64,000 bases of DNA, taken from the NCBI GenBank assembly GCA_036874045.1, contig CM072336.1, forward strand, positions 19,711,001 through 19,775,000, written 5' to 3'. Origin of the DNA: Cymodocea nodosa (taxonomy: Eukaryota > Streptophyta > Magnoliopsida > Alismatales > Cymodoceaceae). The first letter of the stretch is position 1. Every line of letters begins with the position of its first letter. Both the position numbers and the translations under genes were made by a program. Below, piece after piece: positions 1 through 64,000 of the stretch. The notes beneath the pieces were generated by a model. The model worked only from the letters and a program-made list of their open reading frames with translations, searched no databases and had not been told where the DNA came from.

Positions 1-1228
1 ATTTTTCAACTTCAACAGAGTGATGAACATTTTCAATATCCGCCACATTCATAAGTTTAGTTTCTATAGAATATTCAGAGTTCAAATTTTCAACAAATTC
101 ATTAGCTTGTATATTTGTCTATAATTCTGCATTTTCTTCAACAAATATTTCAATTTATACATGCTGTGAATTCTAAGACTCTAGTTCTATAGATTCTAAA
201 ATAGGCTGATCAACATGAAGCTCTTCTGGAGTCTTATCTTTTTCAATAGTTACTACTCTAGACAATCCAGCCTCTGAACTAGTTACTACATCAATATTAT
301 CAAACACATCTGCAATAACTTATTCAATATTAGTTGCCTAATGCTCTGATTTTTCAATGTCCTTATCATCAGGGCTTGAAACTATAGAAAAACTTGAACT
401 AATTTGTTTCTCTGATTTCTTTTCAAGTTTTCTAGAAAAAGAGAATAAAATATCATCATCATCATCAGTTTTAGTGTGTTCTAAACTAATGAGCTTGTTA
501 GATGCATTGTAAGGTACAATGTCTAGACATGCATTGTCCTTTGGAATTAACTCATTATTTGATTTTTCCTTTTCAGCAACATTTGTTTCTTTAGAAACAA
601 TTTTTCTAACTCTTCGTCTCTTGTAACAAGTCAGCATTTCTTCAGCTATTGTTGCTGTTTTCTTTTGAATCTGTTCCAAAAAAGTTTTTTGTTTTAATTC
701 TTCAAAGGCACTTTCTATAGCTATTACCATTCGAAGATTGTCAACTTTTCTTTTATCAACAATAATATTTGTTCATTTTTCTTTTGAAAACAAAGGTGTA
801 GGTATTTCAAAGTCATGTTCTTCCTCAAATGATTGTAGTCTTGTTCCATTGATAGGAATTTGAGGAATTCTATTAGATGAACCTACTCCTTTTTCTAAGT
901 ATTTTGCATATTGTTCCAAAAATGCTATCTTCGGACATTTCATGCGATATTCTCTATCATATTTACTTCTTATACCCATATATCGTCTACTGACAGCTGT
1001 ATTGTGAAGTTCTTATCTAACTTCATCTAATATTTTTTTAGAAAAGAAATAGTCACTGTAAATTTGAGCTAACCTTTTGTCAACTTGAAAAATTTTCTTA
1101 AACCACGCTCGTGGAATGTCATCTACATCTATTTCTTTGCCTTTTATACTTCCTTTGCCTCTTCCTTTTCCTCTGCCACACCCTTTGTTGAACTTGGAAA
1201 ACATCATAGTAGGTTGTAATAGGAACAA
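1..1228 (-). pseudogene. Interrupted retroelement ORF, acidic and Lys/Glu-rich, running off the window
   Basis: One minus-strand reading frame can be followed from a Met near 1228 to base 1 without a frameshift, broken by seven stops (TAA x3, TAG x3, TGA x1). The N-terminus has a Gly/Arg/Lys tract (GRGKGRGKGSIKGKE), then a segment containing PRAWFKKIFQVDKRLAQIY, then a long low-complexity acidic part with an Asp run (DDDDD) near 450. I do not recognise a catalytic domain. The size and acidic composition resemble the ORF at 10034-12286. The non-coding DNA upstream (1740-2424) is related to 16918-17600 next to the Athila LTR. I infer an accessory ORF of an Athila-like or other LTR element. Function is unknown, and the gene is certainly dead as sequenced. 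Confidence 0.55.
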
Positions 1229-2424
1229 GTGGGAAAGATTTTCAGAAAGATGTTTACGAGATAACCTAAGTTCCCGTGTAATAAGTGTTTAAATAAGGTT
1301 TCTGTAGAATAACTTAACGAGTCTATTAGTCGGGTTTGAGTTTTAAAAGAATATTGATAAAATTTATTCAATCAAGGTACCTGAAAAAATTTAAGCATAA
1401 CTCGTTGAGTTACCTAACCTAATGAGTAAAACATTGTCTAGTGGCAATTTTACACGTTACCTTACACAACATAACGTTTAATTAGTATACTTAACAAAAA
1501 TTCAAATGTTTTAAATTAAAAGCTTTCGAAAGCAAGAGACAAGCTAAAAGTAACTTAAATAACCATTATCTTGAGAACATTGTAAACTATTCTAATATTC
1601 CTTTTATGAACATAAAATAGTTTGTTTGTCTATTAAATTGTTTCATCAAGATCTTAAGAGGACTAAACTCAGATTAACTAAGATCTATACTCTGAATGAT
1701 ATTAATCTGTTTTTGACATTGGAATTCCTCCTCCTACAAATATACTTCAAATAACATACAAAATATACTTGTATAAAGTAGGTGTTACTTATAACTATAC
1801 TTTAACTTTTCTTTTTAGAAATTTCCGTTATCTTGAATTTATCAAGAACGATTTCGAGAATCAACTCCAACTGTATATGAATTAAAACATAACTCTAAAC
1901 TTAATATAATTAACAGAAGAAGAATAAAGAAATGTACCTTAAATAAACATTTTCAAAAGTACTTGTTTAGATTCAACAAGTTAGTAGTCATATTGGTAGA
2001 AACTATATTTGATTCAAAGATATCTGTATTTAATGAAACAACTTTTATCTTTTCAAAACAATAAATATTGATAATTTTCTTTAAAAGTTAATTTGAAAAA
2101 CTTGAATCATACAAGAGCTTTCTAATGTACCTGTGTAATGAGCTTTTAGTCAACAATTTAAGGTCTGATTAGGACCTTAGGTTGCCAAATTTAAAGAATC
2201 CTTTTTTAGGACAACAATCTTTCCATACCTATCTGCTCAAATACAAGAGGCTCATGATCAAACTGATCAATAAACTCTCAAAGATTTTCTTGTTGTAAGC
2301 ACTTGTTATTTTAAGCACAGTATATATGTATTTCATTAATACAGATGCAATAAATCACAAATCTCATACAATTTTTACTTCTATGATTTTACTGAAACTA
2401 TGAATCAATTTCAATAAGCTCATA
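1229..2424 (-). repeat. Retroelement non-coding leader, shared with 16918-17600
   Basis: No gene seen. The part 1740-2424, read on the minus strand, aligns by eye with 16918-17600 on the plus strand. Both contain the runs 'caacctaag' and 'ttgttgact', then 'tacattagaaagctcttg' and 'caaattaac'. The segment therefore belongs to the same element family as the Athila-like sequence further right, in opposite orientation. It stops at 2424, where a copia LTR begins. Short AACTCAACGAGTT-type motifs occur near 1400. Confidence 0.6.
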
Positions 2425-2939
2425 TGTAGGATCGAATGGCTACACAAGAGGGGGTGAATTGTGTTTTTCAACATTTTCAACATATAATTGAAACTTTAAA
2501 GTTAAAAACAAGTCGAGTCACTATTTTAATCAAATCATTTTATTCAAGGTTTCAATTACAATATACAATTCAATTCTCCTAAGAAATTGTAGATGTAATT
2601 ATATAATGATACTATATTTCATCTAACCAAATTCATAATTACAAATAGAGAAACTAATTTACAGAATTTAAAACATTTCTCCCTATTTGAGATTTTTCTT
2701 CTTTTTCTTCTTCTTCTTCTGCAATTCTTCAGTGACAAATATCTGACTTTCTTTGCTTCACCAAATTTGCTTTATTCTTCAAATCTTCAATGACATATAT
2801 CTGACTTTTTTTGCTTCACTGAATTTTCTTCTATTTGAGAGCTTTTCCCCGAAGAGGTGTTTTGATCCCTGAAAATATATTTCATTTGGTGTGCATGGAT
2901 AATTTATCAACGAAAATTCTATGCCTTTTATACAGTATA
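2425..2939 (-). mobile_element. Cop-B: truncated copia LTR (3' side)
   Basis: Starts with TGTAGGATCG and is a clear diverged copy of the first ~500 bases of the LTR beginning at 6696: the same 'ggctacacaagag' start, the same CTT-rich tract, the same 'tttcatttggtgtgca' near the end. It breaks off at about 2939, where Athila LTR sequence follows, so about two thirds of this LTR is missing. No target-site duplication can be defined. Confidence 0.8.
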
Positions 2940-4185
2940 GGAAATCCAACTGATCATTTAAGTAGAAACAGTTACTACTGGAAGAAATATAAAAGATGAA
3001 AAAGATTGTAGGGAGTGGTGGAGAACTATGCTAATTACAGGAAGCGTTAGAAGTTCCCTGAAGCTCCACACCACCACCAAAATCACCAACCATCGGAGGT
3101 CTATGAGGATACTTTCCGAATGTCGGGTCGATTCTGAGCCAAAGATGGTGACTGACAACTACTGTGAGGAGTAATCATGTCACAGGAAGAGAAACTATTT
3201 TCACCAAGCATCGACTCATATCTTAGGAGATCGTAAAGCTTCTAGCCTTGGTTTCAGGTTGATGCTAGTATGCTGAAGAGGAGATTATCTTACAATTCTT
3301 GGTTTACGATTCTATAAGGAGAGGATGCAAGATTGTAAATGATTAAATTTTCAGTGGTGTACTCACGTTGCATGTAGTGATGGAAGTTTTTACTATTGAT
3401 AGAGATTTTTTACATTTCACATTTCGCTCATCTTCAGGAACATATCAAAACAAAAATACCAAAAACAACTAATTATCTATTTTTACATTTAGTATTAAAG
3501 TGTTGTATTGTTTGTTTTGCATTGTGATTAATGTTATCATTATCAGTATTATGAATGTTTTATATTTATTTGATTCAGAAAATAGAAAATAGTTTATTGT
3601 TTATTGAAATTGATTTGTCCTAGATACTTAAAGATTTTAATGGTTACTAATTAAAATATCTAAATGTTAGTGTTGCTTAATGACAAATCTAATATTAACG
3701 AACATCAAAGAGCTTAATTGATGTTATTTACATTCTATGGAACTGCCCAATGGTTGGCCGAATTCCTTTGTAAATAGTAGTATTTAACTAAAAAGATAGG
3801 CTCGTAGAGTTAATTTAAGTCCATGTGGTTAATTTGTTGAGTTAACCATAACTCCACGAACTAAGTCTGTTGAGTTAACTGTAACTCAATAGAGTGCTTA
3901 AGTAAAAACACATATAAACTCCTATATAAAAATTAGAATAGTACACAATTCTTATTCAATTTCTGTGGGATTGACCTGTACTTCTACACAAATACAATAT
4001 ACACTGTACACTTGTAGTTAAAAATACAAATTGGACTTAATATCTAATTTGTGTAAAAGGTTGTTTGTTTACTTCTAAAAGAATTTATTAATATAAGCAT
4101 AGAAACAAAATCAAACAAGTTTATGATTTGACTTAACAACACAAATACAAGTTCTCTAGTGCTGCCTAACAAACAGAAGTTAACA
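2940..4185 (+). mobile_element. Athila-like LTR, 3' portion only
   Basis: Aligns along its length with 18845-20025, the end of the complete LTR to the right: shared 'gaaatccaactgatcat', a TATA-like 'atataaaag' near 2988, 'ggtctatgaggatactttcc', and the same final 'aacagaagttaaca'. Similarity stops in both copies directly after TTAACA, which marks the LTR end (TG...CA). The first ~1 kb of the LTR is missing. The fragment sits between an LTR piece and the gag of copia Cop-B, where copia pol and the rest of its LTR should be. Confidence 0.8.
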
Positions 4186-6495
4186 ATCGATACAATGCTC
4201 CACTATCTAAAATTCATTTCGATGTTGTTTTCTCCTGTAAAACAAATTAAGAACTATTTCTTGGTACCCAATGTCTTTGAGGACCAAGTTCATTAAAAGC
4301 ATATTTCTTCTTTTTACTTAAAAACAACTTAACATTATAATTTATATTTTTATTAGTTGTAAGTACTACCGATTTATCATTAGTTTCATACTCACTTATA
4401 GAATTATTGCTCTTATCGATATTCTGTTTATTTTAGATGTAGTATAACCAAGACTAAATTGATTTTTATCATATGTTAATTTATTTTGGTCATACTCATA
4501 CATTTCAGTAAGTTCGTACCAAGATTTTGTACTTGTATTTAAATTTTCAATACATACAAAATCTTTTTCTGCACATGAATTTTCAAATGAAGAACATGTA
4601 GATCCAGTAATTGATTTAATACTAGTGTTTTGAATTTCATGCTCAGGTTCTTGAATTTCCAGTTTACTACAATTGTCTGAAATTTTAGAAACATTAGTAA
4701 CTGAATTTTCAAAACAAGAAACAAGATTTTTAGAAACATTGATAGTCATGTTAGAAGTACATTTAGATAAATCACATTGGTTTATATTATTACTACATGA
4801 TTCATCCCTTGAAGTACCTACTTTTACATATTTATTACCTTGTTTCATAATAAAAGGAATTTTAGTCTTAGATTTACTTGAACTGCAATTAATTAATCCT
4901 TTGTTGGCTTGAGATTCAGGGTATTCAAGATAATCAAATCCTAAGCCAAATTGGTATGACACCGTAGGGGTACTAGTTAGTTTGTCTAACTTAATTTGAC
5001 TTAGATTCCATTTCTTAATGGTGGAATTTAAATCTAGCTCTCTCATTTTTAATCTTTCAATCTCTAACTCAAGATCATTTATGTTGTTTCTCAATCTTTC
5101 ATTTTTAGATTCTATCTTTAATTTTTCAGCATTTATATTATGTAACTGTTCATGCAAGACACATTCATTAAATCAAAATTTATGCAAATCTCTAGCATGA
5201 TTTTCATTATCACAATTAAACTTTTCTAAAGTAGTAGATAGGAAACAATTTTCTTCTTCTGTAATGGACAAAGAGTTTTTAATATTCTTATTTTCCAGTT
5301 TATACACTTTAAGTTTTTGTAATAATGCATGATAAGCACATAATAATTCATCAAAGTTAAAATCTGAATGACTTTCAAGATTAGATATTACCTCAGACTC
5401 ATCTACCATGAAGCACACATGAGCAATGTCTTCTAATTCTTGTTCTTCTTCTGAATGTGAAGATTTTGATGATAATTCCTTAGATTCAGACTCTTCTGAC
5501 GTGTCATCCCAAGTGACCTTAAAAGCTTTTTTCTTGTAAAACTTTTTCTGAGATTTCTAAGCCTTCTTCTAATTTGTACTACTTTGCTTTTCATTTTCCC
5601 TTATAGGATAATTTGGAGAAAGATGTCCAGGTTTCTTACAGTTATAACATACATACTTTCTAGATGAAAAATTCTTTTCATTCAGTGACTTTGACGTTGA
5701 GGGTTTGTCATTTATATTCCTTTGTTGTTTCCTAGCTTTCCATGCTTTCTTGAATTTCCTAGTCAGCAAAATCAAATCATCATCAGAATCAGTTGATATT
5801 TCAGAATCTGTATTAATTTTGAAGACTATTTCTTTCTTCATTTTTAATTTGTTGTGACTCAGTGAATTATTTAACTGAACTTCATAAGCAGTTAAATTTT
5901 ATATAAGCTCATTTATAGTATAAACATTTAAGTCTCGTGATTCCTCAATTGATGTCACTTTCTGAGACCACTTGAAACTTAGGGATCTAAGAAATTCTCA
6001 CCAAATGCTTTTATTCAAAGTTCTTTCCTAAGCATTTTAAGGAATTTATGATATCTAGAAATTTGGAAAACATCTCAGAAATACTTTCGTCTTCATACAT
6101 CTTAAAAAGTTCATACTTATGAATTAACATATTAATCTTAGTTTCTTTAACTCGAGAAGTACCTTCATATGAAACTTCTAATGCATCCACACCTCATAAG
6201 CATATTTATATGTCGACACTTTACTAAACTGTTCATAACTCAATGCACAAAATAAGATATTTAAGTCTTTTGCATTTAGAGTTTTATTTTCTTTTTCAGT
6301 AATTGTCCAAGTATTATAAGGAGTAGTTAACAAAGTATATGATTTTGAAATCATAAACCACAACTTGTGATCTATACTTTGAAGAAAGACTATCATCCTA
6401 TATTTCCAATATTCAAAATGTATTCCATCAAATAAAGGAGGATGGTTAAGATTTTAGACTTCATACAAAGAAAAATTATCATTTTTAGTAGCCAT
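4186..6495 (-). pseudogene. Cop-B gag polyprotein remnant (copia, SIRE type), with start of protease
   Basis: Read on the minus strand from ATG at 6495. The order is a gag N-terminus (PPLFDG...YWKYRM, then LWFMISKSY) of the copia gag type, the segment YKYAYEVW, a zinc knuckle near 5640 (CYNCKKPGHLSPNYP, with the last Cys replaced by Tyr), a coiled-coil region (4396-5157, LELEIERLKMRELDL) and LTSTPTVSYQFGLGFDY, typical of the long SIRE gag. Near 4260 come GPQRHWVPRNS and then the end, just before the protease motif would start. Several stops and frameshifts break it. No integrase, RT or RNase H is present: the rest of pol is missing and Athila LTR begins at 4185. It is closely comparable in layout to gag of Cop-A at 37500-38129. 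Confidence 0.8.
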
Positions 6496-6682
6496 CTTAC
6501 CTTAGATTTTTCAACCTATTTAATTTTAAATAGTTTAAAATTTTAAAAACAACTTGAGCCTAAAATTGACAAAGTTAAACGAATGCTCAAATATTAATTT
6601 CTGTTTAAAAATAAGGAAGTCAGAATAAGAAATGATATTAATTAAGTTGGTATCGATTTTATATCAAAGATTATCAACGTAC

Positions 6683-6693
6683 CTCTGATACCA
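6683..6693 (-). promoter_or_regulatory. Cop-B primer-binding site
   Basis: On the minus strand the sequence is TGGTATCAGAG, two bases inside the LTR edge at 6696. This is the copia primer-binding site that pairs with the 3' end of initiator-Met tRNA. It fixes the orientation of Cop-B (minus) and the inner edge of its 5' LTR. Confidence 0.9.
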
Positions 6694-6695
6694 CT

Positions 6696-8283
6696 TGTAG
6701 GATCGAATGGCTACACAAGAGGGGGGTGAATTATGTTTTTCAACATTTTCAACATATAATTGAAACTTCAAAGTTAAAAATAAGTTGAGACACTGTTTTA
6801 ATCAAATCATTTTATTCAAGATTTCAATTACAATATACAATTCAATTCTCCTTAGAAATTGTAGATATAATTATATAACAATACCATATTTCATCTAACC
6901 AATTTCATAATTACAAATAGAGAAAACTAATTTATGAAATTTAAAACATTTCTCCCTGTTTGAGATTTTTCTTCTTCTTCTTCTTCTGTAATTCTTCAGT
7001 GACAAATATTTGACTTTCTTTGCTTCACTGAATTTGCTTTCTTCTTCTTCAAATATTTAGTGACATATATCTGACTTTTTCTGCTTCACTGAATTTTCTT
7101 CTATCTGAGAGTTTTTCCCTAAAGAGGTGTTTTGATCTCTGAAAATATATTTCATTTGGTGTGCAGGGATAATTGATCAACGAGAATTCTGTCTTTTATA
7201 CTGTATATTCACTTCATGCATATCCTCCACATTTAATTACTATCAGTTTTCCACTCTTCACGTCTTTTGTTTTTCCTTCATCGAAATACACACGTTCTAA
7301 CCCACGTTTTACTTTCGAATTTTCTTTAATCATCAATCCTGGATCTCTGAAAATTTTCCTTCAAAATAAACTTTTTTGTCCAAAATTTTCCATCAAGTGT
7401 AATAACAAGTCATTGTGTTAATGTTAACTAAACGAGTAAAACAAGTATATTTATAACTTAACGTATCTAACTCAACAAGTTCATCATGTGCCAAATCACG
7501 TGACAAGTACTGTAGCTAACTCAACGAACTAAGTCTGTGGTGTTATAGTTAACTCAACGAACCAGCTTAACCTTTCTTTCGAAAGGTTAAATGCTAACTC
7601 ACCAAAAACAGTTTAAGTATCAGATAGTTAAGTTTTCTAAGTATTCGAAAATCTCTTTTTACCATAAAACTAGTGAGACACGCGTCGTGACCTGAAAACA
7701 TGATTTAAGTTACCTTTCAGAAGGTTAGATGCTAACTCATCGAAAATAATTTAAGTTTCAGATAGTTACGGTTGTAAGTCTCCGAAAAACTTTAACTCAC
7801 CTATCCAGCAATAAACAAATGTTTAAACAATAAAGTATTTACCATGTGCAAGAATAATAACTTTAAGTTTATAACGTTAACCTAACGCGTTGCCTTAGTG
7901 TTCGATATAGCAACTCAACGCATGTAGTTATATTAATTTAACGAGTTAAACATGTACAACTCACATGATACAATATAACATTTGTAAACCTTAATTTCAT
8001 TACGTGCACAATACTAACTTAACGAATTCATCTCTTCCTATGTCTTTTTCACTCACTAACTTAACGAGTTCTCATGTGACCTATTTTAAACTTTAAGCTT
8101 ATAATTCAACGAGTTCTCACGTGACCTTTATACAAATAATGCACTAACTCAATGAGTTGTCTTAACGTGCCTTGTACATGATACAGGAAATATAACTTTA
8201 AAATATATCATGCTTTACGATAAAAACACATGTTAACTTAACATTTAGTTAAATGAAAAGTTAGTATAACTTAAAATTCTGCA
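6696..8283 (-). mobile_element. Cop-B 5' LTR
   Basis: Begins TGTAGGATCG beside the primer-binding site. The first 510 bases match 2425-2939. The remainder (about 7210-8283) carries many copies of AACTCAACGAGTT and a few GATAGTTA...CTCCGAAAA hairpin-like motifs. It also carries CACGTGA boxes (7498, 8120). The right edge is set at ...TTCTGCA because integrase coding sequence of an Athila element starts immediately after it. That edge is an estimate, since the partner LTR is truncated and cannot confirm it. Confidence 0.65.
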
Positions 8284-9256
8284 ATGTGGATTTTATTGGC
8301 CAACACTATTCAAAGATGCTCATAAATATTGCTTAAGTTGTTTAAAATGTCAACAACTATGAAGAATATCAAAGAGGAATATGTTGCCTTTTAATCCTAT
8401 TGTTGAGGTTGAAATCTTTGATGTGTGAGGAATAAACTTTATGGGTCCATTTCCTATGCCTAATCAATTTAATTATATATTGTTGGGGGTGGATTATGTA
8501 TCTAAATGGATAGAAGTTATTCCTACAAAAACTAATGACAACAAAGTGGTAATACATTTTATAAGAATCAATATAATTGCCAGATTTGGAATACCTAAAG
8601 TTATTATCAGTGATAGAGGAACTCATTTCTGTAATAGAAGTTTTGAAGCCTTAATGAAGAAATATGGAGTAAACCACAAAATTGCAACATCATATCATTT
8701 GCAAACAAGTGGACAAGTAGAAAATGCAAACAAACAAATTAAGTTAATCTTAGAAAAAGTAGTAAATCCTACTAGAATAGATTGGGCTAACAGATTGATA
8801 GATGCACTTTGGGCTTATAGAACTGCTTATAAGACAAGCTTAGGTATGTCACCTTTTAGGCTAGTATATGGAAAAAATTGTCATTTCCTAATTAAAATTG
8901 AACATAAAGCTTATTGGGCATTAAAAACTCTGAACACTAATTTAAATCAAGTTGTTGAAAATAGGAAAATACAATTAATAGAATTAAAAGAATTTAGGAA
9001 TGAAGCTTATTCAAAAATTGTAAGAAAAAAAGAGAAAATAAAGTTTTGGCATGACAAGAAAATTATTCCAAAAACCTTTGAAATAGGATAATAAGTATAT
9101 CTTTACATGACTAGACTCCATAACCATCTAGGAAAATTAAGATCTAGATGAGCAATACCTTACATAGTTCGAAATATTTATCCTTATAGAGCTATTGAAA
9201 TTGAAAATCCTAAAAATCAAAATATATTTAAAGTAAAAATTCTTTTGGAATTGTAG
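8284..9256 (+). pseudogene. Athila-like Ty3/gypsy integrase remnant
   Basis: One frame from 8288 to the TAG at 9254-9256. It opens inside the zinc-binding region (GFYWPTLFKDAHKYC...CLKC) and continues into the catalytic core: FMGPFPMPNQFNYILLGVDY (first Asp), IISDRGTHF (second Asp), SGQVENANKQIK (Glu). The C-terminal part contains DALWAYRTAYKT, FRLVYGK and HKAYWALK, highly typical of Athila integrases, then a GPFIV-like end (AIPYIVRNIYPYRAIEIENP). Stops interrupt the frame at about 8360 and 8427 and three more lie after 9090. The upstream pol (protease, RT, RNase H) is absent, because the sequence begins at the edge of the Cop-B LTR, which presumably inserted here or removed it. Confidence 0.9.
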
Positions 9257-10033
9257 AATAAGTAAGAGTAGAGGACTACTCGAGCTTTTTACTTAGTAAG
9301 AAATTTTCTAAGTATATATATATATATAAAAAAAACTTATTTAAAACATAGTCACGGTTTAACCGAAATGAATTATCAAAACATATTTTAAAAAGAAAAA
9401 AAATCGTTACGGTTCAACCGACAAGATCCATCAGTTTGATCAAAACACAAAAACATAAAAAAATCTATATATTATATTTATTTTAATGTTGGTGTTACCG
9501 AAGTATAGTATCTATTCAACTAATAGAAAAAAGAGAGAATATTTAATTTCAATTCAATCGAGGAATATAACGGTTTGACCGAAAAATTTTAAAATGTTGA
9601 AAAATTAAGAATCAGTTAGATCAGAAATTCTTCGATCTTGATCGAGGTATAAAGTATTATTATTATATGTACTTTTATTAGATATAACTTTACGGAAAGT
9701 CCATTGAGTTACACTTAACTCAACGAACTTACTCCGTTGAGTCTAGGATAAGTTAACGAACTTACCCCGTTGAGTTATAGTTAACACCCTGTTGAGTTGA
9801 GTTATAACTCAACGAAATACTGTAGTTAAGTCCACGGACTGTCCATGGAGTTAACCGTAATTCCATGGATGAGAGAGTAAGAGTTTGTGTGGGAAATGAC
9901 CCGATTACCCGCCTAAACTTAAGGCTTATTTATACTAAACTTAGGGTTTGGGGGCATTATCCATAGAATCATTTAGAACTTAGACTAGTAGAGATCAGAG
10001 TGATTCTGTTCTGTTCCGTTTCGTTACTCCACG
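9257..10033 (+). other. Non-coding stretch with CGGTTNAACCG and AACTCAACGAA hairpin motifs
   Basis: No gene seen. From about 9350 to 9640 there are scattered copies of 'cggtttaaccg', 'cggttcaaccg' and 'cggtttgaccg'. From 9690 to 9870 there are several copies of 'aactcaacgaa' and its complement 'ccgttgagtt'. From 9885 the composition becomes less AT-rich and leads directly into the ORF at 10034, so this is probably its leader. A weak TATA-like 'ttatttatac' lies near 9929. Confidence 0.6.
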
Positions 10034-12286
10034 ATGAGAAAGATGACACCTGAATTCTGGAAGGATGTAGTTGACACATCAAAATTTCTTAAAGACTCGG
10101 AGGAATGGCACACAAGGCAGAAAATCAAGAATACAACGAGGGAAAAAGAACTGCAAAAGGTAGAATCTGAACTTTTCAACTAGAGAAGAGTTTTAGTAGA
10201 TTTAGGCATAAAGATACCTCAGATTATGGAAATGAGAATAAAAGTTGCTACAGAAGTTGTTGTAAGCAGAGAGAGAAGAATCTGGCCAAATAACGAAGTT
10301 GCCCTAGAATTGATCCAACGTAAGTCCTGGCTCTGGTTCAAAAGTCGCATAGGTAGACGGGCTCAGTGGGTAATCTAGGAGCAAGAAAGGAAAGAAAATG
10401 AAGAATAGGCAATTGAAGAACAAGAGGAGCCAACTGCTGAAAGACCTGTCCCTAAGGAATAGTAGCCTGAACCTTTAGTTCCACCACCAAGGCCGTTAGA
10501 AAGAGCAACAATTTTGGGGCCTTCTACTGAGGAAGAGTTAAGAGAATTTCAAGAACTGATTCAAATTGGAAAAAATCAAGGAGAACTAGAAGAGTTGGCA
10601 GTAGCTATAACACATCTGGTGTTTGATGCATGGTGCAAAAAGAGGGCTGTAGAAAAATTGAAAGCCCAATACAAAATTAAAGTTGAATAACTTAAAGAAG
10701 CCACTACCAGACCTACTACAAGAGGCGCTGAAGCTAGTCCTTCAAGACCAGCAATTATAGAAAAAGTTAAACAAGAAGAGCTAGTACTTGTGGCTCAAAG
10801 GCCTGCAGAACCTATTTTTGTAGATTTAATCTTAGAAGAAGAAGAGGAAGATCAGACACAATTAATCAAAAGAAGGAAAGGAAAAGAGATAGTGTCTGAA
10901 CATCAAGAAGAGATTAAATCTAAGATGAAAATATTAGTAGGGCTTGTAGAGCCGATTTTTGTAAACCTGCTATCCGATTCTAAGGATGAGCAGGAGCAAT
11001 AGAAGCAAAAGAAAAGAGAAGAAGAAAATTAGACTGAAACTAATCTGTAGTCTGTACAAGCAGAAGAAACAGAAATTAGGGCAGAAGTTGATGTGCCCAA
11101 AACTTCATCCCAATCTGCCACAGAATTAGAAAGAACAGTGACAATGCAGATTGGTAGTTAGGAGAAAGAAGAAAAAGAAGAAACTGAACAAGAAGCTGAA
11201 CAAGTACATATAGAAAGAAATGACTCGACAGATTCCATTGAAGAGCAAAGAACTCTTCAGCAAATTTTAGAAAGCATTCAAGATAGAGTGGAGAGTTCTG
11301 CCGGCTCTCCACCATAGACAGAAGCAGAAGCAAAAATGCAGGTGTCTTCAGAGCATTTTCAGTCAATTCAAGTTCAACATATGGAAGATGAAGTTTAAGA
11401 ACAAACCCCTCTAGAGCAACAAATACACATTCCTGACTCGATTGAAGCAACAGTTTTGAATGAAGTACACTTTTGGAGTCAGGAAGCATATAATAAATAC
11501 CAAGAGATTACGAGTTATGATATCATATACAGTAGACCAGTAAATTGAGACGGTATGCAAGAAATTAAGGATTTATTTGAGTTCCAAGGTCTATTGCAGT
11601 TTATTTCTCAGTAGAGAGAGCATGCAGTATATGAGAATCTAGTGCCCTACTTTTATGCAAATTTAAGAGAAGAAGAAAGTGGATTATTTTCCAACGTGGA
11701 GCAAGCTGATGTACAAATAATACCAGAGCTTCTCCACCACATTTTAGGATTGAGAAATGAAGAAATAGAAATTATGGAAAGCACAATTGTAATTGAGTGG
11801 ACAGAACAGATGATAAAGGATTGTTTAGCTATCAATCTTAGTGTGTCATTATTAAATAGACTGAAGCACTTAAATGGTAAAACACACATGATAGCTAACA
11901 TTTTAATTAAGAATGTCTACCAACGACAAGGCCATGATATAGAATTAAGTCAGTTTGTCAAATGGGTCACCTATGCAGTTGTGAACAGAATTCAGATTAA
12001 TTGGACTTTAGTTTTTATCTTCAAGCTGAGAGCAATAAAGAAGAAACTATTTTATAGAGATCTAATTCCATTGCTGATGGTGGATAATATGGATTTCACG
12101 AAATGGACATCCAAAAGGATAAGAAGATTAAGAACCATTTCAGTGAAAGAATATAGAAATTATGTTGCTGTAGAGATTACTGAACCTTCTAGAGGAATTA
12201 CAGGAGCTGTAGAAAGGATAAACCAATTAGAGCAACAATTAGAAAAACTCCAGAAGGAAGTAGATGAACTTAGGAGAAAAGATTAA
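10034..12286 (+). pseudogene. Long retroelement ORF with putative plant transposon protein domain, 14 in-frame stops
   Basis: A single frame of 751 codons runs from ATG 10034 to TAA 12284-12286 with no frameshift but 14 internal stops: 11 TAG, two TAA, one TGA. The N-terminus is basic (MRKMTPEFWKDVVDTSKFLK, RRAQWVI). The middle is rich in Glu, Gln and Lys, and likely disordered. The C-terminal third (from about 11600: FYANLREEESGLFSNV, then LGLRNEEI, NRLKHLNGKTHMIAN, FVKWVTYAVVNRIQINW) resembles the family annotated as 'putative plant transposon protein', often found near gypsy elements. It ends in a coiled coil (NQLEQQLEKLQKEVDELRRK). Its biochemical role is not known to me. It lies between an Athila integrase and an Athila gag. 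A closely similar kind of ORF occurs at 1-1228. Confidence 0.7.
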
Positions 12287-12743
12287 ATTGTATTGTTCGT
12301 CTACTTATATATATTTGTTTGAAAAATATCTGATTGATTGTAATGTTAACTATTCATATAAATGAATGTATGTTTTTCAGATGTGTTTGCATTTATGTTT
12401 GAGAATGATGTAATGGATGAACTATCTTGAATATTATATAATTGTTTGAACAAGATGTGCAAGACTGTTTAAAAGATTTACATATTTGCTGAATGATAGG
12501 ATTAAATACAAGATAACTAGATAATGCTTGAAAATATCTGCATGCTGCAAAGTAAAATATAAATTCTGCACAACATGAAATGAACTGCAAGTTAAATATT
12601 CATATAATGTTCATATTTAAATGAGTTAAATTAGAACACTACATTAATGACATGTATTTAACTTTAATTAAGTTGACAAAATGCAAGAGAGAAAAATATA
12701 TAGAAGTTAATACGATGAGTAAGTTTTAGAAATTTACTTAGTG

Positions 12744-12935
12744 TTAACTCAACGAACTTACTTCGTTGAGTTAACCTTAACTCCACAAGGTCAATAATAG
12801 AATATAAGGTCACTCTGTTGAGTTAACTGTAACTCAATGAAGTTAGTCCGTGGAGTTAGCAACAGTAACTGAAGCTAGTCCGTTGAGTTAACTGTAACTC
12901 AATGAGTTAACTGTAACTCAACGAGGTTAGTTTGT
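12744..12935. repeat. Array of AACTCAACGA hairpin units
   Basis: The first unit (12744-12774) is a perfect 13-base inverted repeat, TTAACTCAACGAA, with a 5-base loop. At least four more copies of CGTTGAGTTAACTGTAACTCA-type sequence follow, with 4-base loops. The same units occur near 3800, 7430-8160, 9700-9870, 14735, 16370, 18330-18710 and 30700. Confidence 0.85.
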
Positions 12936-13104
12936 AGATTAAACTAAACGATTATTCTTTTAACCACGAACAAAACTTCGTGGGTTTAGTAGTTACTAAA
13001 AATTTGAAATTAGAAGTGGCACACGTACCATAAAAATAGGAATCACATTGCACGTTACAAGACACGTTCTTGCAACGAGATTCATTTGCTTTATGGACGT
13101 GCAT

Positions 13105-13114
13105 TATAAATATA
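13105..13114 (+). promoter_or_regulatory. TATA-like box upstream of the gag remnant
   Basis: TATAAATATA, about 275 bases before the first gag codon and about 170 bases after the hairpin array. The sequence is a good plant TATA box, but in DNA this AT-rich the match could be by chance. No start site can be shown. Confidence 0.35.
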
Positions 13115-13384
13115 GAACAGAATGTTATTTATGAGTTACCAGCACTTGTGGAAGAAAAGGAAATTCGTTGGGAAACTGGAAGGAGAAGCAGTTGATTCAA
13201 TTTCATCTGTCAACAACTATTTACTGAATATAAGCTTCAAACTAGTATGTAATTAATCTTCTACTATTTTACTTTATGTTAAGAGTTTATGAGCACATGG
13301 ATTCGTTCTCTTAGCATTAAACGATTAGTAAGAACACCTACACAAGATTATTCAACATAGAGACGTATTAAAATATTTTATGAA

Positions 13385-14638
13385 TTGGACTTTAACGAAA
13401 TCCTTAAGGGTGTAGCTAACCTTTCTTTAAAAGAGAACAAAGATATGACTGCTCCAGTAGAGAAACCATTAGGGGAAATTCTGTATCCTGAATTAGTTGA
13501 TGAACCTTTATGTATTCGATTGCCAAACTTTGAGGGAGATAGGTTTGAATTGAAATCTAATTATATTAGTTAATTGCCACATTTTCATGGATTAGAAAGA
13601 GAGTATGCCTATTATTTTCTTAGAGAATTTAACGAAGTTTGTCAAATGATGAAAATGTCTAACATGAGTATAGATGCTATTAAACTTAGATATATCCCTT
13701 TTGCTTTAAAAGACACAACTAAGAGATGGTTATATACTCTATCGCTTGATTCAATTTCTACGTGGACTAAATTTTGCTCTATCTTTTTGGAAAAGTATTA
13801 TTCAACACATCAAACAATTAAAAAGAAAAAGGAAATATTAATGTGTAGCCAAAAACAGGGAGAATCATTCTGAAAATATTTTGAAAGATTTAAAGATTTA
13901 CTAACTCAATGTCCACATCATGAAATGAGTAAATCACAATTAATAGGTATAATTTATGAAGGCATAAATGTTTCAACAAAATCTTTATTAGAATTTACTT
14001 GTTAGAATGGATTTTTAAAACTGTGTAGTGAAGAAGCATGGGCATACTTAGAAAACTTTGCAAAAAGAACTACACGGTGGGAAAACTCGGCTGAAGCTAT
14101 TACAGATAAAAGAATATTGCCAAGGGGAATGCATGAAATAGATTCAAACACTATGCTTGAAGTTAAATTAACTGAATTAACAAAGAAAATAGAAGAGTTA
14201 TCATTAAATCAAAAGACTAGCAGAAAAGAATGCAAACGTTAATGACTTAGATATTATTTATGATAGAAACCAGAAAGATAACTTTGGAAATTCTTATCAT
14301 TCTAATTGAAGAAATCACCCGAATTTATCTTAGAGAAACAACAATTTCCAGGGAGGAGAAAATATAAATGATAAAAATATAAGTTATGAAACATTAATTG
14401 AACAAGGATCTAGAATAGAGAAGTTAGAAAAGATAATTCAACAATTAAACAATCGTCTAGATCTTGTATTTGGAAATGCTGCAATTCAAAATCAAAATAT
14501 AAATAAAAATATACCCCCTAGACAAAAGGAATCAATAGAAGTTAGACCTACTAGATGAGTGTCAATGCAAGCAGTACTTAACCTTATCAACAGAACTGTT
14601 AATGAAATTGATACCTCCTCTAGGAGGGTAACTGAATG
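13385..14638 (+). pseudogene. Athila-like gag remnant
   Basis: Frame 13385-14242 encodes FELKSNYIS then LPHFHGLEREYAYYFLREF, LRYIPFALKDTTKRWLYTL, WTKFCSIFLEKYYSTHQT, KYFERFKDLLTQCPHHEMS and EEAWAYLENFAKRTTRWEN. This is the full succession of conserved blocks of Athila/Tat gag (nucleocapsid precursor that packages element RNA). Stops lie at 13571 (TAA), 13871 (TGA) and 14003 (TAG). After a frameshift near 14235 the C-terminal part continues in another frame, with RNHPNLS and a coiled coil (RIEKLEKIIQQLNNRL), ending at about 14638. The stops in 'N*RNHPNLS*RN' stand where Athila gag normally has Trp. No pol follows: the next coding remnant is an F-box gene. Confidence 0.88.
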
Positions 14639-14853
14639 AAACAGTATAACTGAAGTAACTATGTATAATATAGTAAGTAGAAAAATATAAAAAAAAATGT
14701 AAGTTTAATTGTAGTTAGTAGTATCATAGAGTTATTAATTAACTCAACGAGCTTAGTCCATTGAGTTATGACCTAACTCCACAAGGTTAAGTAAGTAGCT
14801 ATGTTAATTTTGTCTCTATTAATTTTTGTTTATGTTATACAGAATTACAACAG
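14639..14853 (+). other. Short spacer with hairpin motif and splice-acceptor-like end
   Basis: Contains 'aactcaacgagctta' followed by 'ccattgagtt' (14740-14766), the same hairpin type seen before the other ORFs, and ends with a pyrimidine-rich run and 'gttatacag' just before the F-box start. The last piece could be an intron 3' splice site, but no donor is identified. Confidence 0.4.
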
Positions 14854-15943
14854 ATGGAATTAATGAAATTACCACTAGATGCACTAAGGGAAGTACTAAG
14901 TAACATATCAGCTAGAGATCTATGCAGACTATGTTGTGTATCAAAGGAAATTAAAGACTATGTTAGAGAAAAATATTTTCATGGACTACAAGCTGCAAAA
15001 ATGACTAAGATTGGAGATGGATTTTTATGGAAGTCATTTAATCGTAATTCAATCAGTTATGAATATCTGAATATGGAAGAAACTACTGGAATTCCACCCC
15101 AATACATTAGAAGGAATAGATCATATTATGTGAATAGACGAAGGATTAATTATATATAGAACCAAACTAAGGTATGCAATTCTGTTACCTGATATTTTGA
15201 TTAGAAATCCTATCACAAGAGAAGAATGGAATATAGGAATGCCTAATAGATATGAAGTACCAACTAAAAATTGTAGGTCAGCTTTAATATTTTCTGATAA
15301 AAATTCGACCATTCCTGAAAAATTATATTATTGGAGACCAACTGAAAATTGGGATGAAGATTTATGCTTAAGTGTGTATAATTTTCTGAATAGATCTTGG
15401 ACTTAAAATACTATGATATATCTAGGACAGAAAACATTAATTAACAACATACATGTCATACTTGATGGATATATATATCTATGACTAGATATATCAGTTA
15501 CATTTAGATCTGATTTATATATAACAAGCATAGACAGTTATGATGATTTTATAGAAATATTACCTATACCGAGTGATATAGCTAAACCACTGTCTTTAGA
15601 ATATGATCAAATTCAAATAGGAATGTGGTATAATGAATATGATGATCCTACTTTATGTCTTATAAGATGGTGGGATGAATTGAGGAAATTTCAAATATGG
15701 ATTATAAAAGACCTAAATGAATGGAAGTGGGAAGAGAAATATATGGAATTAGATGTAGAAATAGAAACAGTTACATTATCTTGGAACAGAAGATGATCCC
15801 TTTCTACATTTCATTTCATTAATGGAAATACACTTATATTTAGTATTGATAACATACTGCAAATTTACAAGTTAAAAAGGAAAACGGACTGCATTGAAAC
15901 AAAATTAATAGCAAGAAGAATTTTGCCTAAAAAGTTTGCTTAG
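14854..15943 (+). pseudogene. F-box protein remnant captured inside the gypsy element
   Basis: The first 45 residues (KLPLDALREVLSNISARDL then CRLCCVSKEIKDYVREKYF) form a canonical F-box, the part that binds Skp1 in SCF ubiquitin ligases. A frameshift between 15140 and 15158 changes frame, and the coding trace then continues to TAG 15941-15943 (about 363 codons overall). It has further stops at 15404 (TAA), near 15482 (TGA) and near 15794 (TGA). The second part has LLPDILIRNPITREEWNIGMP, like the N-P-x-T-x-E-E start of DUF295-type or other F-box-associated beta-propeller domains, and ends IETKLIARRILPKKFA. It lies on the same strand as gag, before the polypurine tract and LTR, so it replaces pol. 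I infer capture of a host gene, or of another element's cargo. The substrate is unknown. Confidence 0.75.
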
Positions 15944-17799
15944 ACTGACACGTTTATTTCATTTGTTACTACTTTTCAATCATGTTCTTAAATTGTGATT
16001 TTGTGCATTTAATGTTGTGTGTATTCTGCATTTATTTTTTAGAAAAAGAAAAAGAAGATAAAAAAATTTTAGTTTTAGTTTTATTCTATAAGAAAAGAAA
16101 AACAAAATATCAATCCAGTTTATTGGTATCTGTTCTAGGAAACCAACTAGCTTACTTGTGAGCCACCAAAGGCATAGGAGCCTAGGTTCCGCACAAGACC
16201 CTGATTAATAAGTGATGTTTTGTTATGTGGTTATATATTCTGCTTTTATTTGTGAATGAAAAGTTTTTCAGAATCAAGAATTGGAAGATATTGAAGGAGA
16301 TACAAAAGAATAAGGTATGTAATTGATTACTTATCTTGAATTTACATTTAAACTCAATTCGTGGTGTTATTCATTAACTCAACGAATTAAGTTTGTTGAG
16401 TTAGGTACTAAGTCAACGAAATAAGATTCATGCCTGCTACAATTACTGTATTTACTGTAAAATCTTTTACATTAAGGATAATGCAAAATGTAGGTATGGG
16501 GGGGAGGTAATTAAAGTAACAACTATGTAATTTTGTTAATTAGAAGAATTAAAATGGTATTGCAAAGTTTTATGAAAATTGAAAATTTTTAAAGAACTAT
16601 CTGATAATTGAAATTGCAAAATTTTTAAAGAACTATAACTACTTGAATGTTATATAAGATGCTACAAATTTTACTATTCATACAAATCTAGATATAGTAT
16701 TTATGTTTTTGCTAAAATTTATGAGTTTAACAGTTTCATGATTTTAAAAAGAAATCAGAATGCTTAACTAAAACTCAATAAATTATCTGAAATCCTGAAA
16801 GAGCTAAAATGTTGATTTTTGGATTAAATGAAATACATATGATCAAGGATACATTTAATTTGATTGATTAAACTTGTAAAATGATTTATGTGTAGATCTT
16901 ATTAAACTTCAAAAAAAGTATGAGTTTATTGATATGGATTCATATTTTCAGTAAATAATAGTATGACTATATGAGATTTGTGTTTTATTACATCTATATG
17001 AAAAAATACGTACATATACTATGTTGAAAAGAGAGAAAAAAAAAAAAGAGAAAAAAAAAGAAGAGAAAAACTTTGAGAGTTTATTGACTTGTTTGAACAC
17101 GAGCCTTTTGTACTTAAGTAAATAGGTATGTAAGGATTGTTAACCTGAAAAAGAACTCTTTAAATCTAGCAACCTAAGATCCTGATCAGATCTGGGATTG
17201 TTGACTGAAAGCTCGATGCATGGGTACATTAGAAAGCTCTTGAATGATTCAAGCTTGTCAAATTAACTTTTAAAGTACAAATATACATATACTGTTCTAA
17301 AAAGATACAAGTGTTTTGTGAAATACATATATCTTTTGAATCAAGTATATTTTCTATTATCTAAAATTGATGAAGTATGAATCTAGAAGACTTTTAAAGT
17401 TGTTTATTTGAGATACAATTCTTTATTCTACTTGTTTTAATCATATTGAATTGGATTGTGTTTTGATTCGTATGTAGTTGAAATTTATTCTGGAAATCAT
17501 ATTGGAAAATTCAAGATGACAGATGCTGAAAAGAAGAGAAAAATGATAATATAATTAACACCTATGTAATGCTGATATATTTTATATGTAATTTACATAT
17601 GTTCTAAATATATTTGTAGGTTGAAGAGGAGAAAATAATGTTAAAACAAATTACTGAAACATATAGAATACTATATAGTAATCTAAATTATGTATTCTGA
17701 AGAAGAACTAAGTGAAGAATTAATTCTAGCATTTTAGAAAGCCCAACTAATTAGATCTTAGTTTACTAAGGGACTAGTAAAATTTAAGTATGGGGGAAG
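15944..17799 (+). repeat. Non-coding 3' region of the Athila-like element
   Basis: No gene seen. Features are a possible exon-like piece near 16140-16200, a first purine-rich block 'gtatgggggggaggt' at about 16494, another hairpin motif (16375-16405), and 16918-17600 related to 1740-2424 in reverse. The segment ends in the polypurine tract next to the LTR. Long untranslated 3' regions with 'aagtatggggg' are usual in Athila elements. Confidence 0.65.
17789..17799 (+). promoter_or_regulatory. Polypurine tract of Athila-like element
   Basis: TATGGGGGAAG directly before the LTR start TGTTTAG. This is the site where plus-strand DNA synthesis would be primed. Its position establishes that the LTR to the right is the 3' LTR and that the element lies on the plus strand. 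Confidence 0.8.
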
Positions 17800-20025
17800 T
17801 GTTTAGAATGAAAAAGTGCATAATATTAACAGTTAAATGATGGTTAATCGCATAATATTTAGCTTATCATATGAGAATTAAGCCATTATGTTATAATTTC
17901 ACTATTATAAGCATTAATGAAAGAATCTACATAATTTCAGGGAATTAATGTTAATTAAGTATATTTCTGATCTATTGGTAAATTGCAAGCTGTGAAATTC
18001 TTAAGTATCTGAATTTGCTGTTATTTCAGAGAGTTATGTTTAATTTACTGGACAGTTATGTTTTAAACGAATATTTTATTATTTCCTAGATTACACGTGT
18101 TGAAACTTCAATACATGACTTAAGTGGATTTTCGATGAGTTATCTGCTAACTATCTGAAATGCATCTAGGCATCGGATAGTTAAGATTGTAAGTATCTAA
18201 AATATCCTTTTATTCATAAAACTTATTAAGGACACATGTGATCTAAAAACCTGAATTAAGTGTGATTTTATAATGTTAAGCATGATCTATTTTATTTGCA
18301 TATATTTATATCATATACAAGTGAACAGTAACAACTCGTTGAGTTAATGTTCTTTTTGTTAAAAGATCACGTGCCAACTCATTGAGTTACAAGTTTAAAG
18401 GTATAAAAAGATCACGTGAGAACTCGTTGAGTTAATGAGTGAAAACTGTAAATTATATATCTGAACTCATTAAGTTAGAATTATGCACATGTTGAATTTA
18501 AATGCTTTATTATGTCACGTGAGATGCACATGTTTAACTCGTTAAGTTAGCATAACTGTATGCATTGAGTTACATGATTATACACTAAGGTAGCGCGTTA
18601 TGTTAGCAGCTTATTTCTTTATTAACGCGTTACATGATTGTACGCATTGAATTACACGTCTTTTATAGTTAAATCAATGAAGTAAGTTCGTTGAGTTATC
18701 TGTAACTCCACAGACTATTTATTTTCTAATATGCCACTATAGCAGTTACAAAAACAAGACATTCGAAGGAAAACCACAATTGCACGTATCACGTAGGAAT
18801 TTGCTCGTAGAATGAAGAAGAAATCACCATTGTTGATATGAATGAAGGAAATCCAACTGATCATCTAAGTAGAAGCAGTTACTACTGAAAAAATATAAAA
18901 GAAGATGAGAAAAAATGAAAAAAAGGTGGTTGGCGATGTTTGGGAGTGTGTAGAGGTGGAGGACCGCGCTAACTGTAGGCAATGTCGGAAGTTCACTGAA
19001 GCATTCACACCATCACCAACAATTCACCAACATCACCATAATCACCAACCATCGAAGGTCTATGAGGATACTTTCCTAATGTTGAGTTGATTTCCCAAAC
19101 ACGGTGCCTGACAACCATTGTGAGGAGTGATCACGTCGCAGGAAGGGAAGTCATTTTCACCAAGCACCGACTCATCTCAAGAGATCGTAAAACTTCTAGC
19201 CTTGGTTTTGGGTTGATGCTAGTATGCTAAAGAGGAGATCATCTTGCAATTTTGGACTCGCCATTTTATAAAGAGAGAAGGCAGGATTGTAAGTGATTAA
19301 GTTTTCAGTGGTGTAATCATGTCGCATGTAGTGACGAAAGTATTTATTGTCGATATAGATTATTTTACATTTCACCTTTCGCCCATTTTCATGAACATAT
19401 CAAAACAAAAATACCAAAAACAACAACTTATCTGTGTTTACATTTTGAATTTAAGTGTTATATTGTTTATTTTGTATCGTGATTAATGTTATCATTATCA
19501 TTATTGTGAATGTTTTATGTTTGTTTGATTTAGAAAATAGTTTTACAATTTACTAAAATTAATTCGTTCTAGATACTTAAAGATTTTAATGGTTACTGTT
19601 TGAAATATCTGAATGTTAGTATTGCTTAATAATAAATCTAATATTAACTAACATTAAAGAGCTTAACTGATGTTATTTACAATCTGTGGAACCGCCCAAT
19701 GTTTGGCCAAATTTCTTTGTAAATAGCAATATTAAATTGGAAAGATAGCATCGTAGAGTTAATTCAATTCCATGAGTGTAGGAGTGCTTACTGAGCATAT
19801 AAATTTCATTATTAAAAATGGAACAGTATACAATTTTTACTCAATTCTCTATGGGATTGACCTGTATTTGCACACAAATATAATATACACTATGCACTTG
19901 CAGTTAAAATACAAATTGGAATAAATATCTAATTTGTGTGAAATGTTGTTTGTTTACTTCTAAAAAGAATTACTGATATAAGCAAGTTTAAGATTTAACT
20001 TGTCACAACTAAACAGAAGTTAACA
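17800..20025 (+). mobile_element. Athila-like 3' LTR, complete
   Basis: Runs from TG at 17800 (after the polypurine tract) to ...AACAGAAGTTAACA at 20025, about 2.2 kb. The end is confirmed by the fragment at 2940-4185, which stops matching at the same base. The U3 part (17800-18720) holds CACGTG-type boxes (18094, 18366, 18413, 18516) and several AACTCGTTGAGTT and CGGATAGTTA motifs. A second diverged fragment lies reversed at 30505-31113. No 5' LTR is found in the window, so the element is incomplete. Confidence 0.8.
18894..18901 (+). promoter_or_regulatory. Probable TATA box of the Athila-like LTR
   Basis: TATAAAAG. It is conserved in the independent LTR fragment near 2988-2996 ('atataaaag'), where surrounding bases have changed more, which supports a promoter role. 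Confidence 0.55.
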
Positions 20026-21600
20026 AAATCCAATATACACATGCCCTAATTTCAAACTTGTATTTTGAATTCTATTGACGTTTTTAGTGGTTTGAAGGTT
20101 GATTTGAGCACTAGAACATTTGAGAAAAAATCTAAAACCTTCCTAATTTGTTCATCTATGTTTCTACTTTGATTCTCTAAAATTTTATAAGATTTGGAGT
20201 TGATTTGATAAGGGTTTTGAAGGTGACTTAATCAAGGCGTAGAATTTCAATTCTCTCTCTATTTTATCTATAATATTTTGTGAATATGCTATTATTTGGA
20301 TTATTATGATTTAACAACTCTATTTTGAACCTTATTGAAATAACTTTCCAACTCACCCAATTTCATCTTATTTAGATAAATTTTCAAAGTTATAAGCGTT
20401 TTATGACAAAGGTATCTATAAGTGTAGTTTTTCAAATTTTTGGATGAATTTTTCTTATGATTTTATTGCCATTGCTAAAAAAACTCAATTTTCTAAATGA
20501 TTTGAAAAACCTATATGTACCAAAAAAAACTTACCTAATATTTCCAACATTTAATACTTAATATAATTTAATATTAAATTAGAAACATATTAATATCATA
20601 AGTAATGTCATACTAAGTGGGACTTTAAATAGATGTGATCAAGAAATAGCATTTTGTAATATTTGAATGTCTACAACTGATCTTTCTTATTATATAATAA
20701 CATAAGTGATTTTCATATCAAAATTACAAGTTGTTAAAACATTTTGCATTAATTTACCTTTTCTATTTTTGAATTTAGCATTTTCTTCTCTAAAAAATAG
20801 TGGTCTTGATATGTGCACTGATTATAACATTAATGCAATTTTGATTAAAAAAATTAAACAATGTCAATTTTATAACAAATACTATTAATGAATTAAAAGA
20901 GACAATATAATATAATGAACATATTACCTTAAAATATAAGAAAATACAATCAATATACATGACATTTACTTGGTCAATTGACGATAATCTTCTATATATT
21001 ATATGTTCAATGCCATTACAAATCCAAATGAATGTGAACTTTGCTTGTTCTTTGTAACTAAATAATGTATTCATTTATAATATGATGTATGATTTATAAA
21101 ATTAGTTATTAAATACATATGTTTATTAACATGAGTTGTTCTCATCATGTCTTTCCTCTCAAAAAATGCATTTTGTTTAATCATGCATATATGTATTTTA
21201 TATATGGGATTTCTTTAAATGTTTATGTTTATATTTAATTTAATATTTATATTTTATACTAAAAATATTCAAATATTTCTTTGTTTATTTCTTTTTTTCT
21301 TTTGATATTTTGTTTGTGATTTCCAATGCATCTTTCTTTAGATATCCATAAGTTATATTTAAAACATTTTAATTTTCACCTTAGATTTTTATATGTAAAA
21401 TTTGGAGTAAAATATTTTAAACGTCAAAAAGTATTTAGTTTATATTTTACACACTGTAATTTAATTTTATTCAAAATCCTAATTTTGATTGAAATTTTGA
21501 GTAGATAGGACATCACATTGAACATTTTGTTCAATCAAGCTTTTATTATTAATTATTTACTTATAAATTTATAATCAATGAAAATATATTGTAATTATGT
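20026..21600. other. AT-rich intergenic DNA
   Basis: No gene, terminal repeat or retroelement motif that I recognise. The short ORFs in this stretch have no plausible protein features and their composition is that of the surrounding AT-rich DNA. Confidence 0.5.
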
Positions 21601-22319
21601 ATATTAATATTATAATAATAATAATTAGTACGAATGCATTTCTGCTATTCTTAGAATTCTCGTTAGTGAAGTTACAACCACCGCACGATTAAGGTATGCG
21701 TAATTTTTCCTTTGTTCAGAAATACCGGTTGCAATAGCTTGATTGATGGTCATGTTTAGGAGAAACTTCTGTTTTTCTACACCATATATTTGCGTTCGTG
21801 AGTTAAGTATTTGCTTTCGGTTTTTTTTTGGCATTAGACAAATGTAGGGAGTGGACCTCTCCTGATGTCTAATATTTGCTATTTATTTATTTTGTCTGAT
21901 AAATTATTCAATGTGTTATTACACTATTTACATTTACATTTGAAAAGTAAATTATAAAGTTTTGTCGATTATAAATCTCCCTATGTTTAGAATACAAAAA
22001 GATGTGTGCCTGTACAAAGAGAAAACTAGAAGTGAGATGTGACCTTAGTAGAAGCCGCGTAGTGGATTCAATCTCAAAAATGACGTGTAAATCACTTCAT
22101 ACAAAATATAAAACTATTAGCATTTGAGAGTAATGTTGCTTAATATATTTTTGGAAAGGTATGCTGTCCCAATTCTATTTATGTATATTGTCATCTCCAA
22201 AGGCTGATAAGTTCTATGTTTATATATAGATATTCTACTTAATGAGTCATCCGGATTAAGTTGGCAAAAACAAGTAGACACATCTCTTTAGAACATATAA
22301 TAAATTATCGTGTTTGTTT
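21601..22319. other. Intergenic DNA with an unrecognised 69-codon minus-strand ORF
   Basis: The ORF at 21625-21834 (minus) encodes a basic peptide containing NMTINQAIATGISEQRKNYA and VVVTSLTRILRIAE. It is less AT-rich than its surroundings and uses varied codons, so it might be a fragment of a real exon. I do not recognise the family and there is no supporting context. The rest of the stretch shows nothing. Confidence 0.25.
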
Positions 22320-23750
22320 AAAATTCATTTAAATAAACGAGCATGCACAAAATGAAACAAATGCACACACACACACGCTCCTACAGACAAACAAATACAC
22401 ATACATACACAAAAACACGTACACATAGTATTTGTACACATGAACACACATACACAATTATAAACGCACACATACAACATACACGCACACACACACAAAT
22501 ACAAAGAAACAAACCAAAACAAGCTCACGCACACAAAGAGGAAAAGACAATGTTTGAAAGAGTAAAACATTTTGTAGTATAAATCTCAAATATATACCAC
22601 TTGAGATCTATTTGTGCATCTAAAAAGAAAATGTTAAAACTCGATAAAAAAAAGTTACAGAAAATCATCAAAAAATATAATATTTGCACACCAAACAGAT
22701 AGAAAAATTCAAAAAGTGAAAATTAATATAATGTAATAAAATATAAATGAATAATATAAAAATATTTGTAGACATCTCTAAGTTTATAGAAAAATTAAAA
22801 ATGTTTACATTTTCGTAATCGTACATTATATATTACGAAGTTAAATTTATAATATATAAAAATATTGTAAAAATTTATTATTATTATTTTATCTTTTTTT
22901 TTAACATACAAAATTAACAAATTATATTTTCTTTTATTTCTTTTTCCCTTTTTTTCCTCACCTTTAAACTCTTCAACTCGGAAAAAGACAACTCTTGCTT
23001 CTTCTTGCAAAACTCTCCAAAAAATGACGACGAAAGTGATGAACCAAACATAAATATACAATATTTTTTCACCACTTTTCTTCGTACACAAACTATCCGT
23101 TGAACATAAAAATTATCATGTTCGCTTAAATTCATTTAATTTAAATAAATGAGTATGCACAAAATGATACGTCGTAACATTCATTTGTTTAAACACACAC
23201 ACAATCACACGTAGACTTACAAAGAGAAGCACACACACAAGCACACGTAGACTTACAAAGAGAAGCACACACACAAACACACCAGCATACATAGACAAAA
23301 ACCATATCAACTTCAATCATATGCGTATGATCTATCTTAATCCTTTAAATTAGAAATGAGAACAAAGATAATGTAAAGTCTTATCTACACCTCATCCAAC
23401 AACATTTAAAATCCAAAGCTCCATTATGTAACAAAAAATGAACACATGAAATCCATCACCAGCCTTGGCACCTATTAGTATTGGTTTATTGAAAAAGAAG
23501 GGTTTGTACAAGATTGGGGTATTTAAAAAACATGTTATAGATTATGGACCAGCCTTATCTGTACCTTAGCACAATACTGAAAACGTAAAGGATGAAAAAA
23601 CACTAGTAAAATCAAATGATATAAGTTATATTGATTATTGTAATTGACTTGCAATTCTGATAATAGACATCATAGACATGTGTAGACCACCACATGTATA
23701 TAAAAGACAGTATTATCAGATCACATAGTACTACAATACAATGTAACAAC
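22320..23750. repeat. CA-rich dispersed repeat with short tandem units
   Basis: Two copies of a repeat starting 'aaattcattt(a)aataaa(c/t)gag' then 'atgcacaaaatg' (22322 and 23126) each lead into CA/TG-rich simple sequence. The same opening occurs at about 24045 and 41824. 22366-22515 is imperfect (CA)n. 23195-23285 contains two copies of a ~38-base unit with 'cacgtagacttacaaagag'. No coding capacity. Confidence 0.65.
22366..22515. repeat. Imperfect (CA)n microsatellite
   Basis: Nearly continuous alternation of CA with A, T and G interruptions over 150 bases. It produces open frames on both strands (His/Thr-rich one way, Cys/Val-rich the other) that are by-products of the repeat. Confidence 0.85.
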
Positions 23751-25009
23751 CCAAAATCAAACTATATGTAGCTACATCAGAAATGATTGGCTAGACATTT
23801 GTCAAATAAAATTAAAAATATAATACAGAAATGCAAGCAAATCATGTAAATGCAAGGAAACCAACAAGTGGCCATTCAGGGCATGAATGAACGGCTGGAA
23901 TTGATGATACCCAAGGACAAGCACAAATCGAAATGGATAAAAAGGCATATGATAGGAGAAAAGAAAAGGAAAGGTATAGGTACGTAAGGATGATGAACTA
24001 ATGACAGAATTTAAACTAGATGCCCATAACTAATGACAGAATTTAAATGAACTAAAATTTATTTAAATAAATGGGTATGTAAAAACATTAGTTTAAAACC
24101 AAATATATGAAAAAATATAAATATATGTATATGCGCACAAGAAAATTATGTATTTCAAGAAGAATCAAAAATTTTAAAGAGTTTAACAAAAATGAAGGAG
24201 ACCAACATAAACCACATAGATCCCATAGTACTACAATACAATAAAACAAATGTCACTCACAAAATGCGATTGCACTTTAAAAGAGATATAACATGCATGT
24301 GCAATTTAATCATTGTAATGTTTCTATAAAAACTAAATAAATTGAAAATAAAAGATGAAAACAACACCAAAATTGATGATTCCAAAGGAGAAGTAGATTC
24401 AAATTCCTTGTTGAAAAAGAGTTGCTCCTCCACCTTTTTTATAAAATCACGTGAATTTTAAAAGGAATCGGCAAATAACTCATCAGCATATCAACAAATT
24501 TCATAACAGCATCAAACATAGCAATGCACTTAGAGAATTGCATATTAGGGTAATAGCAGCAAACATAAGAAAATAAAGTATGAATCAAAATAACTACAAA
24601 TCTAATTTTAAAAAAATAGAAATTAATAAATTCATTTCATATATTTTTAATCAAACTCAAATAAGAGGTAGCTAATTAACAAATCAAAATAAAATTCAAA
24701 TCATAACATCACTAAAATGCAATTGCAGCTTCCCGACTAAAAATGGAAAGGTACCAAAACCCAAATACAAAGGAGCAAATTTCCCTCTTCCATACCTACA
24801 TTCTACTTTATCCTCAATATAATAAAACATCAACATTAAGGTGCTAACACAATTAAAAGATAAGTTAATAAAAGTTAGTTTCATACTACATAACAATCGT
24901 ATAAATTCTAATCTTTTGAGGTGATGATGCTGTAACAATTAAATTCAAAATTGCATACATAATAGAGATTATGCAAGATAATTCAATAAGAAGAAATGGG
25001 TATTGTGTA
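23751..25009. repeat. Dispersed repeat family R
   Basis: Contains blocks also found in and around the large inverted repeat: 'gattggctagacatttgtc' with 'aaataaaa' (23790, 41580), 'ggaaaccaacaagtggccat' (23855, 41636), 'ataggagaaaag' with 'aaaaggaaaggtat' (23950, 43150), and 'tcataacatcactaaaatgc' near 24710. No protein is recognisable. Blocks of the same family recur at 26490-27440, 41530-41800, 43140-43500, 45590-46160, 47240-47630, 51627-51830, 52880-53060 and 53940-54010. Confidence 0.6.
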
Positions 25010-25310
25010 TTGTATTATTGTGCATGTTTTGTTTTAGGTTTACTTAATTAAAGAAAGCTTTCGTTTCCTAGTATACTTGAGCCTTCTCCATATTCTCTCT
25101 TTCATTGTTGTGGTGCAGTTTCAACAAATGGTATAGCTAGAGCAATTCAAGCGGACCTTCAACATATTCTCTCTTTCAAGTTGTACTATTGTGCATGTTT
25201 TGTTTTAGTTTTACTTAATTAAAGAAAGCTTTCGTTTCCTAGTACTTGAGCCTTCTCCATATTCTCTCTTTCATTGTTGTGGTGTAGTTTCAACAAGTGG
25301 TATAGCTACA
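25010..25310 (+). repeat. Cop-F: duplicated copia LTR end and primer-binding site
   Basis: Two copies of a ~170-base unit ('tgcatgttttgttttag' to 'tttcaaca(a/g)tggtatagc'). Each ends like an LTR (TTTCAACA) followed by TGGTATAGC, a mutated copia primer-binding site (consensus TGGTATCAGAGC). The units begin at 25021 and 25192. Tandem duplication across an LTR/PBS junction is the simplest reading. Confidence 0.6.
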
Positions 25311-26110
25311 ACGATTCAAGTGGACCTTCAACAATTTGGTGATGGAGATTGAAGAAGACTTTGAGATCCTACCATTGCTAACCAATCCAAAAATAGTGCA
25401 AATCAAGATGCATAAGGAGAGAAGAATAATGAAATCAAGAGCATGAAAGTCTTAAACCTAATTTGCCCAAAGGAATATGAGAAATCTATCAAAGATCACC
25501 ATAGTAGAGCTTTTAAATGGCTACAAAAAGGGAAAAAAAGAAGCATGAAGGGACCTTGGTAGCTAGGGCTTCCACAGAGAAGGAAAAAAAGAAGAATTCA
25601 AAAAATCAAGAAGAAAGCTTGACATCTAAGAGGGATCTAGCAACAAATTCAAGTAAAAGAAGCAATATCCATCATGTAAGTACTGAAGTTGATGCAAACC
25701 TAATGCAAAAGGCACCAAGTGCAATCAACAAGGACACAAAGCTGTTATCTGCAAAAAGATGCAAAGAGCGAAGGTACTACTCAACAAGTCGATCAAGAAT
25801 AAGAAGAGCAACTGTTTATGGCTTCTATGCAGGAAAAAAGGGAAATGCTCGATGCTTGCCTAATTGACAATGGCTACATCAATCATATGATAAAAAGTTG
25901 TTTCAGCACTTGCAGCTCCAATTGGAGATGGACAAAGAAAGTATCAAGGAAATTAACTGCAAGTGCATACAGGACTGAGTATATAAGTGCATAATTCAAG
26001 AGGATTTGTAAAGAATTTGGTATTGAGCATCAACCAGTGGCTACCCTTAGAGATGTAAATTTTGCTAAAGGAATGCAGTGGGAGTGGAAAGATACAGTAT
26101 CTAGTGGAAA
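25311..26110 (+). pseudogene. Cop-F: heavily decayed copia gag-protease remnant
   Basis: After the primer site, 25517-25867 encodes a Lys/Ser-rich part of gag (KREKKKHEGTLVARASTEKE). Around 25855 a different frame gives CLIDNGYINHM, the eroded copia protease motif WLIDSGCTNHM with the catalytic Asp still readable. Around 26055 RDVNFAKGMQWEWKD resembles the linker between copia integrase and RT (RDVxFDE...W.W). The intervening integrase is deleted and many shifts are present. Confidence 0.55.
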
Positions 26111-27480
26111 GCCAAATTCAGTTGGGTAGTAAGCTCTTCAAAATAAAATAGATGGATGGTAGCTTACTCACAAGATCATCAACATTAGAAATGAAATCTA
26201 ACTTTTCTAAGGAAGTTGGCGAGTCTTTTTAGAAGTATCTTGGTAAATTTGAGAAACTTTTGGACATGATAGAATGTTCGGGAAATGAAATATTCAATTT
26301 CTTGGAGTTAACATGTTTTCATGCAGAAATTATCACAGCCAATGTTCGTGCAAATCAAGCTGTTTGGTTGAGAAAAATCCTAATCAATTTCCCATATCCC
26401 TATTCTATAGGTAGCAGTTATCTCTGCCTATTCTCATGTATTTCTGTTTATATGTAAGCAATCTATGTGAAAATTTTATACCCTAACAAGCATATGATAG
26501 GAGAAAATAAAAGGAAATGTAGATGAGGAGGACGATCTTATGCCAAGATTTAAATTAGAGTCCAGAATTTGACAAATTTCAAGAAGTAAAACTCCACCAA
26601 AGGCATGTGTATCTAAAACAGCATTAGACAAAAAAAAAAGTTATTGCAATTACAAAAAAGGATTTGTTTAATACAGCAAAATTTGTGATATTTTATGCTT
26701 ACCATTCCCATAATTCCTATTTACATGACAATTAAAACAATGCAAGTGAAGCGACAACAACATGGGATACCTCTCCCCATTCAAATTAGTGTGAGAAAAG
26801 AAAAGTATGCCGTCATTTAGTGTAAAAGGAAATGTACCGACTCATTCAAGGAGGTCAAACTCCACCAACTGCAATTGCAGCTAAGATGAATCTAAAGGGA
26901 TAAAGGAAAATAAAATGTATCATCATATCACAGGATACCACAATACAAAACAACAAAAACAGAACACATGAAATCAATCACCTGGCTTAGCACTTGTTGG
27001 TTGATGTCCAAAAAGACAAAGGATTGTCATATCAAGGCTGTGTGGAAGTCCAATAAAAAAGATTAGCTAAACATTTGTAAAATAAAACCACAAATGTAAT
27101 TAATACACACAAATTGCAAGGAGATACTTGTCAAGATCTACAAGGGTTAAAAAATAAAAGATGAAAAGAACACTGATAAATTCATGTAGTCAGAAAGTTA
27201 CCTAGATCTTTCATTATTGTTGAAATTTATGATTCCTAAGGAGAAGCATGATTCACAAAGTATAACAAGTACCTGCACTGCAACTCATGAATTTTAAAAG
27301 GAATGGGCAAATTACTCATTAGCATATCAACAAATTTCACTAGTCATCCCAGATTGCTTCTGCTAAAATAAATATTCAAATGCAGTAAAGCATTTTGTAG
27401 CATGAAAGTATTACAAATATACCTCATCAATCTCAGACTGCAAGTAAGTACATCAAAAATAGTTAACTAGGAATTTGTGA
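26111..27480. repeat. Repeat family R and unassigned sequence
   Basis: 26111-26460 is unassigned. 26490-27440 contains R-family blocks: 'catatgataggagaaaa' and 'aggaggacgatctta' (26495-26545; compare 53950-53990), and 'ggtcaaactccaccaa' near 26855. No gene is visible. Confidence 0.5.
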
Positions 27481-27631
27481 TGTTAGCTAGTTAGTATTTC
27501 TCTATGTCCTTATATGGACCTAAACTTCTATGGATCTTGGGATCCATTTATGCCTTGTATATGTATAAATAGGGTTCTCCTTTTCTTGAGTAATGATGAT
27601 CTTCTTCCTTCCTCATTTTCTGCCCTGATTA
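27481..27631 (+). mobile_element. Cop-E: short copia 5' LTR
   Basis: TGTTAGCTAGTTAG starts the LTR. A TATA box, TATAAATAG, lies at 27564-27572, and the end at about 27631 is followed two bases later by TGGTATTAGAGCAACG, a one-base variant of the copia primer-binding site. A ~150-base LTR with this layout is typical of small plant copia elements. The matching 3' LTR was not found. Confidence 0.75.
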
Positions 27632-29808
27632 CTTGGTATTAGAGCAACGATTAAGGCTTCCACCTTTTTTTTCCACTTCTTCCACATATTCAAGACTAAG
27701 GCCAACCTTTGCAGTCTTGAAGATCAGCCGGACCGCCCTCCTCATGCATGTGTCTGCTACTACAATCACATGATGCAATTGTTTGTCTGTCACAAATAGT
27801 TGTCTGTCCCATCTTTTGGTTGAGTGTCAGGCCTTCAACTATCGTCCATCCTATGTGTCTCCTTTGCCAAGTTGCCGAGCGTCAAGCTTTTTATGCTGCA
27901 CGTGGCTACCTCATGTTAGGACAGCAACTACTAGAGATTTAATCGTCTTCTTTGCAATTGGCTGAAGCTCTTCATCTGTCAATTCCTCATGTGCAATCTT
28001 CGTCAACGTAGTGAAAACAAACAATGCAACCGACCGAACAGTGAACTCCCTATCAATTTTTCATGTGAAGTCTTTGCTATTCCTCTTTGTAGTCAAGTTC
28101 CCCGTTGGATGTCTTTCTGTCTAGCAATTAAAGGGTTGTTAATTTGATATTTTATTGGCTAGAGTCATATCACTAGTGTTCCTTTTTCATCCTTTATTAC
28201 TTCCTCACAACTATGGCATCTTCTTTTGAAAGATGAGGTAGTGATTTACTCATCTGAAGCTTTCTTGGAATCTCTGAAAAACTTAATGGATCAAACTACT
28301 TGCTTTAGGAAAAAAAATTTGAGAGCATTGTAGTGGCTCATCATCAAGAATCTCACCTTCTTTCACCTCCATCAAACATAAAAAGTGATGCTTATAAAGA
28401 TTACTATGTTGATGACACTACCATTAGTTCATGAATGTTGACCAACATGGAACCTTAGGTGGCACGTGGTGTATCCATGATGGAGCCCTCCATCCTGTAG
28501 CACATCGTCTTGGTCACCTTTCTTGGTAGAAGTTTCATCAAACTCTTCCTTAGGTTTTTGTTTTCTTTTTTGATTGTGAGTCATGTCAATTTGTTTTCTG
28601 TTTTTGTCAACTTAGTGAAAACAGACAGTGCAACCAACCAAACAGTGAACTCCCTATCAGTTCTTCATGTGAAGTCTTTGCTATTCCTCTTTGTAGTCAA
28701 GTTCCCCATTGGATGTCTTTCTGTCTAGCAATTAAAGGGTTGTTAATTTGATATTTTATTGGCTGGAGTCATATCGCTAGTGTTCCATTTTCATCCATTA
28801 TTACTTCCTCACAACTATGGCATCTTCTTTTGAAAGACGAGGTAGTGATTTACTCATCTGAAGCTTTCCTAGAATCTTTGAAAAACTTAATGGATCAAAC
28901 TACTTGCTTTAGGCACAAAATTTTGAGAGGATTGTAGTGGCTCATCATCAAGAATCTCACCTTGTTTCACCTCCATCAAACATAAAAAGTGATGCTTACA
29001 AATATTAGTATATTGATGACGTTACCATCAATTCATGAATGTTGACCAACATGGAACCTTAGGTGGCACGTGGTGTATCCATGATGGAGCCCTCCATCCT
29101 ATAGCACATCGTCTTGGTCACCCTTCTTGGTAGAAGTTTCATCAAACTCTTCCTTAGGTTTTTGTTTTCTTTTTTGATTGTGAGTCATGTCAACTTGGGA
29201 AGCATACTCATGCATCCTTTAAGCAATGTATCTTGTGTCATTTGAGCATATGTTTAATCTTGTTCACTACGACATTTGGGGTCCAAGTAGAGAGTCATGT
29301 CCATTTTGGGACATAAATATTATGTAGTGTTTGTTGATGATTACTCTCATATATCTTAGGTCTATTGGTTGAAAGATCATTGTAGCGTTCTTCATGTTTT
29401 CAAAAAATTTATTGTAGAAATACAAAATCAATTTTCTATGTGTCTAAAAATTTTACACAGATAATACCTTGGAATTTATGATACACGATCTTCAAGGTAC
29501 TTGCTCTTCTCTTGGAATCATCCATTAGACGTGTCCTCATATATCTCAATAAAATGGTAATGTTGAATGGAAACATTAACATCTTCTTGATGTTCAAAAT
29601 TTTTATGGTCTAATGTCATTTTTACTTCATTAATATGATGTTCCACTCCTTTAGGAGGAGTCATCCATTTTCATCGGCTATATCCCAATAAGGAGTTTTT
29701 TCCTCTTCCTCCAAAGGTCTTTAAGTGCACTGCCTTCATTTAAGATCTTACACCCAATCTTGACAAGTTATATGCTCATGCACTCAAATGTGTTTTTGTT
29801 AGCTATTC
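27632..29808 (+). pseudogene. Cop-E: decayed copia gag and integrase, with internal tandem duplication
   Basis: Primer site at 27634-27649. Around 28210-28400 the frame gives KLNGSNYLLWKKKFESIV, the gag N-terminal motif of copia-like polyproteins, and this occurs again near 28880 because of the 604-base duplication. From about 29240 integrase is readable in shifting frames: FNLVHYDIWGPSRES, a decayed VDDYS segment, then SLGIIH and the CPH.SQ..GN.E.KH motif, with IGYIPIRSFF further on. Integrase core Asp and Glu positions can still be guessed. RT and RNase H are missing, and the remnant ends where the MITE begins. Confidence 0.75.
27997..29204 (+). repeat. 604-base direct tandem duplication in Cop-E
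   Basis: Two adjacent copies (about 27997-28600 and 28601-29204) separated by a constant 604-base offset, for example 'ctagcaattaaagggttg' at 28121 and 28725, 'gattgtgag' at 28572 and 29176. They differ by scattered substitutions, so the duplication is not very recent. Confidence 0.9.
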
Positions 29809-29811
29809 TTA

Positions 29812-30496
29812 AGTTATGTTTGGTAGCACCAACTCCTATGAGCTGGAGCTGCTTAACTTTGGAAGAAACTCCAACTCTAGTTCTTGAGGAGCTCCCAAAA
29901 ATCGTTTGATTGGGACTACTAATGTCTTAGCTCCTATTTTTATTTTTTTTAAACTAATATTATATCTTTTGATGATTATACCATCGCTATTTGTACTTAA
30001 ATAAATATGGTGTATCAAAACATCTAAATATTGTGTAAATAAATATAGATGCTAAATATTGTTTAGGTTCTATTAAGGTGAGGGGAAGCTGTGGATCAAC
30101 ACAACGGTGGACAAATAGTAGAAAAAATATCCACAATGGTCATAGATCAGCACAACGATAGATGAATAGTAGAGAAAAAATATCTACGACGGTCGCAAAT
30201 TGACAAAAGAAAAAATCAGGTGAGCTTACTCCATTGTAGATCGGGTGAAAGTCATGGAGGTAGAGATGCAGAGGTAGAGCGACGAAGGTAACGAAGCAAA
30301 GGGTATTCTAGACTTTCGATCAACGACACCTTTAGGAAGCTAGGAAAATACAACACCCAAAAATACGCTGTGTTAACCATTGTTCTAGCTCTAGCACTTC
30401 TAATATCGATGAGGAGCTAGGCTATTTATTTAGGGAGGGCTCCTAACACGTGTTCCAAGGCAAAAGCATGCTCCAACACCTCTACCAAGCGTAGCC
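29812..30496. mobile_element. PIF/Harbinger-type MITE with TTA target duplication
   Basis: Terminal inverted repeats AGTTATGTTTGGTAG (left) and GGCTACGCTTGGTAG (right, complement) agree at 11 of 15 positions. Both sides are flanked by TTA (29809-29811 and 30497-30499), the duplication usual for PIF/Harbinger elements. The interior has further inverted similarity ('ggagctc', 'gagctcc' type words) and no coding capacity. It inserted at, or marks, the end of the Cop-E remnant. Confidence 0.75.
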
Positions 30497-30504
30497 TTAT
30501 ACTC

Positions 30505-31113
30505 CAAAATGATATTGTTTGTGTCTTGTTCAGTTTATTTTGCTTAAATATATGTTTATAATTTTTGCTAGAAATAAACAAACAATTTTCACAAATTAGA
30601 TATAATATCTAATTTATTGTAAATAGTAAAAATTTCGTACTATTTTACTTTTTACAAATAGAGGTTTGTATGTATTAAATTACACACTCCGTTGACTTAC
30701 TACTAATTGAACGAACTTAATTCGTTGAGTTATAATTAACACAACGAATTATCCTCATAGATTTAAATTAACTCTATAAACCTCACTAGTAACTTTCAAT
30801 TACATTTACCAGAGGAATTTAGCTATTCATTAGACGGTTCCACAAAATGTAAACATCAATTAAACTTTTAATGTTAGTTTATATGGTATTTATCATTAAT
30901 CAATACTAACATTCATATATTTCAAATAATAACTATTAAGATTTTGATATTTTATACGAACAAATTTCAGAAATCAATAATACGATTTTTCATTTTCTAA
31001 AATCAAATAAACATAAAACATTCAACAATACTAACAATAATAACATTACTTACAATACAAAACAAACAATATAATACAAAATTGCTAACTATAAAAATAA
31101 TTGGTTACCTTTC
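30505..31113 (-). mobile_element. Athila-like LTR fragment, reversed
   Basis: The complement matches the last ~500-600 bases of the LTR at 17800-20025. Shared words include 'ctaatttgtgtgaaa' with 'gtttgtttact', the 'ttaactaacatt' region, and 'attttctaaatcaaa' then 'cataaaacattca'. It is truncated at about 31113 against copia Cop-D sequence. It contains hairpin motifs AACGAACTTAATTCGTTGAGTT-like at 30707. Confidence 0.75.
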
Positions 31114-31575
31114 ATTTGTTGACATCAAACCTAACGTGGTGACCCTCCTCGTCAAGGTAGCTCACAGAAATCAAGTTCTTGGCCAAACTTGGGACATACC
31201 TCACTTCTTAAAGTTTCCACAATCCCTGCTTCATTTGGATCTGAAATTCACCTCATCTTAACATGTCCAAACTTGAATTGTTGGTCAAGTAAACCTTTTG
31301 TATTAGCATTGCACAATAGCTATGCAATAACTCCTTCCAATGCATCATATAGAAAGACGCTCCAAAGTCCATCACCCATGTGTCAATTAGACTATCAACA
31401 CAACAAATCAAGACATCATCTAAACCATCCAACAGAGCATTCACCCCTGCTCCTCTAATAGTTTACGCCTTGTCCTTCTTAGGTTCCAAACACTACAACC
31501 AAAAGTGTTTGAACTTCTCACAATTCTAACACTTGATATCTAGTCAACCCTTGCTTTTGCTTTGAGATTTCTACT
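31114..31575 (-). pseudogene. Cop-D: Tnt1-like copia zinc-knuckle and protease remnant
   Basis: Minus-strand translation gives a zinc-knuckle region (cysteines around 31505-31545), then DTWVMDFGASFYM, the copia protease motif D-S-G-A-S with Ser changed to Phe, then QKVYLTNNSSLDM. The end of the protease (VPSLAKNLISVSYLDEEGHHV-like, by eye with shifts) lies at 31120-31200. It belongs to an older, different copia lineage from Cop-A, which is inserted next to it. The zinc-knuckle part (about 31411-31575) is present again on the far side of Cop-A (39985-40170). Confidence 0.75.
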
Positions 31576-33371
31576 TGTTAGGATCGATAGATTCACCAGA
31601 GGAGGGGTGAATGGTGAAAGTGTGTGGTTTTAAAATTCTTTTAATATTGAATCGAATGATTCAACAAAAATAAAATGAGATGAAACTAATATAATGCAAA
31701 TCAACAGAGATAAAAAACACAGCAAATTTTTAGGTGGTTCACTAATTTGACTAGTCCACCCCCAAGATTCACTTAGGCTTCACTAAGTGTTTCAATACTT
31801 ACACACTTGCTTTCAGGTCAAAGCAAGAACCTACACAGAAGTTTTCAGGTAAAAACTTCAGTAAACCAACCTCTAGAGTTTTCAGGTCGAAACTCAAACC
31901 AGCACTGTATGTAGCTTTCAGGTTGAAGCCACGAACCAACAACTTTAAACCTTCAATCAGAGTTTTAGCGCAAGAGCTTTTTCTGCAGTAGATCTTCTAA
32001 ATATTCTTCACTGTTTTGCAAACTTGAATGTAATTGGAATTTTTTTGTGTAGCTCACTGTGTATATCCCATATATCCGTTGTCTGTATTTTGAATATATA
32101 CTTGATATGTACAACGATCATATTTTCCTCCAACGGGTGTATTCTATTGTACTTGATTAGGATCAAGTCCTAATACTACAAGTAACCGTTTAGAAAAATC
32201 GTTTCAAGATATCTTACCAATTTTCCTGTTCTTTCGGATGGTTAGCTATGCAACTCTCTGAAGAAAAATTGTAACTCACCGAAAGATCACTTAACCTTTA
32301 CTGTCAGGTAAGATTCCAAAATATTTAAATGTGAGCTGTCATCCAATCAGATACTTATAACTGTAACTCACTGAACAGTTATATACTTGTCGGATAGTTT
32401 GTTTCTGTTAACTTTTCGATTGCTTTAATTCAACACGTGCATAAAGGTTGACTCAAGTTTCGGATGGTTATCCTTGTAACTCACTGAAACGCTTTAGGAT
32501 TTCGGATAGTTATCTTTCTAACTCTCCGAAAACTTATTTGCAATTCTTTCTGAAATTCTACACGTGGGAAAATCAATGACTTAAGTTTCGGATGGTTAAA
32601 CTGTAACTCACCGAAACTCTTTTGAAATTTCGGATAGTTATCTTTCAAACTCTCCGAAAACCCATTTGAGCATCTGTCTAGAATTCTGCACGTGGGAAAT
32701 TCAATGACTTAAGTTTCGGATAGTTAAACTGTAACTCACCGAAACTCTTTTGAAATTTCGGATAATTATCTTTCTAACTCTTCGATTTTCCCTTTTAAGC
32801 TTTCAACTGTCGACTTCTCCATTTTGCACGTGCGTAATAAAATGACTTAAGTTCCGGAAAGTTATGCCTGTAACTTACCGAAACACTCGAATAGTTATCT
32901 AACTTTCTGAAAAGAAAACTCGGATAGTTATCTAACTTTCCGACAAGTCCTTTAAGCTTCCATTCTGTATTTCTGCACATGGTTTATTGAATGACTTAAC
33001 TTTCGGATAATTATACCTGTAACTCTCCGAAAAGTCCTTTAAGCTTCCGGATAGTTAACTCATTAACTATCCGATCATTCAATCCCCTTAACTGTCTAAT
33101 AAAATAACTCTCTGAAGGCTTTACAATTTCGGATAGTTATTCTTCTAACTGTCCGATAGTATTGCTGTTGTTTTAAACTTACTCTTCCAACCTGTAACTG
33201 TCTGATTTTCCTGTAAGTTTAAGACAGTATTATCTGGAAACTTCTCTATCTGTTCATCTGCATGGAATCTGTTCTATCTGCCTTCTGATCTAATCTGCAC
33301 TGACTTAACTGTGAAATACAATATGTTTCCTCACATAGGTTTTGCATTATCAAAATACTAGGGTCCTAACA
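31576..33371 (-). repeat. Cop-A 3' LTR
   Basis: TGTTAGGATC at 31576 to GGGTCCTAACA ending 33371, about 1.8 kb, collinear with 38181-39967. The outer part carries 'ttttcaggt..aaactt' repeats (31815-31930). The inner part is an array of hairpin units (see 32220-33200). Confidence 0.92.
32220..33200. repeat. Hairpin-unit array in the Cop-A 3' LTR
   Basis: About ten degenerate units, most ~100-130 bases apart, each with CACGTG or a close variant, then GACTTAAGTTTCGGATAGTTA, then TGTAACTCaCCGAAA and a second TTTCGGATAGTTATC ... AACTCTCCGAAA. Each pair can fold on itself. 33048-33073 is a perfect 11-base stem (CGGATAGTTAA) with a 4-base loop. The array is repeated in the 5' LTR at 38850-39790. Confidence 0.85.
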
Positions 33372-33385
33372 ATCTCCTCGTTTTT
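33372..33385 (-). promoter_or_regulatory. Cop-A polypurine tract
   Basis: Minus strand AACGAGGAGAT lies directly before the 3' LTR. Purine-rich and in the place expected for priming of plus-strand DNA. Confidence 0.75.
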
Positions 33386-33770
33386 GATAATGACAAAAAC
33401 CTTTACATCTATTTACATGTATTTCACTCCCTAGTGTATTACTATACAATCAGTCATACAAAGAAAAATAAAACAGGAATTTATCAATACTATACTGACG
33501 AGAAGGGATTCCTCCCCCTGACTTTGAGCTGACTTCTCCCCATCTGTGTGCTGAGTTTTTCTTCTCTTTTAATGATTCTCTTTCAGTGCTTGCTGGAAAT
33601 ACTGTAAGTGACCAAATTTTCAAATTATTCTCCCTCTTTTTGTCATTATATAAAAAGGTGAGGACTGTAAAACTAAGTTTCTGTAAAAACAGATATTGAC
33701 TGTATCCTACACGAGAAGATTAGTAGAAAAACAAGCTCCCCATATGGTGAGCTTGATGAAAAAAAAATAT

Positions 33771-34440
33771 TTAAAGATCTTGTAAAAAACATATTCTTAG
33801 ATTTCGTCTAATATGATTAAAAGTTGATTCATTTAAAGGTTTAGTGAAAATATCTGCAAGTTGATTTTCTGTTGACACAAACTTAAGTGAAATGTTCCCT
33901 TTCTCTACATGATCTCTCAGAAAATGATGTCTGATCTCGATATGCTTGGTTCTGAAATGAAGTACTGTATTCTTAGATAGACTGATTGCACTGCTGTTAT
34001 CATAAAATATGATTGAATTCTGAATTTTCAGTCTGTAATCTACTAGAGTTTGCTGCATCCAAATGATTTGTGCACAATACAATCCAACTGCAATATACTC
34101 AGCTTTAGTAGTAGATAAAGTTATACAATTTTGTTTCCTACTGAACCATGAGATTAAAGAACATCCAAGTAATTGACAAGTACCACTGGTGTTTTTTCTA
34201 TCAGATCTACTGCTTGCATAATCTACATCACTATAGCCTATTAAAATCAAACTATTGTCAGCTGAGTAAAACAATCTGAAATCTTTTGTTCCTTGTAGAT
34301 ATCTGAAAATCCTTTTGACTGATTTCAAATGTGATTCCTTTGGTGATGCTTAAAATCTAGCACACAAGCATACACTGAACATAATATCTGGTCTGCTAGC
34401 TGAAAGGTATAACAAAGATCCAATCATACCTCTATATTGC
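33771..34440 (-). pseudogene. Cop-A RNase H domain
   Basis: The ORF 33771-34328 (185 codons) is intact over the RNase H core: GYSDVDYASS (Asp, residues ~31-40), LSTTKAEYIAV (Glu), FYDNSSAISLS (Asp), then HIEIRHHFLRD and LADIFTKPLNE, all standard copia C-terminal blocks. RNase H removes template RNA during reverse transcription. Upstream, 34330-34500 continues the RT/RNase H connection (RQYRGMIGSLLYLSASRPDI-like) but with a stop and a frame change. It ends naturally before the polypurine tract. Confidence 0.88.
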
Positions 34441-35290
34441 CTTTAATCCATTGCAACACTTGAATCATCCATTTCTATTTTAATGCTTGAACTCATTGGA
34501 ATATTTGCGGATTTGATGCTTTCATAACCAAATTTCTTCTAACATCTCTTTACAATATTTTTCTTGGTTGACAAATATACCATTATGCATTTGATGAATT
34601 TGTAATCCCAAGAAAAACTTCAATTCTCCCATCATGCTCATTTCGAATTTATTTTTCATTAAATTCTGAAATTCATGACAGAGATCTTCTAAAGTGACTC
34701 CAAAGACTATATCATCAACATATATTTGAACAATCAACATATGCACATCAAAAGTTTTGATAAACAAAATGCTGTCCACTTTACCTATAGAAAAATTGTT
34801 TTCAGTTAAATTTTTTTTCAATTTCTCATAACAAGCTCTAGGTGTCTGTTTCAAACCATATAGAGCCTTTCTTAGTTTGTAGACATGATCCAACTTGAGT
34901 TCATCTTCAAATCCAAGAAGTTGTTTAACAAACACTTCTTCCTGAATTTCTCCATTTAAGAAGGCACTTTTCACATCCATTTGAAACAATCTTATCTTCA
35001 TACTACTTGCAAAGACAAGCAACATTCTGATAGCTTCAATCCTGGCTACAGGAGCAAAAGTTTCTTCATAGCAGATATCTTATGTTTTGCTTTTAGTTTG
35101 TATTCCTTTAGATATATTTCTAATAATTTGTTTCTCGAGATGATCAGATCTAAACTTCCAACTGTTATGATTCTGACATCTATGGTTGAGATTCTAGTCT
35201 GATACTTGTGAAATGGTATTTTGCTTGCAGTTATCATCTTCAAAGTATTCATTTTCACTATCATTATTAATCTTCAGTTTTTTGAAATTC
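34441..35290 (-). pseudogene. Cop-A reverse transcriptase with N-terminal deletion
   Basis: ORF 34522-35025 holds the RT core: QMDVKSAFLNGEIQEEV (Asp), RKALYGLKQTPRACYEKL and QIYVDDIVFG with the catalytic YVDD at residues 102-105, then MSMMGELKFFLGLQIHQ. Reading upstream, YEETFAPVARIEAIRMLL is present (34990-35070). The preceding ~85 residues normally found in copia RT, including the W-x-F-K-x-K and ARLVA-type blocks, are missing. Sequence goes almost directly to the integrase/RT linker (SWKFRSDHLEKQIIRNIS-like) near 35130. This looks like an internal deletion of roughly 250 bases near 35085. Confidence 0.88.
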
Positions 35291-36150
35291 TATAACAGAT
35301 CATCAAACTGAACATTTATACTTTCCTCCACTCTTCTATCTTCAGCAAAATATACTCTGTAAGTTTTGCTTCTCGAGGAGTAACCAACAAGTATGACAGG
35401 TTCAGACTTAGCATCAAACTTGTCTCTAGTATTTCCTGTATTTAAGACAAAACATTTGCATCCAAATGTCTTAAAATAACCAACATTTGGAGTTTTATCG
35501 AACCAAATTTCAAAAGGTGTATTATTCAAAATGGATCTAATGTGAGTTCTGTTGGAAATGTGACAAGTTATTCCTACAGCTTCTGCCCAAAGAAATTTAG
35601 GTAGATCCATAACATTTAACATAGTTCTAGCCATTTCTTGTAATGTCCTATTTTTCCTTTCCACAACTCCATTTTGAGCAGGAGTTTTAAGACAAGAGAA
35701 TTCATGCAGAATTCCAAATGAATTGCAAAAGTTTTCAAAATCATAGTTTTCAAATTCACCTCCATGATCACTTCTAATTTTCTTCATTGTTAGTTCCTTC
35801 TGATTCTGAACTCTTATGCAGAAATTCCTGAACTCATTGCAAGTTTCATTTTTATGTGTCAAAAATATTACCCAAGTTAATCTGGAGAAATCATCAACAA
35901 TAACAAAGGTATATTTTCGACCCCCAAGACTTGATACTTGAGAAGGACCAAACAAATCTAGATGTAGTAGTTCTAATGGCCTTTTGGTGGAAACAACACT
36001 TTTGCTGTGAAAAGCAGTTTTCTTCTGCTTCCCTAACATACACTTATTGCACACTCTATCCTTCTTAAAAGTGAGTTTAGGCAGACCCCTAACAAGATCA
36101 CCTGTGGATAGCTTTCTGATATTCTTCATATTGATGTAACCAAGTCTTCT
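35290..36150 (-). pseudogene. Cop-A integrase
   Basis: The 279-codon ORF 35290-36129 starts inside the gag-pre-integrase zinc-binding segment (RLGYINMKNIRKLS, CNKCMLGKQKK) and carries the DDE core: ELLHLDLFGP with Asp at residue 58, IRSDHGGEFEN with Asp at 121, QNGVVERKNRT with Glu at 157. It then has WAEAVGITCHISNR, GYFKTFGCKCFVLN and FVGYS-like VILVGYSSRSKTYRV. All three catalytic residues remain. A stop at 36151-36153 separates it from the protease. It would insert the cDNA into the genome. Confidence 0.92.
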
Positions 36151-36153
36151 ATG

Positions 36154-36545
36154 TCATACCCAATCGTCTTCACCAATTGCTATCAAACAGGAATTGCTTG
36201 TAGAATTTTCACATGAAAAGTTTAATGTATATATTGAGCAATTTCTAATACCAGTAAATTTTATTTCATTTGTGACAGGATCAATAATGTAGCAGTTTTT
36301 AGCATTAAAAGAAACAGTATAGCCTTTATCACATATATGTCCTACACTTAACAAATTTTGTCTTAATCCATTTACATGCAAGACATTCTCAATTATACCA
36401 TTTTCAGATGTAATATTTCCTATTGCAATTATTTTACACTTTTCATTATTTCCAAACTTAACAGATCCTGAACTTAAGTTTTTAACTGAGTCAAGAAAGC
36501 TTTTCTTACCTGTCATGTGCTTTGAGCATCCACTATCCACAATCC
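36154..36545 (-). pseudogene. Cop-A aspartic protease
   Basis: Intact copia protease motif VDSGCSKHMTG at the start (Asp-Ser-Gly), then NITSENGIIENVLHV and LRQNLLSVGHICDKGYTVSF. This is the block before the gag-pre-integrase region. It processes the polyprotein. It joins in frame to integrase except for the stop near 36152. The upstream link to gag (36546-37490) is frameshifted. Confidence 0.9.
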
Positions 36546-38129
36546 ATTTAGTTGAACGTGCTTGAAACTCCTTGTTACCCTACAAATCATACTGAAATTA
36601 AAACTTTTGGTACCCAAATCTTCTTGGGTCTAGTGGAGTTAGTCCTTAAAACATTAAATCTATTCTCTTGGCAGCCACATATGACCTGATCTTCGTTTGA
36701 TAGCAAGCACAGTGGTGTCATTTCTATAAGATCGAATCACTCCACCACAATAAGGTATTTCCTATGATGTAGCATACCCTAGGTCATATCTATTTCCATT
36801 TGATCGTTGAGATCCTATTATTTTATTTAATCATTTTTGTGCTTGAGTGAATTTACATATAGTATCTTTCAAATCTGATATAGTAGTTAATAGATTTTTA
36901 TTTCCATCTTTTAATCCACAGTTATCACAACTATACTTATCTAAATTTAATTTTAGATTTCTATTTTCAACTATAGTTAATTCTAATTCAGGCAAATGAA
37001 TTTTCTAAGCAATGATTTAATCTTTTAATTTCTTTCTTAAAATCTCTACATTTCACATATAAATTATCTACAGTAGATAAAAGACTATTTATGTCTAGAT
37101 CATCATGCTCATTTTCTGAACTAGAGGAAGTAAAGCATACCTCTTGTGCTGCAAAACAAACATTTGCTACAGCTTCTTCTTCAGAATCTGATGAACAGCT
37201 TGAAAAGTGTCATCTCACGTAGCTTTGAGAGCCATCGTCTTTTTGTCTTTCAATCTCTTCTTCTTATCTCATTGATCCTCTTCTGTTTAAAATGGACAGA
37301 AAGTCTATATGTGCCCTTGCCTTTTACATTTGAAATATGTAAGAACAGTTCTTTTAGAGTAGCTGGGCTTATTCTTTTTTTTCATGAATTTTCTGAAATT
37401 TCTTGCCAGCAACATGATCTCATCATCATCTAAGCTTGGAACTTCTTCTATAGATGGAAATGCTATTTCCTTTTTCTTTTCAGCTTTCTTTTCAACAGTT
37501 CCTTCTTACTCTTTCCAGTCCTTCATCTGAGCTTCGTGGGCCAGAAGATTGCCCAACAATTCTTCAACTGAGTTGTTAAGATCCTTGAAATCTTGAATAG
37601 ATGTGGACTTCTGTTTCCACTCAACAGTTAAGCTTCTCAGGATCTTCTGTACCTGTTCATATGAAGAGAACTCATTTCCTAAGCCTTTCAGACTGTTAAT
37701 GATTTCAGTAAATCTAGAAAACATTTCAGTTATGTTTTCATTATCATTCATTTTAAACAGTTCAAGTTTCCTTAAAAGAATACTGATTTTTGTATCCTTA
37801 ACCTGGCTTGTACCTTCATGAGTAACTTGAAGGATTTTCCACGCCTCATAAGCAGATTTACATGCAGATACTTTATTATATTGATCAGCTGTTAGTATAC
37901 AATAAATGACATTCAACCCTCTAGCATCCAACTGGATGACTTTCTCATCCTCCTCAGACCAGTCCATAACATTACTGGTTGGAAGTGTAGTTCTAAGAAC
38001 AACAATCTTCCAGAGTTTAACATCAGAACTCCAAAAGAAACACTTCATTCTATTCTTCCAATAGTTATAATTGGAGCCATCAAATAGGGGAGGTCTGTGG
38101 ATGTTTTGTCCCTCAGCAAATTGAGCCAT
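36546..38129 (-). pseudogene. Cop-A gag (capsid/nucleocapsid) remnant
   Basis: The first 207 codons (38129-37506) are open: MAQFAEGQNIHRPPLFDGSN, YWKNRMKCFFWS, SAYEAWKILQVTHEGTSQVK, LELFKMNDNENITEMFSRF, NSVEELLGNLLAHEAQMKDW, the standard copia gag core. A stop follows. A zinc-knuckle trace lies near 37320-37360 (FKCKRQGHI*TFC, with first Cys changed to Phe and a stop inside). 36546-37300 contains the long SIRE-type gag C-terminus in broken frames, ending at the protease. gag forms the virus-like particle. Confidence 0.85.
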
Positions 38130-38166
38130 AAATCCAGATGGTTAAATCTTATGAAGGATTAACCTT

Positions 38167-38180
38167 GCTCTGATACCAAT
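38167..38180 (-). promoter_or_regulatory. Cop-A primer-binding site
   Basis: Minus strand ATTGGTATCAGAGC directly inside the 5' LTR. TGGTATCAGAGC matches the 3' end of plant initiator-Met tRNA. Confidence 0.95.
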
Positions 38181-39967
38181 TGTTAGGATCGATAGGCTCA
38201 CCAAAAGGGGGGTGAATGGTGAAAGTGTGTGGTTTTAAAATTCTTTTAATGTTGAATCGAATGATTCAACAAAAATGAAATGAGATGAAACTAATATAAT
38301 GCAAATCAACAGAGATAAGAAACACAGCAAATTTTTAAGTGGTTCACCAATTTGGCTAGTCCACCCCCAAGATTTACTTGGACTTCACTAAGTGTTTCAA
38401 CACTTACACACGTACTTTCAGGTCAAAGCAAGAACCAACTACACAGAAGTTTTCAGGTAAAAACTTCAGTAAACCAACCTCTAGAGTTTTCAAGTTGAAA
38501 CTCAAACCAACACTGTATGTAGCTTTCAGGTTGAAGCCACGAACCAACTTTAAACCTTCAATCAGAGTTTTGGCGCAACAGCTTTTTCTACAGTAGATCT
38601 TCTGAATATTCTTCACTGTTTGTAGACTTGAATGTAATTGGAATTTTTTTGTGTAGCTCACTGTGTATATCCTGTATATCCATTGTCTGTCTGTATTTTA
38701 AATATATACTTGATATGTACAACGATCATATTTTCCTCCAACGGGTGTATTCTACTGTACTTGATTAGGATCAAGTCTCAATACTGCAAGTGACCGTTTA
38801 GAAAAATCGTTTCAAGATATCTTATCGATTTTTCTGTTCTTTCGAATGGTTAGCTATGCAACTCTCCGAAGAATAACTGTAACTCACCAAAAGATCACTT
38901 AACATTTACTGCTAGGTAAGATTCCAGAATATTTAAATGTGAGATGTCATCCAATCGGATACTTATAACTGTAACTCACCGAACAGTTATATACTTGTCG
39001 GATAGTTTATCTCTGTTAACTTTCTGATTGTTTTAATTCAGCACGTGCATAAAGGCTGACTCAAGTTTCGGATGGTTATCCTTGTAACTCACTGAAACGC
39101 TTTAGGATTTCGGATAGTTATCTTTCTAACTCTCCGAAAACTTATTTGCACTTCTTTTTGGAATTCTGCACATGGGAAAATCAGTGACTTAAGTTTCAGA
39201 TGGTTAAACTGTAACTCACCAAAACTCTTTTAAAATTTTGAATAGTTATCTTTCTAACTCTCCGAAAACCCATTTGAGCATTTGTCTAGAATTCTGCACG
39301 TGGGAAATTCAATGACTTAAGTTTCGGATAGTTAAACTGTAATTCACCGAAACTCTCTTGAAATTTTGGATAATTATCTTTCTAACTCTCCGATTTTCCC
39401 TTTTAAGCTTTCAACTGCCAACTTCTCCATTTTGCACGTGCGTAATAAAATGACTTAAGTTCCGGAAAGTTATGCCTGTAACTTACCGAAACACTCGAAT
39501 AGTTATCTAACTCTCCGAAAAGAAAACTCGGATAGTTATCTAACTCTCTGACAAGTCCTTTAAGCTTCCCTTCTGTATTTCTGCACGTGGTTTATTGAAT
39601 GACTTAACTTTTAGATAGTTATACCTGTAACTCTCCGAAAAGTCCTTTAATCTTCCGGATAGTTAATGATCATTCAATCCCCTTAACTGTCTGATAAAAT
39701 AACTCTCCGAAGGCTTTACAATTTCGGATGGTTATTCTTCTAGTTGTCCGATAGTATTGCTGCTGTTTTAAACTTACTCTTCGGACCTGTAACTGTCTAA
39801 TTTTCTTGTAAGTTTAAGACAGTATTATCTGGAAACTTCTCCATCTGTTCATCTGCATGGAATCTATTCTATCTACCTTCTGATCTAATGCTGCACTAAC
39901 TTAACTGTGAAATACAATATGTTTCCTCACATAGGTTTTGCATTATCAAAATACTAGGGTCCTAACA
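38181..39967 (-). repeat. Cop-A 5' LTR
   Basis: TGTTAGGATC ... GGGTCCTAACA, collinear with the 3' LTR. The hairpin array lies at 38850-39790. One hairpin that is perfect in the 3' LTR (33048-33073) has lost its second arm here (about 39656-39666), a deletion of about 13-14 bases. Confidence 0.92.
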
Positions 39968-40960
39968 CTATTGATTCTTCTCGGAACAAGGCATCATCTA
40001 AACTATCCACCAGAGCGTTCACCCTTACTCCTTTGACAATTCTATCTTGTCCTTCCTAGGTTCTGGACACTGCAACCAAAAGTGTCTTCGTTTCTCACAG
40101 TTCCAACACTTGATATCCAGTCAGCTCTTGCCTAAGTTCCCCAAAATTTCTACCGATTCTTCTTAGAACTTCAACCTTTAGATTGGTTTCACCTACGACT
40201 CTCCACGTTAAGCATTGAAGTTGATGTTTCTCCATTTCTCTTCCAACAGATGTCTTTGTTCAATATCAGGTCGATAATCTAGCTCATGTCCAATTTCTCA
40301 TACTTTAGTGAGTTATTCACAAAAGTCACTACAATTGACCAACTCAATGACAAATTTGATAATAGTATCAACACCTAAACTTCATCATCGAACACAATAT
40401 TTCAAGAGTCCAACTAATTCAGCAACGTATTCAATTCGTTTACATGGTCGGTTGTCAATGCACATTCTCGCATCTTTAAGTTAAAGAGACGACATACAAG
40501 AAAAACCTTATTTGGCATTGTCAACTTCTTATAAGGTGTTGAACAGGGCCTCCATAACATCAACTATTATCGCCTCCTTGGTAATATTAAACAGCACATT
40601 CCTTGCTAGTGACAACTGTATTAAGTCGAGAGTTTTCCAATTTAAAAGCTCTCTTCCTACCATCTTCTCTAATTTTCTATCGGTAAACCGTAGTAAAAGA
40701 TCTTTCTGGTATAGATAGTCCTCCATCTACATCTGCCACAAACTAAAATCTTTATCATTGAACTTCTTAACGTTGAACTTCCTTTCTTCTGTCATCTTCC
40801 TAGATTCTATATATCCATCCTAAAATTTGCTTCTTATGACTGTGTTCACTAACTCACAAGTTCACCTGCAACTCAAATCACCGACTTCCCTACTCCTACA
40901 ATCGTCTATCATTCTAGTTCTTCGAAGTGTGTCTACTATAAATGACGTTTAGATACCAAT
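39968..40960 (-). pseudogene. Cop-D: Tnt1-like copia gag remnant
   Basis: Minus strand from the primer site. 40726-40529 encodes MEDYLYQKDLLLRF then LEKMVGREL, LDLIQLSLARNVLFNITKEA and VMEALFNTL, the Tnt1/retrofit-type gag start. Further left are decayed gag blocks and a zinc knuckle around 40095-40125, then NALVDSLDDALF near 40000 before the Cop-A insertion. The zinc-knuckle part duplicates sequence at 31411-31575 on the other side of Cop-A. Confidence 0.8.
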
Positions 40961-41465
40961 TGTTGAGGATGAGAGTAGATGCACTCTATCTCCTCCTTGT
41001 GGTCTTCTCCCTTTTTCTCCAACACCTTTGCTAGTAAAGGGACTGTGTTTGCCTTGCTCTCAAAGAACACACTCTCTCTCGACTAATGGTGCTTGGAAGA
41101 AGAAGGAAAGGGAAGTAGAAGAGAAACTCACAGGATTTTACATGGTTTGGCAACTACCTACATTTGTAGGAGCTTAAACTGATTTCTGCTATTTCGACGC
41201 ACTCTCTCTTGAGAATACAACCCTATTTATAGGATGATTTACAAACCTTAGTTATAACAATTACAAGTTTAAGGTCTTCCGCCAAACACAACAATTAGAT
41301 TTTGACATATACTTTGGAATCCTTCTCAACTACATGTGCTAAACCAACTAGCAGGTTGACCTCCTTAGTTCTAGCTAAACAGCCGATTTTTAGGTAAACA
41401 CTCTAGAACACTCTGACTGAGGTCTCGACTTTCCTCCTTACATTGACTTTTCATTCTCATTGACA
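40961..41465 (-). mobile_element. Cop-D 5' LTR
   Basis: TGTTGAGGATGAGAG starts here, preceded on the plus strand by 'agataccaat', a one-base variant of the complement of the primer site. The right edge (CATTGACA) is a guess from TG...CA and from the start of R-type repeat DNA. No second LTR of this element is in the window. Confidence 0.6.
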
Positions 41466-42568
41466 TGTGTAGAAAAAAATTCATTTACATGTGTTAAGGT
41501 CAAAAAAAGATGTAAAATGGAATCGTACAAACACCACTACATGCAACCTAAAATCAAATGGTATGCAACTATAACAGAAATGATTGGCTAGACATTTGTC
41601 AAATAAAACTAAAAATATAATACAAAAAAATGCAAGGAAACCAACAAGTGGCCATTCAGGACATGAATGAATACAAAAAAATGCAAGGAAACCAACAAGT
41701 GGCCATTCAGGACATGAATGAATTGCTGGAATTGATGATACCCAAGGATAGGAGAAAAGCAATTGCAGTACCACTAGGACAACATTAGACAACTAATGAA
41801 TTTCAAAATTGACATGTTGGTTAAAATTCATTTATGTATGCACAAAATGAGAGATCCTAATTTTCATTAGCAAATTTATAGAACAAAGATTCAAAAGTAC
41901 AAGATCTTCGTCAAAATTGTAAAAAGAAACTAAAAACTAAAAATAAAATAAAATTAAAATGTGTGTCCTTATTTAATATTGTGAATATGAACAGCAACTC
42001 AAATCAACATGGGTAGTGTCTTCACACACATAAACACAATATATATGCACAAAAATGCACACATAAACACACAATGTATGTGCAAACAAATAGATAAATA
42101 GAAAGACACCCAAAGTGTGCACACACATGGTGTTTGTGCAAACAAGCACACACACACATACATAGATAGGTTGTTTGTGTTTGTTAGATTTGTAAGGCTT
42201 ATTCATACATCCATCATCAATGATTATCAACAGCAACTCAAATCAACATGGGTAGCGACTTCACATGCATAAACACAATATATATGCACAAAAATGCACA
42301 CATAAACACACATGTACGTGCAAACAAATACATAAATAGAAAGACACCCAAAGCATGCACACACATGGTGTTTGTGCAAACAAGCACACACACACATACA
42401 TAGACTAACCCAATAGGTTGTTTGTGTTTGTTAGATTCCTAAGGCTTATTCATACATCCATCATCAGTGATTATCCACATTACAAATATTTGTCCAAATA
42501 GAGAATAAAAACTAAAAAAATACAAATAATAAAACATAAGGGTTGGATTAAAAAAAACATGCTTATGT
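41466..42568. repeat. R-family and CA-rich DNA with two tandem duplications
   Basis: 41621-41722 is two perfect-looking copies of a 51-base unit ('tacaaaaaaatgcaagg' ... 'gacatgaatgaa'). 41992-42475 is two copies of a ~239-base CA-rich unit starting 'cagcaactcaaatcaacatg', differing by a few bases. 41540-41760 belongs to family R (compare 23760-23930). No gene. Confidence 0.75.
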
Positions 42569-45500
42569 TGAACTATCCAATCAAGGGTTGGATTAAGAGA
42601 GGATACCCTAAACCCTTAAAAAGTAGCAATGCTACATGTAGTAAATGTGATAGAATCAAGACTATCGTATATGATTAAACATTTAATTCACAAAAGATGT
42701 CATCTAGCATGGCTTCAAAGATGGACAACGACAATTGGAATGTCCTTTTAAGGCAAAGAATTTACTTAGATGTTTTAACAACACTAGTAATAAATACATT
42801 ACAACACCAATCATTTCCATATCATTTTTGTTGCCCCATTCTATCATATCCTACATCTTTAGCAAGCCTTAAATTATATAACGACCTTTAAGAAATGAAT
42901 AATAGAAATTTATCCACCACTTAGTGAGTGGATGATCTAGATTATTGTGCAACAATTTAATCCCTATAATGTTTTCATAAATATTAAGCAAATTGAGAAG
43001 TTTTCCCTCATCTAACTTTTGAGAAATTTGAATAGGAAAGTTATGAGTTTGACCAAACCCAATGTTGACCTTTAAGAAATGATGAGCCAATTCAGTAAGA
43101 AATTCATCCTCTATCTCAATGAACAGATGATCAAGCTTATAATAGACATATGGAAGGAGAAAAGAAAAGGAAAGGTATATGAGGAAGATGAACTTACATC
43201 AAGATTTAAACTACAGACCCAAATGGTGCACTAGAATCAAACAATTTTAAGGCAAGAGTTTAACAAAAATGAAGGGGACCAACATATATATATCTAATTG
43301 AAAACAACACATCAAATCCCATGGTACTACAATAAAATAAAACAACAAAACAAAGAAGATAAAATTAGTTACTTGGCATGGCAACTCTTGGTTGAAGTCC
43401 ATAAAGATCACACTATATTCAAGTACATCAAAAATGGTTAGCTAGGATTTACTAAAATAAAACTACAAATATAATAAAATGAAAATCCAAGGAAACCAAC
43501 TATAATATATTCTAACTAAAGACCTAATATAATACAACACATTCAACTAAAGATAATCCTTTTCTTAAGTGTGCAAAGAAGTGCTTTTAAAATCTCAGGT
43601 CATTTAAAATGTAATTTAACAATATTTGCATGAAAAAATAAAGGATGAAAAGTATACTAATAAAATCACATGATAAAATCTCTAGTCATAAAGTGTAAGT
43701 TAACAATACTATTCATATCAAAAAATAAAAGATGAAAAGTAAATTAATAAAATCACATAATCAGAAGGTTACCAAGATAAAATGCATACAATAAAATGTC
43801 CAATTTTATGTCAAAGAAATTCTCTGATACTTAAATTTTGCTAGTCTTTTAGTAAATTTTAAATTCCAATAAAATCAAATAACATAAATGATGACCAGAC
43901 TAATAAAGACAGCAAAACATTTTTGGAAAGATTGCCCATAATCATTTAATTAGCTAGAGAGTTTCTAATGCACCCCAAGTTGTTCAATAAGTTCACCTCT
44001 AGTTGAGAAATCCCTTTCACCTTTAGACATGGAAATTAATTTTATTTTTCACATCATCTACTTGATGCTAAAGCTTACATACAATGCGCATGTGTAAATA
44101 ATCCTTGATTAAGGGTTTCAAGTTCACCTAAATACTTTTTATTTTATCTCTCTTAATTCTTAAGACAATCCCAAGAATATCTTCTTGAGTAAACATTGTC
44201 TCTTTTTTTCTTTCTTTTTCAACATTTGTCCTTCAACCACCTTTTTACACAGATACCAATTCTTGTCCAAGGAAGGGGCACCTAGTTACTCAGTGTGATA
44301 TTTAAACATCGATTTTCCTTTTTTCTCTCTTTTTTAACCTTTGTACTTCAACCACATTTTTACACAAATACACTTTCTTATCTAAGGAAAGGTCACCTAG
44401 TTATTCAATGATCTTTGAACTCTAGTGTTTTTTTTTCAAGACAACCCTAAGAGAGATACCTTAAGTAAGCATTGTCTCTCCTTTTTTTTCTTTTCAACAC
44501 AAATACATATATCTAGGCTCCCTCTATTCCTTTAAATCAAGGACACAATGTTAGTGCAATAAAATATGCAAGTCTAACAATAAGATAGATGTATGTTATT
44601 TTTCAAACTAAATTTCCAAACTAAACTTCAAAGGATTCTCTTCCATTAGTTCCACTTACAAATTCCAACTATTGGCTAATTAGTTACTTCTAGCTAACTA
44701 AATTCTTATGGGCAACTCCAAATATTTTACAACTCAAGAAAAAATAAACACAAAAGCAACAAGCGAAAGTCTCTCTCCCATGCCTAAACTTTACATTGTC
44801 TTTAATATAATAAAAATGAATTATAAAGCACCAATAAATGACTAGGTACAAAAAAAGAGTACCTTCTCCCACAAAACAAAAATCACACCTACCCAAATCA
44901 ATATCTAAATATTTACAAAGAAATATAACAACAAACCAAGTAAAATCTCTTCCATACCTAAACCATGCATTATCTCCAATATAACAAATGTGAAATGGTG
45001 CATAACAAAATGAGGTGAAGGCAAGAAGGGGTGTACTTAGTTTACTTTACCAATCAAAATAAAAACCAAAAAGAGTTGTGGCCCATAACAATTTCCTTTC
45101 TTCTTTTCTTCCACGTGAGCACCTAAATAAAGAATAGAACAAGGAGCAAATTTCTCTCTTCCATAATATTATACTTTATCCTTGATATAATAAAATTTGT
45201 AATCTTATCTAATTAAGATATGAAACAGAAAATAGTTTGTCTTGTTCAAAATATCAACATTAAGGTGCTATCACAATTAAAAGATGAGTCAATAAAAGTT
45301 ATATCATAAAGAGAGAATCATCATGTCACCACAACAAAGTAGACTAAGTTCATACTACATAACAATCATATAAAATCTCATCTTTTGAGATTATGATGCT
45401 GTAACAATTAAATTCAAAATTGCATACATACTAGGTGACCAATACATTAAACTCCTATGTGTAAGGGATCATGCAAGATAATTCAATAAGAAGAAATGGG

Positions 45501-45658
45501 TACTAGTATGTTATGTCAAACATAATTGCACAATATTCAAATGGTACTCATTAAATGCGATTGTACTTTAAAAGAAATATAACATACATCTGCAATTTAA
45601 TCATTATAATGTTTCCATAAAGATTAAATAAATTGAACACTTTGTCCTCATCTATCTT

Positions 45659-46162
45659 TTGACAAATGTGCAAAAGAAAATTGTGTATTGTAGCATGCAT
45701 AAGGTAGGAGAAAAGAAAAAGAAAGGACAGGTATGTGAGAATGAACCTACATCAGGATTTAAACTAGAAACGAAAATGGGGCACCTATCGTTAGTGCCAC
45801 TTATTCCAAGAGATAAAACTCCAAAAAAGGTTGTTGCAATTGCAGATGCACTTCCATCTAAAAAAGGAAAGGTGCAAACACCGATACATGTGCATGAAAG
45901 ACATCATTACACCACTAAAGAATTTCAAGATGAATCAAAGAAATTTAAAACAGGGTTTTCCAAGAAAGGAAAGGGACTAGCCTGTCGAGATCCAATTGGA
46001 AAAGGGAATGAAATGGCAACATCAGATCACAAAATGGCACGTTACAATGTGAGAAGAAAAAAAGAAAACAAGAAATCAATCACCAACCTCGGCACCAGTT
46101 GGTCGAACCCAAAAAGACCTACAGGATTACCATACAAAAAAAATCAAGTGCTCAGAGAGTAA
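45659..46162 (+). other. 167-codon basic open frame within the arm (also 55819-56322)
   Basis: Starts MTNVQKKIVYCSMHKVGEKK and is Lys/Arg-rich to the end, with no recognisable domain. The sequence overlaps an R-family block whose other copies (for example 47240-47530) do not keep the frame, so it is probably chance. It is the longest uninterrupted frame in the arm and is unchanged in the other arm. Unrecognised. Confidence 0.25.
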
Positions 46163-46593
46163 CTTGCACTAAGAGACAACAAGCACGACAACAAAAATAG
46201 AACACCTCTCCATGTAAATAGGACCATTCAAAGAAGTGGTGTAAACCTGTAAAATGGTCAAAATCTAAAACACTGGTTTCATCCGTATATTTTCATCGAT
46301 CTTTCATAACTGACTCTTGTCGTACATCATGTTAGAAACTACAAGTCCCTATGTACAAGGAGACGAAGGAAAAGGAAAACACTTATCTCCCTAGTTCGAT
46401 TAGCATATTCCAACTTGGTATTGACTTTCAAAAGTTACGGGAAGAAGTTCGTGGCGGTTCCACGACTGAACTCTCCATCTTCTTTCCTTTAATAAAATTT
46501 TGAATTCAACGTCTGTAGGATGGACTCTGGAGAATCTTAAAGTGGAGAATAATGAAGACGTGTGGAAGGCATTAGGAGTGCGAGGGAAGTAGA

Positions 46594-46909
46594 ATGGACC
46601 GAAGCCAATCGATCATCAATGTGGAAGAAACGAGGTGTGGAGGGAGGGGGGACGAAAACAAAGGTGACGAGGGAAAGATAGAGGAAGACATGGAGTACAT
46701 TGTTGTGAATGCCTTACCTACATCGCGATGCCTCGTCCGACGAGGGATGGGAGAAGATCGCGTAACGGCAGACCTTCGGATACCCGAGCTCTTCCTCCAA
46801 TCGATACACCCCCATCCCTAGCATTTCTCTGACAACCGAAGGGAACGACGCTGGCGAGGGAACAGTGATCGCTTTGTTTGGCGTTTCGAGGGAGTGGCGC
46901 AGATGTCAT
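46594..46909. other. GC-rich island with open frames on both strands (also 55072-55387)
   Basis: About 46400-46910 is clearly richer in G and C than anything nearby and contains CpG-rich words. One strand has a 75-codon frame (46594-46821, IEEDMEYIVVNALPTSRCLV), the other a 63-codon frame (46909-46718). On the latter strand a GTAAGG donor-like site follows the stop (in the right arm, at 55263). The composition suggests a captured first exon or promoter from a host gene, but I do not recognise a product. Confidence 0.35.
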
Positions 46910-47020
46910 TTATATCGACGATTTCTTGTTTGTTTTCTTTTTTTTTTTATAAATTAAAAGGAAAGAACGGCTCTCTTGCTTTTCTTTCGTACAACGGTCA
47001 ATTTTTTGTTGTCGTAGATT

Positions 47021-47631
47021 CATGTACTCGTGTTTTAAATCTTTTTATACATGTTAACTTAATTTTCCTTTTATATATATAATATATATAAAATACTAGT
47101 ACATATAAGTGAAATAGAGATTAAGTGGCTAATTAAATTTTTAGCATAACTTAAATATATATTTGTTGAAAGAGCTCGTATGGAAGCTTAATTAATATAT
47201 GGGACGTGATTTATTCAAGAGTTAGATGAAATTGGTGCTTCCAAAATTGCCTCTAGTGCAATACAATACCAATAAAACACAATACCATTTATCTGCTTAT
47301 TCAAGGAGGTAAACTTTGCAATTGTAATCCTTCATCTAAAAATAGAAAGATACAGACACCGACACATGCATATGTAAGATAGTATTAGACAACCAATGAA
47401 TTGTAAGATGAATCAAACAATTTTAAAACAAGAGTTTGCGAAAAATGAAGGGAACAAAGCTATACATATCTAACTAGAAAATGAATAAAAAAGGCAACAT
47501 CATAATACTACACTACAATGGCACATTAAAAAAAGAGTACATAAAATCAATCATCTGTCATGGCACCTATAGGTTGGCATCATAATGGCCTGCAAGATTG
47601 ACACACTTCAACTGAATTCAAGAAATGGCTA
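47021..47631. other. Spacer start: unassigned DNA and an R-family copy
   Basis: 47021-47230 is AT-rich without features. 47240-47631 is a diverged copy of the R block at 45750-46160 ('aattgtaatccttcatctaaaa', 'gatacagacaccgac', 'agacaaccaatgaattg'). The Harbinger element begins at its end. Confidence 0.55.
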
Positions 47632-47804
47632 ATTAAGGGGGGTTAGTGCACACAAAAATTCATGGAAAGGAAAAGAAAGTTTGAACTTTGCTTTTGTAAG
47701 TCGTTAGTGTGTATACCAATTAATGTAAAGGAATTCCACACATTTTTGTCCATATAAAAGCTTCATTTTCCATTTCTGCCGAAAGCTTTCCCACCCTCAC
47801 GCAC

Positions 47805-48053
47805 GTGATTTTCACCCTCATGCTCTCACTCACCCTCCCTCGTGCTCACACTCGCAAAAGGTTAGTTGAAGTACAAAGCAAGTTGGTTGATATTAAAAAA
47901 AAGACTGAAAACTATTTAGATCATGTTGTTGCAGCGTTACTTCAGATTGAAGGCTTTTCTAGTGAAGAACAATATAAAGCTATGGAGCTATTCCAAAAGC
48001 CAGAATTCTGTAAAATATTCTTAAGTTTACCAGCAAAAATGCATTATGAATAG
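47805..48053 (+). pseudogene. C-terminal piece of a Harbinger Myb/SANT-like protein
   Basis: Encodes KRLVEVQSKLVDIKKKTENY then LLQIEGFSSEEQYKAMELFQ and CKIFLSLPAKMHYE. Small C-terminal domains of this kind (LxxIEGxxxEExxKAxELFxxxxxRxxFLxLP) follow the Myb/SANT-like DNA-binding domain in plant Harbinger ORF1 proteins, which act with the transposase in binding the ends. The DNA-binding part that should precede it is missing: upstream is a short C-rich sequence with repeated 'caccctc' (47790-47840). Truncated. Confidence 0.6.
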
Positions 48054-48395
48054 TTGAGGTTTAGGAAGTGAGCATATGGTTACAATGGATGAAATGTTTG
48101 TTTTGTGCATGAATTCACTTTCTTTCCAATCTTGAACTTCTTACATTTATGAAGTGTTTTTGTGAATGCAATCTTTTATGGATGAAATCTTTTTGTGGAA
48201 GGTCATATATGGATGAAATGTAAAATGGATATTATATATTGAAATGTGAAATGACTTATCATTATGAAATGTAAAATGCTTTTTATTAGTTTAAACGTCG
48301 AATGTCTTTTATTTTCTTAGAAATGTGAAATGTCTTTTATATATTGAAATGTGAAATGATAAATTCGTAATATTCTTGTTATCTTGTAGGTGAGG

Positions 48396-49801
48396 ATGAA
48401 TCTTAGTGATATGTTTACTACTACAGTTGATAATGCAATTTCATTCCTACTGGATGAAGAAGAAGTGGCTAAAAGAAAGTGACTACGTCTATTTACGTCA
48501 TGGACAATTTTAGCAAAAATGGCAAGTACGTCACCATTACTATACAATAACACAAGTCATATATATAGTAAAGAATGTGCAGATTACATTAAGAGATTAC
48601 TAGATCCTTGTCAACCTCATCAAGCTTACAATTGTCGGAAGATTTACAGAATGAGTCAAAGTGTGTTTAAAAGTTTTTGTTCTTTAATGAGAAATGAAGG
48701 AGTTATTACTAATACCAACAACATTAGTGTAGAGAAGAAATTTGCCATATTCCTTGTCATAATAGGGCAAAATCAAAGGTATGAAGTAATAGTTAAGCGA
48801 TTTAGTTGTTCAAGTTGGAGTGTTAGTAAATACTTTAATGAAGTATTAAATGCTATAATACGTCTACATCATGTGCTTATAGCAAGACCTTCATCTTCAA
48901 CATCAGGTCGAATTGCAGATGATGTAAATGTTTATCCATATTTTAAGGTATATATTCACTTTTGTAATGTCCTTGTAGTTTTTATCTTATTTAAGGAATA
49001 AGATTAAATGATGTTTAATGTGTATAGGATTGCATTAGAGTTATTGATGATACTCATATCAAAGCAACTATTTTTGGACAATAAACAACTAAATTTAGAA
49101 ATAGGAAAGGTGAATTGTCTCAAAATGTGATGGTAGCATGTAATTTTGATATGAGATATACATATATTTTAGCTAATTGGGAAGGATCAACAACTGATGC
49201 TCGCATCCTTCAAGATACAATTAGTAGACCTAATGGTTTCAAAGTTCCTCCAAGTAAATGCAATTAGTATATTTTCAAGTAATACGTACATTATCATACT
49301 AATTTTTATTCTTATATAAGTAAGTTTTACTTGGTAAATGTTGGATATCCCAATCGACCAGAGTATATTTTCCCATTTCGAGGTGTACGCTATCATTTAT
49401 CTAATTATGTTAATGATAAACTTCTTAGTAATGTTGTAGAAAACTTTAACTACAAGCATTCACAACTAAGAACAGTCATTGAGCATACATTTGGAGTTGT
49501 GAAACATTGTTTTTCAATCTTACGAGTTCAGATGCCATATCCATATGAAACACAAGTGAAGATTGTGATCGCATGTTTTTTACTTCACAATTTCATTCGA
49601 TTGGCTGATAAATAAGATTTACTTGAAGATTTGCAAGATGAGTTAGAAGAATTAAATATTACTGATGATATACAACCAATAGGAAAAGTGCATATGGATG
49701 GACATTCACAAGTTGGAACGAGTTAAGAACAACGAAAAGAAGTAACTAATAAGATACGTGAGGATATGATGATGGCAATGTGGGATAGAAGGACTATTTA
49801 A
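48396..49801 (+). pseudogene. PIF/Harbinger transposase (DDE_Tnp_4 type)
   Basis: Start chosen at ATG 48396 (MNLSDMFTTTVDNAISFLLD), in frame with 48519. Helix-turn-helix region: YRMSQSVFKSFCSLMRNEG, EKKFAIFLVIIGQ, SSWSVSKYFNEVLNAII. An intron (about 48949-49027) separates VYPYFK from DCIRVIDDTHIKA (first Asp). Then NFDMRYTYILANWEGSTTDA (second Asp), a probable second intron at 49255-49320, FYLVNVGYPNRPEYIFPFRG and RTVIEHTFGVVKHCF (Glu), then IACFLLHNFIRL. The DDE triad is readable. Stops occur near 48480 (TGA), 49081 (TAA), 49612 (TAA) and 49726. It would cut and reinsert the element, but is inactive. Confidence 0.88.
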
Positions 49802-50139
49802 GTCCATTTATATTATACCTTTGGATTATTTATTATATTGATGTTGTAATAAGTAGAATGCTTTGTATCTTTGAACTATTGTGTAGATTCATGTTGTAAT
49901 ACTTTGAATGCTTTGTACTTTTAGACTACTTTTTAAATTTATGTTGTAATAATTTGAACATGTATACTTTTTCAAGTCATTAATATTATTTTCATTTTTA
50001 AAAGTAAAATTACAAATTGATGTATTAATTACAAAATTTTAAGTAGTGTTTTATAATATATTTTGGTTGAAATCATAAATCTATTAGTTCAAACCATAGA
50101 TTATAAATTATTATTATTTTAATCTTTAAACACAATTTA
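49802..50139. other. Transposon 3' flank, no gene
   Basis: AT-rich sequence following the transposase stop, with three 'atgttgtaataa' type repeats (49840-49955). Nothing coding. Confidence 0.5.
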
Positions 50140-50153
50140 GTTTAAAATACATA

Positions 50154-50202
<49 letters not shown>

Positions 50203-50930
50203 GTAATCGATTCAACCAATTCAAAAAATATATATACATATATATATAAAGTATCGGTTGAACCAATTCAAAAAATACATAAAGATATATATATATATAT
50301 ATATATAATCGGTTGAACCAATACATGATCAGTTCAACCAATTCAAAAAATACATAAAGATATATATAATCTGTTGAACCGAAACATTATCGATTCAACC
50401 AATTCAAAAAAATATATATGTAATCGGTTGAACCAAAATATGATCGGTTCAACCAATTCAAAAAATACATAAAGACATATATAATCGATTGAACCGAAAC
50501 ATTATCAGTTCAACCAATTCAAAAAAAACATATACATATACATATATATATATAAATATGATCGGTTCATATAATAAAAATATACATATACATATATATT
50601 TATATATATATATAATCGGTTGAATCGAAACATGATCGGTTCAACCAATTCAAAAAATATATATACATATATATATATTTATATATATATAAAATATCGA
50701 TTTAACCGAAACATGATCGGTTCAACCAATTCAAAAATATCATAAAAAAATACAAATATATTGAGCCCTCTACTCAAACGATTAATATATATATAACATA
50801 AATTATCAGTTGAACTGAAAGATCATCGATTCAAACGTTTCCAATATTAATAAATATTAATAATTTATAATCTATCGGTTGAATCAATATATTTACGATT
50901 CAACCGTTCCCCAATAAATAAATATGTAAA
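50140..50930. repeat. Minisatellite of GGTTGAACC hairpins and (TA)n
   Basis: At least six repeats of a 60-100 base unit: 'atcggttgaacc', about ten bases, 'atcggttcaaccaattc', then A-run and TA-run. 50426-50434 and 50446-50454 form a perfect nine-base stem GGTTGAACC with an 11-base loop. It opens with (CATA)n and (TA)n at 50152-50200. Confidence 0.85.
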
Positions 50931-51626
50931 TAATAATAATATATTAGTAAATATTTTTTTCTTCTACTCAACAAAGACATTCTTGGTTTTGCCAAGTTAA
51001 GTAAATATAGATACATATATATTAAAATAATAATGGTAAACAATGGATTAATAATGATATAACATCTTTATATTATTTTTAAAAAAATTATAAATACACA
51101 TAAAATAATTATAATTATATAAAAAATTTAAGAAAAAGAGAGAATAATATTAGACATATATATTCAAGAATTAATAATAATATTATTATTAATATTAAAT
51201 TTACAAAGAAAAAATTAAGATGTAGATTTTTAATGGTAAAAGTATGCTTATCTTTTAGGGACCTTTTGCATTTTGATTATTATTATTCTATATTTCTTAA
51301 TGTACAATTCAAAAACATTTAATGTATATAATTATATTTGAACATCAAATAAATTAATATTATTTTTAGGTGTAAATATAAAATTACAAATTAATGTATC
51401 AATTATACAATTTTAAGTAGTGTTTTAGAATTTATTTCATTACTTTTTCAATTTTTGAACATTCTAGCGTGCACTAAAATCCTATAGGAATTCTAACTTT
51501 CTAAACTTTCCAATAGGTACACTAAACCTTTATGGAAATTCTAACATTTTAGATATTACATTTCATTTTCTTTTAAACTTTTCATTTCATTTCCTTCTGA
51601 ATTTTCTAGTATGCACTGACATTTCC
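50931..51626. other. AT-rich end of the Harbinger element
   Basis: No gene. The sequence is very AT-rich until 51420. From 51455 to 51615 short words 'gtgcactaaaat', 'ggtacactaaacc' and 'tatgcactgac' recur and resemble the left end near 47641, as expected of subterminal repeats. Confidence 0.5.
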
Positions 51627-52089
51627 TTAGACATTTGTGAAATAAAACTAAAAAAATAATACAATCAAACTTCAGGGAAACCATACCTTTTCTTCAGTAG
51701 GCAAACAAGGGTTTCTTGAAATCTCTAGGCATTTAAAATGTACGTAAGTTAACGATAATATCCAATGAAAAATAAAGGATGAAAATAACACTAATTATAG
51801 TCACGTGATCAGAAACTTACGTAGGTTGATCATTATCGTAGCTAACTTGTAATTTAGATAGATTAGATCATAAAAGGAAAACGAATAGCCAATCAAGAGA
51901 TGAATAAATCTTATAATTACATTTCAAAAGAAGGAAGCAATCATGAAATCACATTTGGAGAATTATATATTGAGCACACTACAATGACCATATATATTGC
52001 AGCCTTGAAAGGATGTACAGCACATAAAAAGAACATTGTTTGAGTACATGAGAATTATGAATTGATTTTAATTCCGATACGATCTAGCG
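51627..52089. repeat. R-family copy right of the Harbinger element
   Basis: Resumes R sequence: 'agacatttgtgaaataaaac' (compare 41588), then 'ttcttcagtaggcaaacaag' and 'tctctaggcatttaaaatg' (compare 43560-43615). No gene. Confidence 0.6.
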
Positions 52090-52785
52090 TATTACATATT
52101 AATATATATATTACATAATTAGTGAATTTTAGTTTTTAAAATTAATATTAATCAATTCATTAATTTTTGCATTATAAATATTTAAAATCATTGCATTAAT
52201 TTTAAAAAGTATTCATAATTTTTTTAATAATAATCATATATGTAGAAATCAAATCAGTTATTTTAATTAATAGTCATAAATAAATTTAGATTTATATTAA
52301 TAACATTAATATATATTATTGTTATTAATATATATTCACATATATTAATATATTAAATACATATATATATATGTATATTATATATTAATGTTATTTACGT
52401 TCGGTCGTACCGAACATAATTTCGGTACAACCGAACGTGTTATATATATTAATATAATTACAATAATTAGTAAATATTAATTTTTAAAGTTAATATTAAT
52501 CAATTCATGAATGTTCAAATTATAAATATTTAAAATCATTGTATGAATTTTAAATAGCAATCATAAATTTTTTAATAATAATCATATATGTAAAAATAAA
52601 ATCAATTATTTCAATTAATAGTCATAAATAAATTTATATTTATATTAATAAAATTAATATATATATACTTTTTATTATTATATTAACAATAATATATATT
52701 AATATATACATACAAATGTACTACTACTAATTGCTTATTGTATATATTAATAAAAAATCAAATCAATTATTTTAATTAATAATCA
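52090..52785. repeat. 348-base tandem duplication in AT-rich DNA
   Basis: Two diverged copies (about 52090-52437 and 52438-52785), for example 'atcaattcat' at 52151 and 52499 and 'ataataatcatatatgta' near 52224 and 52575. They flank the hairpin at 52397-52438. Confidence 0.7.
52397..52438. repeat. 18-base-stem hairpin ACGTTCGG...
   Basis: ACGTTCGGTCGTACCGAA and its complement with one mismatch around a 6-base loop CATAAT. It stands alone in DNA with almost no other G or C, so it would fold strongly. Confidence 0.8.
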
Positions 52786-54960
52786 TAAATGCTTATTGTA
52801 CATTGAATCGGATCATGGACAACAAAACTTAAATGATAGATTGACCATCAAGAAATGAAAAGTCAACTAAACCTAAAATCCATCCTCCTAAAATAAAGAA
52901 GGATCTAGCTTGTTGTGTAGTAACATAATCCTTTAAATTAGAGACCAAAATTCCAAAGCTGTTAGTAGTGCCACAAATTTCAGGAGGTAAAACTCCACCA
53001 AAGCCTACGTAGCTTCCCACCTAAAAATGGAGTGGTACCAAAGCTTAAATACAAGTGTATGTAAAACAACGTTAGGTTTGAAAATTATTATTATTATTAT
53101 TTGATTAACTGATATATCTCTTGGTTTCATCGGAGTATTACATTTATGTTGATTAATAATATCATTATTATATATATGTATTTATATTTATTTAAATCGA
53201 TCAAATTGCAAGTATCTCGATTGAGTCAATAAAATATTTTATGATTATATTATTTTTTTTAGAAAACGACTGAACTGCAAACATTTTGGTTCAACCTATA
53301 AATTTATAATTTTTCTTAAAAGATCAGTCAAGCACATGGTATTTCGGTTCAACTATTTCATTTTATTTTCATTATAATTATATCTATATGATTTTAAAAG
53401 ATTAATTTAATCGAGTCTTTTCTTGATTTAACCTATAAACAAAACCATATATATTTTATATTTAAAAGAAACAAAATCGATTGAATTGATCATATTTTGG
53501 TTCAAATTGATAATTATATATATATATATAACATTCATTCAGTTAAATCAAACTTTTCACGTAGCTTTCATTTCAATTATTATTTTTTCATTCTTCACGT
53601 TCATTTCTTTTTTTTTAATAATCATAGCGTACGTTGTTTCTTTTCCAATTATCAGACCAGCTTCGTGTGCTTTATCTAACCTAAGTTGCCTTTTTTTTAA
53701 TTATATATATATTATTTTAAAAATACGATATTAATCAGTTTGATCGAACATACTCGATTAAGCCGATATTTATTATTATTATTTTATAACTTCTACCTAG
53801 AATGTCAGGTGCCGCCGTTTCACTCGACAGGTGCGAACTATTAACATTATTATATTATTATTATTGTTGTTGTTGTTATTGTTTTATTTTATTTTTTTGA
53901 CTTTTTTTAATAGACATTTTTAATTGGTTTGATCGTAACAACCATATTATAGAAGAACATAAAAGGAAATGTATACGAGGAGGACGATCTCACATCAAGA
54001 TTTAAATTAGAGGCAATAATTCAAATGAAATAATAAACGTCATTTGTAAATTCTTGTTGAAATGGCTTTATCTATGCTTTATTGCAAAATAAATATTTTA
54101 ATTATTATTGTCATTTAATTACCTACTTCATTATTTGAGTTAAAATACAAACTATATATATATATATATATATGAGTGTGCACGCGCATGCTCGGGTTGA
54201 AACATTATTCACTGTATTATTTAAGAATTTTTTACAGAAAAAATTTAGTCAATATATATAAAAAAAGTTTTAGAACATAGATTTTATTTGTGACACCTAA
54301 AAAGTTAATAATTGAAAAATTAAAAATTTTTACTACTTTTTTAAGATTTGTAACACATAAAAAAGTTTTTTAACTTTTTAATATATAAAAGATCAGAGAT
54401 TTTAAAATTTCAGATTTCTTTCATTTAAAAGTTAAGAAAGTAATATAAGAATTACCTATATTTAATTAATTATTTAAAATTAATTATAATTAAAGTATAT
54501 ATTGTTAATATAATTAAAGTATATATTGTTAATATTTTTTTAATTAATTTAATATTTTTATTAATAATAAAATATTAATTATTTTATTATTAATATATAA
54601 TATTAAAATTTCAAAAATTATATAAATTTTTAAATTTCCGTCGATGTCACATTATTTTCAAATTTTACTTTACAACTGATTCCGATTTTTTTTAATTTTC
54701 TAATTCTTAACTTTTTATTTATTTCGTTGTCAACATGCATTTAACTAAATAGATAGAATTATAACAAATACAAAAATATTGCAAAGTTTATACTAATTAT
54801 TTTAAAATAAAATATTAACAATTGTAAATCTTGAAAAATCTTTTTTAATCATGTGATATGAGACACATTTACGATTAACTTTAAGGTCGCTAATAAAATT
54901 AATCGTCAAGCTAAAATATAAAAGTAAACATAAAATATTAAGAATAGAAAACTTTCTTGT
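52786..54960. other. AT-rich spacer with R fragments and scattered GGTTCAA motifs
   Basis: R-family fragments lie at 52880-53060 ('caggaggtaaaactccacc') and 53940-54010 ('aggaggacgatctcacatc'). Between 53200 and 53960 there are several 'ttttggttcaac', 'aatcgattgaattgatc' words. The rest to 54960 is AT-rich with (TA)n at about 54152. No gene. Confidence 0.5.
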
Positions 54961-57900
54961 AATCTACGACAACAAAAAATTGACCGTTGTACGAAATAAA
55001 GCAAGAGAGCCGTTCTTTCCTTTTAATTTATAAAAAAAAAAAAGAAAACAGACAAGAAATCGTCGATATAAATGACATCTGCGCCACTCCCTCGAAACGC
55101 CAAACAAAGCGATCACTGTTCCCTCGCCAGCGTCGTTCCCTTCGGTTGTCAGAGAAATGCTAGGGATGGGGGTGTATCGATTGGAGGAAGAGCTCGGGTA
55201 TCCGAAGGTCTGCCGTTACGCGATCTTCTCCCATCCCTCGTCGGACGAGGCATCGCGATGTAGGTAAGGCATTCACAACAATGTACTCCATGTCTTCCTC
55301 TATCTTTCCCTCGTCACCTTTGTTTTCGTCCCCCCTCCCTCCACACCTCGTTTCTTCCACATTGATGATCGATTGGCTTCGGTCCATTCTACTTCCCTCG
55401 CACTCCTAATGCCTTCCACACGTCTTCATTATTCTCCACTTTAAGATTCTCCAGAGTCCATCCTACAGACGTTGAATTCAAAATTTTATTAAAGGAAAGA
55501 AGATGGAGAGTTCAGTCGTGGAACCGCCACGAACTTCTTCCCGTAACTTTTGAAAGTCAATACCAAGTTGGAATATGCTAATCGAACTAGGGAGATAAGT
55601 GTTTTCCTTTTCCTTCGTCTCCTTGTACATAGGGACTTGTAGTTTCTAACATGATGTACGACAAGAGTCAGTTATGAAAGATCGATGAAAATATACGGAT
55701 GAAACCAGTGTTTTAGATTTTGACCATTTTACAGGTTTACACCACTTCTTTGAATGGTCCTATTTACATGGAGAGGTGTTCTATTTTTGTTGTCGTGCTT
55801 GTTGTCTCTTAGTGCAAGTTACTCTCTGAGCACTTGATTTTTTTTGTATGGTAATCCTGTAGGTCTTTTTGGGTTCGACCAACTGGTGCCGAGGTTGGTG
55901 ATTGATTTCTTGTTTTCTTTTTTTCTTCTCACATTGTAACGTGCCATTTTGTGATCTGATGTTGCCATTTCATTCCCTTTTCCAATTGGATCTCGACAGG
56001 CTAGTCCCTTTCCTTTCTTGGAAAACCCTGTTTTAAATTTCTTTGATTCATCTTGAAATTCTTTAGTGGTGTAATGATGTCTTTCATGCACATGTATCGG
56101 TGTTTGCACCTTTCCTTTTTTAGATGGAAGTGCATCTGCAATTGCAACAACCTTTTTTGGAGTTTTATCTCTTGGAATAAGTGGCACTAACGATAGGTGC
56201 CCCATTTTCGTTTCTAGTTTAAATCCTGATGTAGGTTCATTCTCACATACCTGTCCTTTCTTTTTCTTTTCTCCTACCTTATGCATGCTACAATACACAA
56301 TTTTCTTTTGCACATTTGTCAAAAGATAGATGAGGACAAAGTGTTCAATTTATTTAATCTTTATGGAAACATTATAATGATTAAATTGCAGATGTATGTT
56401 ATATTTCTTTTAAAGTACAATCGCATTTAATGAGTACCATTTGAATATTGTGCAATTATGTTTGACATAACATACTAGTACCCATTTCTTCTTATTGAAT
56501 TATCTTGCATGATCCCTTACACATAGGAGTTTAATGTATTGGTCACCTAGTATGTATGCAATTTTGAATTTAATTGTTACAGCATCATAATCTCAAAAGA
56601 TGAGATTTTATATGATTGTTATGTAGTATGAACTTAGTCTACTTTGTTGTGGTGACATGATGATTCTCTCTTTATGATATAACTTTTATTGACTCATCTT
56701 TTAATTGTGATAGCACCTTAATGTTGATATTTTGAACAAGACAAACTATTTTCTGTTTCATATCTTAATTAGATAAGATTACAAATTTTATTATATCAAG
56801 GATAAAGTATAATATTATGGAAGAGAGAAATTTGCTCCTTGTTCTATTCTTTATTTAGGTGCTCACGTGGAAGAAAAGAAGAAAGGAAATTGTTATGGGC
56901 CACAACTCTTTTTGGTTTTTATTTTGATTGGTAAAGTAAACTAAGTACACCCCTTCTTGCCTTCACCTCATTTTGTTATGCACCATTTCACATTTGTTAT
57001 ATTGGAGATAATGCATGGTTTAGGTATGGAAGAGATTTTACTTGGTTTGTTGTTATATTTCTTTGTAAATATTTAGATATTGATTTGGGTAGGTGTGATT
57101 TTTGTTTTGTGGGAGAAGGTACTCTTTTTTTGTACCTAGTCATTTATTGGTGCTTTATAATTCATTTTTATTATATTAAAGACAATGTAAAGTTTAGGCA
57201 TGGGAGAGAGACTTTCGCTTGTTGCTTTTGTGTTTATTTTTTCTTGAGTTGTAAAATATTTGGAGTTGCCCATAAGAATTTAGTTAGCTAGAAGTAACTA
57301 ATTAGCCAATAGTTGGAATTTGTAAGTGGAACTAATGGAAGAGAATCCTTTGAAGTTTAGTTTGGAAATTTAGTTTGAAAAATAACATACATCTATCTTA
57401 TTGTTAGACTTGCATATTTTATTGCACTAACATTGTGTCCTTGATTTAAAGGAATAGAGGGAGCCTAGATATATGTATTTGTGTTGAAAAGAAAAAAAAG
57501 GAGAGACAATGCTTACTTAAGGTATCTCTCCTAGGGTTGTCTTGAAAAAAAAACACTAGAGTTCAAAGATCATTGAATAACTAGGTGACCTTTCCTTAGA
57601 TAAGAAAGTGTATTTGTGTAAAAATGTGGTTGAAGTACAAAGGTTAAAAAAGAGAGAAAAAAGGAAAATCGATGTTTAAATATCACACTGAGTAACTAGG
57701 TGCCCCTTCCTTGGACAAGAATTGGTATCTGTGTAAAAAGGTGGTTGAAGGACAAATGTTGAAAAAGAAAGAAAAAAAGAGACAATGTTTACTCAAGAAG
57801 ATATTCTTGGGATTGTCTTAAGAATTAAGAGAGATAAAATAAAAAGTATTTAGGTGAACTTGAAACCCTTAATCAAGGATTATTTACACATGCGCATTGT

Positions 57901-59412
57901 ATGTAAGCTTTAGCATCAAGTAGATGATGTGAAAAATAAAATTAATTTCCATGTCTAAAGGTGAAAGGGATTTCTCAACTAGAGGTGAACTTATTGAACA
58001 ACTTGGGGTGCATTAGAAACTCTCTAGCTAATTAAATGATTATGGGCAATCTTTCCAAAAATGTTTTGCTGTCTTTATTAGTCTGGTCATCATTTATGTT
58101 ATTTGATTTTATTGGAATTTAAAATTTACTAAAAGACTAGCAAAATTTAAGTATCAGAGAATTTGTTTGACATAAAATTGGACATTTTATTGTATGCATT
58201 TTATCTTGGTAACCTTCTGATTATGTGATTTTATTAATTTACTTTTCATCTTTTATTTTTTGATATGAATAGTATTGTTAACTTACACTTTATGACTAGA
58301 GATTTTATCATGTGATTTTATTAGTATACTTTTCATCCTTTATTTTTTCATGCAAATATTGTTAAATTACATTTTAAATGACCTGAGATTTTAAAAGCAC
58401 TTCTTTGCACACTTAAGAAAAGGATTATCTTTAGTTGAATGTGTTGTATTATATTAGGTCTTTAGTTAGAATATATTATAGTTGGTTTCCTTGGATTTTC
58501 ATTTTATTATATTTGTAGTTTTATTTTAGTAAATCCTAGCTAACCATTTTTGATGTACTTGAATATAGTGTGATCTTTATGGACTTCAACCAAGAGTTGC
58601 CATGCCAAGTAACTAATTTTATCTTCTTTGTTTTGTTGTTTTATTTTATTGTAGTACCATGGGATTTGATGTGTTGTTTTCAATTAGATATATATATGTT
58701 GGTCCCCTTCATTTTTGTTAAACTCTTGCTTTAAAATTGTTTGATTCTAGTGCACCATTTGGGTCTGTAGTTTAAATCTTGATGTAAGTTCATCTTCCTC
58801 ATATACCTTTCCTTTTCTTTTCTCCTTCCATATGTCTATTATAAGCTTGATCCTCTGTTCATTGAGATAGAGGATGAATTTCTTACTGAGTTGGCTCATC
58901 ATTTCTTAAAGGTCAACATTGGGTTTGGTCAAACTCATAACTTTCCTATTCAAATTTCTCAAAAGTTAGATGAGGGAAAACTTCTCAATTTACTTAATAT
59001 TTATGAAAACATTATAGGGATTAAATTGTTGCACAATAATCTAGATCATCCACTCACTAAGTGGTGGATAAATTTCTATTATTCATTTCTTAAAGGTCGT
59101 TATATAATTTAAGGCTTGCTAAAGATGTAGGATATGATAGAATGGGGCAACAAAAATGATATGGAAATGATTGGTGTTGTAATGTATTTATTACTAGTGT
59201 TGTTAAAACATCTAAGTAAATTCTTTGCCTTAAAAGGGCATTCCAATTGTCGTTGTCCATCTTTGAAGCCATGCTAGATGACATCTTTTGTGAATTAAAT
59301 GTTTAATCATATACGATAGTCTTGATTCTATCACATTTACTACATGTAGCATTACTACTTTTTAAGGGTTTAGGGTATCCTCTCTTAATCCAACCCTTGA
59401 TTGGATAGTTCA
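54961..59412 (-). repeat. Right arm of the 4.45-kb near-perfect inverted repeat
   Basis: Reverse complement of 42569-47020 (see that entry). In this orientation three PPT-like blocks are visible: 'aagtataatattatggaag' at 56813, 'atggtttaggtatggaagag' at 57014, 'aaagtttaggcatgggagag' at 57189. Each follows a '(g)ga(c/t)aa' word and resembles the 'acaatgtttagtttggggg' end signal of Athila/Tat elements. Also 57590-57770 holds two diverged copies of a 120-base unit around 'taactaggtg'. The arm ends exactly where copia Cop-C is cut. Confidence 0.97.
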
Positions 59413-59880
59413 CAGTTGATCACTCATAACTGCAGCAACATCTCCTACAACTGGAGAACCTTGCAGAATGTATAGGGGCCCATTTTTTACTCCTTTCATC
59501 ACTACCAATGAGCCTTTTGAGACCAACAGTTTGCCTCCTCCTCCTGAATACTTGAAACCCTTGGAATCAAGTGCCATCAAGGATATCAAGCTTTTACCTA
59601 GTTTGGGCACATGCCATACATCTTCAAGGATTCTTACTGTGCCATCATGCATCTTGAATCTAATTGTACCAATGTCAGCTCTTAGATAAACATCATCATT
59701 TGCTAATCTAACTTGTCCTCCATCAACAGTCTGATAAGTATAAAAATACTCCCTATTGGGAGTCATATGATGAGATGCTTCAGAGTTTAAGATCCAATGC
59801 TGATCTGTATATGCACTACAACAAACAGTCAAAGAAAAATCACCTTCAGACGTTGAATCTTCTTTTTCAGCTACTGACGC
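59413..59880 (-). pseudogene. Cop-C: copia protease, cut at the inverted-repeat border
   Basis: Encodes WILNSEASHHMTPNREYFYT, where the catalytic copia motif D-S-G-A-S has become N-S-E-A-S. It continues through QVRLANDDVYLRADIGTIRF, VWHVPKLGKSLISLMALDSK and GPLYILQGSP to VAAVMSDQL, then stops at the junction with the right arm. The normal continuation into the gag-pre-integrase histidines is absent. The loss of the catalytic Asp shows that this element was dead or dying independent of the break. Confidence 0.9.
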
Positions 59881-60765
59881 TCCCTTTGGATTTCAATTTG
59901 GGATAATTTACTTTCCAATGTTCCTTTTCTTTGCAATAGTTGCAAGTATCATTGGAGTACTTGCCTCTTGATTTACTCTTTCCTCTATACTTGTTATTGT
60001 TGCTTTGTTTCTGTTGACGTCTCCTACTATTTCCTTGATGTACAGTCAAATCAGATGTACTTGCATCATTACTCCCATGTGTAATCATGTGCTTAAGTTC
60101 TCTTGAGTGAAGACTGGACTTCACTTCCTCTAATGTGATTGTGTCTCTGCCAACTACAAAGGATTGCACAAAATTTTCAAATGACAGTAGAAGTGAAATA
60201 AGTAAAATGAGAGTAGCATCCTCATCTTCAACAATCACACCAATATTGCGTAGCTCCATAAGAATAGTGTTTAACTTATCCAAATGTTGCTTCAACGGTG
60301 TATCTTCCTTCATTTTTAAAGAGAACAACCTCTGCTTGAGCAATAAAGTTCTCTTGAGTGAAGACTGGACTTCACTTCCTCTAATGTGATTGTGTCTCTG
60401 CCAACTACAAAGGATTGCACAAAATTTTCAAATGACAGTAGAAGTGAAATAAGTAAAATGAGAGTAGCATCCTCATCTTCAACAATCACACCAATATTGC
60501 GTAGCTCCATAAGAATAGTGTTTAACTTATCCAAATGTTGCTTCAACGGTGTATCTTCCTTCATTTTTAAAGAGAACAACCTCTGCTTGAGCAATAATTT
60601 ATTAGTAAGGGATTTTGTCATGTACAGTGTTTCCAACTTGTTCCACAACCCAGAAGCTGTGGTCTCATCAACAACTTCAATAATAACTTCATCTGATAGG
60701 CATAGTAAAATAGTGGAGTGAGTCTTCTCTTCTTGTTGTTCATACTCTGTAGATTTTTTATCCAT
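59867..60765 (-). pseudogene. Cop-C gag with an exact 251-base internal duplication
   Basis: Minus strand from ATG 60765 (MDKKSTEYEQQEEKTHSTIL). Copia gag core: LLCLSDEVIIEVVDETTASG, LWNKLETLYMTKSLTNKLLL, then LKQHLDKLNTILMEL. The segment KQRLFSLKMKEDTPL to SSLHSREL appears twice because of the duplication, and since 251 is not divisible by three the frame is lost. The C-terminus has a zinc knuckle CNYCKEKEHWKVNYP (last Cys changed to Tyr). Tnt1-like lineage. The upstream end of gag is probably missing its first ~80 residues or lies in broken frames before 60765. Confidence 0.88.
60097..60597. repeat. Exact 251-base tandem duplication
   Basis: Copies at 60097-60347 and 60348-60597 ('gttctcttgagtgaagactg' ... 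'ctctgcttgagcaataa'). I saw no difference between them, so the event is recent compared with the decay of the gene it lies in. Confidence 0.92.
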
Positions 60766-60959
60766 AGTCGACTCCTTGTTTAAAGGTGTTCAAATGCCCT
60801 ATTGCTTCAACAAAGCCCTCATTTTTATTTGCCAAAGGCTGAAATTGTTTTTGCCATTAAACTTATCCACTTTCAAAGTCAGTGTTGACATCACAAAATG
60901 TGTAAATTCTATGCAAAATCACTGTTTACCTTCAAACAGACCGAAGATGCCAACCTTGT

Positions 60960-61550
60960 GTACTGACGAGTCTCTCTTATGGACTGACTTGTATGCACAG
61001 GCTGTTGTGCGTTGGAGGAGTGGACAGACCACGTTGAGCAAATGCTGGCAGACGTGCAAGAGAGTATCACGTGGACGACTATTGTAGGCAGATGCACAAG
61101 AGAGTGTCGTGCGGACAACTGTTGCAAGCAAACGTGTGAGAGAGAGCAGACGTGCAGACGACAGTCGAGCGGACGGTAGTCACACAGATGGCATGCGAGC
61201 AAGCGATAGTCGTGCGTATGGTAGGCAGTAGTCTCCCGGGCAGCAGGTGAGCAAGCGACAATCGTGCGGGCGGCAGGCGGAGGCAAACAGCAATCGTGCG
61301 AAAGGCAGGCGGTAGTTGCGCGAGCGCAGACTTTCGAACAAATGTAGAGTTGCGTGGACGGACGTAGAGACAGACACACGTGCGCAGATAGATGTGCGGA
61401 CGTACGCGCGTAGCCAGATGCACGGACGTACGTGCGCAGGCAAACACACAGACGTACACGAGCAGACAATCTCGTGCGGGTAGATGTTGTGAAGGTGCGC
61501 ACAAGGACGAAGCGCACTGGCAACACGTGCAGACAGATGTTGATCTTTCG
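60960..61550. repeat. GC-rich degenerate minisatellite in the Cop-C leader
   Basis: Between primer site and gag, about 600 bases of imperfect repeats of words such as 'gcgagcaagcgac', 'gtgcggacgtac', 'cagacgtgc', 'aatcgtgcgg'. The GC content is far above the rest of the window. Three minus-strand frames stay open for 141-205 codons because the repeat contains few T-start stops. These are not credible proteins. Confidence 0.75.
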
Positions 61551-61604
61551 GCTGATTTTCTCCTAAAAAAATAATCTTTCTTTTCTCTTCCAAAGAAACC
61601 CTAG

Positions 61605-61617
61605 CTCTGATACCAAT
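61605..61617 (-). promoter_or_regulatory. Cop-C primer-binding site
   Basis: Minus strand ATTGGTATCAGAG, continuing GCT, directly inside the LTR at 61618. It matches the 3' end of initiator-Met tRNA. Confidence 0.93.
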
Positions 61618-61907
61618 TGTTGTGCGAGAGAAAAGAGAGAAGCGATAAAAACCAAACACACAAAGTCAAAATTTACGTGGTTCCCTAAATTGGATATGTC
61701 CACGGATGGAGAGAGATTTGGTTTTCTATTCAAATGGAGTACAAAAGAATCAACAGCCTTATGGGTGCCTTAGGTCCATGCTTAAATAGCATGGACAATA
61801 CAATTGGTCAAATGACCAAAATACCCTTACACTAATTCAAGTCATTCAACAAGAATAATGGAATGTATTTGTTGAGAAAATAGACTTTGTAATAAGGTCC
61901 TACAACA
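61618..61907 (-). mobile_element. Cop-C 5' LTR
   Basis: TGTTGTGCGAGAG at 61618 to GGTCCTACAACA at 61907, 290 bases. Inner edge is fixed by the primer site, outer edge by the TGTTGT...ACAACA ends. The 3' LTR and all of pol after protease are missing to the left. Confidence 0.85.
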
Positions 61908-62717
61908 ATAGACAAATGAAGAGAAGAAAAACAACAATTAAATGTTAAGTTAAAGACATGAATATCTTATTCTATGTTCTTTCTTTTGATTAATTCAACA
62001 AAGTATCTATCTATAATATAGTATAGGCATGCATTAGATATTTCCAATGAAGGAACAAATTAAGTTAAGGAAATCTATATAAACATTGTAGTACATTAGT
62101 ATGAACTATTTAAAATACATGAAAATGAGACTATATTTAAAATGTTTTCTAGATTTCTAGTTATAGCTAATTCTTTATAAGCATTAGATAGAGAATGTTC
62201 AGAAGATGAGCTAGTTAGAAAGATCCTCGGTTCCCTCACAATTGATTGAAGGTAGAAGACAACCACTATAGAGGAAGTGAAAGATGTCAATAAGTACTCA
62301 TTAGACGAGTTGATTGAAAATCCTTGGAGGAGTGTGAAGTCAAAGGTTTATGTTTTAGCTTTTCCAACTCAATCAGAGTTTTCATAGTTTTGAGAAAAAT
62401 AATACTATTTTTATGTTTGGTAGAAGACAACCACTATAGAGGAAGTGAAAGATGTCAATAAGTACTCATTAGATGAGTTGATTGAAAATCCTTGGAGGAG
62501 TGTGAAGTCAAAGGTTTATGTTTTAGCTTTTCCAACTCAATCAGAGTTTTGATAGTTTTGAGAACAATAATACTATTTTTATGTTTTAAATTATTAGAGT
62601 TTTTCTTAAGATTTTAAAGTGTTACAAAATTTATTTCACTTGGGTTGTAAGTGGAGGATAAAACTAACAAAAAATATTTTTTGTTATTTCTTGATTTTTA
62701 AACAATGAAGATATTTT
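61908..62717 (+). pseudogene. Small copia gag fragment with a 168-base duplication
   Basis: Around 62190-62350 the plus strand reads SEDELVRKILGSLTI, then TTTIEEVKDVNKYSLDELIEN, the copia gag segment normally reading xVRKILRSLP...T.IEEAKDLxKLSLDELIGxL. The second half (unit 62251-62418) is repeated at 62419-62586 with few differences. The rest of the stretch is AT-rich without features. Which element it came from is unclear. Confidence 0.6.
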
Positions 62718-64000
62718 TGTTAGGACCAAATGACTTACTAGAAGGGAGTTAAATGATAATTTTAAGAATTTTATGTTATATTATTGTTAAATGATTTTTA
62801 ACTATTTAAAGTTTAATTGAATAATAAATAAACTAATAAACTAAACCATGATAGTGTAGAGAAACTTCAGAATTAAAGTATACAGAGAATTTTAGATGGT
62901 TTACCTTTAATAGCTAGTCTACCCTCAAGGTACACCTTAGGCTTCTATCAACTTTCACTTACACACTTGCTTTCAGGTTGAAGCAAGAACCAATCACAAT
63001 TTTAAGCTTTTAGGTTGTAGTTCTAACTAATATTTTAGAGAAGTTTTCTAGTTGAAACTTCAACAAACCAATAATTTTTTCTTCAATTAGAGATTTAGAT
63101 GTAAAGAACTTTTTCACTTATATCAACTTAAGAGATTCTTGCACTTTGACTAGATGTGTCTGTATGAATTTTTGGTTTTGCTCAATAGCTCTTATTGTAT
63201 GTATATTGATCTCTATTTTTTTCTTCAACTTTAGGTTTCTTCTTATACCTAAAGAGTATAACTATCAAAAATAGCTCCAATGTTATTTAGCCTGTTGTAC
63301 TTAATAAACTATTAGGCCTAAATTTGGAAAATTACCATTGAGTGTATAGTATCTCTGAAGCCCTCTGAATTTTCTTGTCTTTTTGAAATGTTTCATTTGA
63401 AACCTTTCGAAACCTTTTCTTAAATCTTTCAAAGATCTGAAAAGTCTTTTTATCCTTGGCATGTGAATATTTAAGTTCATCATGTGAAGTTTTTTAAAAT
63501 TCAAACTGCTTGTATTGAAACCTTCTAAAACTACTTTCAAACAATTTCATTTGAAACCTTCCGAACATTCCTTTCAAAGTATCTGACTTCTCTGAACAGT
63601 TATACCTTTCTATTTGTTATGGGAGTCTTTAAGTTAGACATGTGAGATCTTTTAAATATAAATTGTTCATTTTGAAACCTTTCGAAATTATCTGACTTTC
63701 GGATTATTTCATTTGAAACATTTCGAAAGAATATACTAAAACCATCCGAAGGCTTGGTACTCCCTCCTTTCATTTTTCTCATGTGATTCTTTAAGTTTTG
63801 CACGTGAGACTTTTTTAGTTTCGATTTATTGTTTGAAATCTTTTGAAAACACTTATCTTCAGATAGTTTTACTTGAAACCTTTTGAAACTTTCTTTTTGA
63901 GTTGCAACTATTTTAATTCAACTTTCGGACAATTTAACTTCAAACCTTTTGAAAATTCTTTCCTTTCAAACTATTTCACTTGGAATCTTTCGAAATACTT
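62718..64000 (-). mobile_element. SIRE-type copia LTR, cut by the window end
   Basis: Starts TGTTAGGACCAAATGACTTA, related to the Cop-A LTR. 62890-63060 repeats the Cop-A LTR order: 'tagctagtctaccctcaagg', 'acacacttgctttcaggt', 'gaagcaagaacc'. From 63340 it is an array of 'tttgaaacctttcgaaa' units with CACGTGAGACTTTTT or CATGTGA boxes (63484, 63639, 63778, 63801), comparable to the Cop-A hairpin array but in another sequence. No primer site lies to the left, so it is a 3' or solo LTR. Internal part not seen. Confidence 0.75.

Follow-up and report, generated by a model that had tools for sequence, protein, structure and literature searches.

A palindrome at 42569-59412 is real in the assembly of Cymodocea nodosa, and it lies within the window, the 64,000-nucleotide stretch of contig C2 (C2:19711001-19775000) that was analysed here. 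Its two arms are probably the cores of two units of an old repeat family, R, which already stood head to head before their 4.45-kb core was recently homogenised by copying from arm to arm. The evidence comes from the layout of R units across the searched genome (374.6 Mb in 28 contigs) and from P, a one-armed relative of the palindrome on the same contig.

Arms, spacer and outer flanks

The left arm (B′, 42569-47020, plus strand) and the right arm (B, 54961-59412, minus strand) are inverted copies that self-BLAST aligns at 99.73% identity over 4,453 columns. They are the largest repeat listed for the window, and chance is ruled out for a match of such length. The palindrome and its size are as the sequence-only reading described them. 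Its two one-base indels also stand, while its roughly four substitutions, seen in the stretches compared, become 10 in an alignment of the full arms. The constant sum of arm coordinates that it reported, 101981, holds at both ends of the arms but falls to 101980 between the indels (46937/55043 to 46980/55001). The longest perfect match spans 2,479 bp of the left arm, from 44451 to 46929.

Three open reading frames from the arms matched no Pfam family at E 0.1, and neither Rfam (gathering threshold) nor ARAGORN (bacterial settings) returned a hit in the window. One open frame of 176 aa is present in both arms (45632-46162 and 55819-56349) and has no Pfam match; its counterpart in P is a frame of 186 aa (L002:510-1067, minus strand).

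The spacer (47021-54960, 7,940 bp) has the 7.9-kb size first reported, with the correction that a PIF/Harbinger-type element of 4 kb (47633-51630, plus strand) lies inside it. This element carries a DDE_Tnp_4 match (E 2.8e-13, in frame at 49283-49615), and its part from 47856 on has 32 other copies among the best 33 candidates. The sequence of 47633-47855 is located 2.2-2.4 kb further upstream in other Harbinger copies, so about that much is missing at an internal deletion, 47855/47856. A reading of 47021-47855 as a single foreign piece was rejected, since 47633-47855 belongs to the Harbinger element. Between the left arm and this element is A_left (47021-47632, plus strand), the usual R-family continuation behind the arm, here without a 66-bp R-family segment termed x. 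On the far side of the element, 52069-52790 (plus strand) forms the distal part of the left R unit and is also found in P. The right half of the palindrome is a second R unit that faces the left one and consists of 52800-54894, x (54895-54960, minus strand) and the arm; x is thus retained beside the right arm, as it is in P.

The two outer flanks differ in kind. On the left, R-family sequence continues out to 41437, where another repeat takes over with matches ending at about 41433. The stretch 41437-42568 (C′, plus strand) is the outer continuation of the left R unit and adjoins the arm in P, to which it is equal at 1,043 of 1,085 aligned bases. On the right, the outer border is a break inside the internal region of a Copia retrotransposon (59413-61852, minus strand), where a 2-bp filler is followed by the arm. 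Gag and Pol_BBD remain (Retrotran_gag_2, E 7.3e-33; Pol_BBD, E 3.9e-25), whereas the pol-ward part and the other LTR are gone at this truncated inner end. Three other Copia copies run on past the break point, and their matches to the window start at 59415 or later. A search for the missing piece, with a copy on C20 as its source, did not find it within C2:19701001-19795000, an interval that pieces of the C20 copy match only at the LTR, 61615-61852. Within the gag of the broken Copia, 60095-60597 consists of two identical tandem copies of 251 bp (100% over 252 bp), a duplication evidently younger than the element that contains it. A second tandem duplication, of 168 bp and 98% identical, occupies 62251-62586.

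R units elsewhere and a one-armed relative

R is a repeat family with many related copies. The sequence-only reading had noted other copies at 23750-27440 of the window; across the genome its members are found mostly near contig ends. By eye, and among the matches listed, most arm matches are no more than about 60 kb away from the end of a contig, with near-end examples on C5, C6, C10, C13, C16, C18, C20, C21, C22 and C24. The start of C12 has matches like A_left and like 52069-52790, and interior R copies are also listed, for example on C2, C12, C17 and C19. Read in the direction of the left arm, the R core points toward the contig end on 8 of 11 contigs (C5, C6, C10, C16, C18, C20, C21 and C22), away from it on two (C12 and C13) and both ways on C24, again among the matches listed. 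Several R units stand in a row near a contig end at C24:4128094-4183717, some of them about 8.8 kb apart, and one unit, at 4181-4184 kb, has the opposite orientation. At C21:556005-652772, eleven weak matches (68%) to arm positions 2306-2973 are listed, ten of them on the same strand and spaced exactly 9,946 bp.

R units elsewhere have a recurrent internal order. In units on C21, C24 and C5 (L005, L018 and L020), x, of about 66 bp, comes after the arm and before A_left, and in these units it corresponds to 54960-54895 read backwards. Three further units, two on C5 and one on C13, have the border between arm and A_left with differing deletions. Sequence like 52069-52790 lies downstream of the arm-like part on the same strand in eight (C5, C10, C13, C16, C18, C20, C21 and C22) of the nine contigs that list both close together, the exception being C24. 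With the same order found in R units of other contigs, the left half of the palindrome (arm, A_left, Harbinger element and 52069-52790) is arranged like an ordinary R unit minus x. The left inner junction itself was rejected as ancestral, for R units elsewhere carry the 66-bp x at that place, and without x the inner border of the left arm could be a fresh join.

P (C2:21.211-21.225 Mb) is 1.45 Mb from the window and has a single arm. Beyond the two arms themselves, an arm search lists only one place at 95-98% identity, C2:21216664-21220974, which is in P. The remaining arm matches listed, from the best 40 of 106 candidates, reach at most 94%, and any match better than 90% spans fewer than 60 bp. 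P is colinear with the window from 48992 to 59412, interrupted only by small gaps at 51509/51689, 52790/52800 and 56842/57019. Beyond the equivalent of 59412 it continues with 42568-41448 reversed and later with 24180-22674. Read base by base, P shows no break at either the left outer or the right inner junction of the palindrome, and it also shares the join between the two facing R units. Two joins are present in the window and absent in P, namely the left inner (47020/47021) and the right outer (59412/59413). Within 60 kb around P, the only partner of the right flank is a distant Copia (71-74%) that matches 59480-60879, and comparison of 61900-64000 with the surroundings of P yields repeat-family matches only.

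The window stretches 22674-24180 and 41448 onward, which adjoin in P, are separated here by a Copia-type LTR element (31575-39967) with 1.8-kb LTRs that are 93.1% alike and with RVT_2 and rve on the minus strand. A long repeat at 8867-18205 of the window also occurs at P (C2:21199790-21211133, about 86%), where one end of it lies exactly at the break in P's Harbinger element (window 48992), which suggests an insertion there. Between window and P the Harbinger element differs by about 11% in BLAST alignments, more than its surroundings, and a 1-kb stretch of it differs at 57 of 997 bases, of which 49 are transitions. The Harbinger copies of window and P occupy the same place, yet a small tree of seven copies does not group them as sisters. 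A methylated element that changes faster, or sequence copied in from other copies, could account for this excess divergence.

Divergence of the arms and competing origins

The arms are far closer to each other than either is to P. Substitutions between the arms amount to 0.22%, whereas the left arm differs from P at 97 of 4,274 sites and the right arm at 100 of 4,274 (2.3%). Sequence beside the arm is more divergent between window and P (108/3,270 in A_right and 42/1,085 in C, or 3.3-3.9%), and arm divergence from P is below that of either flank (p = 0.007 and 0.005). With P as reference, four of the arm-specific substitutions fall on the left arm and six on the right. Against these 10 stand 93 sites at which both arms are alike and P is different. 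Nine R-family loci serve as outgroups for these sites and assign 33 as derived in both arms and 30 as derived in P; among the 30 left unassigned, 19 have mixed outgroups (nine nearer the window, eight nearer P and two ties), two have another base and nine have no outgroup. Measured against five R loci, the left arm and P show the same distance of 11-12%, and neither has therefore changed faster than the other. Changes of the lineage that are common to both arms are as expected if the arms were copied onto each other.

The differences between the arms are patchy. The 10 substitutions are confined to two zones, the outermost 1.9 kb and the innermost 0.1 kb of the arm. The 2.5-kb gap that separates these zones (44450-46930) is free of substitutions between the arms, yet 54 of the 93 sites at which both arms differ from P fall inside it. 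A gap this large has p = 0.003 if sites are uniform and p = 0.011 if they are drawn from the sites that differ between window and P, both values resting on 10 sites. A Fisher test gives p = 0.0003 on zones picked post hoc and is not relied on. This clustering, on the same 10 sites, suggests that copying took place more than once and corrected the ends of the arms least. At site 44450 all seven outgroups agree with the left arm and P agrees with the right arm, as if an older difference between the arms had survived, although at a single site a back mutation is possible. GC-biased conversion was not detected (AT-to-GC versus GC-to-AT changes, 11:19 in the window and 7:21 in P; p = 0.40), in a comparison with little power. 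At an assumed substitution rate of 7e-9 per site and year, the time when the arms were alike would date to about 0.16 million years ago and the split from P to about 1.6-1.7 million years ago.

The preferred account of these data is arm-to-arm copying in an older inverted pair. P, with its one arm and a divergence of 2-4%, shares the inner right and the outer left junction, and the left half of the palindrome has the order of R units elsewhere; taken together, both units probably faced each other before window and P split. The ancestor of the two would accordingly have had two arms, and if it had both units, the separation of the arms is no younger than that of window and P. C′ differs from P's C by only 3.9%, compared with about 11% among R units in the arm, so the two units differed little by the time window and P split, and the pair may have been new at that time or formed shortly before. 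The shared core would then have been made alike by gene conversion, or by template switching or break-induced copying between the arms, and the patchy substitutions suggest that this process acted more than once. The continuation of the right arm would have been lost in a deletion that ended in the Copia element, with the 2-bp filler at the join. Against this account stand the one-armed state of P, whose other half would have to have been lost from a postulated two-armed ancestor, the divergence of the Harbinger element above that of its surroundings, and the lack of a GC-raising excess. The sequence-only reading had left the choice between a young duplication and gene conversion; that pair of options is supported, and the junctions and shared changes favour gene conversion.

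The main rival, less likely than arm-to-arm copying and on balance improbable, is a young staggered-break inversion. In the staggered-break model, inverted duplicates arise at inversion breakpoints. Here, a P-like ancestor (C′ B′ x A_right′ ... A_left′, followed by Copia) would have had its middle inverted, with the 4.45 kb between the cuts filled in at both ends, so that the arms would be young and alike without conversion. A single event of this kind would cover the exact arm ends, the confinement of C to the left and of Copia to the right, and the low divergence of the arms, and P has the uninverted order beside C. It requires the join at 47020/47021 to land within about 70 bp of the normal A_left site, and it is opposed by 52069-52790, which is likewise in the normal order of the left unit, and by the patchy arm differences. 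An assembly artefact, whether a wrong join, a wrong spacer orientation or a consensus that blends two arms, is considerably less probable again. Many contigs have round-number sizes, as in scaffolded assemblies, and C2 starts with N, which may have another cause. Against an artefact, the window itself contains no N, and the arms can be told apart at 12 positions, each having changes of its own. P repeats the inner right and outer left junctions, and R units at other places show the left inner order, with x included. A missed adapter would not be expected to yield a 7.9-kb spacer with different outer flanks. Homogenising consensus errors may nevertheless contribute to the identity of the arms.

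Readings of the palindrome as a fold-back element, or as a transposon whose terminal inverted repeats are very long, have almost no probability left and were rejected. The inverted-repeat shape and the DDE transposase fragment in the spacer would suit them. The outer arm ends have no direct repeat longer than 5 bp within about 40 bp on either side (longest shared word 5 bp) and hence no target-site duplication above that length, and P crosses the left outer border, so the arm end is not an element end; this bears out the earlier observation that the arms lack transposon ends. In addition, the Harbinger element has its own ends within the spacer, and apart from P no other place with a whole arm at high identity is among the matches listed for the best 40 of 106 candidates. 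There is also a slim chance that the head-to-head pair is a scar left where two chromosome ends were joined long ago, with the arms since kept alike by conversion and no gene to select for it. The basis of that faint prospect is that R lies mostly near contig ends and that the sides usually facing those ends face each other here. TTTAGGG plant-type telomere repeats exist in the genome, with places listed near both ends of C1. No telomere-like repeat was found in the spacer when the window was scanned with a 14-mer at up to two mismatches. The same scan gave three matches in the window, at 9940 and at the outer end of each arm, where 0.39 were expected and 1 of 100 shuffles reached three. Finally, the locus could be a source of long double-stranded RNA whose small RNAs silence the R family, a doubtful proposal that fits any origin. 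Natural plant inverted repeats that yield small RNAs exist. Pairing of the arms could give a stem of about 4,450 bp that includes 2,479 bp of perfect match, and many related R copies are present, whereas the 7.9-kb spacer and the one-sided Copia break make a single transcript through both arms uncertain.

Implications and known systems

Judged from sequence, the palindrome is most likely a further case of arm-to-arm homogenised inverted repeats, which are a known phenomenon. If this is true, homogenisation acts on a small plant palindrome of old repeat sequence without a recognised gene, which would suggest the inverted arrangement as its cause rather than selection for gene rescue. Should the palindrome be a chromosome-end scar, its homogenisation would be a by-product of shape alone. 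The nearby one-armed P provides a built-in clock and an outgroup with which conversion rate and tract pattern could become measurable across accessions. Near-identity of inverted repeats would then be a poor gauge of their age. Among the open-licence titles listed in literature searches, none was about a small gene-free plant palindrome with gene conversion outside sex chromosomes, which is weak evidence of novelty.

Palindromes of the mammalian X and Y are far larger and bear genes. Their arm identity of more than 99% is kept by gene conversion, and a GC bias is reported (PMC8981503). The present arms are likewise more than 99% identical and, unlike those palindromes, have no detected GC bias. 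In yeast, template switching between inverted repeats is reported to homogenise their arms and can invert the spacer (PMC8604942); the repeats there are short, whereas the arms here are of kilobase length. Inversions with inverted duplications at their breakpoints are described for Drosophila (PMC3355041, PMC5080602). Inverted duplicates around an inverted segment have the shape of the main rival explanation; the Drosophila cases are chromosomal inversions, while the segment here would be about 8 kb, with its left end in normal repeat order. For the silencing proposal, there is a parallel with inverted-repeat transgenes in plants, which yield small RNAs (PMC4238362).

The closest plant system is the W chromosome of Salix purpurea, whose palindromes have arms of about 20 kb with expressed genes and lie in the sex-determining region (PMC7023750). 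Gene conversion was there deduced from differences to a relative that are fixed while none exist among the arms (PMC7023750). The present arms differ from those in being 4.45 kb long and without recognised genes, and in being compared with a paralog in the same genome. They resemble them in belonging to a plant palindrome with arms more than 99% identical to which the same kind of test applies (PMC7023750).
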